In this document: positions 1-64,000 of the stretch, piece after piece | How the letters are laid out: the number at the start of each line of letters is the position of its first letter | Position numbering within the stretch: position 1 is the first letter of the stretch | Assembly (NCBI GenBank): GCA_021154885.1 | Contig: JAJKHS010000066.1 | Location: 1 to 64,000, forward strand | DNA: 64,000 nt | Reading direction: 5' to 3' | From: Thermoanaerobaculum sp. | GTDB taxonomy: Bacteria > Acidobacteriota > Thermoanaerobaculia > Multivoradales > UBA5704 | Notes under the pieces: model-generated | Databases searched by the model: none | What the model was told of the DNA's origin: nothing | What the model saw: the letters and a program-made list of their open reading frames with translations, nothing else | Made by a program: the position numbers and the translations under genes

Positions 1-292
1 ATCGGATGCGGCTTCTACGTCTACGTTGCCGCGTCGTATCCGGAGACGCCACGACCTTCCGGTCCGTTGCGACATTGTCGAGGTCCGGCGAGGCGCTGGC
101 CCTAATGGATGCCGAAGCGGAAGGGTACCGGGGAGCGCCGGACGCAACGCAGGAGACCCCTTTTCCGGAGAAGCCGCGTCCCGGCGGGCGGATGAGACGT
201 CGCCTCGGGAGAAGCCGCGTCCTGGGCAGCGGAGCCGCAACGTCCACGGCCCCCTTGGGTAAGTGCTTGGAGGAATACGGGAAAAGGAAGGA
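1..292. other. Left-edge stretch, no gene recognised
   Basis: The first 292 bases are GC-rich. Several frames are open by composition, but none reads like a recognisable protein and none has a convincing ribosome binding site. A 15-base segment (GGAGAAGCCGCGTCC) occurs twice, near 168 and 209, about 40 bases apart. I see no promoter, RNA gene or mobile-element end that I can support. Confidence 0.4.
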
Positions 293-887
<595 letters not shown>

Positions 888-943
888 CATCCGTCGAAGC
901 TGAGGGCCAGGGCGGCAGGGTGGATCAAGGGGCAGGACTGCGC

Positions 944-1108
944 TCAGCACCAGCAGGTCGTGTTGGGGCCGAGCGCTGTGTATGTGCACGCCTTGTTGTC
1001 GCTGGAGATGATGCCGCTGCCGGCGGCAGCCTGCTCCAGATTCCGCCCTTCGAGGTATGCGAGGGTCTCCCTCGACAGCGAAAGCTTCCTGGTGCTTGTC
1101 TTCTTCAT
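944..1108 (-). CDS. Class I lanthipeptide-like precursor peptide (orphan)
   Basis: This is a 54-residue peptide. It begins MKKTSTRKLSLSRETLAYLE, which has the KLSLxxETL leader pattern known from class I lanthipeptide precursors of Bacteroidota and Acidobacteriota. A Gly/Ala-rich hinge (residues 27-32, AAAGSG) follows, then a short core rich in Ser, Thr and Cys that ends LGPNTTCWC. The core has Cys 41, 52 and 54 and Ser/Thr at 35, 36, 42, 44, 50 and 51, which suits thioether rings. The start is fixed by AAGGAGAG upstream of ATG 1108. A TATACT box lies about 50 bases upstream. No LanB, LanC, transporter or protease gene is seen in this window, so the modifying enzymes would lie elsewhere. The assignment rests on leader and core pattern only. 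Confidence 0.72.
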   Translation of the reverse strand: MKKTSTRKLSLSRETLAYLEGRNLEQAAAGSGIISSDNKACTYTALGPNTTCWC

Positions 1109-1156
1109 GGGGCGTCTCTCCTTGGGCTTGCCGGGGACCAGCCGCCCGGCCCTGGT

Positions 1157-1162
1157 AGTATA
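1157..1162 (-). promoter_or_regulatory. Probable -10 box for the lanthipeptide-like gene
   Basis: On the minus strand this reads TATACT, a near-consensus sigma-70 -10 element. It would start transcription near 1150 and give a leader of about 42 bases before ATG 1108. No good -35 hexamer lies 16-18 bases upstream, so the call is tentative. Confidence 0.4.
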
Positions 1163-1244
1163 GCGCCTGAGCGTCTGTCGAGCGGACGGAAACCGCAAAC
1201 AGCGCGGTTCCCGCTCGCTCACCTTCTGCGGCGTTGGCCCGCCT

Positions 1245-1379
1245 ATGTTGAAGCACAGTGAGGCAGTGCCGGAATGGTATGGATATTGCACCGCGGAATT
1301 GTCCGCCGAGCCAATGCCCTTCGACTGTGAGCGCATCGTTGACTCCGGCTTCGGGTGGCTCATCACGATGGAGAAGTGA
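1245..1379 (+). CDS. Small ORF upstream of the VOC gene, function unknown
   Basis: This 44-codon frame starts at ATG 1245 and ends one base before the VOC gene's ATG at 1381, so the two could be translationally coupled. The predicted peptide is balanced in composition (it contains EWYGYCTAELSAEPMPF and ends in GWLITMEK) and does not look like a simple GC-driven shadow. There is no clear ribosome binding site and I recognise no family. The frame stays open back to 1164 without another ATG. It may be a short leader gene or the tail of a decayed gene. Confidence 0.3.
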   Translation: MLKHSEAVPEWYGYCTAELSAEPMPFDCERIVDSGFGWLITMEK

Positions 1380-1380
1380 C

Positions 1381-1866
1381 ATGGTAAAGCCAGCAAAGAA
1401 CACGATTTGCCTTTGGTACAATGACGACGCCGAGGACGCGGCGCGATTTTACGCCAAGACCTTTCCCGATTCATCCGTTGGCGCGGTGCACCGCGCACCG
1501 GGAGACTTTCCGTCCGGGAAGAAAGGGGATGCGTTGACGGTCGAGTTTACCGTGATGGGGATTCCCTGCCTCGGGCTCAATGGCGGACCCACGTTCAAGC
1601 ACAACGAAGCATTCTCGTTTCAGGTCGCAACCGCCGACCAGGCCGAAACCGATCGTTACTGGAACGCAATCGTCGGCAACGGCGGCCAAGAGAGTGCGTG
1701 CGGCTGGTGCAAGGACAAATGGGGATTGTCCTGGCAGATTACGCCAATCGCTCTGACCCAAGCGATAACCGATCCCGATCCCGCCGCCGCCAAGCGCGCG
1801 TTCGATGCGATGATGCAGATGCAAAAGATCGACGTCGCGGCCATCGAGGCGGCGCGCCGCGGTTGA
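1381..1866 (+). CDS. VOC superfamily protein (PhnB/3-demethylubiquinone methyltransferase-like)
   Basis: This is a 161-residue single-domain vicinal-oxygen-chelate protein of the PhnB-like group, often annotated as 3-demethylubiquinone-9 3-methyltransferase although the activity is generally untested. It starts with ICLWYNDDAEDAARFYAKTF, the usual first beta-alpha unit. Later come GLNGGPTFKHNEAFSFQV and CGWCKDKWGLSWQITP, which are family hallmarks. The start at ATG 1381 has GGAGAAG about seven bases upstream. These proteins typically act as small cytoplasmic dioxygenase-fold or resistance-like proteins, but no substrate can be inferred. No neighbour suggests a pathway. Confidence 0.88.
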   Translation: MVKPAKNTICLWYNDDAEDAARFYAKTFPDSSVGAVHRAPGDFPSGKKGDALTVEFTVMGIPCLGLNGGPTFKHNEAFSFQVATADQAETDRYWNAIVGNGGQESACGWCKDKWGLSWQITPIALTQAITDPDPAAAKRAFDAMMQMQKIDVAAIEAARRG

Positions 1867-2196
1867 GATCCCCGCCGGGCGTCTCTACAGTGGGGGGTAA
1901 CCCTTTTCCGAAACACCCCCTTAGTTCTACTTTGTCAGATGCCTTCCCGAGCCGTTGGCCCTCATCACCCCGGCCCTCTTCTCCCAGCCTCCCCCCATCC
2001 GCCGGGAGAAGAGGGAGAGGTTAGTCTGAAAGAAAGACAAGAAGAGTCACTGTTTTAGCCCTCTCTCTCCCGGCGGACGGGGGGGAGGCTGGGAGAGAGA
2101 GGGTTGGGAGAGTGAGGGCTCGCCCCGAAGGGGCGCTGCCAACCCGACACCGCCATGTCGGATAAGGTGTGCCCAGCAGGGCTTTAGCGGGATCAG
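1867..2196. other. Intergenic stretch with imperfect inverted repeats
   Basis: This 330-base gap between the VOC gene and the rlmA-like gene holds no gene I can support. It is dominated by the pyrimidine/purine-rich inverted repeat listed separately. A small hairpin around CGCCCCGAAGGGGCG at about 2121-2135 follows. The repeat could terminate transcription from the VOC gene. Confidence 0.6.
1975..2103. repeat. REP-like inverted repeat of the CCTCTC/GCCGGGAG type
   Basis: Two arms of about 45 bases, roughly 1975-2020 and 2059-2103, are imperfect reverse complements. Both include CCCAGCCTCCCCCC followed by TCCGCCGGGAGA (one read from each strand). Each arm can also fold on itself through its CCCTCT..CTCCC and GGGAG..AGAGGG ends. 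This resembles the mobile palindromic repeats scattered between genes in many bacteria. I cannot tell from one copy whether it is repeated genome-wide. Confidence 0.65.
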
Positions 2197-3066
2197 GTGT
2201 ATCCTCTCCCTCTGGTTACCCTCCTCTGCCCCGTCCGCCACTGCGCCGCACCCCTGGAACGGCAGGCGCGCGCTCTCATCTGTTCCCAGGGGCACTCCTT
2301 CGACCTCGCCCGCAGCGGCTACTGCAATCTGTTGCAGCCGCAGGACCGGCGATCGAGGCAGCCTGGTGACTCGAAGGCTGCCGTCGAGGCCCGCCGGCGG
2401 CTCCTCGACGCGGGGTACGGCGCGGCGCTGCTGCGGGCCTTGGAGGAGGAGATGGACGCGCTGGCCCTGCGCCCCGGCGCCGCCGTGCTCGACGTGGGGT
2501 GCGGCGAGGGATATTACCTGGGAGCGCTGACCGGCAGGGGCGGGATCGAGGCCCACGGGCTGGACCTCTCGGTGCCGGCCGTCGATCTGGCGGCCCGGCG
2601 CCACCCCGGGATCAACTGGGTTGTGGCCAACGCCGACCGCTTCCTCCCTTACGCCGCGGGGTCCTTCGACGTCGTCCTCTCCCTGGATGCCCGCCTCCCG
2701 CCGAGCGAGATCCTGCGGGTGATGGTGCCGGAGGGGCGGTTGCTGGTGGCCGTGCCGGCGCCGGACGACTTGGTGGAGTTGCGGGCGGCCGTGCTCGGCG
2801 AGGGGGTGCTGCGCGACCGGCTGGCGCGGGCCGCCGAGACGCTGGCTGACGACTTCGTGCTGGAGGAGCGGCGAACCGTGCGGCAGACCGCCCGGCTGGA
2901 CGCCGCCGCCCTGCGCGACGCGCTGGCCGCCACCTATCGCGGCGCGCGGGAGAGCCGGCAAGCCCGGCTGGAGGCGATTCCGGAAATGGAGGTGACGCTC
3001 GCCCACGATCTGGCGCGCTTCCGTCCCCTCCCTCATTTCCGCGATACCATCGCCAGCCCGGCATGA
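2197..3066 (+). CDS. rlmA: Putative 23S rRNA (guanine-N1)-methyltransferase, RlmA family
   Basis: The protein (289 residues) matches RlmA, which methylates guanine 745 of 23S rRNA using SAM. Its N-terminal zinc-binding region runs from Cys11 to His33, followed by SFDLARSGYCNLLQPQ. Then comes the diagnostic RSRQPGDSKAAVEARRRLLD segment and the SAM-binding motif LDVGCGEGYYLG near residue 100. An oddity is the first ligand pair, which reads C-x4-C instead of the usual C-x2-C, so zinc binding may differ. It begins with GTG. Its stop overlaps the next gene's start (ATGA at 3063), which suggests co-transcription with the glycosyltransferases, although its rRNA role is unrelated to them. Confidence 0.87.
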   Translation: MYPLPLVTLLCPVRHCAAPLERQARALICSQGHSFDLARSGYCNLLQPQDRRSRQPGDSKAAVEARRRLLDAGYGAALLRALEEEMDALALRPGAAVLDVGCGEGYYLGALTGRGGIEAHGLDLSVPAVDLAARRHPGINWVVANADRFLPYAAGSFDVVLSLDARLPPSEILRVMVPEGRLLVAVPAPDDLVELRAAVLGEGVLRDRLARAAETLADDFVLEERRTVRQTARLDAAALRDALAATYRGARESRQARLEAIPEMEVTLAHDLARFRPLPHFRDTIASPA

Positions 3067-5279
3067 AGCTCCCCTTTCGCCCCCCACCGCTCGACTGGAC
3101 CCGCTCCGGACCCGCCGTCCCCCCCGACGGCCTGCCCGGACCCGTGGACGTCGTCGTCCCCGTCTACGGCGCCGCCGCCGAGTTGGCGGCCTGTCTGGCG
3201 AGCCTCCGGCGCCACACCGATCTCGGGGAGCACCGTCTCGTCCTGGTGGTGGACGGCCCCCAGGAACCGGAGGTCGAGGAGTCGATACGGCGGATGGTGG
3301 AGCGCCCCGACGCCGACTTCGCGGCCAAGGTTCTGGTGCTGCGCAATCCGGCGCGGCAGGGGTTCGTGGCCAGCGTCAACCGCGGCATGGCTGGGTCTGA
3401 CCGCGGTTTCCGGGATATCGTCCTCCTCAACAGCGACACCGAGGTGACGGCCGGCTGGCTGGGCAAGCTGCGCGCGGCCGCCTACTCCGATCCCGCCATC
3501 GCGACGGTGACGCCATTCTCGAACAACGCCACCCTCGTCTCCCTCCCTCGCGGCGCCGAGGTCAACGCCCTGCCGGCCGGCTGGACTCTGGACGGCTTCG
3601 CGGCCCTGGTGGAGCGGGTGGCGGCTCGCGAGCGCCCGCGCCTGCCCACGGGCGTCGGCGTCTGCCTCTACATAAAGAGGAAGGCCCTGGATCGGCTGGG
3701 CCTCTTCGACGAGGCGCGCTTCGGCCTCGGCTATGGCGAGGAGAGCGAGTTCTGCTTCCGCGCCCTGAAGGCGGGCTGGCTCAACGTGCTCGACGATGCC
3801 ACCTTCATCTGGCACGCCGGCCAGCGCAGCTTCGGCGCCTCGCGCGGGCCGCGGGTGCGGGCCGCCCACGGCGCCATGCGACGCCTGCACCCCGAGTACC
3901 TGCCCACCATCGCCCGCTTCCTGCACGACGATCCGCTCGCTCCCGCCCGCGAACGGGTGACGGCCGAGCTGCGGCGCCGGCCGGCCCTGCCGGCATTACC
4001 GGCGCGAGGCCCGCGCCGGGTTGTGCACCTCATCCACGGCTGGCCGCCGTGGAACCACGCCGGCACCGAGGTCTACGCCCGCCGCCTCGCCCTGCGCCAG
4101 GCGGCGCGGCGGGAGGTGGCGGTCTACGCCCGCATCGCCGATCCGGAACGGGAGCTGGGCGAGGCTCTGGAGCTGATGGACGGCGGGGCTCGCGTGCGAC
4201 TGGTGGTGAACAACTTCACCCAGCGCGATCCGCTGTCGCGCAACGCCCTCCACGACCGGCGCCTGGCCGCGGACTTCCGTCGCTTCCTGGCCGAGGCCGG
4301 TCCGGACCTGATCCACGTCCACCATCTCGCCGGTCACGCCGCCACCCTGATGAGCGTCGCGGCCGAGCGGGGCGTGCCCATCCTCTACCAGGTGCAGGAC
4401 TGGTGGGCGCCCTGTGCGCGGGCCAACCTGTTCGACGCCGCGAGGCGGCTCTGCTCCGGCCCCGGCCCCGCCAAGTGCACGGCCTGCCTCCCACTGACCG
4501 GCCTCCCCCCCGCTCCCGTCCTCAACCGCCTCCTGCACGCCGCACGGGCGCGCCTGACGCGGCGGGAGATGCGCCGGGCGGACGCTTTCGTCATGGGCTC
4601 GCAGGCCATCCGCGACAGCTTCCTCGCCCTCGGCTGGCTGCGGCCGGAGGACGATGTCCGAGTCATCCCCTACGGCATCGAGCGGCCCGCGGGTCCGGCG
4701 CCACGGCGGACGGGCATCCCGGATCGTCCGCTGCGTTTCGGCCTCATCGGCTCGCTGCTCCCGCACAAGGGGATCCACCTCGCGGTGGCGGCGTTCCGCG
4801 GCGTCGATCCGGCGCGGGCGACGCTCTGCGTCTGGGGAGATCCTCAGATCTCCCCCGCCTACACGGCCGAGCTGGCGGCCCTCGCTTCCCCGGCCGTGCG
4901 CTTCGCCGGCCGCTTCGACGAGGCGCGCCGGCGCGAGACCTTCGCCGCACTCGACGTGCTGCTCGTCCCCTCCCTGGGACTGGAATCGTTCGGCCTGGTG
5001 GCCCGCGAGGCCCTGGCCGAGGGCGTGCCGGTGCTGGCCAGCCGCCGCGGCGCCCTCGCCGAGCTGTTCGATGGCCCTGGGCCGCCGTGGGGCGCCCTCT
5101 TCGATCCCGAGGACCCGGGGGAGCTCTCGGCGTGGATCGAGGGGCTGACGGCCAGCCCGGAGATCGTCGCCGGCTGGCGCGACGCTCTGCCGGCGGTGAA
5201 GGGGATGGAGGAGCACGCGGAGGAGATCGAAGCGCTCTACGAGCGGCTGGTCACCCCCCGGTCCGAAGAAGATGTTTGA
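3063..5279 (+). CDS. Two-domain glycosyltransferase (GT2-GT4 fusion)
   Basis: This is a 738-residue cytoplasmic fusion of two glycosyltransferases. Residues about 20-290 form a GT-A, family-2 domain: VDVVVPVYGAAAELAACL, the nucleotide-binding LLNSDTEVTAGW near residue 120, and a GYGEESEFCFRALKAGW acceptor-site segment. Residues about 318-735 form a GT-B, family-4 domain: VVHLIHGWPPWNHAGTEVYA at its start, a cysteine cluster (LCSGPGPAKCTACL), and the donor-binding SFGLVAREALAEGVPVLASR near 640. Such fusions usually add two consecutive sugars or cap a growing chain. The gene overlaps rlmA by four bases. Substrates cannot be read from sequence; the locus context says surface polysaccharide. Confidence 0.88.
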   Translation: MKLPFRPPPLDWTRSGPAVPPDGLPGPVDVVVPVYGAAAELAACLASLRRHTDLGEHRLVLVVDGPQEPEVEESIRRMVERPDADFAAKVLVLRNPARQGFVASVNRGMAGSDRGFRDIVLLNSDTEVTAGWLGKLRAAAYSDPAIATVTPFSNNATLVSLPRGAEVNALPAGWTLDGFAALVERVAARERPRLPTGVGVCLYIKRKALDRLGLFDEARFGLGYGEESEFCFRALKAGWLNVLDDATFIWHAGQRSFGASRGPRVRAAHGAMRRLHPEYLPTIARFLHDDPLAPARERVTAELRRRPALPALPARGPRRVVHLIHGWPPWNHAGTEVYARRLALRQAARREVAVYARIADPERELGEALELMDGGARVRLVVNNFTQRDPLSRNALHDRRLAADFRRFLAEAGPDLIHVHHLAGHAATLMSVAAERGVPILYQVQDWWAPCARANLFDAARRLCSGPGPAKCTACLPLTGLPPAPVLNRLLHAARARLTRREMRRADAFVMGSQAIRDSFLALGWLRPEDDVRVIPYGIERPAGPAPRRTGIPDRPLRFGLIGSLLPHKGIHLAVAAFRGVDPARATLCVWGDPQISPAYTAELAALASPAVRFAGRFDEARRRETFAALDVLLVPSLGLESFGLVAREALAEGVPVLASRRGALAELFDGPGPPWGALFDPEDPGELSAWIEGLTASPEIVAGWRDALPAVKGMEEHAEEIEALYERLVTPRSEEDV

Positions 5280-5287
5280 CGGAGGTT

Positions 5288-5354
5288 GTAGGGGCGCAAT
5301 TCATTGCGCCCTGAGGTGATGCCGGCCCTGGGGCGCAATGAATTGCGCCCCTAC
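5288..5354. repeat. Perfect 24-bp inverted repeat (REP-like palindrome)
   Basis: The arms at 5288-5311 and 5331-5354 are exact reverse complements of 24 bases, starting GTAGGGGCGCAATTCATTGC on the left. The spacer is 19 bases. Each arm is itself a near-palindrome (GGGCGCAAT/ATTGCGCCC), so a cruciform or cloverleaf is possible. It fills much of the 163-base gap between two same-strand glycosyltransferase genes. Repeats of this GTAGGGGCGCA type are scattered in many bacterial genomes. Confidence 0.8.
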
Positions 5355-5442
5355 GACGCACGCGGGGCGTTCCGGGTGGCGGACAGGCTGAGGCCGCGAA
5401 CTTTCCAAACACCTCCAAGACATACGTTAGAGTCCCCCTGGA

Positions 5443-8253
5443 ATGAGCTCACCGCTGGCCTGCACCATCATCGCGAACAACTATCTCGCCTACGCCCGGG
5501 CCTTCACCCGTTCGTTCCTGGAGCACCACCCGGACGGCAAGGTCTGCGTGCTCGTGGTCGACCCCCCGCAGCCGGGGCACCGCTATGAGGACGAGCCCTT
5601 CGCCGTCGTCTTCGCCGACCAGCTCGGCATCCCGGGCTTCCCTCACCTCTCGTTCCGCTACTCCATCGTCGAGCTGTCGACGGCGGTCAAGCCCTGGTTC
5701 CTCCGCCATCTGCACCGCACGCTGGGCTGCGACCGGGTCTGCTACTTCGATCCCGACGTCCTGATCTTCGGCGACCTCGGCGAGCTCTACGATTGCCTGG
5801 GCCGGGTGGACGCCGTGCTGACGCCGCACCTGACGGCGCCCATCGACGACTCGCTGGTGCCTGCGGAACGGGAGATCCTGCTGTCGGGCATCTACAACCT
5901 CGGCTTCCTCGGGCTGGCGTTCAACGAGCGCACCCTGCCGTTCCTCGACTGGTGGCGCCAGCGCCTCTACCACTGGTGCCTGCACGAGGTGGACAAGGGG
6001 CTGTTCGTGGACCAGCGCTGGATGGACCTCGCCCCCGCCTATCTGTCGCGGGTGGAGATCCTGCGCGACCCGGGCTACAACGTCGCCTACTGGAACCTGG
6101 TCCACCGCACCCTGGCGCGGCGGGACGGCGCCTGGTGGGTGGGCGACGCGCCCCTGCGCTTCTTCCACTTCAGCGGCTACGACTTCCGGCGGCCGGAGAT
6201 GATCTCGAAGTTCCAGAACCGCTTCACCTTCGCGGACCGGCCGGACGTCGTCCCCCTGTTCGAGACCTACCGCGAGAGCATCCGGCGGCAGGGGCAGGAG
6301 GAGGTCCAGGGCTACCCCTACGGTTACGGCCGCTTCGCCAACGACGTCGCCATCCCGGACCTGGCGCGCCGGGCCCTGCGGCAGGTCGATCCCGAGGCGG
6401 TGCGCTGGCCCGATCCGTTCGTCACGGCGGGGCCCGACAGCTTCTTCGACTGGCTGCGCCAGCCGGTGGACGGCGACGAATCCATCCCGCTGCCCCGGCT
6501 CGCCCTGCTGCTCTGGGATGAACGCGAGGATCTGCAGCGCTGCTTCTCCCGGCCGTGGGCGGCGGACCGCCCGGGCTTCGCCGATTGGCTCCTCCAGACC
6601 ACGTCCAGCGCCGAGCGGATCGATCCGGCGTTCACCGCCGGGCTGGCGCAGGCCCTCCGCCAGCACGCAGCAGGGTCGACGCATCCGCTGACCCGCCTGG
6701 CCTCGCTGGTGGATTCGCCAGCCTTGGCGTCTGGCGAATTGGGAGCGGCGGAGATCGCCTGGCTGACGGCCGACGCCGGCCATGAGCCCCGACGCCGGCC
6801 GCGGGTGCCCCGGCTGGCCCTGGAGATACATCGCCGGCGGGCCGACCTGCTGCGGGCATTCCCCGATCCCCTGGGCGCCGACCGGGCGGCGCTGGCGCTC
6901 TGGTACGTCACCTCCGGCCGGCACGAGTACCAGCTCCCGAAGACCGTGATCAGACCCGTGCTCCGCACCCTGTCGTGGCGCCGGCAGGCCTGGGCGCGAT
7001 TGTGGTGGGAGCGGCAGCGGCGCCGGGCGCGGACCGGCGCACGGCGGGCGGCGGCGCCGGAGAGGCCCGCCGCGGACGAGGCGATCCAGCCAGCGGCGCG
7101 TGCCGCGGGCGCCGCCGAGCCCCTGGGCTTCAACGTCATCGGCTGGTCCGCGGCGCCCACCGGCGTCGGCGAGGCCTGCCGCGGCACCCTGGCCGCCCTG
7201 AAGCAGGCCGGCCTCGGCTCCGCCCTCTGGCCGCTCGACGGCCGGACGGACGGCGCGCCGGGGATGATGGGGACAATGGGGACGATGGCGGCGGGGACGG
7301 CCCACGGCGGGCTCCCCTACGAGGTCAGCCTCTATCACGTCAACGCCGACATGATGGAGACCGTCCAGAGCCGCCTCCCCCGCGGCTTCACCGCCGGGCG
7401 GCACAGCATCGGCTACTGGTTCTGGGAGCTGGCGCACTTCCCCCTGAGCTTCGCCCCGGCCTTCCGCCACGTCGACGAGGTGTGGGCTCCCAGCCGCTTC
7501 TGCCAGCAGGCGTTCCAGTCCATCGCCACGGTCGAGGTACGGCGGGTGCCGCCGTGCGTCGTGCCCGGCACGGCGGCACCCGCCGACCGCGCGGCCCTCG
7601 GCATCGCTCGCGAGAGCTTCCTCTTCTTCTTCGCCTTCGACGCTCTCTCGGTGCCGGAGCGGAAGAACCCGGCCGGGCTGCTCGCCGCCTTCGCCCGGGT
7701 GGCCCGGGAGAGCCGGCGGCCGGTCCACCTGCTGGTGAAGCTGAATCACGCGGAGGCCGAGCCGGTCTTCGTCGCCGAGCTCCAGCGCCGCTGCGCGGGG
7801 TTGCCGGTCACCCTGCTCACCGGCACTCTGAGCCGCGACCAGCTCGACGGCCTGACCGCCGCCTGCGACGCCTACGTCTCCCTCCACCGCTCCGAGGGGC
7901 TGGGCCTGCCCCTCGTCGAGGCCATGTATCGCGGCAAGCCGGTCATCGCCACCGGCTACGGCGGCGTCACCGACTTCCTCGACGAGGAGACCGGCTTCGT
8001 GGTGCGCCACGGCATGACGACCCTCGAACGCCCGCTGGGGCCCTACCCGGCCGGCGCGGTATGGGCCGAGCCGGACGCGGAGCACGCCGCCGCGCTCATG
8101 CTGGCCCTCGCCGCGGCGCCGGAGTCCGCGGCGGCGAAGGCCGAGGCGGCCCGGCGCCGGGTGCTGGAGCTCTATGGACCCGAGGCCGCCGGCCGCCGCC
8201 TGCGCTGCGAGCTGGCGCGCATCCGCGAGATGGGAGACGCCCGCCATGGCTAA
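5443..8253 (+). CDS. Two-domain glycosyltransferase (GT-A plus GT4 fusion)
   Basis: This 936-residue protein starts with a GT-A-type transferase related to GT8-like enzymes: CTIIANNYLAYARAFTRSFL, then CYFDPDVLIFGDLGELYD with the metal-binding DPD near residue 105. Residues about 300-500 hold a helical region with two similar segments (LLLWDEREDLQRCF and ADLLRAFPDPLGADRAALAL). From about 560 a GT4 domain follows: FNVIGWSAAPTGVGEACRG, and the donor site SEGLGLPLVEAMYRGKPVIA near 815. It overlaps the next gene by eight bases. It is probably a polysaccharide chain or decoration enzyme working at the cytoplasmic face of the membrane. The linkage made is unknown. Confidence 0.87.
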   Translation: MSSPLACTIIANNYLAYARAFTRSFLEHHPDGKVCVLVVDPPQPGHRYEDEPFAVVFADQLGIPGFPHLSFRYSIVELSTAVKPWFLRHLHRTLGCDRVCYFDPDVLIFGDLGELYDCLGRVDAVLTPHLTAPIDDSLVPAEREILLSGIYNLGFLGLAFNERTLPFLDWWRQRLYHWCLHEVDKGLFVDQRWMDLAPAYLSRVEILRDPGYNVAYWNLVHRTLARRDGAWWVGDAPLRFFHFSGYDFRRPEMISKFQNRFTFADRPDVVPLFETYRESIRRQGQEEVQGYPYGYGRFANDVAIPDLARRALRQVDPEAVRWPDPFVTAGPDSFFDWLRQPVDGDESIPLPRLALLLWDEREDLQRCFSRPWAADRPGFADWLLQTTSSAERIDPAFTAGLAQALRQHAAGSTHPLTRLASLVDSPALASGELGAAEIAWLTADAGHEPRRRPRVPRLALEIHRRRADLLRAFPDPLGADRAALALWYVTSGRHEYQLPKTVIRPVLRTLSWRRQAWARLWWERQRRRARTGARRAAAPERPAADEAIQPAARAAGAAEPLGFNVIGWSAAPTGVGEACRGTLAALKQAGLGSALWPLDGRTDGAPGMMGTMGTMAAGTAHGGLPYEVSLYHVNADMMETVQSRLPRGFTAGRHSIGYWFWELAHFPLSFAPAFRHVDEVWAPSRFCQQAFQSIATVEVRRVPPCVVPGTAAPADRAALGIARESFLFFFAFDALSVPERKNPAGLLAAFARVARESRRPVHLLVKLNHAEAEPVFVAELQRRCAGLPVTLLTGTLSRDQLDGLTAACDAYVSLHRSEGLGLPLVEAMYRGKPVIATGYGGVTDFLDEETGFVVRHGMTTLERPLGPYPAGAVWAEPDAEHAAALMLALAAAPESAAAKAEAARRRVLELYGPEAAGRRLRCELARIREMGDARHG

Positions 8254-9640
8254 CGGCCTGTCGCTGCGCGCCGCCGGCCGCGTGCTACGCGCCGAGGGGC
8301 TCCCCGCCCTGCGCGACCGCCTCTCCGATCGCTGGCGCGAGCACAGCCGGCGGCTGTCGTTCCACGCCGCCGGCGGGCCGCTGGACCTGCCGGCCAGCCC
8401 GGTGCTCAACCTGCTCTCCACGGCGCCCACGCCGCGCCTGGGGGGTCTGCAGGCCCAGCTCCTCCACCGCCTGGAGAGCGAGGCCGAGCACCGCCCTCTG
8501 GCCCTCCTCTATCCGGAGCCGGGGACTTGGCGGCTGGAGGTGGCCGCCGCCGGCCGGCGCCTCTCCCTCACCCTCGCCGGCGCCGCCCCGCCCTCGCCCG
8601 TGGCCCTCGCCGACCTCGCCTTCGAACAGGCGGTGGTGCGCGCCGCCGGCGAGGTGGGAGCACGGGCCCTGCACGTCGAGGGGCTCGCCGCCCTCCCCCT
8701 GACCTCGCTGCTGGCCCTCCACCGGCAGGGGCTCGCGCTCGTTCTCTCGGTGCACGACTTCAGCCTCTTCTGCCCGCGGCCGCACCTGCTGGAGAGCCCC
8801 GAACTGCGCTTCTGCGGCTACTCGCGTAACCGCGAGCGCTGCGCCCGCTGCCTAGCCGTGGACTGGCCGGTGCCGCCCGGCTTCCAGGAGGAGCGCCGGC
8901 AGCTCGCCCGGGAGCTGCTGATCGCGGCCGCCGCCGTCGTCTACCCCTCCGACTTCCTCCGCCAGCGGCACCTGGAGCTGTTCCCCGGCCTCCCGGCCGA
9001 GCGGCACCGGGTCGTCGAGCCGGCGTCGCCCGTGGCGCCCGCAGTCGCCGGCGCGGCGCTCGCCGGGGTGCCGGCAGGCGCCGGCGAGCGGCCCGTGCGC
9101 CACGTCGCCTACGTCGGCGCCTTCCTGCCGCACAAGGGCGCCCTGGTTTTTGAGGAGGTGATCCGCCGCCTGCCGTCCGCAGTGCTCCCGGAGCTGCGCT
9201 GGAGCGCCTACGGCGGCGGCGACCCCGAGCTGCTGCTGCGGCTGCGGCGGCTCCCCCGGGTGCGGGTGCGCGGCTACTACCGCTCCGGCTCGCTCGTCGA
9301 TCGCCTGCGCCAGGAGGGGGTGGACCTCGCCCTGCTGCTGTCCATCGTGCCCGAGTCGTACAGCCTGGCCCTCTCGGAATGCCTGGCCGCGGGGGTGCCG
9401 GTGGTGGCCTTCGATCACGGCGCCATCGCCGAGCGCCTGCGCCGGCACGGCGGCGGCCTGCTGGTGGAGCCGGCGGCCGGAGCGCAGGGGATCGCCGCGG
9501 CGGTGGCGGCGCGGGTCAACGGGCTGCGCATCCCGGGCGAGGGCCTGTCGCAGGCAGCGCCGGTGACCGGCGGCGCCGCCCTCCCCGGCAATGCGGCGCA
9601 GGCCTTCATCGATCTCTACCGGGAGCTGGGGCTGTGCTGA
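8246..9640 (+). CDS. Glycosyltransferase family 4
   Basis: This is a 464-residue GT-B enzyme. The N-terminal half has the acceptor-side fold with VLSVHDFSLFCPRPHLLESP and a cysteine motif (CGYSRNRERCARCL) like that in the GT4 half of the fusion at 3063. The C-terminal half has VAYVGAFLPHKGALVFEEVI and the donor-binding SYSLALSECLAAGVPVVAFD. The ATG at 8246 overlaps the end of the preceding gene, which indicates translational coupling. It converges on the minus-strand GT2 gene, with the stops about 25 bases apart. The sugar donor is unknown. Confidence 0.87.
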   Translation: MANGLSLRAAGRVLRAEGLPALRDRLSDRWREHSRRLSFHAAGGPLDLPASPVLNLLSTAPTPRLGGLQAQLLHRLESEAEHRPLALLYPEPGTWRLEVAAAGRRLSLTLAGAAPPSPVALADLAFEQAVVRAAGEVGARALHVEGLAALPLTSLLALHRQGLALVLSVHDFSLFCPRPHLLESPELRFCGYSRNRERCARCLAVDWPVPPGFQEERRQLARELLIAAAAVVYPSDFLRQRHLELFPGLPAERHRVVEPASPVAPAVAGAALAGVPAGAGERPVRHVAYVGAFLPHKGALVFEEVIRRLPSAVLPELRWSAYGGGDPELLLRLRRLPRVRVRGYYRSGSLVDRLRQEGVDLALLLSIVPESYSLALSECLAAGVPVVAFDHGAIAERLRRHGGGLLVEPAAGAQGIAAAVAARVNGLRIPGEGLSQAAPVTGGAALPGNAAQAFIDLYRELGLC

Positions 9641-10407
9641 GCCACGGGAGGATCGTCGAAGATGCGGCTGCGGAGCCAGCCCTTCTTCTGCATTTTATAG
9701 CGCAGCAGTACACTGAGGACGGAGAAGCCATAGTGCACGCTGCGCCCGAAGCCGATCTGAGAAGCCTCCGGGAAGTAGCGCGTCTGGATGGGGATCTCCC
9801 GGATGCGCAGGTTCTTCCATACTCCCTGGGCGATAATCTCCGTGTCGAACACGAAGTCGTCCGAGTTGCTCTCCAGGTCGACGGCAAGCAGATAGCGCCG
9901 GGTGTAGGCGCGCAGGCCCGAGTGGTACTCGGAGAGGAAGGCGTAGAAGGTGGCGTTGGCCATGGCGGTGAGGAAGATGTTGGCCAGGTACTTCCACTTC
10001 GGCATGCCGCCCTCGAGCGGCCGGCCGCCCAGCATGCGGCTGCCGAAGACGGCGTCGCACTCGCCGGCGAGCAGCGGCGTCACCAGCTCGGGGATGGTGG
10101 TGGGATCGTACTGATGGTCGGGGTGGACCATCACCACGACGTCCGCGCCGCGGGCCAGGGCCTCGCGGTAGCAGGTCTTCTGGTTGCCGCCATAGCCCCG
10201 GTTGCGGGGGTGGACGAGGACGTGCAGGCCGAGCCCGCGGGCCACCTCCACCGTGCGGTCGCGGCTGGCGTCGTCCACCACCACGATGTCGTCGACCCAG
10301 TCCAGGGGGAGGTCGCGCCAGGTGCGCTCCAGGGTCTGCTCGGCGTTGTAGGCGGGCATCACGACGCAGATCTTCTGGCTGCGCTGCAGGGGATCGATGG
10401 GGGACAT
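9616..10407 (-). CDS. GT2 glycosyltransferase (dolichol-phosphate mannosyltransferase-like)
   Basis: This is a 263-residue family-2 glycosyltransferase of the DPM1-like group, which usually moves a sugar from a nucleotide to a polyprenyl phosphate. Visible motifs are ICVVMPAYNAEQTLERTW, DDIVVVDDASRDRT, the NRGYGGNQKTCYREAL turn, a metal site VMVHPDHQYDP, and a late SDDFVFDTEIIAQ. No membrane segments are present, so it would be a peripheral enzyme. ATG 10407 has GGAGGT five bases upstream. The gene's 3' end overlaps the last 25 bases of the convergent GT4 gene. It could supply polyprenyl-P-sugars to the polytopic transferases in this locus; that link is inference. Confidence 0.87.
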   Translation of the reverse strand: MSPIDPLQRSQKICVVMPAYNAEQTLERTWRDLPLDWVDDIVVVDDASRDRTVEVARGLGLHVLVHPRNRGYGGNQKTCYREALARGADVVVMVHPDHQYDPTTIPELVTPLLAGECDAVFGSRMLGGRPLEGGMPKWKYLANIFLTAMANATFYAFLSEYHSGLRAYTRRYLLAVDLESNSDDFVFDTEIIAQGVWKNLRIREIPIQTRYFPEASQIGFGRSVHYGFSVLSVLLRYKMQKKGWLRSRIFDDPPVAQHSPSSR

Positions 10408-10442
10408 GGGGCGACCTCCGCCGGATTCTACCATCCACGGCC

Positions 10443-11756
10443 ATGAGCAGCTCTTTTTTCTACCCTGTCCGCGCCCATCACCGGGCCCTCACCGCCGCGG
10501 GCGAGGTCGAGCGCCTGGCGCGCGCGGCCGTGCGTGGCCTGCGCACCGGCCGGCTCGGGCGGCGGCTGCCGGCACTCCCCTGGCCGCCGGCGGCGGGCTG
10601 CGAGGCGGCGGACCTGGAAGCGACGCTGGCCGGCTCCAAGCCCCCCATCCTCTACCTGCCGGCCGTGGCCTGGCAGTACCGCTACCAGCGCCCCCAGCAC
10701 CTGGCCGTGGCCCTCGCCCGCAGCGGCCACCCGGTGCTCTACGTCGACGGCTTCCTGCGCAGCCGGCTCCTCCCCGCCCGCCAGCTCACCCACGTCCAAG
10801 GCGGCGTGCACGTGCTGCGGGTGCGGGTGCCGGGACGGCCGGACCCCTACCGCCAGCCCCTGGAGCCCGCAGCCGCGGCGTGGCTCGCCGCAACCATCCT
10901 GGCCGGGCTGCGTCACGAGCGGCCGCTGATGGTGCTGGTGCAGCTCCCCTTCTGGGCCGAGCTGGGATGCGAGCTGGCGCGCCGGCTCGCCGTCCCCCTG
11001 GTCTACGACCGCATCGACCTGCACGCCGGCTTCCCCGGAGTGCCGCCGGGAATCGAGGTCGTGGAGGCGCGGCTCATCCATCAGGCGGACCTGGTGTGCG
11101 CCACCGCCGGCCTGCTGGCGGAGCGGCCGCGGGAGCTCAGTCCCCAGGTCCTGCGGCTGCCCAACGGCGTCGACCTGGAAGCGTTCCCACCACCGGCCGG
11201 CGCTCCCCGCGACCCCGCGGCCCCGGTGCGCGTGGGTTACGTCGGCGCCCTCGGGCCGTGGTTCGACGTCGACGCCGTGGAGAAGGCCGCCCGCGTCCTC
11301 CCCGGCTGGCGCTTCCGCCTCGCCGGCCGGGTGGAGGACTCGGAGATCGCCGCCCTGAGCGCCCTGCCCAACCTGAAAACGGTGGGCGAGATCCCCTTCG
11401 CCGAGGTGCCCGGCTTCCTCGCCGGCCTCGACGTGGCTCTGGTCCCCTTCCGCGACCTCCCCCTCACCCGGGCGGTGGATCCGGTGAAGCTCTACGAGGC
11501 CCTCGCCACCGGCCTGCCGGTGGTGGCCCGCCGGCTGCCGGAGACGGAGCGCTGGAGCGAGCCCCTCGTCTACCTCTACGACGATCCCGAGGGGTTCGTG
11601 CGCCAGCTCCGGCGGGCGGTGGCGGAGCAGACCCCCGGGCTCGCCCGCGAGCGCCGCCGGGCGGCCGAGGGCGAGAGCTGGGACCGCCGCGTCGCGGAGC
11701 TGCTCCAGGCCGTGGGCCCGCTGGCGGCGGGCGGGCGCTCGCCTCACCGGCCGTGA
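10443..11756 (+). CDS. Glycosyltransferase family 4
   Basis: This is a 437-residue GT-B transferase. After a basic N-terminus it shows PPILYLPAVAWQYRYQRPQH, typical of a group of GT4 enzymes with an R-P-Q-H signature. Next come LPNGVDLEAF, the domain-linker VRVGYVGALGPWFDVDAVE, and the donor site VDPVKLYEALATGLPVVARR. It is divergent from the DPM1-like gene, with only 35 bases between starts. The 3' side carries the 19-bp inverted repeat. It probably works on the same polysaccharide as its neighbours; the substrate is not determinable. Confidence 0.86.
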   Translation: MSSSFFYPVRAHHRALTAAGEVERLARAAVRGLRTGRLGRRLPALPWPPAAGCEAADLEATLAGSKPPILYLPAVAWQYRYQRPQHLAVALARSGHPVLYVDGFLRSRLLPARQLTHVQGGVHVLRVRVPGRPDPYRQPLEPAAAAWLAATILAGLRHERPLMVLVQLPFWAELGCELARRLAVPLVYDRIDLHAGFPGVPPGIEVVEARLIHQADLVCATAGLLAERPRELSPQVLRLPNGVDLEAFPPPAGAPRDPAAPVRVGYVGALGPWFDVDAVEKAARVLPGWRFRLAGRVEDSEIAALSALPNLKTVGEIPFAEVPGFLAGLDVALVPFRDLPLTRAVDPVKLYEALATGLPVVARRLPETERWSEPLVYLYDDPEGFVRQLRRAVAEQTPGLARERRRAAEGESWDRRVAELLQAVGPLAAGGRSPHRP

Positions 11757-11772
11757 TGAATCCTCGCTTCTG

Positions 11773-11926
11773 GGAGCCTGCGCGGCAGAAACCCAGAGAC
11801 AGGGACGTAAAGGACACCAGGGACGGCAGGGACCTCAAAGACACCGATGACGATGCCGAGTCCGGCAATTGACTGTCCTTGTTTGTCCTTGACGTCCGTG
11901 CTCGTCTTTTCTGCCGCGCAGGCTCC
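11773..11926. repeat. Inverted repeat with perfect 19-bp ends
   Basis: GGAGCCTGCGCGGCAGAAA at 11773-11791 is the exact reverse complement of 11908-11926. Symmetry continues imperfectly inward: GGACGTAAAGGACAC on the left matches GGACGTCAAGGACAA read from the opposite strand on the right. The middle has short AGGGAC/AGGACA tandem motifs. The element fills the 227-base gap before the fucose synthase gene. It has no coding capacity and no recognisable transposase ends; it may be a MITE-like or transcript-stabilising element. Confidence 0.7.
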
Positions 11927-11983
11927 TAGGCGGCCCGTGCAGCCGCAGACCCCGCCGGCCGTGATAAAGTCCTCATCTTGGAG

Positions 11984-12964
11984 ATGGCGATCGACCTCCC
12001 GCGTTCCGCCCGCATCTACGTCGCCGGCCACCGCGGCCTGGTCGGCGCGGCCATCGTCCGCCGGCTGCGCCAGGAGGGGTTCGGCAACGTCCTCACCGCC
12101 ACCCGCGAGCAGCTCGACCTGCGCGACCAGGCAGCGGTGAACTACTGGTTCCGGGCGAACCGGCCGGAGCACGTCTTCCTGGTGGCCGGCACGGTGGGCG
12201 GCATCCTGGCCAACTCCACCCGCCCGGCGGAGTTCATCTACGACAACCTGATGATCCACGCCACGGTGGTGCACGCCGCCCATCTGCACGGCGTCCGGCG
12301 CCTGCTCTACCTGGGGAGCTCCTGCATCTATCCCCGGGACTGCCCGCAGCCGATCCGCGAGGAGTACCTGCTCACCGGCCTGCTCGAGCCCACCAACGAG
12401 CCCTACGCCATCGCCAAGGTCTCGGGCATCAAGCTCTGCCAGGCCTACCGCCGGCAGTACGGCTGCGACTTCATCTCGGCCATGCCGACCAACCTCTACG
12501 GCCCGCATGACAACTTCGACCTCCAGAGCTCGCACGTGCTGCCGGCGCTGATGCGGAAGTTTCACGACGCCCGGACGGCGGGACGGGACGAGGTCACGAT
12601 CTGGGGCACGGGCTCGCCCCGGCGCGAGTTCCTGCACGTCGACGACCTCGCCGACGCCTGCCTCTTCCTGATGCGCCATTACGACCAGGACGAGCACGTC
12701 AACGTCGGCACCGGCGAGGACCTGAGCATCCGCGAGCTGGCCGAGACCCTCCGCGAGGTGGTGGCACCCGGAGCACGGCTCGTCTTCGACTCCGGGAAGC
12801 CCGACGGCACGCCCCGCAAGCTCCTCGACGTCAGCCGCCTCCATGCCCTCGGCTGGCGCCACCGCATCGGCCTCCGCGAGGGGATCGAGAGCACCTACGA
12901 ATGGTTCCGGCAGAACCACGACCAGCAGGCCCTCCAGACCGGTCTCCACGCCACGACGGCCTGA
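11984..12964 (+). CDS. fcl: GDP-L-fucose synthase
   Basis: The protein is a short-chain dehydrogenase/epimerase that converts GDP-4-keto-6-deoxymannose to GDP-L-fucose with NADPH. It shows the Rossmann motif [18 protein letters not shown] at the N-terminus, [32 protein letters not shown], the catalytic Tyr/Lys pair in [14 protein letters not shown], and [12 protein letters not shown]. Length (326 residues) is typical. I took ATG 11984; a TTG at 11978 is possible, and neither has a strong ribosome binding site. GDP-mannose 4,6-dehydratase, which makes its substrate, is not in the window. Its presence suggests L-fucose in the surface glycan. Confidence 0.93.
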
Positions 12965-12992
12965 GAGTCTCTCCGCCACGACTGCCACGACC

Positions 12993-13766
12993 ATGAGCTG
13001 GTTCGGTCAACGACAAGAGCCGGGCGCCGACGAGCTCGAGGCTCTGCCGCCGTTCCAGTGCACCGAGCAGGAGGTCCAGCGCTGGAACGACGAGTGGCTC
13101 CAGTACCTGCGCAGCGAGTGGGAATTCCAGCTTGCGCCTTACACGGCGTATCCCGACAAGCCGCCGTTGCCCGACTCGCCCCTCGACCTGATGAAGCTCT
13201 CCTTCGGCTTCGGCTGGCCGATCGCCCTCTACTGCGACCGCGAGGCGCTCGAAGGGCGGCGGGTCATGGAGATGGGCTGCGGCTGCGGCAATCTGGGCAA
13301 GCTCATCGCCCGCTACACGGAGTCCTACCTGGGGACCGATTACAGCACCCTGGCGCTGCAGATCGCCCGGCTGGTCTCGCCCCCGAGCTGCACCTACGTG
13401 CACGTGGCCGACCGCGCCGGCCTCACGCCCTTCTTCGGCCGCATCGACACGGTGATCAGCCGGTTTTTCTGGATCCACCAGAACTTCGCCCTGGCCCGCC
13501 AGAACCTGGAATTCCTGGCGCTCTTCCTGAAACCGGGCGGCCGCCTCTACGCCGACTTCTTCTGGCCGGACCCGAAAGTCGAGCAGGCCATCGTCTTCAC
13601 ACCCGACCGTCCGCTCTCGAAGGCCCACCCTTCGGCGACCTTCCGCTACTCCCGCGAGGACGTGGAGCGCCTCGTGGCGGGCCACCCGTTCCGCATCCTG
13701 CGGGAGACGGTGTCGACGGAGATGCAACGGCGCTACGTCGTCCTCGAGAGACGGCCCGCCCCATGA
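12993..13766 (+). CDS. Class I SAM-dependent methyltransferase
   Basis: This 257-residue protein has the Rossmann-like SAM motif RRVMEMGCGCGNLGKLIARY near residue 90 and an acidic post-motif LGTDYSTLAL. A later RFFWIHQNFALARQNLEFLA stretch and a LKPGGRLYADFFWPD segment match the usual motif III region. Its stop overlaps the next start (ATGA at 13763). It sits between fucose synthase and a membrane protein, so sugar O-methylation or another glycan modification is plausible. The acceptor is unknown. Confidence 0.85.
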   Translation: MSWFGQRQEPGADELEALPPFQCTEQEVQRWNDEWLQYLRSEWEFQLAPYTAYPDKPPLPDSPLDLMKLSFGFGWPIALYCDREALEGRRVMEMGCGCGNLGKLIARYTESYLGTDYSTLALQIARLVSPPSCTYVHVADRAGLTPFFGRIDTVISRFFWIHQNFALARQNLEFLALFLKPGGRLYADFFWPDPKVEQAIVFTPDRPLSKAHPSATFRYSREDVERLVAGHPFRILRETVSTEMQRRYVVLERRPAP

Positions 13767-15133
13767 GCTCCCCGGCCTCGCCGGCCAGGGACTCTTCGCG
13801 GCGCGACCTCCTCCACCTGACGGGCGCCTGCCTCGTCCTGGTCCTGGGGATCTGGGCCAACAGCGGCACCCTCAACCCGCTCGCCGTCACCCTCGACCAT
13901 CCCCTCGTCTGGGAGCCTTGCACCTATCTGCTCAACATCGACCACTTCCATCACAAGGCGACCTTCCTGATGCTCGACGGCGCGCCCCGGGCGTCCTGGG
14001 CCTTCAGCGTCGTGCTGCGGCGGATCCTCTATCCGCTGGTGACCTATCCGTTCATGAAGCTGCTGGGGTTCGAATACGGCGGCATCCTGGTCAACGTCCT
14101 GCTGACGCTCGGCAGCGTCACGGCCTTCTGGTACGCCGCCCGGCGCCGCTTCCCGTCCGGGTTCTCCCACGCCGCGCTGTGGCTCCTGGCCACCTATCCG
14201 GGCTTCTTTTACTGGACGGCCTCGCCCTACGGCTACGCGACGATCGTGCCCCTCAGCCTGCTGTCGCTCGCCCTGCTCTGGCGCCTCGAGGACGTCGCCA
14301 CCTGGCAGGGAGCGCTGCTCCTCGGCCTCGGCCTCGGCGTCCTGTTCACGGCCTACGACCTGATCCTGTTCTTCGGCGTGGCCGGGGTCCTGCTGCTGCT
14401 CCACCGCCGGCTGTGGCGGTCGAGCGTGGCCTTCGCGGTGGCCCAGCTCCTGCCGCAGGCGCTCGCGCTGGCCGTGCTCCACGAGGTCTTCCACGTCCCA
14501 CTGCGCAACGCGAACAGCAGGATCTACGGGGTCATCCTCGGCAGCTACCTCCCCCCCTTCGACGGCAGGACGTGGTCCGTGCTCCTCGCCCAGGTCCCCG
14601 GCGCCCTCGTCGACAACTTTCTCTACGGCAACTTCCTCTTCCTGCCACTGCTTTTCGTCTGCGGCCTGTGGCTGGCGACGCGGACACCGGGCGAGCGCCC
14701 GGCACTCACACCGGCGGAGCGGTGCGTGCTGCTGGCGGCGCTCCTGCTCTTCCTGTTCACCAACCTGGCGCCCCCCTACCATGGCTGGCAGATGCGGGGC
14801 TCCTGGATCGCGCGGCTCTACCAGCCCGTGGGGGTGGTGATGGTCGCCTTCCTCGGCCGCCTCTACGCCGCTGCGCGGCAGCTCCCCCACCGCCTCCGCC
14901 TCGCCTCCCGGGGCGCCCTCGCCCTGGCGGTTGCCCTCAACCTCTGGGTCGTCTTCTCGCCGCTCCTCGCGCCCGTGCTGGGCAGCCCGCTGCTGAGCGC
15001 CGCGCTCTATCGCGGCTTCTACCTGCACAACAAGCAGACCTGGTCCTACGTCGAAAACCTGAAGCGCTACGGCTCCCGCCCGCTGGGCTTCTGCGCCAGT
15101 CCGCCCAGCAGTGCGGCGACCGTGACGCACTGA
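13763..15133 (+). CDS. Polytopic membrane protein of the polysaccharide locus
   Basis: This is a 456-residue integral membrane protein with roughly ten hydrophobic segments, starting with LTGACLVLVLGIWANSG. It has a long extracytoplasmic loop after the first segment (LDHPLVWEPCTYLLNIDHFH), as in GT-C-type transferases and their relatives, but I see no clear Asp pair that would confirm one. It is translationally coupled to the methyltransferase. Its last 22 codons overlap, tail to tail, the end of the minus-strand gene at 15067. I do not recognise a named family. A lipid-linked sugar transferase or a polysaccharide assembly protein are both possible. Confidence 0.72.
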   Translation: MSSPASPARDSSRRDLLHLTGACLVLVLGIWANSGTLNPLAVTLDHPLVWEPCTYLLNIDHFHHKATFLMLDGAPRASWAFSVVLRRILYPLVTYPFMKLLGFEYGGILVNVLLTLGSVTAFWYAARRRFPSGFSHAALWLLATYPGFFYWTASPYGYATIVPLSLLSLALLWRLEDVATWQGALLLGLGLGVLFTAYDLILFFGVAGVLLLLHRRLWRSSVAFAVAQLLPQALALAVLHEVFHVPLRNANSRIYGVILGSYLPPFDGRTWSVLLAQVPGALVDNFLYGNFLFLPLLFVCGLWLATRTPGERPALTPAERCVLLAALLLFLFTNLAPPYHGWQMRGSWIARLYQPVGVVMVAFLGRLYAAARQLPHRLRLASRGALALAVALNLWVVFSPLLAPVLGSPLLSAALYRGFYLHNKQTWSYVENLKRYGSRPLGFCASPPSSAATVTH

Positions 15134-16485
15134 ACCACGAGGGTCGCGGGGAACAGGAAGCGGAAATCGGCAGCCGGCGCCGCCGGCAGGTAGGAGAGAG
15201 AGTACGCCAGCGGCAGCAACAGCATCTGGGCGAGGGCACGGAAGCGCGCCTCCCCCGACCTCCGGTAGCGGCGGAGGAGCGCGATGATCCAGGCGACGTT
15301 GGCCGCGACCCAGACGAGATGGACGCCGGAGAGCCAGCGCCAGCCGCTCCCGGCGACGCCCCGGGTCAGTATGCTCAGCCGCTCACGGACCCCAGCGAAG
15401 CGCCGGTTGATCACGAAGCCATAGGGGTTGTCGACGATCGTGTCGTGGATGAAGTAGCTCGTCTGCTCGACGCCCAGGAGCCGGACGAAGGCCGCCAGCT
15501 TCACCTTCGCCAGCAGCCAGGGGAAGCGCCGAGCGGCCCGGATGTACTCGGACCGCAGGCGGTCGTAGCTCGCCAGGCTGTAGAAGTCCGGGTCCACGAT
15601 CCGCGGCTCGGCGTGGAACAGGGCCACGGCGTCGACGACCGGATACCGGGACGCGTAGCCCGGGTCCACGATGTGGCTCCTGGTGAATGGGAGCTGGTCG
15701 CAGGCCGTGGCGTCCTCCGCGCAGACGCCGAGCAGGTCCAGGGTCATGACGACGCGCTCGATCTTCGTCGCCTGGACGTGGAGGGCCCGGGTTAGCAGGG
15801 CGTCGCTCGCCAGGCCTGCCGCCAGCGGCGCCACCAGCAGCACGAGGGCGCCGCGCCGGTCGACGCGCGCCCGCCAGGACCACAGGACCCAGCCGGCGAC
15901 CGGCAGGACCAGGACGGCGTTGTGGCGCACCAGCCCCAGGGCCACGGCGAGGGCGAGGACGAGCAGGAACTCGCCCGGCCACCGCTCCCGCGGCGATGGC
16001 TCCCGGCTCGTGAGCCGCAGCAGGACCGCGGCGAGCCACAGCAGGAGCACCATCGCCCAGACGTCCTTCCACAGCGTCATCAGATAGAAGGCGAGCGGCG
16101 TGACGGGCAGCAGCAGGACGAGCAGGGTCAGCAACGAGAGCCACTCCACCCGCCGCTGCGGGAGCCGCGGCCCGTAGAGCTGTGCCAGGCACGCCGCGGC
16201 CAGGGCGCGGAGGCCGAACACTCCGGCGAGGCACTGGAACAGCATGAGCAGACCGACCGTCCCCCGCATCCTCAGCACCAGGCCGAGGACCGCCGCCATG
16301 AAGGGAGGGTGCCAGTCCAGATAGCGCCCGGTGAGCGCCTGGCCGTACTGGTTCATGGTGTCTGCCGACATCAGGGCGGGATAGAACAGCCGCCAGAGGA
16401 CGACGGCCACGGCGATGGCGAGGAGGTCGGGGAGGCGGGATACGATCCTGAGCGCCGGGGGAGGGGCGCTCTCGTCGCGGCTCAT
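15067..16485 (-). CDS. Polytopic membrane protein, GT-C glycosyltransferase-like
   Basis: The product is 472 residues with about ten transmembrane segments. After the first one comes PALMSADTMNQYGQALTGRY followed by DWHPPFMAAVLG; an acidic first loop with a conserved DWHPP is typical of polytopic GT-C or DUF6020-like membrane proteins. A soluble loop around residues 255-330 includes HIVDPGYASRYP. It is the only minus-strand gene in this part of the locus and its end overlaps the convergent neighbour by 67 bases. It may transfer a sugar from polyprenyl phosphate outside the membrane; this is inference from topology. Confidence 0.72.
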   Translation of the reverse strand: MSRDESAPPPALRIVSRLPDLLAIAVAVVLWRLFYPALMSADTMNQYGQALTGRYLDWHPPFMAAVLGLVLRMRGTVGLLMLFQCLAGVFGLRALAAACLAQLYGPRLPQRRVEWLSLLTLLVLLLPVTPLAFYLMTLWKDVWAMVLLLWLAAVLLRLTSREPSPRERWPGEFLLVLALAVALGLVRHNAVLVLPVAGWVLWSWRARVDRRGALVLLVAPLAAGLASDALLTRALHVQATKIERVVMTLDLLGVCAEDATACDQLPFTRSHIVDPGYASRYPVVDAVALFHAEPRIVDPDFYSLASYDRLRSEYIRAARRFPWLLAKVKLAAFVRLLGVEQTSYFIHDTIVDNPYGFVINRRFAGVRERLSILTRGVAGSGWRWLSGVHLVWVAANVAWIIALLRRYRRSGEARFRALAQMLLLPLAYSLSYLPAAPAADFRFLFPATLVVQCVTVAALLGGLAQKPSGREP

Positions 16486-16540
16486 TCTTTTATGAGTTCC
16501 GGTATACGCTTACGGGGGTCTGGAACAAGGAGAGCATCGA

Positions 16541-18043
16541 GTGGAAGCCGAAGTCAAGTATCCGCGCCCGGCCGGCCGGGAAGCCGCGATGATGGCGGAG
16601 GACGCCGTCCCGCTCGACGACCCGGCCGCGGAGCGCTACCGCGTGGAGCGCTCCGCCCATTGGGACGAGGTCGCCCGCCGCTGGGACGGCCGCCAGGGGC
16701 TGGGAGGCGCCTACCACCGGCGCCTGGCGCGCATCTACCGCTTCCTGGTCCCCAAGGGGCTGCGGGTGCTGGAGCTCGGCTGCGGCGCGGGGGACCTGCT
16801 GGCCGCCCTGGAGCCGGCGGTGGGTGTCGGGATCGACTTTTCGGGCGAGATGGTGCGGCGGGCCGCCGCGCGCCACCCTCACCTGCGCTTCCTCGAGGCC
16901 GACGTCCACGAGGTCGGCGGCCTGGGAGAGACCTTCGACGTCGTGGTCCTCTCCGACCTCGTCAACGACGCCTGGGACGTGCAGCGGCTGTTCGCGCGCC
17001 TCCTGCCGCTCACCACTCCCCGTACGCGGGTGATCCTCAACGTCTACAGCCGTTTGTGGGAGCTGCCGCTGGCCCTGGCGCAGCGGCTGCGCCTCGCCCG
17101 GCCGGTCCTGCACCAGAACTGGCTGACCGTCCACGACGTGACCAACCTGCTGCGCCTGGCCGGCTTCGCGCCGATCCGGCACTGGGAGGAGGTGCTGCTG
17201 CCGCTGCCTCTCCCCCTGCTCGCGCCGTTCTGCAACCGCTTCCTGGTCCGGCTGTGGCCGTTCCGGCACCTGGCGCTGTGCAACTTCGTGGTGGCCCGGC
17301 CCGCGGCCCGGCCGCGGCAGGAGGAGCCGCTCGTCTCGGTGGTGGTGCCCGCCCGCAACGAGGAGGGGAACGTCGCCGCCGTCTTCAGCCGGCTGCCGGA
17401 GATGGGGCGAGGCACCGAGCTGATCTTCGTCGAGGGGCACTCGACCGACGGCACCTGGGCGGCCATCGAGCGCGAGATCGCGGCGCACCCCGAGCGGCGG
17501 GCCAGGGCCTGCCGCCAGACCGGCAGGGGCAAGGGGGACGCCGTGCGCCTCGGTTTCGCCCAGGCGAGCGGCGACGTGCTGATGATCCTCGACGCCGATC
17601 TCACGGTGCCGCCCGAGGACCTCCCCCGCTTCTATGAGGTGATCCGCTCCGGGCAGGGCGAATTCGTCAACGGCGTGCGGCTCGTCTATCCCATGGAGGA
17701 GCAGGCGATGCGCTTCGCCAACCTGCTGGGCAACAAGTTCTTCAGCCTGGTCTTCTCCTGGCTGCTGGGCCAGCCGATCAAGGACACGCTCTGCGGAACC
17801 AAGGTCCTGCGGCGGGAGGACTACGAGCAACTCGCCGCCAACCGCGCCTACTTCGGCGACTTCGATCCCTTCGGCGATTTCGACCTCCTCTTCGGCAGCG
17901 CCAGGCTCAACCTGGAGATCGTCGAGGTGCCGGTGCGCTACCGCGAGCGGACCTACGGCACCACCAACATCCAGCGCTGGCGCCACGGCTGGCTCCTCCT
18001 CAAGATGTGCGCCTTCGCCGCCGGGCGGATCAAGTTCGTCTGA
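16541..18043 (+). CDS. SAM methyltransferase-GT2 glycosyltransferase fusion
   Basis: This is a 500-residue two-domain protein. Residues about 35-265 are a class I methyltransferase: LRVLELGCGAGDLLAALEPA, GIDFSGEMVRRAA and a DVVVLSDLVNDAWD motif. Residues about 268-500 are a GT2, DPM1/DPG-synthase-like glycosyltransferase: VSVVVPARNEEGNVAAVF, ELIFVEGHSTDGTW, KGDAVRLGFAQASGDVLMIL followed by DADLTV with the metal-binding acidic residues, and a KDTLCGTKVLRRE signature. The GTG start has AAGGAG eight bases upstream. It is followed, with a one-base overlap (TGATG), by a second methyltransferase. A coupled sugar-transfer and methylation step is likely, on an unknown acceptor. Confidence 0.88.
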   Translation: MEAEVKYPRPAGREAAMMAEDAVPLDDPAAERYRVERSAHWDEVARRWDGRQGLGGAYHRRLARIYRFLVPKGLRVLELGCGAGDLLAALEPAVGVGIDFSGEMVRRAAARHPHLRFLEADVHEVGGLGETFDVVVLSDLVNDAWDVQRLFARLLPLTTPRTRVILNVYSRLWELPLALAQRLRLARPVLHQNWLTVHDVTNLLRLAGFAPIRHWEEVLLPLPLPLLAPFCNRFLVRLWPFRHLALCNFVVARPAARPRQEEPLVSVVVPARNEEGNVAAVFSRLPEMGRGTELIFVEGHSTDGTWAAIEREIAAHPERRARACRQTGRGKGDAVRLGFAQASGDVLMILDADLTVPPEDLPRFYEVIRSGQGEFVNGVRLVYPMEEQAMRFANLLGNKFFSLVFSWLLGQPIKDTLCGTKVLRREDYEQLAANRAYFGDFDPFGDFDLLFGSARLNLEIVEVPVRYRERTYGTTNIQRWRHGWLLLKMCAFAAGRIKFV

Positions 18044-18819
18044 TGGCCGGCCTCAAGCGCTGGCTGGAGCACCCGCTCACCCGCGGTCTCGACCTCGACG
18101 ATCCGCGCACGACCCACCTGCGCCGGCGGATCCTCGCCGAGAAACGGTTCCTGCGGCGAATCTACGAGGAGTGGTATGCGGCGCTCGCCGCCTCCCTCCC
18201 GGCGGGCGAGGGAGCGGTGCTCGAATTGGGATCGGGCGCCGGGTTCCTCGCCGACTTCGTCCCCGGGCTGGTGCGCTCCGAGGTCTTCTACGCGCCGGGG
18301 ATCGACGCCGTGCTCGACGGGCTCGCCCTGCCCTTCGCCGCCGGCTCGCTGCGCGCCATCGCGATGACCAACGTCCTCCACCACCTGCCCCGGCCCACGC
18401 GCTTCTTCGCGGAGGCGGCGCGCTGCGTCCACGCCGGCGGGGTGGTGACGATGATCGAGCCGTGGGTCACCCCCTGGTCCCGGTGGGTCTACACACGGCT
18501 CCACCACGAGCCGTTCGAGCCCGCGGCCGCGGAGTGGGAGCTGCCGGGCGGCGGACCGCTGTCGGGGGCCAACGGCGCGCTCCCCTGGATCCTCTTCCAG
18601 CGCGACCGGGAGCGGTTCGCGCGCGAGGCGCCCGAGTGGCGGGTGCGCGCGATCGAGCCGCTGATGCCGCTGCGCTACCTGGTCTCCGGGGGGGTCTCGC
18701 TGCGCGGCCTGGTACCCGCCGGCACCTACCCCCTCTGGCGCGGGGTCGAGCGGGCCCTCTCTCCCTGGCGGCAGCGGCTCGCCATGTTCGCCCACGTGGT
18801 GCTCGATCGCCGGCCCTGA
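18043..18819 (+). CDS. Class I SAM-dependent methyltransferase
   Basis: This is a 258-residue methyltransferase. The SAM site is AVLELGSGAGFLADFVPG near residue 65; a short acidic loop (APGIDAVLDGLALPFAAGSL) follows, then TNVLHHLPRPTRFFAEAARC, typical of the ubiE/type-11 group. Its start shares one base with the stop of the fusion gene upstream, so both are likely made together. The C-terminal third is hydrophobic with aromatic residues and may bind a lipid or lipid-linked substrate. The target is unknown. Confidence 0.83.
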   Translation: MAGLKRWLEHPLTRGLDLDDPRTTHLRRRILAEKRFLRRIYEEWYAALAASLPAGEGAVLELGSGAGFLADFVPGLVRSEVFYAPGIDAVLDGLALPFAAGSLRAIAMTNVLHHLPRPTRFFAEAARCVHAGGVVTMIEPWVTPWSRWVYTRLHHEPFEPAAAEWELPGGGPLSGANGALPWILFQRDRERFAREAPEWRVRAIEPLMPLRYLVSGGVSLRGLVPAGTYPLWRGVERALSPWRQRLAMFAHVVLDRRP

Positions 18820-18838
18820 AGCTCACCTGGAGATCCGC

Positions 18839-20632
18839 GTGCACCCCGACGAGCAGACCCGCACACAGCTCCCGGCTTCCCGAGAGGCTCTCTGGCTCTC
18901 GCTGGTCCTCGCGGCCGGGCTGCTGACGCGGCTCGCCTTCGTCACCGCCTTCCCCATCCAGCCGGTGTCCGACTTCCGCAGCCTGCTCGATTTCGGCCTG
19001 TGGATGCGGGACCGTTCGGTGGTGACCGGAGGATTCTACTGGGACCTCCTGAACCCCGGGCTCCCCCTCGTCCTGTCCCTGCTCCTGCGGCTCTTCCCCG
19101 CGTCCCCGGAGGCCGTGGCCCGCGTCGCGACGGCGGTGGCTACGGGCCTGGTGCCGGGGCTCCCCTTCGCGCTCTGGCGCGGCGTCCTCCCCTTCCGGGT
19201 CCGCCTCCTGGCCGCCGGAGCGCTCGCCCTCTGGCCTGGTCAGATCGCCTTCTCAGGGGTTGTGGCGCAGGACAACTGGGTCCTGCTCCCCGTCGTCGCC
19301 CTGGCCGCCCTGGCCGTGCGATGCGTGCTCGCCGGGCGCGGTCATCCGGTCGCCGCCGGGCTGCTCTACGCCCTGGGCGTCGCCATCCGTCAGGAGATGC
19401 TGATCGTGCTCCTCCCCCTGCTCGCGGCGGCGAGCCTCGGGTCCTGGCGGGCCGATCGCCTGCGGCGGGCTCTCCTCCCCTGCCTGCTGGCGGCCGGCGT
19501 TCCGCTCCTGCTGCTGGCGTTCCAGCGCCAGGCGGCCACGGGGCGCTTCGCGGTGACCACGGAGCACGGCGGCCTGTCTCTCCTGGGCTCCTACGTCCCC
19601 GGGGCCACGGCGAATGCCTGGGCCGACCCGCTGCCGTACGTCGCCTCCGTCGAGCCCGAGCTGCTGGAGCATCCGGAAGAGCTGAAGCGGCAGTCCGTCC
19701 GGCTGGCCCTCAAGGCGGCGCGGGCGAGGCCCGTCTTCCACGCCGCCCGCATCGCCGCCTTCACCCTCGAGTTCGCCTTCCACAGCGAGGCCGACAACCT
19801 GTACTGGAGCCTCATGGTGCCGGGAGGCTTTTCCCCCTCCCGCTCCGGTCGCGCTCTGGAATTCGCGCGCTTCGTGTCCCCCCTCCTCCAGGGGGAGATG
19901 GCCCTCCTGCTCGCTCTCTTCCTGGTCGCCCTGGGGCTGACGCCCTTGCGCTGGGATCAGCCGGTCTGGCTGCTGGCCGCGGCCATGGTCCTGAAGATCG
20001 GCCTCCATGCCGTGACCACCGCCCAGGGAAGGTTCTTCCTTCCCGTGACGGCGCTGCAGATCCTGGTAATCGCGATGGCCGCAGGGGGTGCGGTGGGCCG
20101 GGCGTCCCGCCGGCGGGTGATGGCGGCGCTCGCCGCCGGCGGCATCGCCGCGGCCGGGGTCTGCTGGCTCGCCCCCTGGGCCGTCGGCCGGGTTCGAGCG
20201 CGCGACGTGGACCACCAGCGGATCTATCGTTTCCCCCTCACCGACCTTCCGGCCGCGCCAAAGCTCTTCGACTGCGTGGTCCGGCGGGGCCGGCTGGTGA
20301 GCCTCTTCTACAATCAAGGCACGATCGAGACAATCCACCCCGATCCATCTCCGTCTCCCGGCGAGCCCGCCGCCCTGGAATGCGCTGCCAAGGGCCCTCT
20401 CCCCCCTTCTCCCCCGCTCCTTCGCCTCCTCGCTCCGGAGCCCTCCGGCGGGTTGCAGGAGGAACGGGTGGTGGTGGACGGCCGGGAGGTCCCCGTCCGC
20501 GACCTGGCCGCAGCGCCGGGGGCAGGCGGGGTCGAGGTACGGCGGACGTTCTCGATCGAGCTGATGACGGTCGCCCCCGAGGGGGAGGCGATCTCCTTTC
20601 AGCTCCTGCCTGCACCGGCAGGGAAACGATGA
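18839..20632 (+). CDS. Polytopic membrane glycosyltransferase, GT39/ArnT-like
   Basis: This is a 597-residue membrane protein with about eleven hydrophobic segments and a C-terminal extracytoplasmic domain of around 150 residues. The first loop holds FPIQPVSDFRSLLDFGLWMR; an acidic residue in this loop is typical of GT39/PMT-like enzymes that use polyprenyl-phosphate sugars. A second loop has SEADNLYWSLMVPGGF. The GTG start follows TGGAGA by six bases. It lies at the end of the plus-strand run and converges with the minus-strand GT4 gene. Function is assigned from topology and context, not from a full motif match. Confidence 0.74.
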   Translation: MHPDEQTRTQLPASREALWLSLVLAAGLLTRLAFVTAFPIQPVSDFRSLLDFGLWMRDRSVVTGGFYWDLLNPGLPLVLSLLLRLFPASPEAVARVATAVATGLVPGLPFALWRGVLPFRVRLLAAGALALWPGQIAFSGVVAQDNWVLLPVVALAALAVRCVLAGRGHPVAAGLLYALGVAIRQEMLIVLLPLLAAASLGSWRADRLRRALLPCLLAAGVPLLLLAFQRQAATGRFAVTTEHGGLSLLGSYVPGATANAWADPLPYVASVEPELLEHPEELKRQSVRLALKAARARPVFHAARIAAFTLEFAFHSEADNLYWSLMVPGGFSPSRSGRALEFARFVSPLLQGEMALLLALFLVALGLTPLRWDQPVWLLAAAMVLKIGLHAVTTAQGRFFLPVTALQILVIAMAAGGAVGRASRRRVMAALAAGGIAAAGVCWLAPWAVGRVRARDVDHQRIYRFPLTDLPAAPKLFDCVVRRGRLVSLFYNQGTIETIHPDPSPSPGEPAALECAAKGPLPPSPPLLRLLAPEPSGGLQEERVVVDGREVPVRDLAAAPGAGGVEVRRTFSIELMTVAPEGEAISFQLLPAPAGKR

Positions 20633-20645
20633 GGCCGATCGCCGG

Positions 20646-21725
20646 TCAACGCTGTCCGGCCGCGCGCTCCAGCTCGGCGGCGAGCACGGCGAGCGCCGGG
20701 CCGGGGGCGAAGCGCTCGAGGACGATCTCGCGGGCGCGCCGGCCGCACGCCTCGCGCAGGCGGGCATCGCCCAGCAGGGCCTGGAGCCGGTCGGCGGCGG
20801 ACCGGGTGGAGCCCGGACGGTAGAGGCCGCCGCTCACGCCGTCCGCCACGAAGTCGGTGAACGGCCCCGAGTCCGGCACCAGCACGGCGCAGCGGCGGGC
20901 CATGGCCTCGACGACCGTCATGCCGAAGGATTCGCCGCGCGAGGTGGTCACGGCGACACCGCCCGAGTCGCGCACGGCATCGAAGAAGGCGGGGATGCGC
21001 TCGTGCGGCAGCCCCCGGAACCAGCGCAGACGGTGCAGGATGCCCGCCTCCCGGGCGCGCGCCAAGAGCTCCGCCGCTCGCTCCGGCTCCACCGGCCGGC
21101 CCGCGATCCACGCCTCCGCCACGACGCCCCGCTCCGCCAGGGTGCCCGCGATCGCCACGAAACCCTGCCAGTTCTTGTGCTCGTCCAGCCGGCCGACCCA
21201 GGCGAGTACGGGCCGTCGCGGCGGCGCCGGGAACGGCACGGGCGCGGCCACGAGCTCCCGGCGCACGGGGTTGGGGACGACCCGCACGTCGACGCCCTCG
21301 CCCACTCGCTCCGCGACCAGCCGGCGGTGGTGCGGCGAGGGGGTGAAGACGGCCGCCGGCCGCAATACGGGCAGGCGCCGCAGGTACTCGATGTTGTCGA
21401 GGTAGGCCGAGTGGCACTCGACGACCAGCGGCGGCAGAGGGGGCAGCGGCGGCAGGCCCGGCGCGGGCTCCTCGTAGCCGGCGAGGACCTCGGCCGTATC
21501 GATCGTGGAGACGAGGTCGAAGCCGCGGGCGAAGGCGAGGCAGGCTGCGGCGTCTCCCACGCGCACGCGGTCCTCCAGACCGGAGAAGATGGAGCGCCCC
21601 CCGAAATCGTGGAAGAACCAGGCGTGCGCCTCAATGCCGTGCGCCGCGAGCCCGTCCAGGCGGGCGCGCAGGACCGCCTCCACCCCGCCCAGGGTCAGGT
21701 AGCTGTAGACGAACAGGGCTCTCAT
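20646..21725 (-). CDS. Glycosyltransferase family 4
   Basis: This is a 359-residue GT-B transferase. It starts MRALFVYSYLTLGGVEAVLR, a normal GT4 opening with the glycine-rich acceptor loop. Further on are VRVVPNPVRREL, VLAWVGRLDEHKNWQGFV and the donor site SRGESFGMTVVEAMARRCAV. Its start overlaps the end of the pyruvyltransferase fusion by four bases (ATGA at 21722-21725), so it is the last gene of a three-gene minus-strand operon with wecB and the fusion. The linkage is unknown. Confidence 0.87.
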   Translation of the reverse strand: MRALFVYSYLTLGGVEAVLRARLDGLAAHGIEAHAWFFHDFGGRSIFSGLEDRVRVGDAAACLAFARGFDLVSTIDTAEVLAGYEEPAPGLPPLPPLPPLVVECHSAYLDNIEYLRRLPVLRPAAVFTPSPHHRRLVAERVGEGVDVRVVPNPVRRELVAAPVPFPAPPRRPVLAWVGRLDEHKNWQGFVAIAGTLAERGVVAEAWIAGRPVEPERAAELLARAREAGILHRLRWFRGLPHERIPAFFDAVRDSGGVAVTTSRGESFGMTVVEAMARRCAVLVPDSGPFTDFVADGVSGGLYRPGSTRSAADRLQALLGDARLREACGRRAREIVLERFAPGPALAVLAAELERAAGQR

Positions 21726-24688
21726 GGCGCGGCACCGAGCAGGGCCCGCTTCTCCGCCACCCGCTGGTCCCCTCGTGCGAGCGCCGCCAGCAGCTCGTCG
21801 AGCCGGTGCGCCCAGGTGCAGGCGGCGGCGAAGGCGCGCCGCCCGGCGGCCGCCGCCGGCGGCAGGGCGGCCGCCCGCTCGAGCGCCGCGAGGAAGCCCC
21901 CGACGTCCTCGGCGCGCTGCACGAAGCCCTCGCCGCCCGGTGGCGGATAGACGCCGGTGCACACCACCGGCAGGCCCATGGCCAGGTACTCGTAGGTCTT
22001 GATGGGATCGGCGCCGGCCGCCAGGCGGTCCGGCCGGAAGGGGACGATCGCCACGTCCCAGTGGGCGGCGAAGGCCGCGAGATCGCTCTGCGGCTGCTTA
22101 CCGAGCAGCTCGACGTTGGCGGGCACGGCGACGCCCTCGGGGCTGCCGCCGTAGCCGATGAGGTAGAACCGCCAGGAGGGGCGCCGCCGCGCCGCCGCGG
22201 CCACCAGCTCCCAGTCGAACCAGGCGCCCGCCAGGTAGCCGAAGTAGCCGACGGTGACCTCGCCCCGGGGGAGCGGGCGCGGCTCGCGCACCGCCTCGAT
22301 ACCCGCCCGCACGCCGTTGCGCACGATCTGCACCTCCTCCCCTCCCAACTTGCGCAGCCTGGCGGCCAGCGTGTCGTTGATGGCGAAGACGGCGTCGGCG
22401 GCGTTGATCAGGTGCCCCTCGAATCCCTCGTCGTACCACACCGCCTGCCCGACCCGCTGGAACTCCTCCCAGTCGTCGAGCGCGTCGTAGACGGTGGTCC
22501 AGCCCGCCGCGTTGGCGGCGGCGAGGAGCTCGAAGAAGCCGGGATGGGGGAACTCGATCATCAGGATCCGGGAGAGCCCGGCGAAGGCGCCCGTCAGCGC
22601 CTCGGGATGGTCGGTCACGACGTCGATCGGGATCTGCAGGATGCCGTCCGTCACCCGGTCCTGAGGGCGCCACTCGCTCTTCCACCAGCGCCAGTAGACG
22701 AAGACCACGGGGATGCCGCGCCGCGACAGCTCGAGCGCGAGCTGCGTCGGGCGCTGGCCTTCGCTCTCGACGAGCTGGGTGGCCGAGACGATCGCCACCA
22801 CCGTGGGCCCGCCGGCCGCACGGACGCGGTCCTCGAAACGGAGGAGATCGCCCCGGGGATCGGGCGCGGGCTCGCCGGGGGCTGCGGGCGCGGGCCCCGG
22901 AGCGGCAAGGGCGGCAGGAGCGGCGGGAGCGTGGGGAAGACGGCGGCCGAGCGCGCCGCGGACCTGGCGATAGATCCGGCGCCGGCGCGTGCCCTCCGGC
23001 AACAGGCGCCGCATCGCCGCCCAGAACCGGGAGACCAGGCGGTAGGCGATCGTGGCCTCGAGCTCGCTCAGCCGCCGGTCGAGGTCGTTGCGTTCCGCCA
23101 GCACCAGATCGCGCTGCTCGCGAATCTGCCGGTAGGTGACGAGGGCGTCCTCCTGCTGCCTGAGGACGAGCTCCTGCTGCTGCAGCGCCAGCTCCTGCTG
23201 CCGGAGGGCCAGGAGGACCACCTCCTGCTCCTGCGTCCTCTCTTCCAACGCCTGGCGCTGCTCCCCGGCGATCCGCCGCTGCTCCTCGGCGATCCGCCGC
23301 CTCTCCTCGGCGATCCGCCGCTGCTCCTCGGTCTCCTGCTGCTGGGACTGGAGCCAGGTCCGGTATTGCTCCATCTCCTGCCATTGGCGCTCGATGACGG
23401 CTCCCCGCTCGTGGATCACGGCGTTGCGGGCCGCGACGTCGTGCAGGCGCCCCTCCAGGGCGTGACCCGCGAATCGCCGCAGCACCTCCAGGTCCGTTGC
23501 GGCGAGCGGCGGCGGGAGGGGCGCGTCGCCGGCGAGGAGCTCGCCCGCCAGCTCGACGTTCCTCTCGGCGGCCTGCTTGAGCTCGCGGCTGGCGGCCAGG
23601 AAGTCGCGGCGCAACGCCTCCCGCGCTCCCCAGGCGCGCTCCAGGAGAGGGCCGAGGCCTCCAAGGTCGGAGAGATCGAGGCAGAGCTCCTCGTGGCCGG
23701 CGAGGCGCGCCAGTTGCCTCACCTTCGGGTCGTAGGCGAGCGCCACCGCCGACGTGCCGCTCAGCAGGGCGAAGAGGACGGAGTGCAGCCGCAGCCCGAT
23801 CAGCAGGTCGCAGCTCCCCACCACCGCGGCGATCTCCTCCGGCGAGCCGCCGCTGCCGAGGCTGCGCACGTCCGCCGCCGGCAGGCCGCCGGCCGCCAGC
23901 TTCACCCGCAGCCGCGCGAGCGCGGGATCGTCGTAGCCGGCGTGGAAGGGAACGAGCAGCACCTGCGCCCCGTGCGAGCGGGCGAAGGCCGCCACGGCCG
24001 CTGCCAGACCCGTCTCCCAGGTCTCCTGGGAAACGCCGAAATCCCAAGGCCGGGGAGTGAGGCCGACGACCGGCCTCCCCGCGGCGATCCCCGCCGCCGC
24101 CATCAGGCTCCGCGCCCGCTCCTCGCCGGCCGGCTCCAAGGCGAACGCCGGGTCGGCCGTGACCTCCACCCGCTCCCCCGCCACTCCGATCTGCTCCAGC
24201 AGAGCTTTCGATTCGGCGTCCCGCACGCTGGCGCGGGAGGCCAGCGCGAAGGCCAGCCGCACGGCCTCGCGCCCCTCGGGGGTGAACAGCGGGCCGACGC
24301 CGCAGGCATAGATCAACAGCGGCTTGGCGAACAGCCAGGCGAGCAGAGGGAAGCTCGCGTAGTGGGCGAGGTCCGGCGCCTCGTTGTCCAGCAGCCGGCC
24401 GGGATCGAAACCCCAGTAGTCGAAGAAGATCCCGCCGCCGCCGAGGATCAGCAGGTCCGTTTGCCGCAGGGCCTCCGCGAGGGGGGCCCAGTCTCCCCAG
24501 TACAGGGCCTCGACGCCGTGCTGGGCCCGGGTGGCGGCGACGTCTCCCGAGACCACCTGGAGGCGGGCATCGGGCCGGCGGGCGCGCAGCCCGCGCAGCA
24601 GGACGCTGAGGATGGCCTCGTCGCCGGTATTCCCCTGGCCATAGGAGCCGGCGATCAACACGCGCTGGGACGGCGGGGAGGTGGTCAA
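21722..24688 (-). CDS. Polysaccharide pyruvyltransferase-coiled coil-GT4 fusion
   Basis: This is a 988-residue protein with three parts. Residues 1-350 are a CsaB-like polysaccharide pyruvyltransferase: VLIAGSYGQGNTGDEAILSV, LLILGGGGIFFDYWG and LLIGLRLHSVLFALLSGTSA, which adds a ketal pyruvate from PEP to a sugar. Residues about 420-560 are a Glu/Gln/Arg-rich coiled coil with EEQRRIAEERRRIAEEQRR-type repeats. Residues about 640-975 are a GT4-type transferase with TVGYFGYLAGAWFDWELVAA and PIKTYEYLAMGLPVVCTGVY. The coiled coil may set the distance between the two active sites, as length-measuring coils do in O-antigen systems. It overlaps wecB by four bases. Confidence 0.85.
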   Translation of the reverse strand: MTTSPPSQRVLIAGSYGQGNTGDEAILSVLLRGLRARRPDARLQVVSGDVAATRAQHGVEALYWGDWAPLAEALRQTDLLILGGGGIFFDYWGFDPGRLLDNEAPDLAHYASFPLLAWLFAKPLLIYACGVGPLFTPEGREAVRLAFALASRASVRDAESKALLEQIGVAGERVEVTADPAFALEPAGEERARSLMAAAGIAAGRPVVGLTPRPWDFGVSQETWETGLAAAVAAFARSHGAQVLLVPFHAGYDDPALARLRVKLAAGGLPAADVRSLGSGGSPEEIAAVVGSCDLLIGLRLHSVLFALLSGTSAVALAYDPKVRQLARLAGHEELCLDLSDLGGLGPLLERAWGAREALRRDFLAASRELKQAAERNVELAGELLAGDAPLPPPLAATDLEVLRRFAGHALEGRLHDVAARNAVIHERGAVIERQWQEMEQYRTWLQSQQQETEEQRRIAEERRRIAEEQRRIAGEQRQALEERTQEQEVVLLALRQQELALQQQELVLRQQEDALVTYRQIREQRDLVLAERNDLDRRLSELEATIAYRLVSRFWAAMRRLLPEGTRRRRIYRQVRGALGRRLPHAPAAPAALAAPGPAPAAPGEPAPDPRGDLLRFEDRVRAAGGPTVVAIVSATQLVESEGQRPTQLALELSRRGIPVVFVYWRWWKSEWRPQDRVTDGILQIPIDVVTDHPEALTGAFAGLSRILMIEFPHPGFFELLAAANAAGWTTVYDALDDWEEFQRVGQAVWYDEGFEGHLINAADAVFAINDTLAARLRKLGGEEVQIVRNGVRAGIEAVREPRPLPRGEVTVGYFGYLAGAWFDWELVAAAARRRPSWRFYLIGYGGSPEGVAVPANVELLGKQPQSDLAAFAAHWDVAIVPFRPDRLAAGADPIKTYEYLAMGLPVVCTGVYPPPGGEGFVQRAEDVGGFLAALERAAALPPAAAAGRRAFAAACTWAHRLDELLAALARGDQRVAEKRALLGAAP

Positions 24689-25833
24689 GAGATCTCCGGC
24701 TGGAACGGCGACCAGGGCTCACCCGCCAGGATGGCGGCGATCCGGTCGGCCGCGTGCCCGTCGCCGTAGGGATTGATCGCGCGCGCCATCTCCAGGTAGG
24801 CGTCGGGGGAGAGGAGCAGCCTGGCCGCCTCGTCGAAGATTCGCTCCGGGTCCGTACCCACCAGCCGCGCCACCCCGGCCGCCACGCCCTCCGGGCGCTC
24901 GGTGGTCTCCCGCAGCACCAGCACCGGCTTGCCGAACGCCGGCGCCTCTTCCTGAATCCCGCCGCTGTCGGTCAGGGCGAAGCGGCACCGCGCAAGCATC
25001 GCCACCAGCTCGCGGTAGTCGAGGGGCTCGCGCAGTTCCAGGTTCGCCAGCCCCGACAGGAGCTCGTAGGCCGGACCGCAGACGTTGGGGTTGCGGTGCA
25101 CCGGATAGATCCAGGCGACCTCCGGGAAGCTCTCCGCCAGCCGGCGCAGGGCGGAGAAGATCGCCCGCAGCGGAGCGCCGAAGCTCTCGCGACGGTGCAC
25201 GGTGATCAGCACCTCGGGGCGCTCCGGGGCTCGCGGCGTGTCACAGGCCAGCGCTTCACAAGACAGAAATTGCAGCGCATCGATCACCGTGTTGCCGACG
25301 ACGTGGACCCGCTCCGGATCGCACCCCTCCGCCAGCAGCGCGCGGCCGGCGCACCCGGTCGGGGCGAAAAGGGCGTCGGCCAGCAGATCGATGACCCGCC
25401 GGTTCGCCTCCTCCGGGAACGGCATCCGCAGATTGCCGGTGCGCAGGCCGGCCTCCACGTGTCCCACCCGCACGCCGCGGTGGAAGGCGGCGAGGGCGGC
25501 GCTCATCGCCGTGGTCGTGTCCCCCTGCACCAGCAGCCAGTCGGGCCGCCGGGCTTGCAGGACCTCGTCGAGGGCGGAGAGGGCGCCGGCCGCGAGGCCG
25601 TTGAGCGTCTGGTCGTGCCGCATCAGGCGCAGGTCCAAGTCGGGCGCGAGCCCGAACAGCCCCTGGACCTGCTCCAGCATCTCCCGGTGCTGGCCGGTGG
25701 TGCAGACCGTCACCGCGAAGCGCTCGGGGCGCCGCCGCAACGATGCGATCACCGGCGCCATCTTGATGGCCTCGGGACGAGTTCCATAGACGGCGAGGAT
25801 CTCGAGCGGTAGGGAGTCTGCGGGTACGGTCAA
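24685..25833 (-). CDS. wecB: UDP-N-acetylglucosamine 2-epimerase (non-hydrolysing)
   Basis: The 382-residue protein interconverts UDP-GlcNAc and UDP-ManNAc. It has the family opening LAVYGTRPEAIKMAPV, VCTTGQHREML, the VGHVEAGLRTGNLRMPFPEE segment with active-site acidic residues, ITVHRRESFG, and FALTDSGGIQEEAPAFGKPV. It begins with TTG at 25833, supported by GGAG seven bases upstream; no nearer ATG fits. It leads the minus-strand operon with the pyruvyltransferase fusion and a GT4. Pyruvylated ManNAc is known in cell-wall polymers that bind SLH domains in Gram-positive bacteria, which makes this pairing notable in a window full of SLH proteins. Confidence 0.93.
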   Translation of the reverse strand: MTVPADSLPLEILAVYGTRPEAIKMAPVIASLRRRPERFAVTVCTTGQHREMLEQVQGLFGLAPDLDLRLMRHDQTLNGLAAGALSALDEVLQARRPDWLLVQGDTTTAMSAALAAFHRGVRVGHVEAGLRTGNLRMPFPEEANRRVIDLLADALFAPTGCAGRALLAEGCDPERVHVVGNTVIDALQFLSCEALACDTPRAPERPEVLITVHRRESFGAPLRAIFSALRRLAESFPEVAWIYPVHRNPNVCGPAYELLSGLANLELREPLDYRELVAMLARCRFALTDSGGIQEEAPAFGKPVLVLRETTERPEGVAAGVARLVGTDPERIFDEAARLLLSPDAYLEMARAINPYGDGHAADRIAAILAGEPWSPFQPEIS

Positions 25834-25872
25834 GTCGATCTCCGCGGAGCGTGCCGACGCGCCGCGCGCGCA

Positions 25873-25900
25873 CTATACCGTCCCGTCCAGACAGCGTCCA
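25873..25900 (-). promoter_or_regulatory. Possible promoter of the wecB operon
   Basis: On the minus strand TATAGT (25873-25878) is a good -10 element, with TGGACG 16 bases upstream as a weak -35. Transcription would start near 25866, about 33 bases before the TTG start of wecB. The assignment is by eye only. Confidence 0.4.
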
Positions 25901-26019
25901 GGTCAGGAAGAATGAGCCCCGCCGGCGAGCGACGGGGCGGAGGAGAGGCGCAGGAACCTACGGCAGACCCGGGAGCGGGTCCCAAAGGCTGCACGGTGGA
26001 CGGCGGAGCCGCCCCTTTT

Positions 26020-26211
26020 TTACATGCCCCTGCCGTCGTTGTTGCCGTAGGGCCGGCCGGCGGCTGCGCCGGTTGGACCGCTGGCCTGCGCGTGCAGAGC
26101 ACCGGACCCGAGAGACGAAAGGATGGCGGGCGCCGCGAAGGCGAGGCCCGCACCGGCGATCGTCTTCTTGAGAAAATCTCTACGATCCGACAACGAGTTA
26201 TGGATTTCCAT
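26020..26211 (-). CDS. Tat-signal peptide precursor, candidate modified peptide
   Basis: This is a 63-residue protein that is almost entirely a twin-arginine signal: SDRRDFLKKTIAGAG, a hydrophobic stretch, and an AQA cleavage site near residue 43. The predicted mature part is only 20 residues, rich in Gly, Ala, Asn and Arg, ending RPYGNNDGRGM. The start is fixed by AAAGGAGGTG just upstream of ATG 26211. It is divergent from the PqqD-like gene, with starts 55 bases apart. PqqD-like proteins present precursor peptides to modifying enzymes, so this peptide is the obvious substrate candidate for the kinase and nucleotidyltransferase beside it. That role is inference; no homologue is known to me. 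Confidence 0.75.
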   Translation of the reverse strand: MEIHNSLSDRRDFLKKTIAGAGLAFAAPAILSSLGSGALHAQASGPTGAAAGRPYGNNDGRGM

Positions 26212-26229
26212 GACACCTCCTTTGCTGTC

Positions 26230-26259
26230 TTGACCCCTTGATGAGTGCAACCTTATAGT
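26230..26259 (+). promoter_or_regulatory. Strong promoter for a leaderless PqqD-like transcript
   Basis: TTGACC (26230-26235) and TATAGT (26254-26259) are separated by 18 bases, a near-consensus sigma-70 promoter. The expected transcription start is at about 26266, one base before the GTG start codon at 26267, so the message would be leaderless; indeed no ribosome binding site is present. The -10 box read on the other strand gives TATAAG, which could serve the divergent Tat-peptide gene. Confidence 0.65.
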
Positions 26260-26266
26260 CCGCTGC

Positions 26267-26545
26267 GTGAGCCTGGATCTCGGCACCACGTTCTCCCTCG
26301 CCCCGGGAGTCCAGCTCGAGCCCCTAGGAGACGGGAGCGCCGTGCTGTACTCCAGAGACCTGGACGAGAGCCTGAGCCTCAATCATACCGCCGCACTGCT
26401 CTGTAGCTTCGCCGACGGTCAACATACAATTGCCATGGTAGTGCAAGAGATGAGCCACGTCTTCACCGCCAGCTCCATCGACGAGGACGCGCTCGTCGCC
26501 TGCCTGCGCGAGCTCGCGGACCGGCGCTTCCTGCGATGGCGCTAG
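26267..26545 (+). CDS. PqqD-like peptide-binding protein (RRE fold)
   Basis: This is a 92-residue protein of the PqqD superfamily, the small winged-helix fold that binds leader peptides in many RiPP pathways. It opens with strands (FSLAPGVQLEPLGDGSAVLY), then SRDLDESLSLNHTAALLCSF and DGQHTIAMVVQEM, and ends ACLRELADRRFLRWR, matching the PqqD layout of N-terminal strands and three helices. It begins with GTG at the predicted transcription start. The last ten bases overlap the kinase gene, so the two are translationally coupled. Similar PqqD-like/HprK-related pairs are known in polysaccharide-rich loci, but their substrate is undefined. Confidence 0.85.
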   Translation: MSLDLGTTFSLAPGVQLEPLGDGSAVLYSRDLDESLSLNHTAALLCSFADGQHTIAMVVQEMSHVFTASSIDEDALVACLRELADRRFLRWR

Positions 26546-27405
26546 CAGACCCGGCCTGGATCGTCCTCGGGACCCCCTTTCGCTGTCTCGGCGTCCCGGC
26601 GGACGCGCGACGCGACCTCGCGGCCCTTCTCCAGGGGTTTCCGACTTTGCAGCCGCCACCTGCCGAAGCCGTCGCTCTCCGGGTGGAGGCGAATGGCGGC
26701 GGGGCCCTCCTCCTCGTCGACGGCCAAGGCAGCCGCTGGGACATGGCGGAGAGCGAGGCGCCCCTCAGCTCCCACCTCGAGTACCGCCTGATCGACGACG
26801 CGATCCGGCGCGCCGCCGGCCGCTGGGTCCTCCACGCCGGCGCGGTGGCGGCACCGGGCGGCACCTGCCTGATCGTGGGCGAGTCTGGCGCGGGCAAGAC
26901 CAGCCTTGCCCTCTGGCTCTGGACGAGCGGCCTGCGGCTGATCACCGACGATCTCTGCCCCATCCTCTGCGGCTCTCTCACCCCGGAGGTCTTCCCGCGC
27001 GCCCTCCATATGGACGCGGACTACTCACCCCGGCTGCTGGCGCGCCTCCCGCCGCGACCTCCCTCCTACCCGGCGGCCTACTATCCATTTCCCGAGCGGG
27101 ACGCGGCCCCCCTCGCTCCTCTACCTCCAATCACCACGCTGCTCGTCCTCGAACGCGGGCCTGACGCGGAGGGGGCTCTGGAGCTGCTGAGCCAGTCCGA
27201 AGCGACGCACCAACTGGTCAAGGCGGTGATCAAGTCCCCCGCGTTCGACTTTGGGGAGGCGCTCGCCGACATGCTCCGCCTGGCGCGGCGCTGCCGCTGC
27301 TACCGCCTCCGGTCCTCGACGCCGGAAGGGGCGGGGGAACGTGCCCTGGCAGCGCTGACGACGACGCCTGCCTCAGCAGGCCAGGTCGCCAGCCCAGCCG
27401 CGTAG
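26536..27405 (+). CDS. HPr kinase-related serine kinase-like protein
   Basis: This is a 289-residue protein with the HPr-kinase P-loop core. The Walker A motif is GESGAGKT at residues 115-122, preceded by WVLHAGAV (residues 97-104) and followed by LRLITDDLCPI with the DD pair at 138-139, as in HprK-like kinases. The N-terminal domain of true HprK and a PTS HPr gene are both missing. Related kinases phosphorylate the C-terminal Ser of certain lasso peptides (paeninodin type). It starts inside the end of the PqqD-like gene and its last 33 bases overlap the convergent nucleotidyltransferase gene. Substrate here is unproven; the Tat peptide is the best guess, although its mature part has only one Ser and one Thr, both near its N-terminus. 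Confidence 0.83.
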   Translation: MALADPAWIVLGTPFRCLGVPADARRDLAALLQGFPTLQPPPAEAVALRVEANGGGALLLVDGQGSRWDMAESEAPLSSHLEYRLIDDAIRRAAGRWVLHAGAVAAPGGTCLIVGESGAGKTSLALWLWTSGLRLITDDLCPILCGSLTPEVFPRALHMDADYSPRLLARLPPRPPSYPAAYYPFPERDAAPLAPLPPITTLLVLERGPDAEGALELLSQSEATHQLVKAVIKSPAFDFGEALADMLRLARRCRCYRLRSSTPEGAGERALAALTTTPASAGQVASPAA

Positions 27406-28428
27406 CTTGCGGAAGAGTCCCCGCGTCGACACCTCTCGCAGCACGGCGGGAAACGGTCGTTGCGAGAACAGCCAGAGTTCCACGGCCTTCGCCGCCCGCC
27501 AGGCCGGGAGGCCGAGCCAGGGTTCGCCGAGCAGCACGGCGGTGAGCACGCGGCGCAGCAGCAACCGCTCCAACGGACTGGCCGGCGACGGGGTGGCGAG
27601 CTCCGCCGCTCCCGGAGCCCCGTAGAGCCCGAGCAGCCAGAGCGGGCTCCAGACGGCGCGCCGCGGCCAGGCCCGAGCCTCCGCCGCGAAGCGCTCCCCG
27701 ACCCCGCCGGAGACGGGGAGCTGGGCTCCCAGGTCGGCCAGCCAGCGCAGTCCCCCCAGGAAGGCGTGCCGGCTCAGGTGGAGGCAGCCGAAGAGGAGCT
27801 GGTGCTCGGGAGAGGGGACGCGCACGGAGCTGCCGTCGAGGTCCAGCTCGCGGCTCTCCCGCCAGAGGCGGTCGACGAAGCCGTCCGGAGACGAGGCGTC
27901 CACGTCCCAGTGCAGCTCGACGACGGCCCCCCGCCGCTCATAGGCGAAATGGAAATGGTTTCTCAGCAGACCGGCGCGGCACTGGAAGGATTCGTCGAGG
28001 CGAAAACCCTTCGCCGTCAGCAGCGCTTCCGCCGTCTCCAGGTCGCGGCGGCGCAGCAGCACGTCGACATCGCACTGGAAGCGTCCCGCGAGCCCCGGCT
28101 GCGCCGCCCGCAGCGCGGAGCCCTTGAGGAGCAGGAGGTCGATGCCACGGACGCGGAGGTGGCCGAGGGCCTCGGCCAGCTCCGCGTCCCGCCGGAGATT
28201 GGCCACCGCGATCTCCGCGACCTGCTGCCGCAGGCCGGTTAACCAGCGGGCCGCCCCGGCCCCCAGGCGCTGCTGGTGGGGTCCGAGGCGGCTCAGGATC
28301 TGCGACTCGACGTTGAGCCGGGTCGTCAGATCGGCCAGCGGCTCGAGCCGCTCGTCCGGCAACGCCGCCGGGTCGCAACGGTCGAAGCAGAGGTCGATCA
28401 GCAGCCGCCACTCGGGTCGAATGATCAA
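27373..28428 (-). CDS. Nucleotidyltransferase family protein (NTP_transf_5-like)
   Basis: This 351-residue protein belongs to the uncharacterised nucleotidyltransferase group with a Pol-beta-like core. Key parts are LLLLKGSALRAA (KGSAL at residues 102-106), the metal-binding DVD at 120-122 in QCDVDVLLRRRDL, and VVELHWDVD near 169-177. A helical C-terminal half follows with PSPEHQLLFGCLHLSRHAF. Such proteins occur beside PqqD-like and HprK-like genes, including in some lasso-peptide clusters. It converges on the kinase gene with a 33-base overlap. It probably adds a nucleotide to a protein, peptide or sugar; nothing in the sequence fixes the acceptor. Confidence 0.85.
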   Translation of the reverse strand: MIIRPEWRLLIDLCFDRCDPAALPDERLEPLADLTTRLNVESQILSRLGPHQQRLGAGAARWLTGLRQQVAEIAVANLRRDAELAEALGHLRVRGIDLLLLKGSALRAAQPGLAGRFQCDVDVLLRRRDLETAEALLTAKGFRLDESFQCRAGLLRNHFHFAYERRGAVVELHWDVDASSPDGFVDRLWRESRELDLDGSSVRVPSPEHQLLFGCLHLSRHAFLGGLRWLADLGAQLPVSGGVGERFAAEARAWPRRAVWSPLWLLGLYGAPGAAELATPSPASPLERLLLRRVLTAVLLGEPWLGLPAWRAAKAVELWLFSQRPFPAVLREVSTRGLFRKLRGWAGDLAC

Positions 28429-28441
28429 CCTCCGGATCGGC

Positions 28442-30277
28442 TCAGGGCAGCGTCAGGCTGAACACCCGCTGCAGGAAGACCGACATCTCGGCCCGGGACA
28501 CAGGGCTTCCCGGACAGTAGTTGCCGCCGCCGCAGCCGTTGGTGACGCCCTCGGCGGCCAACTGCTCGATCCAGTCGACCGCCCAGTATCCCGGTGGCAC
28601 GTCGCTGAACCGGGTGCCGGTTCCCTGCGGTGGAACGTAGGTGCTGCCGTGCTTGGCGCGCAGCAGGAAGACCGCCATCTCGTCGCGGAGCAGCGAGTTG
28701 TTGGGGCAGAAGTTGCCGTTGCCACAGCCCTTGGTAATGCCCTCCGACGCGAGCTTCTCGATGAACGCCCCGGCCCAGAAGTCGGCCGGCACGTCGTTGA
28801 ACATCGTGCCCGTCGCCGGCGGCGGCTGATAGCTGCTGCCGTGGATGCCGCGCAGCAGGAAGATCGAGATCTGGGCGCGCGAGACGGGATCGTTGGGGCA
28901 GAAGTCGCCCGTGCCGCAGCCGCGGGTGATCCCCGACGTGGCGATGGATTGGATGAAGTTCCAGGCCCAGAAGGAGAGGGGCACGTCGAGGAAGGTGTGG
29001 TAGGAGAACTCGGCGCAGAGGCGATCCGTCGCTCCCAGCGTCGCGCCGCGCGACGGATGGACGCCGAGCTGGCCGAACATCGTGGCCTGCTGGTCGTTAT
29101 GGTGGCCGAAGCCCAGGCCGTGGCCCACGTAATGGGTCATCATCTCCTTGAAATCGGTCTCGCCGAGGCACTGAGCGCCCTTGTTGATGACGATCGACTC
29201 TCCGTTCAGCCGGTGCCACATCCCGTCGTCGAACGGTTCGGCGGTCTTGTTGTAGAAATAGCCAAACGTCGCGACCTGTCCGCAGCACACCGAGCTCCAC
29301 CCCGCGGGGATCGTCCCCGTGCACTGCTGGAGAGGCGCGAGCTGACTGCACGGATCGTTGAAGGTCACCTCCCCCTGGACGTCGGCGATTCCGCCGCTGC
29401 AGCTCGCGGTGCGGGCCTTGGAGCCCGCATAATTGAAGTTGATGGTCGAGGAGTTGTTGGACGTCCATGCGCTGGTGGCCTGCTGCACGGCGCTGACGCC
29501 GCCGTCGGAGATGCCCACCTGTCCCGGAGTGGTGTGCCAGAGGCTTACCGAGGCCCCGGTTTCGAAGCCGAAGAAGCGCAGAGGGGAGCCCTCGTTGGAG
29601 ATGAGGAACCGGCAGCTCGCAGGCGCCGAGGCGAGGGCGGAGCCGTCTCCCGCCCCTGCCGCCGCCGTCGTCGACTGCAGGCTGTCGCCCGCCACCGCCT
29701 GCTGCTGCGCCGCCGTGGCCACGACCGCTTCAGCGTGCCAGGGCGCTCCGGATGCGGCCGCGGCGAGGTGCGGCAGCAGGTCCGCCTCGCGGTAGACGGC
29801 GATGCCTTCGACGCCCTCGCGCGAGATCACGTCCAGCTCCTTCGCCTCCGGAACCGGGCGCATCAGCCCCGTCCCCGGGTCTTCGCGCAGGATGCCGTAG
29901 GACATCATCTGGAGCCGCCAGTTGCCGCTGGGAGCGGGGTCGAGGAAGAGGAGGTAACGCCCCCCCTTCTCGAAGCGGGGAGTGCCCGGCACGGCGAAGC
30001 CGACCTGCCCGACCTCGCCGCCCGGAGTCTCGACCGCGATGCGGGTGCCGGCCTGCTGTCCCGAGACGTGCCGCAGCACCTGGAAGGTCGTGAGCGTGTA
30101 GGGGATCTTGCCACGAAGCTCGCTCTGCGAGCTCCCCGCCTCGGCCAGGACCACCGTGCGGCTGATGCGGGCCAGCTCGCCGAGATTGGCCGGGGGAGCG
30201 ATGGTCGAGGCAAGGATGGGGCTCACTGCGATGCACAGGAGGAAGACTGCAAGTATGAGTCCGAGGGCTCGTCGCAT
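28442..30277 (-). CDS. Secreted metzincin-like protein with three SLH modules, degenerate active site
   Basis: The product is 611 residues. A signal peptide (MRRALGLILAVFLLCIAVSP) is followed by an N-terminal domain starting PPANLGELARISRTVVLAEA. A matrixin-like region carries HYVGHGLGFGHH near residue 385, where HExxHxxGxxH is expected; the catalytic Glu is replaced by Tyr, so proteolysis is unlikely. The last 185 residues hold three SLH modules, each with a GCGxGxFCPN cysteine pair and an RAQ/RAEM-x-FL segment. ATG 30277 has AAGGAG upstream. It is head-to-head with an intact paralogue at 30518. It is probably a surface-anchored protein, with a binding or structural role now. Confidence 0.83.
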   Translation of the reverse strand: MRRALGLILAVFLLCIAVSPILASTIAPPANLGELARISRTVVLAEAGSSQSELRGKIPYTLTTFQVLRHVSGQQAGTRIAVETPGGEVGQVGFAVPGTPRFEKGGRYLLFLDPAPSGNWRLQMMSYGILREDPGTGLMRPVPEAKELDVISREGVEGIAVYREADLLPHLAAAASGAPWHAEAVVATAAQQQAVAGDSLQSTTAAAGAGDGSALASAPASCRFLISNEGSPLRFFGFETGASVSLWHTTPGQVGISDGGVSAVQQATSAWTSNNSSTINFNYAGSKARTASCSGGIADVQGEVTFNDPCSQLAPLQQCTGTIPAGWSSVCCGQVATFGYFYNKTAEPFDDGMWHRLNGESIVINKGAQCLGETDFKEMMTHYVGHGLGFGHHNDQQATMFGQLGVHPSRGATLGATDRLCAEFSYHTFLDVPLSFWAWNFIQSIATSGITRGCGTGDFCPNDPVSRAQISIFLLRGIHGSSYQPPPATGTMFNDVPADFWAGAFIEKLASEGITKGCGNGNFCPNNSLLRDEMAVFLLRAKHGSTYVPPQGTGTRFSDVPPGYWAVDWIEQLAAEGVTNGCGGGNYCPGSPVSRAEMSVFLQRVFSLTLP

Positions 30278-30517
30278 GATGTACCACACTCCTTCGATGT
30301 AAAAACTTTCCTAGGACCGGACCACGAACTGCCGCTGCTGCTTAGGGCTTCCCGACGTCCGCTCGCCCTGATCGAACGGGATCAAGCGTGGAAACGTCCT
30401 TGAGCAAGACCCGTGCCCGAATCGCGCGAGTCTGGCACGAGGTACGCAAGAGATCCGGTCGCGGAGCCGCGAGCTCTCTTGGCTTACTTGGAGCGCTACT
30501 CACCCTGGAGATCAACA
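30278..30517. promoter_or_regulatory. Divergent intergenic region between two SLH paralogues
   Basis: This 240-base gap separates the starts of two head-to-head paralogous genes and must hold both promoters. It is less GC-rich near 30295-30320 (AAAAACTTTCCTAGG). I could not pick a convincing -35/-10 pair on either strand. Confidence 0.3.
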
Positions 30518-32302
30518 ATGCTCAAGCGCTTAATCCTGATCGCCTCTCTCCTCCTGGTCTCCCTTCGTCCCTTGGCCGCGACCTCCGTGCGCCCCCCTGC
30601 CGATCTTGGTCAGCTCGTGCGGATCAGCGAGGCCGTCGTGTTCGCTCAGGCAATGGAGTCCCGGGTCGAGCCGGGTGACACGATTCCTTTCACGGTCACC
30701 CGCTTTCAGCAGTTGGAGCAGATTGCGGGACGCCTCACGGGCTTCGTCTTCGAGGTGCGGGAGCCCGGCGGCAGCCTGGGCCGGATCGGGGCCGCGGTGG
30801 CGGGAGCGCCCCGATTCGCACCGGGACACAACTATCTCCTCTTCCTCGACCGGGCTCCCGGTGGAAGGTGGCGCTCCAAGATGATGGCCTATGGATTGCT
30901 CGAGGAGGAGGCGGGCGGCGGCCGGCTGCGCCCCCTGGCGGAGGCTCCCGATCTCGAGGTCCTGGCGCACAAGAGCTTCGAGCCGGTCGGCGTCTACGGC
31001 AAGCGGGCCCTGCTCGACCATCTCAAAGAGGTGGGCCGCGGCGCGCGCTGGGATCGCCGGCGGGCGGCCGCCCAGCCTCTCGCCGCGGACAAGGCTCCGC
31101 TGGTCGCCAAGGACACCGGTGCCGGCGGGCCTCCCGACTGCGTCTACCTGGACGATGGGACCGGCAACCACGTTCCCCTCCGCTGGTTCGGCTACGAGGA
31201 CGGCAGCACGACGGCGACGGTGCTGCCCACGACGCCGGGGCAGGTCGGGATCGCGGACGGCGGCGTCGCCGCCGTCCAGGAGGGGACCGCCGCCTGGCGC
31301 AACGCTCCCGACTCCGTGTTGCAGCTTCAGTCCGGCAGCTCTCGGCCGAGCAACGTCACCTGCTCCGGCAATTTCGACTTCGACAGGGGCGCAGTCATCT
31401 TCAACGACCCCTGCAACGACCTCGCGGACCTGTCGAGCGACTGCGTCGGCACCCTGGCGTTCGGCGGCCCGATCTACGACAACACTTCAACCCGCATGTA
31501 CGATGGCCAGCCCTGGCACCCGATCCTGTCTCCCTTCGTGGTGATCAACAACGGCACCCAGTGCGTCGGGGAGGTCGACTTCAAGGAGGTGCTGACCCAC
31601 GAGCTCGGCCACACCCAGGGCTTCGGCCACCACACCCCGGCCAACCCCGCCGACGCCACGATGTCCGCCTTCCTCAAGCACGACGGCCGCGGCGCCTCGC
31701 TCGGCCCCACCGACAAGATCTGCGCCTCCTTCGCCTACCACACCTTCCTCGACGTGCCCTACTCCCACATGTTCTGGCGCTACGTCGAGGCGGTCCAGAA
31801 CGCCGGCATCGCCCGCGGGTGCAGCACCGCGACCTACTGCCCGGACGACGCCGTCAGTCGGGCGCAGATGGCCGTCTTCCTCGTCCGGGGCTCCCATGGC
31901 AGCAGCTTCTCTCCTCCCCCTGCCAGCGGCACGAAGTTCGCCGACGTCCCGAGCGATTTCTGGGCCGCCTCCTTTGTCGAGCAGCTCGCCGCGGACGGCA
32001 TCACCCGCGGGTGCGGCACCAACCTCTTCTGCCCGAACTCGACGGTGACCCGCGCCCAGATGGCCGTCTTCCTCGTCCGCGCCCGGCACGGCAGCGGCTT
32101 CGTACCGCCCCCCGCCTCCGGCACCATCTTCGCGGACGTGCCGGCCGACTACTGGGCGGCACCTTTCGTCGAGCAGCTCTACGCCGACGGGGTCACCGGC
32201 GGCTGCGCCTCCAATCCGCGCCGCTACTGTCCCGACGACGACGCCACGCGCGGCGAGATGGCCACCTTCCTGGCCAGGACCTACAACCTGCCGCTGCCCT
32301 GA
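30518..32302 (+). CDS. Secreted metzincin-type metalloprotease with three SLH modules
   Basis: This is a 594-residue paralogue of the gene at 28442, in opposite orientation. It has a signal peptide (MLKRLILIASLLLVSLRPLA) and the same N-terminal domain (PPADLGQLVRISEAVVFAQA). It also has an intact zinc motif HELGHTQGFGHH (His361, Glu362, His365, His371), with ATMSAF downstream as a possible Met-turn. Three C-terminal SLH modules follow from about residue 405, with cysteine pairs such as CGTNLFCPN. The start at ATG 30518 has GGAG eight bases upstream. The product is likely exported and held at the cell surface, where it would cut extracellular proteins. Substrate is unknown. Confidence 0.85.
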   Translation: MLKRLILIASLLLVSLRPLAATSVRPPADLGQLVRISEAVVFAQAMESRVEPGDTIPFTVTRFQQLEQIAGRLTGFVFEVREPGGSLGRIGAAVAGAPRFAPGHNYLLFLDRAPGGRWRSKMMAYGLLEEEAGGGRLRPLAEAPDLEVLAHKSFEPVGVYGKRALLDHLKEVGRGARWDRRRAAAQPLAADKAPLVAKDTGAGGPPDCVYLDDGTGNHVPLRWFGYEDGSTTATVLPTTPGQVGIADGGVAAVQEGTAAWRNAPDSVLQLQSGSSRPSNVTCSGNFDFDRGAVIFNDPCNDLADLSSDCVGTLAFGGPIYDNTSTRMYDGQPWHPILSPFVVINNGTQCVGEVDFKEVLTHELGHTQGFGHHTPANPADATMSAFLKHDGRGASLGPTDKICASFAYHTFLDVPYSHMFWRYVEAVQNAGIARGCSTATYCPDDAVSRAQMAVFLVRGSHGSSFSPPPASGTKFADVPSDFWAASFVEQLAADGITRGCGTNLFCPNSTVTRAQMAVFLVRARHGSGFVPPPASGTIFADVPADYWAAPFVEQLYADGVTGGCASNPRRYCPDDDATRGEMATFLARTYNLPLP

Positions 32303-32420
32303 AGGGGGAGAGCATGCTGCCCGCCCTCCTCCCCCTTCCCCGTCCGGATCGACAGGACTATCATGTGGCCGTGAGCAACCTTCTATTTGCCAAATCAACG
32401 CAGCACAGAGGAGGTTCACC

Positions 32421-34178
32421 GTGCATCGATCTCCGCGCTCTCGTCTTTCCGCTCTCTGGCCGCTCCTGATCCCCGTCCTCCTGCTCTCTGGCCGGGGAGC
32501 GGGCGCGGCCCCGCCCTCTGGCGGCTTCGTGCAACTGGTCCCCGTCGTCTCCGGCCTCACCGATCCCCTGGGGGTGACCCACGCCGGCGACGGGTCGGGC
32601 CGGCTGTTCATCGTGCAGCAGACCGGGCAGATCCGCATCTGGGACGGCACGCAGCTCCTCGCCACGTCCTTCCTCGACGTCTCCTCGGTGTCGTCGCCGT
32701 GCGGCAGCCCGCCGAACTGCGGCGAGCGCGGCCTGCTGGGGCTCGCTTTCCATCCCAACTACGCGAGCAACGGCTTTTTCTACGTCGACTACACCCGTGG
32801 CAACGGCGACATCGTCATCGCCCGTTACCACGTATCGGCGAACCCGAACGTCGCCGATCCGAATTCGGGGCTGATCCTGCTGACCATTCCGCACTCCAGC
32901 CAGCCCAACCACAACGGCGGGCAGCTCGCGTTCGGGTCGGACGGCTACCTCTACATCGGAGTGGGCGACGGCGGGGGCGGCGGCGATCCCTTTGAGAGCG
33001 GTCAGAACACGAACACCCTGCTGGGCAAGGTCCTGCGCATCGACGTCAACGGCGACAGCTTCCCCGCGGACCCGAACCGCAACTACGCCATCCCGCCGAG
33101 CAACCCCTTCGCCAGCACCCCCTCCAGCGCGCCCGAGGTCTGGGCCTACGGCCTCCGCAACCCCTGGCGCTTCAGCTTCGACCGTTCGACGCACGACCTC
33201 TACATCGCCGACGTCGGGCAGGGGAACTGGGAGGAGATCGACTTCCAGCCGGCCGCGAGCGCCGGCGGCCAGAATTACGGCTGGGATTGCCGGGAAGGGG
33301 CCCATCCCTTCGAGACGGACGCCGACTGCACAGGCCCGGCTTTCATTGACCCCGTCCTGGAGTACGACCACTCGGGCGGCAAATGCGCGGTGATCGGCGG
33401 CTACGTCTATCGCGGCCAGCCGGCGAGCAGCGTGCTCACCGGCAACTATCTCTACAGCGACCTGTGCACTGGCCAGATCTGGCTGTCCACCCACGGGGCG
33501 GGCTCCTGGACGAGCCAGCAGATCCTCAGCATCTCCCCACTCGTCACCACCTTCGGCGAGAGCGAGAAAGGCCGGCTCTACATCGCCAGCCAGGGCGGCA
33601 CTCTGCAGTGGATCGCGCCATACACCTTCCAGGACGTGGCGCCCGACTTCTGGGCCTGGCAGTTCGTCGAAGGGCTGGCGGCGAGCGGCATCACCGGCGG
33701 CTGTGGCGGCAACGACTTCTGTCCCAACTCGTCCCTGAACCGCGCCGAGGCGGCCGTCTTCCTCGTCCGCGCCGTCCACGGCTCAGCGTTCGTCCCCCCC
33801 GCCGCCAGCGGCACGGTGTTCACGGACGTGCCCGCCTCCTACTGGGCCGCCTCCTACATCGAGCAGGTCGCGGCCGACGGCGTCGCGCGCGGCTGCGGCG
33901 CCAACCGGTATTGCCCCGAGGCGCTCCTGACCCGCGCCGAGGCCGCGGTCCTGCTCCTGCGCGGCAAGCATGGGCAGAGCTACGCCCCCCCGGCCGGGAC
34001 GGGGACCGTTTTCCATGACGTCCCCGCCGACTACTGGGCCGTCTCCTGGATCGAGCAACTGTCGGCGGAAGGGATCAGCGGCGGCTGCGGCGGCGGCAAT
34101 TACTGTCCGGACCAGGCGATGACCCGCGCCGAGGCCGCGGTCCTCCTGACCCGCACCTTCAGCCTGACGACGCCCTGA
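32421..34178 (+). CDS. PQQ-type sugar dehydrogenase (glucose/sorbosone family) with three SLH modules
   Basis: This is a 585-residue secreted protein. After a signal peptide comes a six-bladed propeller of the soluble glucose/sorbosone dehydrogenase (Yli-like) family, residues about 35-395: GLTDPLGVTHAGDGSGRLFI, CGERGLLGLAFHPNYASNGF, HNGGQLAFGSDGYLYIGVGD, and VWAYGLRNPWRFSFDR with DLYIADVGQGNWEEID. Three SLH modules with cysteine pairs occupy about 400-585. The GTG start follows GAGGAGG. Members oxidise sugars with bound PQQ, but many have no tested activity. The SLH tail suggests display on the surface next to the other SLH proteins. Confidence 0.88.
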   Translation: MHRSPRSRLSALWPLLIPVLLLSGRGAGAAPPSGGFVQLVPVVSGLTDPLGVTHAGDGSGRLFIVQQTGQIRIWDGTQLLATSFLDVSSVSSPCGSPPNCGERGLLGLAFHPNYASNGFFYVDYTRGNGDIVIARYHVSANPNVADPNSGLILLTIPHSSQPNHNGGQLAFGSDGYLYIGVGDGGGGGDPFESGQNTNTLLGKVLRIDVNGDSFPADPNRNYAIPPSNPFASTPSSAPEVWAYGLRNPWRFSFDRSTHDLYIADVGQGNWEEIDFQPAASAGGQNYGWDCREGAHPFETDADCTGPAFIDPVLEYDHSGGKCAVIGGYVYRGQPASSVLTGNYLYSDLCTGQIWLSTHGAGSWTSQQILSISPLVTTFGESEKGRLYIASQGGTLQWIAPYTFQDVAPDFWAWQFVEGLAASGITGGCGGNDFCPNSSLNRAEAAVFLVRAVHGSAFVPPAASGTVFTDVPASYWAASYIEQVAADGVARGCGANRYCPEALLTRAEAAVLLLRGKHGQSYAPPAGTGTVFHDVPADYWAVSWIEQLSAEGISGGCGGGNYCPDQAMTRAEAAVLLTRTFSLTTP

Positions 34179-34190
34179 GCCGGATTCTGC

Positions 34191-34216
34191 AGGGGCGGCC
34201 AGAGAGGGCCGCCCCT
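34191..34216 (+). terminator. Hairpin after the sugar dehydrogenase gene
   Basis: AGGGGCGGCC pairs with GGCCGCCCCT over ten bases around a six-base loop, 12 bases after the stop codon at 34178. There is no long U-run afterwards (TTACAGG), so it may slow or stabilise transcripts instead of ending them alone. It lies between convergent genes and could act on both strands. Confidence 0.5.
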
Positions 34217-34246
34217 TACAGGTTACTGCTGCTGTGACGCCAAGTC

Positions 34247-35509
34247 TCAGGGGCCGGTCTGCTGGACCGGCAGCGAGAACGTGCGGGTCATGAAGACAGC
34301 CATCTGCCCGCGGCTCACCGCATCGCCAGGGCAGTAGTTACCGTTACCGCAACCGCCGGTGATGCCTTCAGAGAAGAGCTGCTCGATCCAGGCAGCCCCG
34401 AAACCGTTGGCCGGAACGTCGGCGAAGACCGTGCCCGTGGCTGCCGGCGGCTGGTAGTTGCGGCCGTGCTTGGCACGCAGCAGGAAGATCGCCATCTGCG
34501 CCCGCGTCACCGGGTCGGTGGGACAGAAGCTCGGGGGCGAGCCACCGCAACCGCCGCTGATCCCGTCCGCTGCGAGCTGCTCGATGAAGTTGCCGGCCCA
34601 GTAGGAAGGCGGCACGTCGGCGAACACCCCTGTCGCCGCGGGCGGGTTGAAGGCCGGGCCGTGCATGGCGCGGACGAGGAAGACCGCCATCTGATCGCGG
34701 GGCACGGAGCTGTTCGGGCAGAAGAGGCCGCCACCGCAACCGCCGGTGATCTCAGCCGCGTAGAGCCCCTGAATGTAAGACCAGAAGGGGAAATCGGTCG
34801 GCACGTCCGGGAAGATGGAGAGCAGGCCGATATAGCCCGAGCGCTGGGAGGCGAAATCGTCCAGCCTGAGGGTCCCCGACGTCCCGGCGTCGATGCCGTT
34901 GACCGCACCCATACGGGCGTAGTTGACCACCTCGGTGTCGTTGTTGATGCCGGTGAGACCGGTCTGGGCGACGCCGTCGACCCACAGGTCGAGCCGGCCG
35001 TTGTTGGCGCCCGGAGCGGCGGACTTCGCCCAGTTGAGCTCGATCGCCCGCCAGCCCGGGGCCAGAGTCACCGGCGTCGGGATCTCGAGCTCGGCACCGC
35101 TGTTCTGCCGCACGAAGGCGCTCAGCCGGAGCGTCCCGGACACCTGGCGCACCACCACGCGGAGCACGGCGTTGCCCGTGGTCGTGGGCGGCGCCGGATC
35201 GGCGCCGTCATAGGCGTCGAACAGGTCGAGCTCGTCGCCGCCGGCCATCGCCAGGTTGCGCAGGTTGACATAGAAGCGCACCCGGTAGGTGGCCTCGGCG
35301 GATGGGTGGCTGCTCTGCACGAAGGTGGGGCTCCGGTTGGGATTGGCGACGTCGACCTCGAGGCCTTGGGTGCCGCTGTAGCGGGCCGAGCCGCCGTTGG
35401 CGGGCACGCCGGGGCGGACGGTCAGCGTGCCCGCGAAGAGCCCGGAAGAAGCAGCCAGGCTCAGGCCCAGCGCCAGGAGGATCGAACGAGGCATACGCGC
35501 ATTCTGCAT
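34247..35509 (-). CDS. Secreted protein with unknown beta domain and three SLH modules
   Basis: The product is 420 residues with a signal peptide ending near LAASSGLFAG. Residues about 28-228 form a region rich in beta-prone sequence, including YRVRFYVNLRNLAMAGGDEL and LAPGWRAIELNWAKSAAPGA. This recalls jelly-roll or laminin-like carbohydrate-binding folds, but I cannot name a family. Residues about 235-415 are three SLH modules with CGGGLFCPN, CGGSPPSFCPT and CGNGNYCPG cysteine pairs. ATG 35509 has GAGGAG upstream. It starts 14 bases after the reprolysin-like gene on the same strand, so the two probably form an operon. Confidence 0.78.
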   Translation of the reverse strand: MQNARMPRSILLALGLSLAASSGLFAGTLTVRPGVPANGGSARYSGTQGLEVDVANPNRSPTFVQSSHPSAEATYRVRFYVNLRNLAMAGGDELDLFDAYDGADPAPPTTTGNAVLRVVVRQVSGTLRLSAFVRQNSGAELEIPTPVTLAPGWRAIELNWAKSAAPGANNGRLDLWVDGVAQTGLTGINNDTEVVNYARMGAVNGIDAGTSGTLRLDDFASQRSGYIGLLSIFPDVPTDFPFWSYIQGLYAAEITGGCGGGLFCPNSSVPRDQMAVFLVRAMHGPAFNPPAATGVFADVPPSYWAGNFIEQLAADGISGGCGGSPPSFCPTDPVTRAQMAIFLLRAKHGRNYQPPAATGTVFADVPANGFGAAWIEQLFSEGITGGCGNGNYCPGDAVSRGQMAVFMTRTFSLPVQQTGP

Positions 35510-35522
35510 GAAAAAGCTCCTC

Positions 35523-37004
35523 TCACTGCCACGCATTGGTGGTGCCCAACTCGAAGCCGTCGCTGAAGATCGCCGCCCCACCCCCGGAGGTGAAGGCCAG
35601 GCAGCTCGGATTGCCCGCGGCCACCGAGACCACGTAGCTGCTCATTCGCGCCGCCTCCCGCCCGGGCTGGTCGCCGTAGGGAAAATTCGTCCCGAAGCTC
35701 AGGCTGATGTTGCTGTAGCCTCCAGGCCGCTGATGACAGTAGCTCATGATGGTACCACTACCACTCCCCTGGGGTCCAGGCGTCGACGTCGAGCCGGAGT
35801 AGCAATTGGCTTCACCGCTCCAGCACTGGTCGATAGGGTTTGGGTCGCCGCCAATATTATTATAGCAGTGACTATGGGGTGAGTTGAAGTTGTGGCCGAT
35901 TTCGTGGGACACCGCGTAGATGTCCCACATCACCGTCGGATTGTTGACGTCGAAGCCGCCGTTGAGGCTGGCGGTGAAGCCGTAGCCGCCGCCCCAGTTC
36001 GCGTCCGTGGGCAGGCCCGGGCAGGTGGCGCTGGCGCCGAAGCCGCCGCTGCCGTTGCAGAGCACTCCGATCCAGGCGATCCCGCCGCCGAGGCTCCTGC
36101 CGCTCAGGAAGTGGGCGATGGTGCGCGACACGCCGGTCTTGTTCAGGTTCCAGTAGCGGCCGAACTCCATCAGGCCGCAGAGGGTGCTGCTCGACTGGCT
36201 CCAGGGATCGCTGCTCGTCGTCCACAGGCTCACCGACTGCACCAGCAGCGAGGTGTTGAGCTCGTTGACGTAGATCGTCGAGGCGTAGCCGATGAGGTTG
36301 CCGACGTAGGTGGTGGCCGCCGTGGGATTGTTGAACAGGCTGTAGAACTCGAAGTCCGACTCGATCGCCACCCGGGCCGTGAACGCGGGGAGCGCGCCGG
36401 TGGCGACCTTGGCGAGGGGCGAGGCGCTCGCCGGTCCCGGCACCAGGTCCTCGAATGGATGGTTCAGGGGCAGCTTCTCGTTGCCGCAGGTGAAGCCGGC
36501 GTTGCGCGCCGACTTGAGCAACAGGGGATCGACCCGCTGCATCGCCAGGGGCGCGCCCAGGGCCTTGGCTGCAGCGCCGTCGCCGCCGATCAGGTAGGTG
36601 TCCCCCCCGCGGGTCACGATCCCCTGCGTGGTGCCGTCGGCGAGCAGGGCGAGGAACACCCGCGAGTCCGCCTCACCCTCGACCGTTCCCCGGAAGTACG
36701 AGTTCTTCGGCGCCGGCAGCACGGTCTTCCTGCCAGCGTCGCCGTGGAGGGTGATCTCGGCGTCATCGGCGAACACCTGGAAACGCTCCAGTGCGAACGC
36801 GGCCGTCTCCCCCGTGTCCGCCACCTGGACGCTGTCCAGGCGCAGGGTGCCGCCCACCGCCGTCAACGCCGCGGCCCGGGCGATCTCGTGACTCTGGAAG
36901 CTCGGCACTCCCGGTCCAGCCGCCAGGACCGGAGCGGCCAGCAGGATGAGCAGGATGCCGCCCGTCAGGCCAGTCAGGACAGCTCGACTGAGTCTCAACA
37001 ACAT
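35523..37004 (-). CDS. Secreted reprolysin-like (M12) zinc metalloprotease
   Basis: This 493-residue protein has a signal peptide (LTGLTGGILLILLAAPVLA), a prodomain-like region to about 200, and a catalytic domain with the zinc motif HEIGHNFNSPHSHCY near residue 370 and a Met-turn SGTIMSYCH. The motif glycine expected two residues after HN is Asn here (HNFNSPH versus HNxGxxH), a variation from the family rule. It has no SLH tail; the protein ends IFSDGFELGTTNAWQ, like the DGFExGxxxxW tails found at the C-termini of many secreted bacterial proteins. ATG 37004 has AAGGAG five bases upstream. It is likely exported and acts outside the cell. Confidence 0.85.
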   Translation of the reverse strand: MLLRLSRAVLTGLTGGILLILLAAPVLAAGPGVPSFQSHEIARAAALTAVGGTLRLDSVQVADTGETAAFALERFQVFADDAEITLHGDAGRKTVLPAPKNSYFRGTVEGEADSRVFLALLADGTTQGIVTRGGDTYLIGGDGAAAKALGAPLAMQRVDPLLLKSARNAGFTCGNEKLPLNHPFEDLVPGPASASPLAKVATGALPAFTARVAIESDFEFYSLFNNPTAATTYVGNLIGYASTIYVNELNTSLLVQSVSLWTTSSDPWSQSSSTLCGLMEFGRYWNLNKTGVSRTIAHFLSGRSLGGGIAWIGVLCNGSGGFGASATCPGLPTDANWGGGYGFTASLNGGFDVNNPTVMWDIYAVSHEIGHNFNSPHSHCYNNIGGDPNPIDQCWSGEANCYSGSTSTPGPQGSGSGTIMSYCHQRPGGYSNISLSFGTNFPYGDQPGREAARMSSYVVSVAAGNPSCLAFTSGGGAAIFSDGFELGTTNAWQ

Positions 37005-37689
37005 GGTCTCCTTCACAAACTATCCTCCTGCGCCGGTGCAGCCCAGCGGATAAGGCCTTACTACTTTGGAAGACCCCTTGGATGCATTTTGGGGGGAATC
37101 CCCTTTCATGTCAATGCATGCATATGACAGGACGCCAAATTCTGTCAGCCCACACTCCCAATCCTTGTCCGGCTCCGCCAGGGGCGGTATCACGCGCATC
37201 GGCCTGGAATCAGGGTTTCCCCTCAACAGCCTTGGAAAAAGAGCGGCTGTCGGAGACGAGGTGGCAAAGTTCAGGCCACCTCCCGACAGTCTCCCGCCGG
37301 CGCCCGCCCACCCTTCCTCGACGATCTTGACCGGACCCTCTCCAACCTCTTGACTGGGCTGCCCTATTCCACTTCCACTCGGCGCAGGGCGCGGGGGGGC
37401 GGCCACCATCGTCGGGCCGAGAGTCCATTTCGTGGGGCGAATGGTTCGCCCCGGCTAACCGGCCCATGGCCCCGGGAAGCGGTCCAGGGGTTCCGGGGGG
37501 CTGACCAACGGCTCCGAGGAGCGATCTCCCGGCCCGCCGGAACGAGTTGGCCACTCCGGGAGGCGAAGAGGCGGGACTGGGAGGCGAAACGGCGGCCCCG
37601 CCAAGCCGCGGAATGGCCCCGAGGGCTGGCCATCCGGCCTGGTGGGGCCACTCAGGCGTGGGTCGGGGGTGTCTTTCCGGTTCGGCGAG
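37005..37689. other. Non-coding stretch, partly low-complexity
   Basis: No gene is supported here. The part near 37005-37200 is less GC-rich and should hold the promoter of the metalloprotease gene, though no clear boxes stand out. From about 37380 to 37640 the sequence is built of short, degenerate GGGAGGCGAA/CGGCC-type units that keep frames open on both strands, so long open frames in this part are not evidence of genes. Confidence 0.5.
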
Positions 37690-37925
37690 CGGCTGTCTCG
37701 GTCGCGATAGAGATAGTCCGTTCCCAGGCTCCAGGTGCCGTTGCCGTTGACGTAGTCGCGGAGGAGTCTCGACCACTCCGTGTCCGTGGACGACCCGGCT
37801 CACCAGCAGGTTTGGATAATAGGAGATAGTGCCGTAGGTGATGGCCCCGGCGCCCACTCCCGTCAGCAGGCCCTGGGTGTAGGTGTTCTGTACGGTGCGC
37901 GCGGTGCTCGGGTCGAGCGGAACGG
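37690..37925 (-). pseudogene. Truncated Rhs/YD-repeat fragment
   Basis: This stretch encodes LDPSTARTVQNTYTQGLLTG and ISYYPNLLVSRVVHGHGVVE, almost the same as residues about 1260-1310 of the Rhs protein at 38847. It then jumps, with a frame change, to GTWSLGTDYL sequence that lies about 530 bases further on in the full gene. The reading frame is broken and there is no downstream core or toxin. It is therefore a decayed, internally deleted copy of the Rhs region. It may be a leftover of past tip exchange or gene duplication. Confidence 0.75.
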
Positions 37926-38463
37926 GGATGTCTTCCCACAAGCTTTCAAGGTCGTTCTCGTTGACAGCCACTGGTTTCTTCGCTGGTTTTCTTGAGTTAG
38001 GCTCCAGTTGAGCGGGAGGATTCCTTGAGCCTCATTTGTTACTCTATGCGATAGGCGACGTCAGGCAATCCACAGACAACCCCGCTTTGTTGAGCGCGCT
38101 CCGGGGCTTAGCAGATCGCTAAAACTTGGTCAATAGTCAGCTACTTCCTATCACCTTACCTCTTGGTTACCATGCGGAGTTTAGGAGTTTGCCCTGCACC
38201 TGCAGGGCCTTCGGATACCAAACTTTTAACCAGTCCTTTCCAGAAAGGACTGGCGATAAGCATCAGGATGACTGCCACAGGAGTGGGCACGATCTTGACT
38301 TTGGTATTCATGGCTACTTAGGCGGGTTATAAGACCAGTAGGCGATCACATTCATTGGAGCGTGCTGGGGCGGTCGCAAGCGTTTTCTCGATACCACCGA
38401 GTGCAACATGCCAAGGTCAATCAGGCGGAATTTCGTTCCGGTGAAGTATGACGTTCAGATGAT
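37926..38463. other. AT-richer spacer downstream of the Rhs immunity gene
   Basis: This 538-base stretch is visibly less GC-rich than most of the window. It has no supported gene. It contains the perfect hairpin at 38230-38253 and a smaller one around CCCTGCACCTGCAGGG near 38194. It may be the remains of an older toxin or immunity module. Confidence 0.5.
38230..38253 (-). terminator. Perfect 10-bp hairpin downstream of the Rhs operon
   Basis: CCAGTCCTTT and AAAGGACTGG pair exactly around a four-base loop. On the minus strand the stem is followed by TTAAAAGTTT, a weak T-rich tract. It lies about 210 bases beyond the last gene of the Rhs operon and may end its transcript. Confidence 0.45.
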
Positions 38464-38850
38464 TCAAGAAAGCCTCTCGCCTTGGGTGGTAACATCCAGA
38501 TTAAATAAGGGCTCTCTACCATGATAGACTAAATCGTTATCATCCCAATTAAAATTGCGAATGTAAGACAACGCCTCATGCTTAGCACGTCGAACAAAAT
38601 CCGGCCATGTTTCGCTGGCTGCTTTGGGCGCCAACGTCCATGCATAAACAAACGGAAAAGGGATCTCCGGTCCAGGCTCTGAAGGCAACCAGACTTCAAT
38701 ACCTTCTACCGCTCGACCGTGACGAGAAAGCCAATTGATTACTTCGATAGCTGCATTGCGCGGCCAAGCCAACTCCTGCCCAGCACGAAACGCCGCAGCC
38801 AAAAGACTGACAGGAACATCGCAAAAATGGCTCGGTAATTCAGAAGTCAT
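38464..38850 (-). CDS. Candidate immunity protein for the Rhs toxin
   Basis: This is a 128-residue protein with no signal peptide or membrane segment. I recognise no family. Its start overlaps the stop of the Rhs gene by four bases (ATGA at 38847-38850), the usual place for a cognate immunity gene. Its base composition is clearly AT-richer than the Rhs shell and matches the toxin tip. It is acidic and rich in aromatic residues (WLPSEPGPEIPFPFVYAW), which suits binding to a basic RNase active site. Immunity function is inferred from position and composition. Confidence 0.7.
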   Translation of the reverse strand: MTSELPSHFCDVPVSLLAAAFRAGQELAWPRNAAIEVINWLSRHGRAVEGIEVWLPSEPGPEIPFPFVYAWTLAPKAASETWPDFVRRAKHEALSYIRNFNWDDNDLVYHGREPLFNLDVTTQGERLS

Positions 38851-41800
38851 TTCGGAAGATCTCCAGATAAAGGGCCATACTGGAAACCAGGCCCCCCTAC
38901 ATGAATGATCTCACCTGTAAGGTTATCTATTACCACTGATTGACCTGTCCCAGGATGCACAAAACGCGTTGCCAGACCCCCTGTCTCTTTATTGAATGCC
39001 GCAAATTTCTCTCCTTTTACGATGGCTTCTTCCACAAGTTCTCTTGTCCATCCCCTACTCGCCATTTGACGAATGATCTTACCTGGTATCTTCAACTCAG
39101 GAAGGAAAGCCATAGCCAACTGAATGCCAAGATCACGGCTGTTAGTCGGAATGACCAGCTCTAGTCCGACCCAATCGACGAGAGCAGCGAAGTCATTGCC
39201 TTCACCCGCCATCTGGTTGAAACGATTTAAATAATAGCCTCGCACATCTCTAATCGATCGTCCAAGACTGAAATCAGATAGCCCATGGAAGAGCGTGCCA
39301 CCTGATATCAGAGAGCTCAACCCCCAAACTCCGGTATTGGGATTCGTCGTCGTCCCTCGCCAAGCGGGCGCTATCACTGTCATTCCGAATCCTATACCCC
39401 AATAGTCGCCTAGAGTCATTCCGACTGGCGCTGGTTGATGAACTTCAAGTCGTCCGTCAGGGTCGGTGTAGCGTACTGGATTGCCTGTCACATAAGAATA
39501 GAGATTCCAGCTCTGTGGCCTCCGAGGGTTTCCTCCAATCGGATCTACACTTGTAAATCGATTCACCAGAGGGTTAAAGAACCGAGCATGCATATAATCC
39601 AAATCATCCCCCGCCCCCGCCGGGCTCGCCAGATCCCGCTCATGCCCGGTGAATTTCATCCGCTCCGTGTCCTGGTTGAAGGCGGTCGCTTCTTCTCCGA
39701 AGGGATAGTAGACGTGGTAGGCCGCCAGGTAGCCGGAGCCTCTGGTGATCAGGCGGGGGGTTCCCAGGTGATCCAGGTGGTAGTGGCGCTGGCCGGTCTG
39801 CGTTTCGGCAGCCAGGAGGAGGCCGTCGCGGTGGAGGTAGTCCGTTCCCAGGCTCCAGGTGCCGCTGTCGTTGACGTAGTCGCGGAGGACTTTGCCGCCC
39901 AGGTCGCGGAGCGTCCAATGCGAAAGATTGCGGGCCAGGTCGTAGGACCAGACGCGCTCGTCGTCCGCAGTGTAGACATAGAGGGCGTGCTCATTCCCGG
40001 AGGTCATCTCCGTCATCTGGTTGAAGCGGTCGTAGTTGTAGACCGCTCCGTTCCAATGAGTCAGATTGCCGGCGGCGTCGTATTGCGTACCGGTGCCGTT
40101 GAGGCGGTTGGTGACGCTGTCGGTGGGCGTGGCTCGGCCGCTTGTACCGGTGATGTTGGTCAGGTTGCCGAAGGGATCGAAGGCGTAGCCCTGCGTCTTC
40201 TGATTGCCGCCCCCCGTGGGGCCGTCGTAGAGCGTGCCCGAGGTCAGCCGGCTCACCAGGTCGTAGGTGTACCAGGAGGGGCCGATGTGGGTGATGTTGC
40301 CGGCGCCGTCGTAGCTGTAAGCTCCAGAGCTCCAGGTGGCGTAGGGACCCGTAGCTCCCTCCGAGGCCGGGCGGCGCATGGAGTTGGGATCGTTCCCCTG
40401 GGTCTCGACCATTCCGTTGCCGTGGACCACCTGGCTCACCAGCAGGTTGGGATAATAGGATATGGTACCATAGGTGGTGGCTCCGGCGCTCACTCCCGTC
40501 AACAGGCCCTGAGCGTAAGTGTTCTGCACGGTGCGCGTCGTGTTTGGATCGAGCGCGATGGGCAGATCGAAGGTGCGGTCGAGAAGGCCCGCCATTTGCG
40601 CACGGGTGATGGGAGGCGCGTCAGGACAGAAGTTGCCGCCGCCACAGCCGGTGTCGATTCCCCGCCGGCTGATCTCGCTAATCCAGTTGGCCGCCCAGTG
40701 GTTCGGACAATTCACGTCGGCGAAGCTCGCCACGCAGGGCGGAGGCACGTAGCTTCCCCCTTCCCGGCTGCGCAACAAGAATACTGACATCTGCGCGTGG
40801 GTCACCAGATCATCAGGGCAGAAATGATTGTTCCCGCACCCCCCGGTGATCCCCCGCCGGAAGAGCTCATAGATCCAATCCGCCGCCCAGTAGCTGCAGG
40901 GCACATCGACAAAGGTGGCTGACGCCGAGGTGCAAATCGGTGGCGTATAGGTCGAACCGGACATTCCCCGGACGAGGAAGACAGCCATCTGGGCCCGGGT
41001 GATCCCATCGTCAGGGCAGTAGCGCAACGGGGGAGGCCCCCCACAGCCGCCGGTGATCTTCGCGCTGTAGAGCCCCTCGATCTCCCGCTGGGCCCAATAG
41101 CCGGTGGGCACGTCGGCGAAGACGGCCGCTGCCGGCTGGGTGCAGCCGGTGTGGGTGCAGGCCGGATAGGTCAGCGTGTCGCTCAGCCCCAGGGCATTGT
41201 ACGAGAAGCTCTGGGTGAACGATTCGCCGGTGGAGGATGCGGTGTCCCGGCGCGAAACGCGGCCGTCCCGGCCGCCGTAGGTGTAGGTCTCGTCGATCCG
41301 GGCGGTGCCGAAGGGGGTGTAGTTGTAACGGCTCGCCTGCCGCAGCTTGCCCAGGCGCAAGTCGTTGCCGCCATTGGCCGGCGCGTAGGTGAAGACCTTG
41401 AGCGGCCGGCCGTTGGTCTCGTTGACCTGGAGCAGGCGCTCGGCGAAGTCGTAGACGAAGGAGAGGTCGTTCGCTCCGTCGATCTTCTGCAGCGCGTGGC
41501 CGCGGGAGTCGTAGCTCGGGTAGCTGACGGTGCCGTTGCCGTTCAGCCCCTTCTCCGGATGGGTCTCGGATTGGAGGAGCCCGGCGCGGTCGTAAAGAAA
41601 GCCGCGGCTCTGGCCAAGGGTCGCGACCGAGGTCAGGCGATTGCCCACGTCGTAACCGTAGGTGGTGGTCACCGGCGAGCCGCCGCTGCCCGAGGGCTCG
41701 GTGACGGAGAGCAGCCGCCCCTGCCGGTCGTAGACCTCGGAGGTCGTCGCCGGGCTCTCGCCGCCGAAGGAGGTGCCGATCTGGACGGTGCGATCCACCT

Positions 41801-44339
41801 GGCGCACGCCGTGATAGGTCAGGGTCACGTTGTGTGCGGCGCCGTCGGGCGGCGTGATGATTCCCGGCCGGCCGAAGGGGTCGTAATTGAGGAAGGCCGT
41901 CACGCTGTTGGGGCTGCCGGTCATCATCTCGGAGACCGTGGCCTTGTTGCCCGCTCCGTCGTACGTGGTCTGGCGTTTGCCGGTGCCGCCGTCGGGGAGC
42001 TGGCGCAGCTCCTGGAAGACGCGGCCGAAATCGTCGAAGACGATCTGGCTGACCGCCAGGATCGGGGCGGACTCGCTGCCGTTGTCGCGCTGGCGGACGG
42101 TGACGTTGGCTTTTGAGAACGGGCTGGCGGGAGAGTAGAGGTACTGCGTCCAGCCGCTCTGCGCGGGCTTGGTCCACGTCCGGCGTCCCAGAGCATCGTA
42201 CACGAACGCCGTGCCGACGCCGGCGGTATCCTGGCTGAAGGAGACGAGCCCGGTGGGATCGACGCTCTGGTTGAGGCTGAGGAAGCTCGCTCCCGCGTAC
42301 TGCGAGGTCGTCCGCACGCCGAAGGCGTAGGTGTGGTCGAGTTGATATTGCGGGTTTCCCGGCAGCGTCATCGTGCAGAGATCGCCGGCCGGGATGCCGC
42401 CGGGCGCATCGCCGCCGTAGGATTTTTCGCTCGACACGTTCCCCTGGGCCGTCAGGTCGTAGGCCGTCACGAGGTCGTTCGGCGACCGGGTCGCGCCATC
42501 CAGACGATGCACCCGCCTGCGAATCACCGCCGCGGTGCCCGGAGCGTAGCAGAGGTCGGTCCAGGCCGTGGCGCCGTTCTCCGTCTCGGCGGTGTGGGTC
42601 ATGGTCTCCAGCACCCAGGCCGAGTTCGACGGCCAGACGTTGAATCCCGTGCCCGAGTTGGCGGCGGGGTTGACGACGTAGTTCCCCTGGGCCGGGTTGA
42701 AGTTGGCGAAGTGGGTGCGCGCGTTCGAGCCCGGGAAGCTCCCCTCGGTGTCCTGCTGGCGGTAGTGACCCAGACCGTCGAAGGCCGAATTCACCACTCC
42801 CGCCCAGGTGCCGTCGTCCTCGTAGACCGTCCGGCTGTGTACCTGCCGTCGGTTCGTGTTGTAGACGTGGGGCGAAGTGCCAGAGCCTGGGTCGAGCTCG
42901 TAGAGCACGTACTCCGAGCGCAACGGCGCCGGCGAGCTCCCTTGGAAGGTCTGCCGGGAAAGATGGAGGTCGACGTTCGGCGGGACGTGGAGCGCGGTGA
43001 GGGGCGAGAACGCCAGGCTGTAGTTGCGGTTGTCGGTGATGCCGGTCGAAAAGTAGTTGACGGTCCGGTTGCCCAGCGGGTCCGTGATGGTCGTCCTGAC
43101 CTCGCGGGCCGTGATGAACGGTTGATCGGCGGACTGGACGTAGGTCCAGGTTCCCAGCACGGCGCCTCCGGCATCGCGCAGGGTTCGCGTCGCCACTCCC
43201 GGATTGGACTGGAGGTGGATCTTCACCGTCGAGCCGGAAGGAAACTGGAAGGTCTGCCAAGTCCACTCCAGCCGGCCCAGCGTGGGCAGCGTCAGAGCCT
43301 TGAGGTTGCCGGAATAGTTCGCGCAATGGCCGCCAGGGACCTGAGAGGTATTGAGCACCGTGAGATAGTCGTTGACCATCGCCTGGAACGCCGAGCCGTC
43401 CGGCAGGGTCACGCGGGTCAGGAGCGGCACCGTCACGGCATCGCTCACGCCGTTGAGACCATTCTGGTCCGTATCGTTGTGCGGGCAGCTTCGCCAGAGA
43501 GAGGCGTAGTCGTAACCGAAAGTATAGGCGGCCGTGGTATTGCCAAAGGCGGTCCACTGAATAAGGTCGACGAGCTGCAGGTGCGACGTCGAATCGGTAT
43601 GGAGGAAGACGGTCTGGACCCGGTTCTGGCTGTCGCGGAGGATCCACCGGTCGTCCGCGCCGTTGATTCCGGTGACATAATTGATCGTCAGGAAGTTGCC
43701 GAAGGGATCGCGGATCTGGGTGGGCAGGCCCGAGGCATCGAAGGTCCGCACCGTCCCGTCGGGAGACTCCACCTCCCGGAACCCGGCCGTGTAGGTCTTC
43801 AGCCGCAGGTAGCTGCCGTCGCGGGTGTACTGGACGTCCTGGACGCCGGGGATCGGCGCGTCCTCCGGATCGCCTTCGTGGAGAGTGGCGTAGAAAATGT
43901 GATCCGTTCCCATCTCGTCCTGGTAGATGGGGCCCAGAGGAGAGTCGTTCGCGTCGTCCGGCACCTGGCAGGGGGGGTCCATGCGGCCGAGCGACACCCG
44001 CCAGCCCAAGCCGGCGTTGGAGCAGGGGGTGGGGCTGGCCTGGGTGCGCGGCGTCAAACCCACCTGTCGCTCGATCGTCTGGAAGAACCAGGGGCTGGAG
44101 TTGTAGACCAGCTTCAGGCCGTAGGAGAAGCCGCCGTTGACGGGAAAGCTGGGGCCGAGGGGGAGGGTCAGCGTCAGGCTGCCGTTGAACAGGTTGACGT
44201 TGTCAATGTCGCCGATGTGAAACGACTGCTCGACGGGGAAACCACCGGCGGTGTTGGGGTGGACGTCTGCCACTGCCGGCGCGACCGCCCCGGCCAGTGT
44301 GGCGAGGGAGACGAGGGCGAGGAGGAGCCGGCGGCTCAT
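38847..44339 (-). CDS. Rhs/YD-repeat toxin with internal SLH triplet and colicin E5-like RNase tip
   Basis: This is an 1830-residue secreted polymorphic toxin. A signal peptide (MSRRLLLALVSLATLAGA) is followed by an Rhs/YD-repeat shell. Three SLH modules with cysteine pairs (FADVPTGYWAQREIEGL, then two more) are inserted at about residues 1070-1260. The shell resumes to the core end: FNPLVNRFTSVDPIGG, then DPDGR near 1625, where Rhs proteins are normally cut. The last 80 residues (RGWTRELVEEAIVKGEKFAA, then SVVIDNLTGEIIHVGGPGF) match the colicin E5-like anticodon RNase found at CdiA and Rhs tips. The tip is AT-richer than the shell. The start overlaps the stop of the upstream secreted protein, and a candidate immunity gene follows. 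Confidence 0.87.
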   Translation of the reverse strand: MSRRLLLALVSLATLAGAVAPAVADVHPNTAGGFPVEQSFHIGDIDNVNLFNGSLTLTLPLGPSFPVNGGFSYGLKLVYNSSPWFFQTIERQVGLTPRTQASPTPCSNAGLGWRVSLGRMDPPCQVPDDANDSPLGPIYQDEMGTDHIFYATLHEGDPEDAPIPGVQDVQYTRDGSYLRLKTYTAGFREVESPDGTVRTFDASGLPTQIRDPFGNFLTINYVTGINGADDRWILRDSQNRVQTVFLHTDSTSHLQLVDLIQWTAFGNTTAAYTFGYDYASLWRSCPHNDTDQNGLNGVSDAVTVPLLTRVTLPDGSAFQAMVNDYLTVLNTSQVPGGHCANYSGNLKALTLPTLGRLEWTWQTFQFPSGSTVKIHLQSNPGVATRTLRDAGGAVLGTWTYVQSADQPFITAREVRTTITDPLGNRTVNYFSTGITDNRNYSLAFSPLTALHVPPNVDLHLSRQTFQGSSPAPLRSEYVLYELDPGSGTSPHVYNTNRRQVHSRTVYEDDGTWAGVVNSAFDGLGHYRQQDTEGSFPGSNARTHFANFNPAQGNYVVNPAANSGTGFNVWPSNSAWVLETMTHTAETENGATAWTDLCYAPGTAAVIRRRVHRLDGATRSPNDLVTAYDLTAQGNVSSEKSYGGDAPGGIPAGDLCTMTLPGNPQYQLDHTYAFGVRTTSQYAGASFLSLNQSVDPTGLVSFSQDTAGVGTAFVYDALGRRTWTKPAQSGWTQYLYSPASPFSKANVTVRQRDNGSESAPILAVSQIVFDDFGRVFQELRQLPDGGTGKRQTTYDGAGNKATVSEMMTGSPNSVTAFLNYDPFGRPGIITPPDGAAHNVTLTYHGVRQVDRTVQIGTSFGGESPATTSEVYDRQGRLLSVTEPSGSGGSPVTTTYGYDVGNRLTSVATLGQSRGFLYDRAGLLQSETHPEKGLNGNGTVSYPSYDSRGHALQKIDGANDLSFVYDFAERLLQVNETNGRPLKVFTYAPANGGNDLRLGKLRQASRYNYTPFGTARIDETYTYGGRDGRVSRRDTASSTGESFTQSFSYNALGLSDTLTYPACTHTGCTQPAAAVFADVPTGYWAQREIEGLYSAKITGGCGGPPPLRYCPDDGITRAQMAVFLVRGMSGSTYTPPICTSASATFVDVPCSYWAADWIYELFRRGITGGCGNNHFCPDDLVTHAQMSVFLLRSREGGSYVPPPCVASFADVNCPNHWAANWISEISRRGIDTGCGGGNFCPDAPPITRAQMAGLLDRTFDLPIALDPNTTRTVQNTYAQGLLTGVSAGATTYGTISYYPNLLVSQVVHGNGMVETQGNDPNSMRRPASEGATGPYATWSSGAYSYDGAGNITHIGPSWYTYDLVSRLTSGTLYDGPTGGGNQKTQGYAFDPFGNLTNITGTSGRATPTDSVTNRLNGTGTQYDAAGNLTHWNGAVYNYDRFNQMTEMTSGNEHALYVYTADDERVWSYDLARNLSHWTLRDLGGKVLRDYVNDSGTWSLGTDYLHRDGLLLAAETQTGQRHYHLDHLGTPRLITRGSGYLAAYHVYYPFGEEATAFNQDTERMKFTGHERDLASPAGAGDDLDYMHARFFNPLVNRFTSVDPIGGNPRRPQSWNLYSYVTGNPVRYTDPDGRLEVHQPAPVGMTLGDYWGIGFGMTVIAPAWRGTTTNPNTGVWGLSSLISGGTLFHGLSDFSLGRSIRDVRGYYLNRFNQMAGEGNDFAALVDWVGLELVIPTNSRDLGIQLAMAFLPELKIPGKIIRQMASRGWTRELVEEAIVKGEKFAAFNKETGGLATRFVHPGTGQSVVIDNLTGEIIHVGGPGFQYGPLSGDLPK

Positions 44340-45001
44340 TGCGCCGCCCCGCCCTTGTGCACCGAGATCTCCATGCGCTGGGGGTCGATCACGAACCAGA
44401 GGTCGTCCGCCGCCGCCTTGGCCGGCGCCGCCGGGCTGCCCGGCAGAGGATCGAGCTTGCTCAGGGCGAAGCGCAGATGGCCGTCGTTGACGCCATCCTC
44501 GTCGCGCGCTCCGCCGTCGCCGCCGGCGAAGCTCCAGGCCCCCACCGTGGGGCGCACCACCAGGCCCATCAGGTAGGGCCGGTCGTCGAGGATCTCGTCA
44601 GGCCGCGACGCCAAGCCCTGGCCCAGGCGGCAAGGCGGATTCTTGAGCCGGTTGAGCCGGTAGCCCTGTGGAGCCGCCACCCCGAAGCCGCCGGTGTCGA
44701 GGTCCACGGCGGTCCAGATCGAGCGGTGGGCCACGGGCTGGTCGAGGACGAAGCGGGCCGTGCCGTCCGCGGCCACCGTCCCCACCTGGTAGCGCTGGAA
44801 GAGGCTGATCGAGTACTCCGCGTCCACCTGCCGCTCGACGCCGAACCACACTACGGTCTTGCCGGGCGACAGCCCGCTCGCCACCACGGCGCTCTCCTCG
44901 AACGTGATCGCCAGTGCCGGCTTGCCCTGTGCCCAGGAGGGCGGGGAGAGCAGGAGGGAGACCAGCAGCAAGAACCACCAAGGCACGCTCGCGGCTCGCA
45001 T
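44336..45001 (-). CDS. Secreted protein upstream of the Rhs gene, unknown function
   Basis: This 221-residue protein has a signal peptide ending near SPPSWAQG. The remainder is a beta-rich region with ISLFQRYQVGTVAADGTARF and IWTAVDLDTGGFGVAAP; I recognise no family. GGAGGAGG precedes ATG 45001. It overlaps the Rhs start by four bases, so it is translated with it and is probably needed for Rhs export, folding or display. It starts a three-gene operon with the Rhs protein and the immunity candidate. Confidence 0.72.
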   Translation of the reverse strand: MRAASVPWWFLLLVSLLLSPPSWAQGKPALAITFEESAVVASGLSPGKTVVWFGVERQVDAEYSISLFQRYQVGTVAADGTARFVLDQPVAHRSIWTAVDLDTGGFGVAAPQGYRLNRLKNPPCRLGQGLASRPDEILDDRPYLMGLVVRPTVGAWSFAGGDGGARDEDGVNDGHLRFALSKLDPLPGSPAAPAKAAADDLWFVIDPQRMEISVHKGGAAQ

Positions 45002-45118
45002 TGCCTCCTCCGGGTTGATCACTGGCTACTGTATACGAGAAGCGTAGGGAGATCGTTACACTTCGCGAGCTGAAGGATGCCAGCAGGGGGGCCGCGCTCG
45101 TCCTACAATCCTCCTGCC

Positions 45119-46108
45119 ATGGCAGTCCCGCAATCGTCGCTCTCCATCGTGATCCCGACGCACGACACCCGGGAGCTGACGCTCGCCTGTCTCGCCTCGC
45201 TCTTCCGCTCGCCGGCGCCGGGGATGGAGGTGATCGTGGTGGACGACGCCAGCGGCGACGGCACGGCCGAGGCGGTGCGGGAGCGGTTCCCGGAGGCGAT
45301 CGTGCTGCGCCACGAGGCGGCGGAGCGCTTCACGCGCGCGGCGAACGCCGGGCTTGCCCGCGCGCAGGGAGAGATCCTGCTGCTGCTCAACAGCGACACC
45401 GAGGTTGAGCCCGGGGGGCTGGCGGAGTTGATCGCCGTGTTCAACCGGGAGCCGGAGCTGGGGATCGCGGGCGCCCTCCTCCACTATCCCGACGGCTCGC
45501 CGCAGTGGAGCGGCGGCCGCGAGCCCTCGCCGGCCTGGTTTTTCGCCCTGGCGAGCGGCCTGCCGGCGCTCCTCCAGCGCCTCCCCATCTACCGCCGGCT
45601 GAAGCCGCTCGCTCCCCCGGGCCCGGCGCGGGTGGACTGGGTGACCGGCGCGGCCATGGCCATCCGCCGGCGGGCCTGGGAGGCGGCGGGCCCGCTGGAC
45701 GAGGGGTTCCGCTTCTACGCCCAGGACCTCGACTTCTGCCTGCGCGCCGGGCGGGCCGGCTGGGTGGTGGCGGTGAGGCCGGAGCTGCCGGTGCTCCACC
45801 ACCACGGCGCCACCATCGGCCGCGACCCGGGCGCCAGTCGCCATCAGCAGCACGAGCTCCTGTGGACGGACCTGCTGCGTTGGGCCCGCAAGCAGCACGG
45901 CGAGGCCTGGGCCACCCGGGCCGAGAGGGCGCTGCGCGCCGGCGCCGTCCTGCGCCTCGCCTCCCGCCGCCTCGCCTCCCCCTTCGTGGCACCCCACCGG
46001 CGGGCGGCCTGGCGGGAGGACGGAAAGGCGCTGCGCGCGGCTCTGAGGGCGTTGGGAACAGGGCGGGTCGAGCCCCCGGCCCACCGTCCAGACCCGCCCC
46101 TACCCTAG
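45119..46108 (+). CDS. GT2 glycosyltransferase (rhamnosyltransferase-like)
   Basis: This is a 329-residue family-2 glycosyltransferase: LSIVIPTHDTRELTLACLAS, EVIVVDDASGDGTAEAVR, the metal-binding LLLLNSDTEVEPGGL near residue 100, and DWVTGAAMAIRRRAWEAAGP with DEGFRFYAQDLDFCLRA, features of the rhamnosyltransferase-like (WbbL) subgroup. No membrane anchor is evident. It is divergent from the Rhs operon and lies 72 bases upstream of the ABC exporter genes on the same strand, so it probably acts on the exported polysaccharide. Confidence 0.88.
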   Translation: MAVPQSSLSIVIPTHDTRELTLACLASLFRSPAPGMEVIVVDDASGDGTAEAVRERFPEAIVLRHEAAERFTRAANAGLARAQGEILLLLNSDTEVEPGGLAELIAVFNREPELGIAGALLHYPDGSPQWSGGREPSPAWFFALASGLPALLQRLPIYRRLKPLAPPGPARVDWVTGAAMAIRRRAWEAAGPLDEGFRFYAQDLDFCLRAGRAGWVVAVRPELPVLHHHGATIGRDPGASRHQQHELLWTDLLRWARKQHGEAWATRAERALRAGAVLRLASRRLASPFVAPHRRAAWREDGKALRAALRALGTGRVEPPAHRPDPPLP

Positions 46109-46180
46109 GATTCAAGGCCTTCCGCTTGCCATCCTCCCGCTGAGGGTGTACAAAGCCTCCGGCCCCTCGGTCACCGCTTT

Positions 46181-46954
46181 ATGCTCGAAATCTTCCGCTA
46201 TCGCGACCTCGTCTATGCCCTCGTGGGCCGGGAGCTGAAGGTCCGCTACCGGCGCTCGGCCATCGGCTTCACCTGGACGATGCTCCAGCCGCTGCTGATG
46301 ATGCTGGTCCTCCAGGTGGTCTTCAACTCGCTCTTCCGTTTCCGGCTCGACTATGGGAACTACCCGGTCTACGCCCTCTGCGGCATCCTCTTCTGGAACT
46401 TCTTCAGCCAGAGTATCCTCACCTCGATGAACAGCCTCAAGGGAAACTCGCCGATCCTGCGCAAGCTTCCCGTGCCCAAGGAGGTCTTTCCGCTGGCGAC
46501 CGTCATCTCGGGGGTCATCAATCTCGTCTTCGCGCTGGTGCCGCTGCTGCTCATCCTGGTGGTGACCCATCACCCGATCACGCCCGCCCTGCTGTTCCTG
46601 CCGGTGTCGATCCTGCTCGCCGCGCTGTTCACCCTGGGGGCGGGACTGCTGCTCTCCCCGCTCGCGGTCTTCTTCAGCGACGTCGTGGAGATGATCGGCG
46701 TGCTGCTCTCGATCCTCATGTACCTGACGCCGATCTTCTACCCGATGAAGATCCTCGAGGGCTCCCGCTACCGGCCCCTGGTCCGCTTCAATCCGGTACG
46801 GTCCATTCTCGAGGTCTTCCGCGATCCGATCTACCTGGGCAAGGTGCCCCCCCTCAGCCATCTCAGCGTCTGCTTCGGGATCGCCCTGGCAGCGCTCGTC
46901 CTCGGCGGCATCGCGTTCCGCCGCAGCAGCGACCGCATCCCTTTCTACGTCTGA
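46181..46954 (+). CDS. wzm: ABC-2 polysaccharide export permease (Wzm/TagG-like)
   Basis: This is a 257-residue permease with six membrane segments. It starts with the amphipathic RYRDLVYALVGRELKVRYRR, then GFTWTMLQPLLMMLVLQVVF, and has the LYPLTP-like LMYLTPIFYPMKIL motif, typical of O-antigen and teichoic-acid exporters. Its end shares one base with the start of the ATPase gene (TGATG at 46954). Together they would export undecaprenyl-linked glycan made by the enzymes of the locus. The assignment to Wzm over TagG follows from the Gram-negative context. Confidence 0.9.
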   Translation: MLEIFRYRDLVYALVGRELKVRYRRSAIGFTWTMLQPLLMMLVLQVVFNSLFRFRLDYGNYPVYALCGILFWNFFSQSILTSMNSLKGNSPILRKLPVPKEVFPLATVISGVINLVFALVPLLLILVVTHHPITPALLFLPVSILLAALFTLGAGLLLSPLAVFFSDVVEMIGVLLSILMYLTPIFYPMKILEGSRYRPLVRFNPVRSILEVFRDPIYLGKVPPLSHLSVCFGIALAALVLGGIAFRRSSDRIPFYV

Positions 46955-47748
46955 TGGAAGACGTCAGCATTCGCCTCCAGGGGGTCTCCCTCTGCTACCG
47001 GCTGGCCAAGCAGCGGGTGCCGTCGCTCAAGGAGTACGCCATCCACTTCCTGCGCGGCTCGCTCTCCTACGAGCAGCTCTGGGCGCTGCGCGACCTCGAC
47101 CTCACGGTGCAGAAGGGTGAGACGCTGGGCATCGTCGGGCGCAACGGCGCCGGCAAGAGCACCCTCCTCAAGGTGATCTCCCGCGTGCTCAAGCCCACCC
47201 GCGGCACCGCCACCGTGCGCGGCCGGCTCGCCCCCATTCTGGAGCTGGGCAGCGGCTTCGACTACGAGCTGACGGGACTCGAGAACGTCTACCTGAACGC
47301 GCTCCTCCTGGGCCACACCCGGCGTGAGATCGAGCGGCGGGTCGAGGAGATCGTGGAGTTCAGCGGCCTGGGGGACTTCATCCGCGCCCCGCTGCGCAAC
47401 TACTCTTCCGGCATGCAGGCCCGCCTCGGCTTCTCCATCGCCACCGCCTGGGTGCCCGACATCCTCATCCTCGACGAGGTGCTCTCCGTGGGCGACGCCA
47501 CCTTCACCGAAAAGTGCGAAGCGCGCCTCCAGCGCTTTCACGATGCCGGCGCCACGGTGCTCCTCGTCTCCCACAACTCCGGGGCCATCCTCAAGAACTG
47601 CACGCGCTGCATCTGGCTCGACGACGGCCGGCTGCGCGCCGACGGCGCGTCCCGCCAGGTGCTCGAGCTCTACCTGCGCGAGCACGGCACCGATCCCGCC
47701 GAGCACCTCGGCGGACGCCTCCCCTCCGCCGCCCCCCTCACGACGTGA
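46954..47748 (+). CDS. wzt: ABC transporter ATPase for polysaccharide export (Wzt/TagH-like)
   Basis: This is a 264-residue ATPase paired with the permease upstream. Walker A is GRNGAGKSTLL near residue 65, the signature is YSSGMQARLGFSIA, and Walker B is ILILDEVLSVGD, with the polysaccharide-specific LELGSGFDYELTGLENVYLN loop. It lacks the C-terminal carbohydrate-binding domain of long Wzt proteins, so it belongs to the short type, whose export does not depend on a chain-end cap read by that domain. Its stop codon lies inside the first PadR-type palindrome at 47733-47753. Confidence 0.92.
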   Translation: MEDVSIRLQGVSLCYRLAKQRVPSLKEYAIHFLRGSLSYEQLWALRDLDLTVQKGETLGIVGRNGAGKSTLLKVISRVLKPTRGTATVRGRLAPILELGSGFDYELTGLENVYLNALLLGHTRREIERRVEEIVEFSGLGDFIRAPLRNYSSGMQARLGFSIATAWVPDILILDEVLSVGDATFTEKCEARLQRFHDAGATVLLVSHNSGAILKNCTRCIWLDDGRLRADGASRQVLELYLREHGTDPAEHLGGRLPSAAPLTT

Positions 47749-47753
47749 GGGGG
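47733..47753. promoter_or_regulatory. Palindromic operator 1, upstream of padR
   Basis: CCCCCTCACG-A-CGTGAGGGGG is a perfect palindrome with ten-base arms. It sits just upstream of the -35 box of the padR promoter and includes the stop codon of the Wzt-like gene. With operator 2, the shared half-site is CCCCTCAC. Confidence 0.7.
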
Positions 47754-47754
47754 C

Positions 47755-47783
47755 TTTACACGCCCCCTCGCCGTCTGTATCCT
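47755..47783 (+). promoter_or_regulatory. padR-ADOP promoter
   Basis: TTTACA (47755-47760) and TATCCT (47778-47783) are 17 bases apart, a good sigma-70 promoter. It is bracketed by the two palindromes, which fits repression by the PadR protein it expresses. Confidence 0.65.
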
Positions 47784-47785
47784 GT

Positions 47786-47804
47786 CCCCTCACGTTGTGA
47801 GGGG
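47786..47804. promoter_or_regulatory. Palindromic operator 2, at the padR transcription start
   Basis: CCCCTCAC-GTT-GTGAGGGG has perfect eight-base arms and covers the expected transcription start. Centre-to-centre distance to operator 1 is 52 bases, about five helical turns, so looping or paired binding is possible. Confidence 0.7.
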
Positions 47805-47813
47805 AATGACACG

Positions 47814-48146
47814 ATGCCCAAGACCTCTCTCGAGCTGATGCAAGGGACCGTGGCGGTCCTGATCCTCAAGACCCTCTCCTGGGGAGCGATGCACGGGTAC
47901 GACATCTCGCGCACTATCCGCCAGAGGAGCGACGGCGCCCTGGGCGTCGAGGACGCCGCCCTGTACCAGGCCCTCCACCGGCTGGAGAAAAGGGCTTGGA
48001 TCGAGGCCGAATGGGGGCTCTCGGAGAACAACCGCCGGGCCAAGTTCTACCGCCTCACCGGCGACGGGCGGCAGGCGCTGCAGGCAGAGCTCTCCACCTG
48101 GAGGAGCTACGTGGACGCCGTCTCCAAGGTGCTGGAGACGGCCTGA
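47814..48146 (+). CDS. PadR family transcriptional regulator
   Basis: This is a 110-residue winged-helix repressor of the short PadR type. It shows the family opening LELMQGTVAVLILKTLSW, AMHGYDISRTIRQRS, VEDAALYQALHRLEKRAWIE and a wing with NNRRAKFYRLTGDGRQAL. It is followed five bases later by the ADOP permease gene. In Acidobacteriota this pair recurs many times per genome, and the PadR member is thought to control its own permease. The two palindromes flanking its promoter support autoregulation. The inducer is unknown. Confidence 0.92.
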   Translation: MPKTSLELMQGTVAVLILKTLSWGAMHGYDISRTIRQRSDGALGVEDAALYQALHRLEKRAWIEAEWGLSENNRRAKFYRLTGDGRQALQAELSTWRSYVDAVSKVLETA

Positions 48147-48151
48147 CGGCC

Positions 48152-50830
48152 ATGGATCGCCTGCCGGGCCGGCGCCTGTTCCGCTTCCCCTGGCGCACCG
48201 CCGCCCAGGTGACGGCGGATGTCGACGCGGAGCTGGCTTTCCACCTCCACCGTGTGGCCGAGGAGCTGATGGACGAGGGGTGGCCGCCGGAGGCCGCGGG
48301 GACCGAGGCCCGGCGGCGGTTCGGCGACCTGGAGGGGACGCGGCGGATCTGCCGCGATCTCGACGCACGCAAGGAGACGCAGATGAAGTGGATGGATGCT
48401 TTCGGCGAGCTCGGCCAGGATCTGCGGTTCGGCGGGCGGCAGCTCGCCAAGAGCCCGGGCTTCACCCTGGTGGCGGTGCTGACGCTGGCGCTCGGCATCG
48501 GCGCCACGACGGCCATCTTCAGCGTCGTCTATGGCGTGCTGCTGCGCCCGCTCCCCTACCCGCAGCCGGACCGCCTCGTCCGCCTCTTCTTCGTCGGTCC
48601 GAAGGGACAGCTCCAGGGCGCCTTCTCGCCGCCCAACTTCCTGGACTTCCGCGCCGCCAGCCGCGCGCTGTCGGGCGTCTCCGGGCTGCACGGCGGCACT
48701 CTCAACCTCTCCGGCGAAGGCGCCGAGCCCGAGCGTCTGCCCGCCGCCTGGGTGAGCGCCAACTACTTCTCGGTGCTGGGGGTCAAGCCCCTGACCGGAC
48801 GCGCCTTCGCGCCGGGGGAGGACCAGCCCGGCGCGCCGCGCGTGGCCGTCCTCTCGGAGGAGGTCTGGCGGCGCCGTTTCGGCGGCGACCCGGGGGTGGT
48901 GGGGCGGTCGCTCACCCTCAGCGGCGACTCCTACCAGGTGGTCGGCGTGCTGCGCCACGGCGAGCGGTTCCCCTCCGGCACCGACGTCTGGGTGCCGATG
49001 GTGTTCTCGCCGGCCGAGCTGGCGCAGCGCGGCGCCGTCTTCTTCGGCGCTCTCGGCCGGCTGGCGCCGGGCGCGACCCTGGAGCGGGCGCGGGCGGAGG
49101 CCGGCGTCATCGGCCGGCGGCTGCGCGACCAGTATCCGGGAGACAACCAGGGCTACATCGAGGACATGACCCTGGTGCCGATGCTCGACCGCATGGTGGG
49201 GGACACGCGCAAGCCGCTGCTGATCCTCCTCGGCGCCGTCAGCTTCGTCCTGCTGATCGCCTGCGCCAACGTCGCCAACCTGCTGCTGGTGCGCGCCGCC
49301 GCCCGCGAGGGGGAGATCGTGATCCGGGCGGCGCTCGGCGCGGGGCGGGCCCGCATCGTGCGGCAGCTCCTCACCGAGAGCCTGGTCCTGGCCCTGGTGG
49401 GCGGCGTCGCCGGCATGGGCCTGGCCGCCTGGACCCTGAAGCTCCTGGTCAGCTCGGGACCGCAGGGGATTCCACGGCTGGCGGAGATCGGCCTGGACGG
49501 CACGGCGCTCGCCTTCGCCTTCGGGATCTCGCTGTTGACCGGCGTGCTCTTCGGCCTCGCTCCCGCCCTCCAGACCTCGCGCACCGACCTCGCCGCGGCG
49601 ATCCGCGAGGGGACCCGCGGCTCGAAGGGGCGCGGCGGCACCCGCGCCCGCAGCGTGCTGGTGGTGCTGGAGACGGCCCTCGCCGTGGTGCTCCTCGCCG
49701 GGGCCGGGCTGCTCATCCGCAGCTTCCTGGAATTGCAGAACGTGGACCCGGGCTTCAAGCCGGACGGCGTCGTCACCTTCAACCTCGAGCTGCCGGCGAG
49801 CCAGTACTCCGACGAGGCGAAGCTGCGGGCCGTCACCGCCGGGCTGCTTGAGCGGATGGAGCGGCTGCCCGGGGTGACGGCGGCGGGGGCGACCGTCTAC
49901 GGCATGCCTCTCGCCGGCCGGGTCAACGTCCTGACGTTCTCCGTCGCCGGCCGCCCGCCCGCCGAGCCGGGCAAGGCGCCCATCCTGCGGGTCGCCGCGG
50001 TCACGCCGGACTACTTCAAGACTCTCGGCATCCCGCTGCTGAAAGGGCGGGCGCTGAGCCCTCGGGACCGCCACGGCGCCCCGCGCGTCGCCCTGCTCAA
50101 CGCCACCGCCGTCCGCAGGTTCTTCCCGGACGAGGACCCGGTCGGCAAGCGGATCGAATTCGGCCCGGCGGACGCCAGCGGCGACGTCCCGGGCGGCGAG
50201 GTCGTGGGCGTGGTGGGCGACTTCAAGCAGGATGCGCTGGAGCGGGAGATCGAGCCCCAGATCTTCCTGGCCTACGACCAGGCCCCTCAGGAGTCGCTCT
50301 CGATCGTGCTGCGCTCGTCAACGCCGCAGCTCGTGGCCGCGGCGGCCAAGCAGCAGGTCCGCGAGCTGAACCCCAACCTGCCCCTCTTCGGGCTCCAGCC
50401 GATGACGGAGGTGGTCGCCACCTCCACCTCCCAGTCCCGCTTCTACATGCTGCTGCTCGGCGGCTTCGCCTTCGTCTCCCTGGTCCTGGCCGCGGTGGGC
50501 ATCTACGGCGTGATCGCCTATGCCGTGCGCCAGTGCAGCCAGGAGATCGGCATCCGCATGGCCTTGGGAGCTTCCCGCGAGCGGGTGGTGCGGATGGTGG
50601 TGGGCCAGGGCCTGGCGCTGGCCGTCGCGGGAGCCGCGGCGGGCCTCTTGGGAGCGCTCTTCGCCACTCGCTGGATGCGCAGCCTGCTCTTCGAGGTGAG
50701 CGTCAGCGATCCAGCCATCTACGCCGGTGTGGCCGCCGTGCTGGTGCTGGTAGCGGCCGTCGCCTCCTGGCTGCCGGCTCGCCGGGCAGCCGCCACGGAC
50801 CCGCAGCTCGTGTTCAGAGGAGAGGTCTGA
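48152..50830 (+). CDS. ADOP family ABC transporter permease (MacB/FtsX-like, duplicated)
   Basis: This is an 892-residue permease. The N-terminal 85 residues are the soluble ADOP extension (DVDAELAFHLHRVAEELMDE). They are followed by the first FtsX-type unit: GFTLVAVLTLALGIGATTAI, a MacB-like periplasmic domain, and helices around IACANVANLLLVRAA. The second unit, after about residue 500, repeats the scheme and ends with SLVLAAVGIYGVIAYAVRQC and SQEIGIRMALGASRERVVRM. No ATPase gene is adjacent, as is usual for these orphan permeases. It is downstream of padR and likely co-expressed. Substrates of ADOP permeases are not established. Confidence 0.92.
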   Translation: MDRLPGRRLFRFPWRTAAQVTADVDAELAFHLHRVAEELMDEGWPPEAAGTEARRRFGDLEGTRRICRDLDARKETQMKWMDAFGELGQDLRFGGRQLAKSPGFTLVAVLTLALGIGATTAIFSVVYGVLLRPLPYPQPDRLVRLFFVGPKGQLQGAFSPPNFLDFRAASRALSGVSGLHGGTLNLSGEGAEPERLPAAWVSANYFSVLGVKPLTGRAFAPGEDQPGAPRVAVLSEEVWRRRFGGDPGVVGRSLTLSGDSYQVVGVLRHGERFPSGTDVWVPMVFSPAELAQRGAVFFGALGRLAPGATLERARAEAGVIGRRLRDQYPGDNQGYIEDMTLVPMLDRMVGDTRKPLLILLGAVSFVLLIACANVANLLLVRAAAREGEIVIRAALGAGRARIVRQLLTESLVLALVGGVAGMGLAAWTLKLLVSSGPQGIPRLAEIGLDGTALAFAFGISLLTGVLFGLAPALQTSRTDLAAAIREGTRGSKGRGGTRARSVLVVLETALAVVLLAGAGLLIRSFLELQNVDPGFKPDGVVTFNLELPASQYSDEAKLRAVTAGLLERMERLPGVTAAGATVYGMPLAGRVNVLTFSVAGRPPAEPGKAPILRVAAVTPDYFKTLGIPLLKGRALSPRDRHGAPRVALLNATAVRRFFPDEDPVGKRIEFGPADASGDVPGGEVVGVVGDFKQDALEREIEPQIFLAYDQAPQESLSIVLRSSTPQLVAAAAKQQVRELNPNLPLFGLQPMTEVVATSTSQSRFYMLLLGGFAFVSLVLAAVGIYGVIAYAVRQCSQEIGIRMALGASRERVVRMVVGQGLALAVAGAAAGLLGALFATRWMRSLLFEVSVSDPAIYAGVAAVLVLVAAVASWLPARRAAATDPQLVFRGEV

Positions 50831-50898
50831 CCCGCGAGGACTACCCGGCCTGAAACTTGCTTCCCTCCGCAGGGAAGCAGCACGCAGGGTTCTCCGCC

Positions 50899-51348
50899 AT
50901 GCGGAACTTCTTCTCCCTCCAGTCGTCGGCGGCACGAGGTTGCGGGGCGATCCTCGTCTTCGCGGCCGTCCTCGCGGCCTGCCAGCACAAATCGCCCGAG
51001 CAGGAGCTGCTCGACAAGGCCGATGCCGTCGGCTCCTGGATCGCCACGCTGCAGATGGCCGGCGAGAAGTGGCTCGCCAACAGCGTTCCCACCTCATTCG
51101 TGAAGTCCACCTGCAAAGAGGCGGGAAGGGACCTCGACCAGGCGGCCGGCGAGGCCGCGAAGTCGCAGGCCCGGCCCGAGGTGCGCGATCCCCTGCGCCA
51201 GTTGATCTCCCAGGCCCAGGCCGCGGGAGCGAGCCTGCGGCGGGCCGCCGCGGCGAACGACCGGCCGGGCGCGGCGCGGGAGGCCGGCCGGCTGTCGGCG
51301 CTGGGGCGGCAGCTCGAGGTCTGGAAGCAGGGCCTGGGGCCGCCATGA
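50899..51348 (+). CDS. Small putative lipoprotein
   Basis: This is a 149-residue protein with a lipobox (AVLAACQHK, lipidated Cys28). The mature part is mostly helical and Ala/Lys/Glu-rich (EQELLDKADAVGSWIATLQM), without a family I recognise. Its stop overlaps the start of the Nramp-like transporter (ATGA at 51345). It is the first gene of a four-gene unit with that transporter and two PRC-barrel proteins, so a periplasmic or membrane-attached accessory role in metal transport is possible; this is inference. Confidence 0.7.
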   Translation: MRNFFSLQSSAARGCGAILVFAAVLAACQHKSPEQELLDKADAVGSWIATLQMAGEKWLANSVPTSFVKSTCKEAGRDLDQAAGEAAKSQARPEVRDPLRQLISQAQAAGASLRRAAAANDRPGAAREAGRLSALGRQLEVWKQGLGPP

Positions 51349-52568
51349 ACATGAAGAAGGCAACCCAGCTCGCGCTCGGCATCGTGACCGCCGTCGGCGG
51401 CTTCTTCGACGCCGGCAATCTCGCCACCAGCGCCCAGGCCGGCGCCAGCTTCCGCTTCCAGCTCGTCTGGTCGCTGCTGCTCGGCACGCTCCTCGTGATC
51501 TTCCTGGTGGAGATGTCCGGCCGCTTCGCCGCCGTCACCCGCAAGGCGCTGCCGGACGCCATCCGCGAGCACTTCGGCTTCACCGCCTGGCTGGTGCCGT
51601 TCCTCGTCCTGACGCTGGTCCACTTCCTGGTCCTCGCCTCCGAGATCGGCGGCATCTGCTTCGCCCTTCACCTCGTCACCGGCCTGCCGCCAGCGGTCTG
51701 GGCGCTCCCCGTGGCGGTCCTCACCTGGCTCTTCCTCTGGCGCTCGACCTTCGGCACCATCGAGAACAGCACGTCGCTGCTCGGCCTCCTCACCCTGGCC
51801 TTCGTGGTCGCGGCCGTCCGCCACCACCCGCCCACGGGCGAGCTGTTGGCGGGGATGCTGCCGTCGCTCCCCCACCACGACCCGGCGAAGTACTGGTTCA
51901 TCGCCGTCAGCATCCTGGGCTCGGTGATCGCCCCCTACCTCTTCTACTTCTACTCGTCCGGCGCGGTCGAGGATGAATGGGACCCCTCCTATGTCAACGT
52001 CAACCGGGGGATCGCCTTTGTCGGTATGGGCTTCGGGAGCTTGATCGCGCTGGGTGCGATCGTGGTGGCCGCCGTGGTGCTGGCGCCGCGAGGGATCGAG
52101 GTGAACGACTACCACCAGGCGGCGATGATGCTGACGGACGCGTTCCCGTTCTGGGGGTTCGTCCTCTTCGCCGCCGCCATGGCCATCGCCTGCCTGGGCG
52201 CCGGGATCGAGGTGGCGCTGGCGATGGCCTACACGACGGCCCAGACCTTCGGCTGGAACTGGGGCGAGGACCTCGATCCGCGGGAGGACGCCCGCTTCTG
52301 CATGGTCTATACGGCCGCCATCCTGGTTTCGTCGCTGCTCATCCTGTTCGGGATTGATCCGCTGAAGCTGACGCTGGTCACCATGGCGATCAACGCGGCC
52401 GTCCTGCCGTTCGTCGCCATCCCCTTTCTGCTCATCATGAACGACCGCAAGCTGCTCAAAGAGCACGCCAACGGCTGGATCTCGAACTCGGTCGCCGCCT
52501 TTCTGCTGGTGCTGGCGCTCGTCCTCGCCGTGGTCTCGATCCCGCTGGTGATCATGGGGGGTAGCTGA
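51345..52568 (+). CDS. Nramp family metal transporter, variant metal site
   Basis: This is a 407-residue, roughly eleven-helix transporter of the Nramp fold. Helix 1 reads GGFFDAGNLATS where canonical Nramps have DPGN, so the Asp and Asn ligands are kept. Helix 6 reads GSVIAPYLFYFYSSGA where GAxxMPHN is expected, so the metal-binding Met is Ala and the His is Tyr. Loss of that Met is a feature of Nramp-related magnesium transporters (NRMTs), which makes Mg2+ or another hard ion a reasonable guess. Its neighbours, a lipoprotein and two PRC-barrel proteins with overlapping starts, suggest a regulated transport unit. Confidence 0.8.
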   Translation: MNMKKATQLALGIVTAVGGFFDAGNLATSAQAGASFRFQLVWSLLLGTLLVIFLVEMSGRFAAVTRKALPDAIREHFGFTAWLVPFLVLTLVHFLVLASEIGGICFALHLVTGLPPAVWALPVAVLTWLFLWRSTFGTIENSTSLLGLLTLAFVVAAVRHHPPTGELLAGMLPSLPHHDPAKYWFIAVSILGSVIAPYLFYFYSSGAVEDEWDPSYVNVNRGIAFVGMGFGSLIALGAIVVAAVVLAPRGIEVNDYHQAAMMLTDAFPFWGFVLFAAAMAIACLGAGIEVALAMAYTTAQTFGWNWGEDLDPREDARFCMVYTAAILVSSLLILFGIDPLKLTLVTMAINAAVLPFVAIPFLLIMNDRKLLKEHANGWISNSVAAFLLVLALVLAVVSIPLVIMGGS

Positions 52569-52951
52569 TGAAGACGATGGACCTGGTCCGCGACGTCCTC
52601 GACAAGCAGGTGGTGGACCGCGACGAGACGAAGATGGGGCGGGTCGACGGCCTTCTGCTGGAGATCCGCCCGGGCCAGCCGCCGCGGATCGAGGCCATCG
52701 ACATGGGGTTTGTCGTCTTGGCGCGGCGCATCCATCCGCGGCTGGAGGCATGGCTCGAGCGCCTGCGCCGCCGCTTCGGCGTCTCCAGCATCCGCAAGAC
52801 GGCGCGCTACCGCGTCCCCTGGTCGGCAGTGAAGGACGTCAACCCGTTCTGCGTCCAGCTCGACGTCGCGGCGCTCGACACGCCGGCCTTCGACTGGGAG
52901 CGGTGGCTGCGCGACCACGTCGTCGCCCACGTTCCGGGAGTGGATTCATGA
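52568..52951 (+). CDS. PRC-barrel-like protein
   Basis: This is a 127-residue cytoplasmic protein that starts LVRDVLDKQVVDRDETKMGR and continues with LLLEIRPGQPPRIEAIDMGF, a typical PRC-barrel strand pattern. A basic helix (RLEAWLERLRRRFG) and YRVPWSAVKDV follow. It overlaps the transporter stop (TGATG at 52568) and the next start. PRC barrels adjacent to metal transporters are thought to sense or regulate, but no activity is known for this one. Confidence 0.75.
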   Translation: MKTMDLVRDVLDKQVVDRDETKMGRVDGLLLEIRPGQPPRIEAIDMGFVVLARRIHPRLEAWLERLRRRFGVSSIRKTARYRVPWSAVKDVNPFCVQLDVAALDTPAFDWERWLRDHVVAHVPGVDS

Positions 52952-53241
52952 AGAAGACGTTGGTCCACTTCGAGCTGCTGCTCGGCCGCGAGGTCCACGA
53001 CTCCGCAGGCAAGCGGGTGGGCCGCATCCTCTCCGTGACCGCCGAGCGGGAGGGGGGCGACTGCGTGATCCGCGAGTACCTGCTCGGGCCCGCCGCCCTG
53101 CTGCGGCGCCTCGGCATCACCACCCTCCGGCTGGTCGGCTTCAAGCACCGGGAGCCGTTGCGCGTGCCCTGGGATCAGCTCGACCTGAGCGACCCCAAAA
53201 AGCCCTGCCTGCGATGCCGGGCGGACGAGCTCCCCAAGTGA
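52948..53241 (+). CDS. Second PRC-barrel-like protein
   Basis: This is a 97-residue protein with the pattern LLGREVHDSAGKRVGRILSV, then CVIREYLLGPAALLRRLG and PLRVPWDQLDLSDPKKP, similar in layout to its upstream neighbour. The start overlaps the preceding stop (ATGA). It ends the four-gene metal-transport unit. Two PRC proteins side by side could form a heterodimer on the transporter; that is inference. Confidence 0.72.
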   Translation: MKKTLVHFELLLGREVHDSAGKRVGRILSVTAEREGGDCVIREYLLGPAALLRRLGITTLRLVGFKHREPLRVPWDQLDLSDPKKPCLRCRADELPK

Positions 53242-53317
53242 CGCATTCGTGACGTTGTCCAGGGGGGCGGGTCGGCAAGGCCGAACCAGACTCTTCGGCG
53301 AGTCAGCAGGTCACTCA

Positions 53318-53593
53318 TCAGCCGGACCGCGCGACGTTGCGGATCTCTTCGGCAAGACCGGCGAAGATCGCCGGTGTCGCGATGCCGATGTGGATCGAGA
53401 GGAGAGGCTGGTCGACGATGTGGTGCGCAACGACCAAGCTCCCGGCGACGGCTGCGACGAGCACGCGCAGGATCCAGAAGCCGGGCTTCGAGTAGTGGGA
53501 AGGGGTGGGAGCTTCCTTCTCGTAGAGTCGACAGGCGATGAGAATCTCGACCGCGACACTCCCTGCCGCACCCCAGAGGAATGATTCCAACAA
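53318..53593 (-). CDS. Small membrane protein (second of a pair)
   Basis: This is a 91-residue protein with two or three hydrophobic helices (FLWGAAGSVAVEILIACRLY, WILRVLVAAVAGSLVVAHHI). It starts with TTG 53593, three bases after the stop of the gene upstream, so translation is probably coupled. No family recognised. Phase and composition support a real gene more than its length does. Confidence 0.6.
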   Translation of the reverse strand: MLESFLWGAAGSVAVEILIACRLYEKEAPTPSHYSKPGFWILRVLVAAVAGSLVVAHHIVDQPLLSIHIGIATPAIFAGLAEEIRNVARSG

Positions 53594-53596
53594 GGC

Positions 53597-53851
53597 CTAG
53601 GCCCGGCCTGCAACCTTGAACCCACCAGGGTGGTTTCCCAGGTCGTGCCGGGCAGCAGAGCCCTCGTCATCGAGGCTGACGTTGCCGAAATACTCGACGA
53701 AGCGGCGCACGACAGGCTTCGACAGGTAAACCTTGAGGCGTTCCTTCGATACCAGCAGAAGAAACACGAACGAGGAGACGACGGCCAGGAAGATGGAAAC
53801 CGAGCCGAAACGTAGAACGCTCAGTGCGATGTCGATGACTCTGGGAAACAT
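53597..53851 (-). CDS. Small membrane protein (first of a pair)
   Basis: This is an 84-residue protein with one strong membrane helix (FGSVSIFLAVVSSFVFLLLV) and a basic segment after it (SKERLKVYLSKPVVRRFV). ATG 53851 has GAGGAG about nine bases upstream. It is followed by a second small membrane protein, with pyrE upstream on the same strand about 80 bases away. Function unknown; the pair may form a small membrane complex. Confidence 0.62.
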   Translation of the reverse strand: MFPRVIDIALSVLRFGSVSIFLAVVSSFVFLLLVSKERLKVYLSKPVVRRFVEYFGNVSLDDEGSAARHDLGNHPGGFKVAGRA

Positions 53852-53934
53852 AACCAATCTCCTCTCACGGCAGCCGTCCCGTCCAACCGGCACGCCTGAA
53901 GAGTACGACAGGTACCAGATAAAAGCAATACCCC

Positions 53935-54550
53935 TTACGAGGATCTTTCCACCCTCGCCTCCGTACCCCGCGCCGTGGCCGCCTCCGGCCGGCTGCCCGG
54001 CTTCTCGGCCGGGACCGCACCGGCGCGGCAGGCCGGGCAGTCGGCCGGCGCGTGGGACGGCAGGTCGAGCTTCAGGAGGGAGCGGAAGGGGACGTCAAAG
54101 GGATCGCGGCCGGCGGTGCGGTCGATGATGGCGCCGATGGCCACCACGCGGGCGCCGCGGGAGGTGGCGAGCGCCGCCGTCTCCAGGGTGGAGCGGCCGG
54201 TGGTGACAACGTCCTCGATGATCACCACCCGTTCGCCCTGGCGCAGACTGAAGCCGCGGCGCAACCCCATCTCCTCCCCCTTGCGCTCGGTGAAGCGGAA
54301 GGGAACCCCCAGCCCCGCCGCCACCTCGTGGCCGATGATGATGCCGCCGAGCGCCGGCGAGAGCACCGAGTCGGGATGGAACTGCCGCAGCAGCTCCGCC
54401 AGGTCGCCCCCCACCTTGCGGGCCCGCACCGGGTCCTCCAGCAGCAAGGCGCACTGGACGTAGGCCTCCGAGTGGAGGCCCGAGGAGAGAAGGAAATGGC
54501 CGCGCCGCAGGGCGCCGCTCTCCTCCAGCATCTGCATCAGGAGCCGCTGG

Positions 54551-54558
<8 letters not shown>
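53935..54558 (-). CDS. pyrE: Orotate phosphoribosyltransferase
   Basis: This is a 207-residue enzyme of pyrimidine synthesis that joins orotate and PRPP to make orotidine 5'-phosphate. It has the PRPP motif VVIIEDVVTTGRST at residues 111-124, an N-terminal GHFLLSSGLHSEAYVQCALL, and SPALGGIIIGHEVA. The C-terminal extension has CPAC, which could bind zinc. Its start overlaps the end of the NtrC-type regulator gene by eight bases, an odd coupling of a biosynthetic gene with a regulator. Confidence 0.92.
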
Positions 54559-55933
<1,375 letters not shown>

Positions 55934-55949
55934 GGTCGCTCACAGTGTA

Positions 55950-55983
55950 ACAAGAAAAGGGGCCGGCCCTTGCGAGCCGGCCC
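55950..55983 (-). terminator. Rho-independent terminator of htrA
   Basis: On the minus strand GGGCCGGC-TCGCAAG-GGCCGGCCC forms a strong GC hairpin followed by CTTTTCTTG. It lies between the htrA stop (56050) and the NtrC-type gene start (55933), which fits the end of the htrA transcript. Confidence 0.75.
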
Positions 55984-56049
55984 GTCAAAACATCGGATTG
56001 TCTGTCGGTAGATCGTCGAATCGTCAAATATCGGTCAACGGGACCCTCT

Positions 56050-57588
56050 CTACGGCGCCTGCACGACGGCGAAGAACGGCTGAGGTTTGCCGCGCTGGTC
56101 GAACTGCAGGGTATAGAGCCGCAGGTAGGATCCCTTCTTGGCACTCTTGATGGCACTCTCGAAGTCCGCGACCCCCTTGACCGGCCGGCCGTTGACCTCG
56201 CTGATGACGCTGCCCGGCCGCACGAACTGGTCGTAGAGCGGGCTGGTGGGGGCGACGCTGGTGACGATGATGCCCTGCACGTCGTCCGGCAGGCTGTGGC
56301 CCTGCTTCAGGCTGCTGGTCAGGTCCTGGTACTGGATACCCAGCCAGTCGATGCCACCACGGCCCTCGGGCTTGCGCTCCTGCGCCTGCTGGTCCTGACC
56401 CGGACGTTCGCGCAGCTTCACGGTCCTGGTGATGGTCTTGCCGTTGCGGAGGATCTCCAGGCTCACCGAGGTGTTGGGCCCCTTGGCCGAGACGTAGCTG
56501 ATGAGGTCGCGGGTGGTCTTGAGCTTGTGGCCGTCCACCGAAAGGATTACGTCGCCGTGCTCGACGCCGGCGTCCGCCGCCGGGGTGTTCGGCTCTACCG
56601 ACAACACCAGGGCGCCATCGGCGTTGGCGAGACCGAACGCCTGAGCCTGGTTGTAGTCCAGGTTGCGGATGCCGATGCCAAGATAGCCGCGGCTGACCTT
56701 CCCCTTCTCGCGGAGCTGGGGCAGGACCTCCTTGAGGGTGTTGACCGGCACGGCAAAGCCGATGTTCTCGGCGCCGTAGTTGATCGCCGTGGCAATGGCC
56801 ACCACCTGGCCCTGCATATTGATCAGCGGGCCGCCGGAGTTGCCGAAGTTGATGGCCGCATCGGTCTGGATGAAGTTCTCGAACGAGGTGTCGCTGATGC
56901 CGATCGACCGGCCCTTGGCACTGACCACGCCAGTGGTGACCGTCTTGTCCAGGTTCAGCGGGTTGCCGATGACCATTACCCAGTCGCCGACCCGGATGGC
57001 ATCGCTGTCACCCAGGTCCAGGTAGCGCAGGGGATGGCCGGCGTCGATCTTCAGCAGGGCGATGTCGGTCGACTTGTCCGCGCCCTTGACCTGGGCCGTG
57101 TAGTCGCGGTCGCCCAGGTGGACCTTCACCGAGGTCGCCCCCTCGATCACGTGATTGTTGGTCACGATCAGGCCGTCCGGGCTGATGACGAAGCCGCTGC
57201 CACCGGCGTCGGAACGGAACTCGTCGGGCTGCTGCTGGTCCTCGCCGTCCGGCGACTGCGGCTGCTGCTGCCGTGGCTGCTGGCGGTTGCGGGGACCGAA
57301 GAAGAACTCGAAGGGATCGCCACCGCGGCGCCCTCCGGCAGGCGTCTTTTCGATCGTGGCCGCCTGTATGGACACGACGGCCGGCTCGACCGCTTCGGCG
57401 AGGTCGGCAAAGCTGGGCAGGGAGTTCAAATGCTGCGAGGCCATCTTGGTCGCGGACAGGGCGCTCGTGTCCTGGTCCGCGGCGCCGGGGACGGTCAACT
57501 GAAGACCCCCGGCGAGGACCATGCCGAAGATGACCGCTCCCAGGACCAGCAGGAACGTCGCTAGGTTTCTTTTGGATGAGGTGTTCAT
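56050..57588 (-). CDS. htrA: Periplasmic serine protease, DegP/HtrA family
   Basis: This is a 512-residue envelope-stress protease and chaperone. It has an N-terminal signal/anchor segment (TFLLVLGAVIFGMVLAGGL), a Gln-rich linker (RQQQPQSPDGEDQQQ), and a trypsin-like domain with catalytic His146 (VTNNHVIEG), Asp175 (STDIALLK) and Ser251 (NFGNSGGPL). Two PDZ domains follow at about 285-375 and 410-500. The ATG at 57588 gives a standard signal; the frame stays open further upstream, but that part overlaps the divergent Omp85 gene. It is divergently placed from an Omp85-family gene, in line with envelope-protein quality control. Confidence 0.94.
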   Translation of the reverse strand: MNTSSKRNLATFLLVLGAVIFGMVLAGGLQLTVPGAADQDTSALSATKMASQHLNSLPSFADLAEAVEPAVVSIQAATIEKTPAGGRRGGDPFEFFFGPRNRQQPRQQQPQSPDGEDQQQPDEFRSDAGGSGFVISPDGLIVTNNHVIEGATSVKVHLGDRDYTAQVKGADKSTDIALLKIDAGHPLRYLDLGDSDAIRVGDWVMVIGNPLNLDKTVTTGVVSAKGRSIGISDTSFENFIQTDAAINFGNSGGPLINMQGQVVAIATAINYGAENIGFAVPVNTLKEVLPQLREKGKVSRGYLGIGIRNLDYNQAQAFGLANADGALVLSVEPNTPAADAGVEHGDVILSVDGHKLKTTRDLISYVSAKGPNTSVSLEILRNGKTITRTVKLRERPGQDQQAQERKPEGRGGIDWLGIQYQDLTSSLKQGHSLPDDVQGIIVTSVAPTSPLYDQFVRPGSVISEVNGRPVKGVADFESAIKSAKKGSYLRLYTLQFDQRGKPQPFFAVVQAP

Positions 57589-57768
57589 AGACTCTTTCGG
57601 GTCTCCTTTCTTACTGCACACTCTCCAGGGAAAGCAAAGACGCTGCCAGCCAAATTCCCCAGGAGAGCAGGATTGGATCGAACCGGATCGCGCCAAATTG
57701 GCGTGCCACCTTCCGACGTTCTCGGCTATGATCCGTCTACCAACTGACGGTCCTCCAGGAGCCTTCGC

Positions 57769-59529
57769 ATGGTTGTCAGCCGCGGCTGCATCGCCCTCGC
57801 CGGAATCTGCGGCCTGGGGCTCGTCGCCTCCCCCGCCGGGGCCCAGCCCTGGGGGACCCTGGCCTCGTGGCTCCGCGCCGGCTCGGCCGGGGCGCCGGTC
57901 CTCGCCGCCGGACCGGAGTCCCCGGCGGCCATTCCCCCCGGGAGCGTCATCGCCGAGGTCCACGTCCTGCCCCGCAATATCTTCGACCCCCGCCAGGATG
58001 GGGAGAATCGCCGGCTCTTCCGCCTCGCCAACCTCCTCCACCGCACCACCCGTGCCAAGGTGATCGAGCGCCAGCTCCTGTTCCGGCCCGGGGACGCCTT
58101 CTCCCCCGAGCTGGTCGAGGAGTCCGCCCGCCTGCTGCGCACCAACGACTATCTCTACGACGTGGAGATGAGGCCCGCGCTGCGGCCGGACGGCAAGGTG
58201 GACGTGGAGGTGGTGACCCGCGACGTCTGGACGCTCGCCGGAGGATTGAGCTTCGGCCGCGCCGGCGGCGTCAACACCACCAGCTTCTCGGCGGAGGATA
58301 CGAACCTCCTGGGCACGGGCAAGGACCTGACGGTGGCGCGCATCGGCAGCGTGGACCGGGTCTCCAACCTGGTCCGCTTCCGCGACCCCAACCTGGCCGG
58401 CAGCCGGCTGCAGCTCCTCGCCTCCTATGCCAAGAATACCGATGGCGACCGCCAGCGCTTCGAGCTGGAGCGTCCTTTCTATTCTCTCGACAGCCGCTGG
58501 GCCGCGGGGCTGCGGCTGTTCCGTGACGATCGCCTCGAGCAGCTCTACACCAGCGGCAAGGTCGCCACCGGCTTTCGCCACGTCAACGCCGCCGCCGAGG
58601 TCCACGCCGGGCTCTCTCCGGGCCTCGTGAACGGCACGGCACGGCGGTGGGAGCTCGGCTTCACCTGGTCGCGGGACGACTTCACGACCTCACCCCTGTT
58701 CATCCCCGGTCCCGTGTTCATTTTCAAGAGCCTGCTGCTTTCAACCCAGCAGCTCCTCGCTCCGCCGGCCAATCGCGCCCTGGCCTACCCGTGGGTGCGC
58801 TTCGAGTCGATCCAGGACCGCTATGTCGTGGAGAAGGACCTCGACCGCATCCAACGCTCGGAGGACCTCAATCTCGGGCGGCGTTGGAACCTGCTGGCGG
58901 GCTACTCCACCCCCGCCTTCGGCGGCCTCGGCAACCGCTGGATCCTGCAGGGAGCGGCGGCGGAGGGCTGGCGGCCGGCGCCCCGCCAGCTCCTCCTGGC
59001 CCAGCTCGGGGTCTCGACCCGGTGGTATCGCGACGAGGCCGAAAACCTGGTGGCCGGCGGCCGCGTCCGCTGGTTCGCCCGCGACTTCGGAGACCACCTC
59101 TTCTACGCCTCGCTGGGCGCCGACCTCGCCCACCGGCTGGACAGCGAAGACCAGCTCCTGCTCGGCGGCGACAGCGGCCTGCGCGGCTACCCCCTGCGCT
59201 ACGAGGCCGGCGACCGCCGCGTGCTGTTCACCGCCGAGCAGCGCTTCTTCAGCGACCGCGAGCTGTTCCACCTGATCCATCCCGGCGCCGCGGTCTTCTT
59301 CGACGCCGGCCGGGCCTGGTTCGTCGACGCTCCCGTCGACAAGTTTCAGCGCTTCGTCCAGCGCACGGACGGCAAGGTCCTGCGCGACGTCGGCCTCGGC
59401 CTGCGCCTGGGCTCCAGCCGCTCGTCGCGCGGCGCCGTGGTGCACGTCGACGTCGCCTTCCCCCTCGACCGCAGCGGCGCCAGCCTCAAAGCGGTCCAGT
59501 GGTTGGTGTCGACGCGGGACACCTTCTAG
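57769..59529 (+). CDS. Omp85 superfamily outer-membrane protein (BamA/ShlB-like)
   Basis: This is a 586-residue protein with a signal peptide (IALAGICGLGLVASPAGA), one POTRA-like domain at about 58-150 (LLFRPGDAFSPELVEESARL), and a beta-barrel. The barrel holds the Omp85 landmark LLLGGDSGLRGYPLRYEAG near residue 465, comparable with the (V/I)RG(F/Y) loop motif. It ends WLVSTRDTF, with the terminal Phe of outer-membrane barrels. With one POTRA it is shorter than BamA and could be a TamA-like or two-partner-secretion-like member. AGGAG precedes ATG 57769. Its stop overlaps the convergent gene by four bases. Confidence 0.85.
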   Translation: MVVSRGCIALAGICGLGLVASPAGAQPWGTLASWLRAGSAGAPVLAAGPESPAAIPPGSVIAEVHVLPRNIFDPRQDGENRRLFRLANLLHRTTRAKVIERQLLFRPGDAFSPELVEESARLLRTNDYLYDVEMRPALRPDGKVDVEVVTRDVWTLAGGLSFGRAGGVNTTSFSAEDTNLLGTGKDLTVARIGSVDRVSNLVRFRDPNLAGSRLQLLASYAKNTDGDRQRFELERPFYSLDSRWAAGLRLFRDDRLEQLYTSGKVATGFRHVNAAAEVHAGLSPGLVNGTARRWELGFTWSRDDFTTSPLFIPGPVFIFKSLLLSTQQLLAPPANRALAYPWVRFESIQDRYVVEKDLDRIQRSEDLNLGRRWNLLAGYSTPAFGGLGNRWILQGAAAEGWRPAPRQLLLAQLGVSTRWYRDEAENLVAGGRVRWFARDFGDHLFYASLGADLAHRLDSEDQLLLGGDSGLRGYPLRYEAGDRRVLFTAEQRFFSDRELFHLIHPGAAVFFDAGRAWFVDAPVDKFQRFVQRTDGKVLRDVGLGLRLGSSRSSRGAVVHVDVAFPLDRSGASLKAVQWLVSTRDTF

Positions 59530-60449
59530 AACCGGGTGCCGATGGACAGGAACGGCTCGCGGTACTGCCGCGCCGAGCGGCCCCACAGCCACTGGTTGTA
59601 GCCGATCTCAAAATTGCTCCGGCTGTTGCGGATCGGAATGATGAAGCTGACCCCGGCCTTGAGATAGCTGGCGTCGTTGAAATTGTAGGTGGGGCTGGAG
59701 CCGAAGCGGTCGTCCGGCTGCGACTTCGTGTCGTTGTTCAGGCTGTGGATGAAATTCACCGCTCCCTTGACGGCGATGCCGTGCCAATGCAGGGGGTAGC
59801 CGATTTCCGCCCACACCGGAACGGCGTCCGCCGGCGCCCCTTCGCGCCACGTGTAGCCGGCCTCGAAATTCATCCAGCCCGCGCCGTCCATGTAGGAGTG
59901 GCTCACCATGTAGCCCAGCGTGTAGTCATGCTTGAGCAGGCCCCGCCACTTCGGGCTGACGGCGATGCGGTTGCCCTTGCTGTCGAGGATGTAGCGGCTG
60001 TAGGGACCGGGGAAGTCGTAGAGGAACGGCGTCCGGGTGTTGGCGTCGATCGCCATGGGCCAGTCCCCCTTGGTCACGGCGTACTTGAGGCCGAACCAGG
60101 AGTCGGTGAAGCCCGAGTTCTTCTCTTCGTTGACGTGGGGTCCCTCCAGGCCATAGAGATAGTTGATCAGAAAAGTCCCCGAGAGCCGGGGGAGCAGCCC
60201 GATCTCGCCCGAGAGGTAGGTGTAGCGAAAATCGTGATTCTGGCGCGCCGGCACGCCGCTGTTGAACGCCGAGACGTGCAGCAGGAAGTCGCCGTTCGCG
60301 TTCCACGACGTGTTCGCCGTCTTGCGGCTGAACCCCAGACTGACGTCGACCTTGCCGGGGTCCATAACCCAGGCGCCGCCGCAGAACCCCGCGACCGGAA
60401 AAGCCAGCAAAGAGAGAAACATTGCAACCGCCCGACGAACCCCTGTCAT
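59526..60449 (-). CDS. Putative outer-membrane beta-barrel protein
   Basis: This is a 307-residue protein with a signal peptide (VAMFLSLLAFPVAGFCGG) and alternating aromatic/polar strands such as FRYTYLSGEIGLLPRLSG, VSHSYMDGAGWMNFEAGYTW and SNFEIGYNQWLWG. It ends in a terminal Phe (LSIGTRF), typical of outer-membrane barrels. I do not recognise the family. ATG 60449 has GAGGAGG upstream. It shares the CTAG stop overlap with the Omp85 gene. A role as a small porin or adhesin is possible but not shown. Confidence 0.72.
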   Translation of the reverse strand: MTGVRRAVAMFLSLLAFPVAGFCGGAWVMDPGKVDVSLGFSRKTANTSWNANGDFLLHVSAFNSGVPARQNHDFRYTYLSGEIGLLPRLSGTFLINYLYGLEGPHVNEEKNSGFTDSWFGLKYAVTKGDWPMAIDANTRTPFLYDFPGPYSRYILDSKGNRIAVSPKWRGLLKHDYTLGYMVSHSYMDGAGWMNFEAGYTWREGAPADAVPVWAEIGYPLHWHGIAVKGAVNFIHSLNNDTKSQPDDRFGSSPTYNFNDASYLKAGVSFIIPIRNSRSNFEIGYNQWLWGRSARQYREPFLSIGTRF

Positions 60450-60518
60450 CGTGTGCCTCCTCAAAACGTCTGTCCCTCTAGCTTAGCAGGTGCTTCGCAA
60501 CGAGAGGAGCGATCCGAT

Positions 60519-61787
60519 TCAGAACCCGAACGTCGGAGACCCGTCGTGCTCAGCCTCTCCGCCATCCACTCCCCGGACCCCCTTGTCCACGATCTCCAGA
60601 GCCTCGATCTCGTCGCCGCCGGCCGCTCCCATCTCCTTGAAGCGGCGGGCGGCGGGAAGGACGCGCTGCTCCAGGGAGCCCACGGCCTTGTTGTAGGCGT
60701 CGACGCTCTGGCCGAGGCTCTTGCCCATCGCTGCCAAATGGCCGGCGAAGGTCCGCAGGCGCTCGTAGAGGGACTTGCCGAGCTCGCTGATCTGCTTCGC
60801 GTTCTCCTCCACCTGGGCCTGGCGCCAGCCATAGGCCACGGCGCGGAGGAGGGCGATGAGGGTGGTGGGCGTCGCCAGGATCACCCGCTGCTCGACGCCG
60901 TGCTCGATCAGGCCCGGGTCCTGCTCCAGGGCGGCGCTGAAAAAGGTCTCCCCCGGCAGGAAGAGGACGACGAGCTCCGGCGCCGGCTCGAACTGGGCCC
61001 AGTAGTTCTTCGCCGCCAGCTTGGTGAGGTGGCTGCGGATCTGCCGCGCGTGCTCCCGCAGTTTGGCCCTGCGGCCGTCCTCGTCCACGGCGTCGAGGGA
61101 ATCCAGATAGGCGTCCAGCGGGGCCTTGGCGTCGATGACGATGTTCTTCTGATTGGGCAGGCGCACCACGAGGTCGGGGCGCTGGCGGCCGTCCTCAGTG
61201 GTGACGGAGGCCTGAACGGCGAAGTCGCAATAGGCCACCATCCCCGCCATCTCCACCACCCGCTGGAGCTGGATCTCCCCCCAGCGTCCCCGCGTCCCCG
61301 GGTTGCGCAGGGCTCCCACCAACCGGGTCGTCTCCCGCTCCAGATTGGCCTGGGCCCCGGCCAGCCCTTTCAGATGGTCGGTGAGGCTCGAGTAGGCCAC
61401 GGCGCGGGCGGTCTCGATTTCCTGGATCTTCTGGTCCACCTTGTCGAGCGACTCGCGCAACGGCTTCACCAACTCGCCGATGGCCTGCTGGCGCAGCTCC
61501 AGGTCCCCCTTTGCCCTTTCCTGGAAGGTGGCCAGAGTGGCCTGGGCGAGGTGGAGGAAGCTCTGGTTGTTGCTCTTCAGCGCCTCGTCGGAAAGGGCCT
61601 TGAAGGCATTCGAGAGCTGGGCCTGAGCCTCGTTGAGCAGCCGCAGCTTCTCGCCGGCGCCCTGCCGCTCGGCGTCGAGCTGAGCCCGCAGACGGGCGAT
61701 CTCAGCCTGGAGCCGTGCGAAGAGCCACGCGGCGGTCAACAAGCCGAAGCCCAGGAGGACCAGAAGGAGGACGACCGGGCTGTCCAT
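60519..61787 (-). CDS. rmuC: DNA recombination protein RmuC family
   Basis: This is a 422-residue protein with an N-terminal membrane helix (VVLLLVLLGFGLLTAAWLF), a coiled coil to about residue 110, and the RmuC nuclease-like core: GALRNPGTRGRWGEIQLQRV, QRPDLVVRLPNQKNIVIDAK and APELVVLFLPGETFFSAAL. RmuC proteins limit inversion and rearrangement at inverted repeats in E. coli. Its neighbours are unrelated. The Asp/Lys pair in VIDAK matches the PD-(D/E)XK-like active site. Confidence 0.92.
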   Translation of the reverse strand: MDSPVVLLLVLLGFGLLTAAWLFARLQAEIARLRAQLDAERQGAGEKLRLLNEAQAQLSNAFKALSDEALKSNNQSFLHLAQATLATFQERAKGDLELRQQAIGELVKPLRESLDKVDQKIQEIETARAVAYSSLTDHLKGLAGAQANLERETTRLVGALRNPGTRGRWGEIQLQRVVEMAGMVAYCDFAVQASVTTEDGRQRPDLVVRLPNQKNIVIDAKAPLDAYLDSLDAVDEDGRRAKLREHARQIRSHLTKLAAKNYWAQFEPAPELVVLFLPGETFFSAALEQDPGLIEHGVEQRVILATPTTLIALLRAVAYGWRQAQVEENAKQISELGKSLYERLRTFAGHLAAMGKSLGQSVDAYNKAVGSLEQRVLPAARRFKEMGAAGGDEIEALEIVDKGVRGVDGGEAEHDGSPTFGF

Positions 61788-61832
61788 GGACCCCAGTATA
61801 GCCTCGCTTGCGTCGGGTTTACGCTCCTGGGA

Positions 61833-63041
61833 CTATCGCGCCAGCAGGCTCCGCGCGATCACCAGCCGCTGCATCTCGCTGGTGCCCTCGTAGATGGTGG
61901 TCACGCGCACGTCGCGGTAGAGGCGGGAGATCTCGTAGTCCTCGTGGAAGCCGTTGCCGCCGTGGATCTGCAGGCTCTCCCAGCAGGCGCGGTTGGCGGC
62001 CTCAGAGGCGTAGACCTTGGCCTGCGCCGCCAGGCGCCCGGCCTGGGACGTGTGCTCGGCCGCGCCGGCGCCGTGGGTGAGGGCCCGCGCCGCGGCGAGC
62101 TCGGTCGCGATCTGGGCGATCTTGAACTGGATGGCCTGGTGGTCGGCGATGGGGACGCCGAACTGCACACGGTCTTTCGCGTAGGCCACGGCCAGCTCCA
62201 GGGCCCGCTGGTGGATGCCCACCGACTGGGCCGCGATCCCCAGCCGCGAGTGGCCGAGGGTGGCGAGGGCGATCTTCAGTCCCTGCCCCTCCTCACCCAG
62301 GAGGTTCTCGGCCGGTACCCGGCAATCCGTGAAGTAGATCTGCGCCGTGCGCGAGGACCTGAGCCCCAGCTTCTCCTCGGGCTGGCCGACGGAGAAGCCC
62401 GGAGCGTCGCCGGGCACCACGAAGGCGGACAACCCCCGCTTCCCCGCCTCCGGGTTGGTCCGCGCCACCACCACGTACCAGCCGGCGAAGCCGGCGTTGG
62501 TGATCCACGCCTTCTCGCCGTTGAGTATCCAGTGATCGCCGGCAGCGCCGTCCCGCCGGGCCGTCGTCTTGAGACTCCCGGCGTCGCTCCCCGCGCCGGG
62601 CTCGGTGAGGCCGAAGCCGCCGAGGGTCTGGCCCGCGGCGAGCGCCGGCAGCACCTTGCGCTTCAGCGCCTCGCTGCCGAACCGGACGATCGGCCAGCAG
62701 CAGACCGAGTTGGTGACGCTCATCGTCACCGCGACGGCCGGATCGACCCGCGCGACCTCCTCGATGGCCAGCAGATAGGAGAGCGTGTCCGTGCCGGCGC
62801 CGCCGTACTCCTCGGGGACCAGCATGCCAAGGAGGCCCATCTCCCCCATCTCCTGGAAGACGTCCAGCGGGAAGCGGTGCTCGCGGTCCCGCTCGGCCAC
62901 GCCCGGCCGGATGCGCTGCTCGGCGAAACGCCGCACCTCGTCGCGCAGCAGCTCCTGGTCCTCGGTCAAGGAGAAGTCGACACCGGTGTCCGCGGCAGCG
63001 GCAGCGATCACATCGGACTTGGGCTCGGCGAGAACGGTCAT
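61833..63041 (-). CDS. Acyl-CoA dehydrogenase
   Basis: This is a 402-residue FAD enzyme of fatty-acid or amino-acid beta-oxidation. Motifs: LLGMLVPEEYGGAGTDTLSY, GFGLTEPGAGSDAGSLKTTA for FAD/acyl binding, EKAWITNAGFAG, and TTIYEGTSEMQRLVIAR with the catalytic Glu of the short/medium-chain group. Its start is 15 bases after the stop of a second acyl-CoA dehydrogenase on the same strand, so both are likely one operon. Chain length is not readable from sequence. Confidence 0.93.
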   Translation of the reverse strand: MTVLAEPKSDVIAAAAADTGVDFSLTEDQELLRDEVRRFAEQRIRPGVAERDREHRFPLDVFQEMGEMGLLGMLVPEEYGGAGTDTLSYLLAIEEVARVDPAVAVTMSVTNSVCCWPIVRFGSEALKRKVLPALAAGQTLGGFGLTEPGAGSDAGSLKTTARRDGAAGDHWILNGEKAWITNAGFAGWYVVVARTNPEAGKRGLSAFVVPGDAPGFSVGQPEEKLGLRSSRTAQIYFTDCRVPAENLLGEEGQGLKIALATLGHSRLGIAAQSVGIHQRALELAVAYAKDRVQFGVPIADHQAIQFKIAQIATELAAARALTHGAGAAEHTSQAGRLAAQAKVYASEAANRACWESLQIHGGNGFHEDYEISRLYRDVRVTTIYEGTSEMQRLVIARSLLAR

Positions 63042-63056
63042 GGGCGCCTCCCCTGC

Positions 63057-64000
63057 TCACGCCTTGTTGAGGACCCAGTCGGCGATCACCATCTTCTGGA
63101 TCTCGCTCGTGCCCTCATAGATCTCGGTGATGCGGGCGTCGCGGAAGTAGCGCTCGACGTTATACTCCTTGGTGTAACCGTAACCGCCGTGAATCTGCAG
63201 CGCCTTGTTAGTCACCCGCTGTGCCATCTCCGAAGCGAAGAGCTTCGCCTGCGCGGCCTCCAGGGTGTAGCGCCTGGCGTTCTCCTTGGTCCACGCCGCC
63301 TTCCAGGTGAGGAGACGGGCGGCGTCGAGCTCGGTCGCCATGTCCGCCAGGTAGAACTGGATGGCCTGGAAGTCCGAGAGGTGCTGGTTGAACTGCTCGC
63401 GCTGCTGGGAGTAGGCCAGGGCCTCCTCGAAAGCCGCCTGGGCGATGCCGATGGCCTGGGCGGCGATGCCGATGCGGCCGCCGTCGAGGGTGGCCATGGC
63501 GACCTTGAAACCGTCGCCCTCCCCGCCCAGCCGCCACTTCGCGGGGACGCGCAGGTTCTCGAACGCCAGCTCGGTGGTGCCCGAGGCGTTGACCCCCAGC
63601 TTGAACTCGTGGGTGCCGTGGCTGTAGCCCGGGGTGTCCGCCGGCACGATGAAGCAGGTGATCCCCTTGTGCTTGAGCGCCATGTCGACGCTGGCGAAGA
63701 CCAGGGCGACGTCGGCGTCGGTGCCGTTGGTGATGAACACCTTGTTGCCGTCGAGGACGTAGTCGTCGCCGTCGCGCCGGGCGGTGGTGCGCAGGCCGGC
63801 GGGATCGCTGCCGGCGCCCGGCTCGGTCAAGGCGAAGCAGCCGAGCTTGCGGCCGGCCGCGAGGGGGGTCAGGAACTCCTGCTTCTGCTCCTCGGTGCCG
63901 AACTTCAACAGCGGATCGCAGACCAGGGAGTTGTTCACCGACAGGATGACGCCCGAGGTGGCGCAGGCCCGGCTGATCTCCTCGATGACCACGCAGTAGG
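63057..64000 (-). CDS. Acyl-CoA dehydrogenase (5' end beyond the window)
   Basis: The frame is open to the right window edge, so the N-terminal part of about 70 residues lies outside. The visible 313 codons include SYCVVIEEISR-type opening, CFALTEPGAGSDPAGLRTTA, VFITNGTDADVALVF, and the catalytic IYEGTSEIQKM near the C-terminus. It fits short-chain (butyryl-CoA-like) dehydrogenases. It precedes the second acyl-CoA dehydrogenase by 15 bases, a common paired arrangement in beta-oxidation operons. Confidence 0.92.
   Translation of the reverse strand, partial: YCVVIEEISRACATSGVILSVNNSLVCDPLLKFGTEEQKQEFLTPLAAGRKLGCFALTEPGAGSDPAGLRTTARRDGDDYVLDGNKVFITNGTDADVALVFASVDMALKHKGITCFIVPADTPGYSHGTHEFKLGVNASGTTELAFENLRVPAKWRLGGEGDGFKVAMATLDGGRIGIAAQAIGIAQAAFEEALAYSQQREQFNQHLSDFQAIQFYLADMATELDAARLLTWKAAWTKENARRYTLEAAQAKLFASEMAQRVTNKALQIHGGYGYTKEYNVERYFRDARITEIYEGTSEIQKMVIADWVLNKA

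Follow-up and report, generated by a model that had tools for sequence, protein, structure and literature searches.

A putative class I lanthipeptide precursor of Thermoanaerobaculum sp. belongs to a leader family dispersed over the genome

Natural production of many lanthipeptides by a single enzyme is a feature of class II enzymes from marine cyanobacteria. In the prochlorosins and synechococsins, very few synthetases are combined with a conserved leader, hypervariable cores and many precursors encoded far from the enzyme (PMC7268733), and up to 79 SyncA substrates are given in PMC9872173. For Bacteroidetes, class I precursors have been described that combine the motif LxLxKx5L with GG ends and go with C39 proteases (Walker et al. 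2020, PMC7268733). The family UBA5704 (Thermoanaerobaculia) is noted for other RiPPs, those of the tha cluster (PMC13083261). In the open-access literature that we searched, class I precursors dispersed in this way are not described. A search combining Acidobacteriota, lanthipeptide, precursor and leader peptide returned no paper, and one on integrons and lanthipeptides returned none that was relevant by title and abstract. The peptide described here adds a member to an established precursor family, and the arrangement over the genome varies a kind of system already known.

The window, that is, the whole stretch of 64,000 nucleotides analyzed, comprises bases 1-64000 of contig C66 (89,218 bases), so the contig begins at window base 1. 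The genome assembly consists of 8.2 Mb on 161 contigs and is 96.6% complete; contigs cited below without a genome number belong to it. The gene for a 54-aa precursor peptide, recognized by ORF reading and by matches to NF038153 and to a leader profile, occupies positions 944-1108 on the minus strand. Its ORF is MKKTSTRKLSLSRETLAYLEGRNLEQAAAGSGIISSDNKACTYTALGPNTTCWC, with the start codon ATG at 1108..1106 and the stop codon TGA at 946..944. The sequence upstream holds a ribosome-binding site, AAGGAGAG, at 1123-1116 (minus strand); GGAG or AGGA occurs close to the start codon in 88% of 120 precursors, compared with 52% of control genes. The leader region (1019-1108, minus strand, with a profile match over the same positions) carries the motif LxLx[K/R]x5L (KLSLSRETLAYL) and has an Ala/Gly hinge at its end. 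It fits the LxLxKx5L motif of class I precursors (PMC7268733), with Arg in place of Lys. The core region (947-1018, minus strand, from an inferred leader/core boundary) contains three Cys and six Ser/Thr past the hinge, enough material for rings, and terminates in NTTCWC. The original prediction of a 54-residue ORF with a ribosome site, a KLSLSRETL leader, an Ala/Gly hinge and a core of this composition is thereby confirmed, and the strand, minus, has been added to it.

A Pfam search of the peptide gave no match. For the check by a class I leader HMM that the original prediction had proposed, NCBIfam NF038153 (class I lanthipeptide leader) gives a borderline match of 20.9 bits (E 2.9e-4), just below its cut-off of 22. 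Leader profile A2, which was built from 46 matches of this genome, gives 47.9 bits (E 1.4e-11 for the whole genome), a value that is partly circular since the window peptide is itself in the profile. The codon-usage log-odds of the gene is -0.7 in frame; the remaining forward frames score -50 and -7.5, and the antisense frames score -20.8, +3.0 and -45.1. Codon usage alone is no proof of coding, and support for the window gene therefore rests on homology.

Such homologues are numerous. NF038153 finds 46 matches at E up to 1 in this genome, and 22 sisters exceed the cut-off. Inspected singly, all 46 proved to be short ORFs with an MKK- or MRK-like start and an LxLx[K/R]ETL block, mostly with a ribosome site. 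Their leader usually ends in GG or GA, and the core that follows has many Cys, Ser and Thr residues; by the cuts used, the 1403 leader residues include one Cys and the 1423 core residues include 244. The sister precursors for which the original prediction had called for a genome search thus number about 50: leader profile A2 has 53 matches, and the 52 listed are spread over 43 sites on 32 contigs. Two of the sisters lie on contig C66 itself, outside the window, at 79.0 and 79.2 kb. The neighbours of the sister loci are unrelated genes that differ from locus to locus, and a LanB or LANC_like gene occurs at a distance of up to 10 kb for only four of the 52 precursors (C75:2273, C1:110762, C143:50519 and C1:32731). 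A promoter motif shared by the regions 5' of the precursors was looked for, and nothing clear emerged. Many precursors, one conserved leader, variable cores and dispersal are found together in this genome. The roughly 50 look-alike genes of this soil-type acidobacterial genome specify different Cys-rich peptides that share one tag and are probably ringed by very few distantly encoded enzymes. One family member, at C88:14985, combines the standard leader with a hydrophobic core devoid of Cys (LPLTVTLVPLATALAIETGILVYHAYKNVTG), in which lanthionine rings are impossible. On C69 (5022-7581), two precursors with the same leader adjoin a RiPP radical SAM C-methyltransferase (TIGR03975, rSAM_ocin_1, 722 bits), which suggests an additional modification as judged from gene order, and a third precursor with a similar core lies 9 kb from the pair.

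Candidate modifying enzymes are encoded on other contigs. The absence of LanB, LanC or transporter genes from the 64 kb, as originally predicted, was borne out and extends to the whole 89-kb contig C66, on which LanB, LANC_like, C39 and LanM searches gave no match. The genome has three LanB N-domains, on C75, C1 and C83. The LanB proteins of C75 and C1 are full-length (1112 and 1074 aa), both contain PF04738 and PF14028, and each is encoded near a LanC. The C75 LanB is related by sequence to the solved structures 5ehk (lantibiotic dehydratase) and 4wd9 (NisB), the C75 LanC matches solved LanC enzymes including NisC, and a sister precursor of the same leader family adjoins this pair. Three LanC proteins of the genome have intact His, WCYG and CHG zinc-ligand motifs. 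On C1 (10763-12333), a solitary LanC gene follows a precursor gene; its product retains the zinc ligands, no LanB is encoded close by, and a kinase/LanC-like protein is encoded 4 kb upstream. C83 encodes the third LanB, which is short and is accompanied by a separate TIGR03891 protein, four tandem precursors and a C39 transporter. At this small LanB-type cluster (8000-12319), the four precursors are near-identical (MTQKPETKSKALNLEVE...), their leader is unrelated and the transporter is 5 kb off. C39 transporters are encoded on C81, C83 and C45, and there are six LanM enzymes in the genome.

Across genomes, the leader family tracks full-length LanB and not LanM. The leader was detected at E up to 1e-3 in 11 of 98 relatives, and all 11 belong to the 13 genomes with a full-length LanB (Fisher P 7e-13; LanB was counted as full-length above about 340 bits, and that of G002 is in two pieces). 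LanM occurs in 27 relatives, and among the 18 of these without a full-length LanB none carries the leader; three genomes (G008, G010 and G087) have leader and LanB with no LanM. Leader and LanB are no more than a few kb apart at G003:C101, G010:C240, G010:C255, G023:C44, G029:C35, G087:C49 and G093:C73. There are six tandem leader copies at G010:C255, and in G010 both short contigs with leader and LanB also carry a C39 transporter. The leader is likewise found near LanB homologues in Paenibacillus, Myxococcus, Corallococcus, Archangium, Streptosporangiaceae and others.

The leader family is expanded in this group. The leader profile has 53 matches in this genome; the two relatives from its genus have 35 and 46, and a genome from another genus of the family has 11. 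In a sample of 247 genomes of the phylum only six match, this genome with at least 32 and the five others with one to three each. Among 121 precursors of three species, 46 pairs show core similarity. The strongest cross-species sister pairs have dN/dS mostly of 0.13-0.38 and cores up to 96% identical, and the low dN/dS and conserved cores of the clearest pairs indicate purifying selection on those peptides. The remaining cores turn over fast: for 37 of 51 precursors of this genome, the core matches nothing in either relative. This holds for the window peptide, for whose core the comparison of the 121 precursors detected no homologue.

An integron attC-like site with a degenerate R'' box, 83 bases long, lies on the plus strand at 1160-1242, about 50 bases 5' of the start codon of the precursor; it scores 79.8 bits with covariance model R1, whose training set includes this copy. 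It shares 96% identity with C59:4926-4992 over 68 nt. The covariance model finds 22 such elements in this genome, 9 in G002 and 2 in G001, and none in G003. The ends of the element family read GCGGCCAAC...GTTGGGC or GCATAAC...GTTATGC, paired ends which we take to be R''/R' boxes as in attC sites. The copy on C59 has a strong fold on its bottom strand (z -3.9), and the window copy, with its degenerate R'' box, folds weakly (z -1.7). On G002:C958 the element is repeated in one direction at intervals of about 390-670 bases. Many attC-like sites are near contig ends or in small same-direction arrays (L279 on G002:C958, L287 on C148, L284 on C116, L289 on C77 and L292 on C42); a position near contig ends would be as expected of unassembled arrays. 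Searches of G000-G003 for a complete integron integrase found none, since TIGR02249 had no match over its cut-off and only a partial one at C75:34070. A candidate integrase at G002:C788 was rejected; by our own reading, it adjoins an apparent IS91-type transposase. The alternative to an integron is attC arrays without an integrase.

At G001:C808 (3160-3523, minus strand) the order is GTTGGGC, a ribosome site, a 60-aa precursor and an attC of matching direction; GTTGGGC precedes the precursor start by some tens of bases, and the precursor lies about 100 bases upstream of attC. This lone precursor reads as a typical integron cassette. Both genes beside the window precursor recur elsewhere in other surroundings. 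The RibD_C (dihydrofolate reductase-like) gene at 295-886 (plus strand, PF01872) is a possible mobile cassette: positions 316-891 share 95% identity with a stretch of G001:C13 that has other sequence on either side and is not followed by a precursor. The 3-dmu-9_3-mt/VOC-family gene at 1381-1866 (plus strand, PF06983) is 84% identical to G003:C124, again with different flanks. The arrangement suggests a cassette origin for the window copy of the precursor, not for the family at large. Integron cassettes were rejected as a general cause of dispersal, with only two of 121 precursors (the window gene and that of G001:C808) within about 100 bases of attC. Strong attC matches were found at only five of the precursor loci searched, and attC sites are only weakly enriched in the vicinity of precursors (P about 0.03). 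Farther along the window, purine/pyrimidine-rich inverted repeats at 2047-2115 and 1960-2110 (CCTCTCTCTCCCGGCGG...), which look like dispersed repeats, lie between the 3-dmu-9/VOC-family gene and an rRNA methyltransferase-like gene, and positions 3063-12994 hold a cluster of glycosyltransferase and sugar-epimerase genes, as for surface polysaccharide.

The window gene is quite probably a class I lanthipeptide precursor of a dispersed set, putatively modified in trans by a few class I enzymes. Several elements of this reading are observed: one leader family with about 50 dispersed sisters, cores that vary freely while keeping Cys and Ser/Thr, pairing with LanB, and purifying selection in the clearest sister pairs. 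The common leader would be bound in trans by the LanB and LanC made from contigs C75 and C1; LanB would dehydrate Ser and Thr of the core using glutamyl-tRNA, and Cys would add to the dehydrated residues to form (methyl)lanthionine rings. The leader would then be removed close to the Ala/Gly hinge, where one of the three C39 transporter-proteases from other contigs may act, and the product would be exported. Few enzymes could yield dozens of different peptides by this route, and our guess is that the mature products are secreted peptides for competition or signalling.

The original prediction offered two places for the enzymes, elsewhere in the genome or in a cluster cut off at the left edge of the window. 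The first alternative is upheld by the NF038153 match, the sisters, the two LanB/LanC pairs on other contigs and the co-occurrence of leader and LanB; the genome does contain LanB and LanC, and homologues of the leader are kept. The second, an ordinary local class I cluster with its LanB, LanC and transporter just left of the contig start, would agree with the position of the precursor 1 kb from that start. It is nevertheless highly improbable, because 48 of the 52 sisters are also without a LanB or LANC_like gene within 10 kb, most of them on contigs readable on both sides; moreover, the RibD_C gene separates the precursor from the contig end, and the two loci for full-length LanB have already been located on other contigs. 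A reading in which class II LanM or radical SAM enzymes, and not LanB, act on the dispersed precursors gains something from the six LanM of the genome, one of them about 4 kb from sister C143:50519, and from the C69 pair beside rSAM_ocin_1 (722 bits), and some sisters may, given the six LanM, be class II substrates. As a general account it is improbable, with the leader missing from the LanM-bearing relatives that have no full-length LanB, present in the three with LanB and no LanM, and adjoining LanB in other phyla; LanM as the general modifier was rejected on the co-occurrence of leader and LanB.

A further question is whether the window copy itself still functions. It could be newly arisen or decaying, in view of its core without homologues in relatives and its neutral codon usage; a non-functional copy, decaying or newly captured within a family that is itself real, would also suit the presence of only three Cys, the hinge AAAGS in place of GG and the RibD_C neighbour without a precursor in G001. 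We regard this as unlikely, although less so than the two preceding readings, since frame and leader motif are intact, the ribosome site is good and fast core turnover is typical of the set (37/51). The dispersed class I set remains our preferred reading. Its fullest form, in which one or two LanB/LanC pairs serve 35-53 dispersed precursors with freely evolving cores in trans as a prochlorosin-like class I system and part of the repertoire, including the window gene and that of G001:C808, is gained and shuffled as attC cassettes, is put forward tentatively and is rather doubtful as a whole.

A class I counterpart of the cyanobacterial systems, with 35-53 leader-matched natural substrates per genome, would test the tolerance of LanB and LanC for different cores. 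Dispersed precursors would also be a source of new ringed peptides missed by cluster-based mining, which scans few genes around LanB/LanC, and the shifting peptide repertoire would make a case for asking its purpose.

The tha cluster RiPPs come from the same bacterial family, which is RiPP-rich like the window host; they belong to class II/III, are clustered and have enzymes of their own, and the passages of PMC13083261 consulted contain no dispersed class I set. The Bacteroidetes class I precursors (NF038153, PMC7268733) resemble the present ones in the LxLx[K/R]x5L leader, the Gly-rich leader end and the Cys/Ser/Thr core, and likewise go with a full-length two-domain LanB and a LanC, with a C39 transporter-protease on the same contig in G010. 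Here, however, Arg is common at the Lys position, the host is an acidobacterium, and dozens of precursors per genome lie nearly all far from LanB/LanC instead of in one cluster. With the prochlorosins (ProcM, SyncM), this set shares few enzymes, many dispersed precursors, one leader and variable cores. The prochlorosins have a class II LanM and a Nif11-type leader, whereas an NF038153-type leader and separate LanB and LanC are found here, and modification in trans is proven for ProcM and predicted for the present set. Being class I by leader family and enzymes, the set is arranged like the prochlorosins and is not a member of that group.

Follow-up and report, generated by a model that had tools for sequence, protein, structure and literature searches.

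Why should a 63-codon gene encoding a twin-arginine (Tat) signal and a short tail stand beside genes for a PqqD-like protein, an HprK-like kinase and an NTP_transf_5 nucleotidyltransferase? The question arises from a stretch of 64,000 nt from a Thermoanaerobaculum sp. contig (JAJKHS010000066.1; Acidobacteriota), hereafter the window, in which the original prediction saw these four genes as one unit that modifies the peptide without macrocyclisation and sends the product through the Tat pathway, next to a polysaccharide locus.

The peptide gene and its neighbours

The predicted layout and coordinates were confirmed (Table 1): the peptide gene is divergent from the PqqD-like and HprK-like genes, which overlap each other by 10 nt, and the NTP_transf_5 gene converges on the kinase gene with a 33-nt overlap.

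Table 1. Features of the locus (window positions)
Feature	Position	Strand	Evidence or remark
CsaB-like pyruvyl transferase fused to glycosyltransferase	21722..24688	-	context gene
Non-hydrolysing UDP-GlcNAc 2-epimerase (WecB)	24685..25833	-	downstream of peptide gene; adjoins peptide in both congeners too
63-aa Tat peptide, candidate RiPP-like precursor	26020..26211 (stop codon included)	-	kept in two congeners; under purifying selection
Candidate mature peptide Q42-M63, QASGPTGAAAGRPYGNNDGRGM	26023..26088	-	predicted cleavage site
Tat signal region D9-A41, S-D-R10-R11-D-F-L-K-K ... A-L-H-A	26089..26187	-	sequence; TIGR01409; TatC in genome
FAAPAI (F25-I30), aromatic variant of RRE-binding motif [Y/W]xxPx[L/V/I/F/A], within signal h-region	26122..26139	-	
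Shine-Dalgarno AAGGAGGTG of peptide gene	26214..26222	-	strong, directly 5' of ATG; conserved in congeners
Sigma-70-like promoter TTGACC-N18-TATAGT into PqqD/kinase genes	26230..26259	+	sequence conserved in congeners
PqqD-like discrete RRE (candidate peptide adapter)	26267..26545	+	TIGR03859 E 2.9e-5
HprK-like candidate peptide kinase	26536..27405	+	TIGR04352 HprK_rel_A E 5e-7, under curated cut-off
NTP_transf_5 nucleotidyltransferase	27373..28428	-	PF14907 E 8e-39

The peptide (MEIHNSLSDRRDFLKKTIAGAGLAFAAPAILSSLGSGALHAQASGPTGAAAGRPYGNNDGRGM) has the features of a Tat substrate, namely a twin-arginine n-region, an h-region and an AxA-type site (SDRRDFLKK...LHA), from which export is predicted; its TIGR01409 score of 12.6 bits is under the 16.7 cut-off, and the genome encodes TatC (E 1e-66). 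Orthologues in two congeneric genomes keep the same divergent arrangement and are 74-76% identical. Across the three genomes dN/dS is about 0.25 over the signal as well as the tail, the tail keeps an invariant S-G-P-x-G-A-A-A-G-x-P-Y-G-x-N-D-G...M, with Met as the C-terminus of every orthologue, and DNA conservation falls at the stop codon. A short frame with a modest coding score could be a chance ORF or a misread start, but its conservation as far as the stop codon in two other genomes, the synonymous bias of its changes and its Shine-Dalgarno sequence refute this for practical purposes, and the gene is real, as predicted. A profile search with the peptide found no relatives beyond the genus, and an Rfam search of the locus found no RNA. 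At ~26002-26019 the + strand reads as a short, terminator-like hairpin followed by a run of T, which is not conserved in the congeners.

The PqqD-like protein scores 18.8 bits against the Pfam PqqD model, below the 23.4 cut-off. Its structural model has the order b-b-b-a-a-a (pLDDT 73); a Foldseek search with this model gave no significant match, the lasso RRE TbiB1 ranking sixth (E 1.9). In the HprK-like protein the Walker A sequence GESGAGKT, the DD pair and the upstream His are all intact, and Walker A, H100 and D138/D139 are invariant in the window kinase alignment. By sequence, the PDB entries that it matches best are HPr kinases (E about 0.01), and its AlphaFold model is poor (pLDDT 35).

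The trio of peptide, PqqD-like and kinase genes is kept in both congeners, that is, in three genomes with the window. The NTP_transf_5 gene is less tightly tied to the others: it is not adjacent to the kinase gene in one congener (G001), and in both (G001 and G002) its orthologue lies on a separate contig, beside the orthologue of an SLH metalloprotease. A contig search with the single kinase sequence returned zero matches and one with the kinase alignment returned the two congeners only, while a phylum-wide kinase search gave distant matches lacking short Tat partners.

Neither a B2 protease nor a C cyclase is present at the locus, again as predicted: the PF13471 (B2) matches in the genome lie elsewhere (contigs C14 and C95), and no macrolactam cyclase (Asn-synthetase-like C) is among the annotated neighbours in the window. 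Loss of both from a paeninodin-type lasso cluster could account for this, and HprK-bearing lasso clusters do occur in related genomes (L017), with an adapter motif common to both kinds of locus. We nevertheless regard such decay as very improbable, since every gene is intact and under purifying selection, in the Tat cassettes that we listed by hand neither B2 nor C lies less than 4.5 kb from the kinase, and the peptide has neither a lasso-type leader Thr at -2 nor a C-terminal Ser.

Recurrence in other genomes

Elsewhere in the class and on Pseudomonadota plasmids, a Tat-signal protein, usually short, turns up again and again in PqqD+HprK(+NTP_transf_5) sets that lack lasso B2 and cyclase, in agreement with the prediction that related genomes would hold such peptides beside these genes. 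Operons in the order PqqD-Tat-kinase were found at four loci (L079, L085, L082 and L087), with a convergent NTP_transf_5 gene in L082 and L087; the order is PqqD-kinase-Tat in L018, also with a convergent NTP_transf_5 gene and with a 29% identical kinase. At five further loci (L083, L084, L090, L097 and L105) PqqD and Tat signal are fused in a single ORF, PqqD directly upstream of the signal. The cargo of these signals ranges from about 5 residues up to a whole VWA protein. Among sampled loci of Pseudomonadota plasmids, 11 of 15 have a Tat peptide or protein beside PqqD/HprK/NTP_transf_5 genes, and a Tat-signal protein also adjoins the annotated HPr-rel-A examples of Sphingomonas (L158) and Vibrio (L159). 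Culturable carriers of the cassette include Rhizobium tropici CIAT 899 and Sinorhizobium meliloti. Family-model searches found no models that cover the Tat substrates of these loci.

In a strict scan from which the discovery loci were left out, a short Tat ORF lay within 2 kb of the kinase at 8 of 37 loci with PqqD and no B2/C, compared with 1 of 47 other loci (p=0.005). Two of the near-kinase matches of the strict scan (L089 and L140) look spurious by eye. A looser Tat regular expression was dropped as too noisy (53 near vs 27 far matches; p=0.19 by locus class). In the kinase tree the window trio forms a long branch that falls, with weak support, outside the Tat-rich clade; of the kinases in that clade, about a third have no Tat partner in the flanking DNA examined.

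The peptide might instead have nothing in common with its neighbours beyond a divergent promoter, being a small envelope or regulatory protein, and the kinase and transferase would then act on polysaccharides or lipid carriers that belong to the glycan locus. That the peptide is encoded on the opposite strand, that glycan genes fill the locus and that the class has many HprK-like genes all fit such an arrangement, yet the association recurs in varied orders and orientations, in PqqD-Tat-kinase operons, as PqqD-Tat fusions and in Pseudomonadota, and we consider a chance neighbour quite unlikely. Recurrence in such distant bacteria suggests an undescribed class of modified, Tat-exported peptides in which the export tag is the docking handle for the enzymes.

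Adapter motif and early serine

In solved structures the adapters (RREs) of lasso peptides and of linear polyphosphorylated peptides (LPPs; Bacillota; Popov et al. 2026, PMC13381572) bind the motif [Y/W]xxPx[L/V/I/F/A] (PMC13381572). This strict form occurs in 6 of 16 non-redundant, unfused candidates vs none of 30 ordinary Tat signals (p=0.0009), and with F/W allowed in 8 of the 16 (p=5e-5), these sets being small and partly assembled by inspecting the same sequences. The strict motif, for example YAAPAI in the L079 peptide and WVPPLI in that of L018, is missing from the fused and most alphaproteobacterial cases; the window peptide has Phe at the aromatic position, not Tyr or Trp, and the congeners have FAVPTV in place of FAAPAI. 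When the RRE of L082 is compared with solved structures, its greatest similarity is to TfuB1; PMC13381572 cites the complex of TfuB1 with its leader (6jx3).

Enrichment is also seen for a Ser close to the predicted cleavage site (14/20 vs 4/19, p=0.003), in sets that are small and partly built from the same sequences and for which the exact cleavage sites are guesses. The invariant Ser44 of the window peptide is, on sequence grounds, a candidate phosphosite. The paeninodin rule, by which a C-terminal Ser is phosphorylated, was rejected for the window peptide, which ends in Met.

Location of the common motif in the signal rather than the tail also fits a Tat-signal chaperone or export checkpoint, in which PqqD would mask the signal and the kinase would gate its release, perhaps by phosphorylating the Ser/Thr that is conserved in the h-region sequence P-x-[IVL]-x-[ST]-[LIVMF], and no modified product would be made. 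With cargo from about 5 residues to a VWA protein the signal is the constant part, and the fused PqqD stands directly before it. However, where discrete RREs are known to work with an HprK partner the outcome is phosphorylation of the core (PMC13381572, PMC8498205), a checkpoint has no obvious use for a nucleotidyltransferase, and the early Ser that is enriched belongs to the mature region; we judge the checkpoint unlikely.

Proposed pathway

We think that the locus is probably a Tat-exported functional analogue of the LPP systems, with the Tat signal doubling as a RiPP leader. The PqqD-like discrete RRE would bind the signal at the aromatic-xxPxI of its h-region and so offer the peptide to the HprK-like kinase for phosphorylation of a Ser near the coming cleavage site (here Ser44). 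NTP_transf_5 may then, as an optional step, put a sugar or nucleotidyl group on the phosphate, the donor plausibly coming from the adjacent polysaccharide pathway. The Tat translocase would export the modified peptide and an ordinary signal peptidase cut off the leader, so that the system would need neither a B2/SpI peptidase nor an ABC exporter of its own; the product of ~22 residues may act in the envelope or become attached to a surface glycan. Both types of modification have precedents: LppK, from a cluster of RRE, HprK and NTPase, phosphorylates Ser3 of a linear core (PMC13381572), and PsmN adds hexoses to a phosphorylated peptide (PMC8498205).

Counting against this pathway are the PqqD-like and kinase scores under curated cut-offs, the unlinked NTP_transf_5 gene in G001, the Phe in the motif, the (weak) placement of the kinase outside the Tat-rich clade, and a C-terminal Met unlike the Ser in which paeninodin kinase substrates end. 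The modification cassette of the original prediction gains from the recurrence elsewhere and the PqqD-Tat fusions, while binding, phosphorylation and glycosylation stay predictions.

More broadly, and here we hold the balance to be even, there may be a RiPP-like class, present in both Acidobacteriota and Pseudomonadota, whose leader is the Tat signal itself. In it an RRE (separate or in cis) would read an aromatic-xxP in the hydrophobic core, an HprK-like kinase would phosphorylate the first residues of the cargo, and the modified peptide or protein would leave by Tat; its cargo would include tails of about 5 residues, cystine-knot-like peptides and the whole VWA protein. That one sequence serves as export signal and modification leader is our proposal, and it would account for such clusters doing without a leader peptidase or exporter of their own.

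Comparison with known systems

With the defining genes absent, the window system belongs neither to the lasso peptides nor to the LPPs. Paeninodin was offered as its precedent, and paeninodin/pseudomycoidin-type clusters do share the gene types (PqqD-like B1, HPr kinase homologue and nucleotidyltransferase); they use ABC export, whereas the window system has a Tat signal and lacks B2, cyclase and C-terminal Ser, and the LPPs and the HPr-rel-A system of NCBIfam are nearer. Two more distant likenesses are the SynChlorMet cassette (TIGR04248/TIGR04249), whose PqqD-related and HprK-related (ScmC) proteins match weakly but whose radical SAM enzymes are lacking at the window locus, and TIGR02811 (formate dehydrogenase region TAT target), a very short Tat protein that the L085 peptide matches weakly, although the partners here are others and formate dehydrogenase genes were not seen.

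The HPr-rel-A system (TIGR04352 HprK_rel_A, TIGR04353 PqqD_rel_X) joins a PqqD family peptide chaperone, an HprK-related kinase and a nucleotidyltransferase. The window kinase scores 29 bits against the TIGR04352 cut-off of 200, which none of 149 class genomes passes; PqqD_rel_X is not among the matches of the window PqqD, and the name HPr-rel-A was not found in a literature search. For these kinases and adapters, named but unplaced by annotation, the Tat peptides supply candidate substrates.

With the LPPs the window shares a discrete PqqD-like RRE, an HprK-like kinase and an NTP transferase (unlinked in G001) without a macrolactam cyclase, as well as a variable C-terminus and a capsule or polysaccharide locus; its leader motif resembles the YxxP type but has Phe. 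The LPP leader motif is YxxPxVLxHQxIxFETxxS, which FAAPAILSSL matches only in aromatic-xxPx[I/V/L]. In LPP systems the signal peptidase is of archaeal type (LppS) and the transporter is MsbA-like (PMC13381572), and no SpI-type signal peptidase or MsbA-like transporter was recognised around 20-32 kb of the window, where a Tat signal would be the leader. LPPs are described as restricted to Bacillota (PMC13381572), whereas the cassettes reported here belong to Acidobacteriota and Pseudomonadota and would extend phosphopeptide RiPPs outside Bacillota.

Conservation of the peptide gene and its partners

The twin-arginine (Tat) peptide, PqqD-like, HprK-like and NTP_transf_5 genes described in the original prediction match the sequence (see the table), with the PqqD-like and HprK-like genes overlapping by 10 nt. 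The 63-residue ORF is a gene; the same divergent peptide is present in two genomes of the genus at 74-76% identity, all three share the tail S-G-P-x-G-A-A-A-G-x-P-Y-G-x-N-D-G..M, dN/dS (Nei-Gojobori) is about 0.25 in signal and tail alike, and DNA conservation drops at the stop codon. Beyond the window genome, the orthologous kinase was found only in these two congeners. NTP_transf_5 is kept across the genus; in both congeners it lies on another contig, adjoining an SLH metalloprotease orthologue, and in G001, one of the two, it is not adjacent to the kinase. The window PqqD and kinase both score below curated cut-offs; the kinase has its Walker A motif, upstream His and DD pair all intact, and the PDB entries it matches best by sequence are HPr kinases (E about 0.01). 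TatC is encoded in the window genome.

Between the end of the conserved promoter's -10 box and the PqqD GTG start there are 7 nt (region 26230-26267), so the PqqD mRNA of the window genome may be leaderless; in the congeners this start is further downstream of the promoter. A series of secreted proteins with C-terminal SLH-like repeats is encoded close to a gene for a CsaB-like pyruvyl transferase; anchoring of SLH domains to a pyruvylated wall polymer usually involves these two together.

Features of the window and of PqqD/HprK loci elsewhere
Feature	Position	Strand or direction	Remark
Tat peptide gene	26020-26211	-	63 residues: twin-arginine signal, then about 22 more
Sigma-70-like promoter	26230-26259	toward PqqD gene	kept in two relatives
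PqqD-like gene	26267-26545	+	divergent from peptide gene
HprK-like gene	26536-27405	+	divergent from peptide gene
NTP_transf_5 gene	27373-28428	-	convergent with PqqD-like/HprK-like pair
CsaB-like pyruvyl transferase gene	21722-24688
SLH-like protein series	28442-35509
L038 (G000:C95)	3605-11632		second locus of window genome
L017 (G010:C61)	8173-12068		lasso cluster, related genome
L088; L092; L125	7131-7760; 4048-4671; 2966-3556		Tat proteins of about 200 residues
L090; L097; L083	6580-7080; 735-1229; 6750-7262		PqqD domain, Tat-like signal, Cys-rich tail
L105	6583-8475		631-residue fusion
L163; L164; L167	6858-7169; 6872-7171; 3867-4091		rhizobial Tat peptides beside PqqD-HprK

Recurrence of the association

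HprK_rel_A matches occurred in 73 of the 149 genomes of the class, and 80 loci were taken. Short Tat ORFs recur near such kinases, as the original prediction anticipated: in a strict scan applied identically to every locus, discovery loci excluded, one lay within 2 kb of the kinase at 8 of the 37 loci with PqqD and without B2 or cyclase vs. 1 of the 47 others (Fisher P = 0.005), and rates near and far from the kinase differed with P = 0.027. The recurring architectures are telling about the partnership, comprising PqqD-Tat-kinase operons (L079 and L085, plus L082 and L087, where an NTP_transf_5 gene converges on the operon) and single-ORF PqqD-Tat fusions (L083, L084, L090, L097 and L105); L018 has the order PqqD-kinase-Tat with a convergent NTP_transf_5 gene, its kinase at just 29% identity. 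Fusion tails vary from 15 residues, through cysteine-rich peptides, up to an entire VWA/YfbK-type protein, and PqqD-kinase-NTP_transf_5 loci L088, L092 and L125 encode Tat proteins of about 200 residues. This constancy of signal with variability of cargo is consistent with the main rival to peptide modification, namely that PqqD and HprK form an export checkpoint.

The signal at L088, L092 and L125 resembles YxxPxxKSFFGVRxAWAQ, and their arrangement is the same with longer cargo. The Cys-rich tails of L090, L097 and L083 have C-x6-C-xn-CC-xn-C-xn-C spacing that recalls inhibitor cystine knots, making these fusions, by sequence, candidate bacterial Tat-exported knottins. The L105 fusion joins a PqqD-like domain and Tat-like signal to a complete vWF_A/YfbK_C protein, and adjoins kinase and NTP_transf_5 genes. 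L038 is richer than the window locus: alongside two PqqD, two HprK-like and NTP_transf_5 genes it encodes a SPASM radical SAM, a protein resembling B2 and what may be a signal peptidase, and no cyclase. Directly upstream of one PqqD gene is a 24-codon ORF, MKKTYRKPSLRRLGLLRQITRFSF, which contains a YxxPxL motif and resembles a leader that lacks a core. L017 is a complete lasso cluster with an HprK-like kinase, whose candidate precursor has 57 codons and C-terminal GTPYRNVE.

On Pseudomonadota plasmids, annotated HPr-rel-A systems have Tat proteins of 161 (Sphingomonas L158) and 270 residues (Vibrio L159), and short Tat peptides occur in Parasedimentitalea, Sinorhizobium, Ensifer, Leisingera, Novosphingobium, Rhizobium tropici and Methylobacterium tardum. 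None was seen at sampled loci of Rhizobium CC1099, Methylosinus and Tistrella, and the Sulfitobacter locus, which has B2 and Asn synthase, is of the lasso type. Tails of L163, L164 and L167 share GNNG[YW]GNGxD, loosely like the window PYGNNDG. No Tat peptide had a Pfam or NCBIfam match above cut-off.

A candidate leader motif within the Tat signal

In linear polyphosphorylated peptides (LPP) of Bacillota, the RRE binds the leader motif [Y/W]xxPx[L/V/I/F/A] and the kinase phosphorylates Ser3 of a linear core (PMC13381572). Of the 16 non-redundant, unfused candidates, 6 carry this motif (YAAPAI, YATPVI, YVAPVV, WVPPLI, YTAPVL, YTAPRL) vs. 0 of 30 same-order Tat signals picked by a general Tat model (P = 0.0009); three controls (L177, L192, L199) may be wrong-frame picks, and the zero is unchanged without them. 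Widening to Phe (and Trp at the end) gave 8 of 16 (P = 5e-5), including the window FAAPAI, and P-x-[IVL]-x-[ST]-[LIVMF], a pattern chosen post hoc, marked 15 of 20 candidates vs. 0 of 30 controls. The aromatic residue was present in none of four PqqD-Tat fusions, where tethering to PqqD might make tight binding unnecessary. Among solved structures, the L082 PqqD is nearest in sequence to TfuB1, whose leader complex is 6jx3 (cited in PMC13381572). A Ser fell within four residues past the predicted AxA site, cleavage sites being guessed, in 14 of 20 candidates vs. 4 of 19 controls (P = 0.003); in the window this is the invariant Ser44. Gene association, conservation and motif are matters of observation.

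Proposed pathway and relation to known systems

We infer all chemical steps of the pathway. Most likely, the Tat signal would serve as leader, bound by PqqD; the Ser near the cleavage site would be phosphorylated by the HprK-like kinase, and NTP_transf_5 may decorate the phosphate with a sugar or nucleotide, transfer onto phosphate having precedent in the pseudomycoidin-cluster nucleotidyltransferase (PMC8498205). Tat would export the product and an ordinary signal peptidase remove the leader, a route that would explain why B2, SpI and exporter genes are lacking.

The window locus has neither B2 nor cyclase, as originally noted, nor a C-terminal Ser, and we rejected it as a lasso system. LPP membership was likewise rejected, there being no SpI or MsbA and the leader consensus differing; the system probably works in an LPP-like way. 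Most Tat-associated kinases fell in one part of the kinase tree (support 87), whose 34 rows (18 Tat, 5 long-Tat, 11 other) include no lasso kinases. The window trio lies outside this part on a long branch with weak support, so the window kinase may represent a separate lineage or one that evolves fast. The gene set resembles that of NCBIfam HPr-rel-A, although the window kinase scores far below that system's cut-off. No description of such Tat-exported peptides was found in the open-access literature (subscription journals and preprints aside). We consider the Tat-peptide/PqqD/HprK system related to known kinds, and there is a fair chance that it forms a class of its own.
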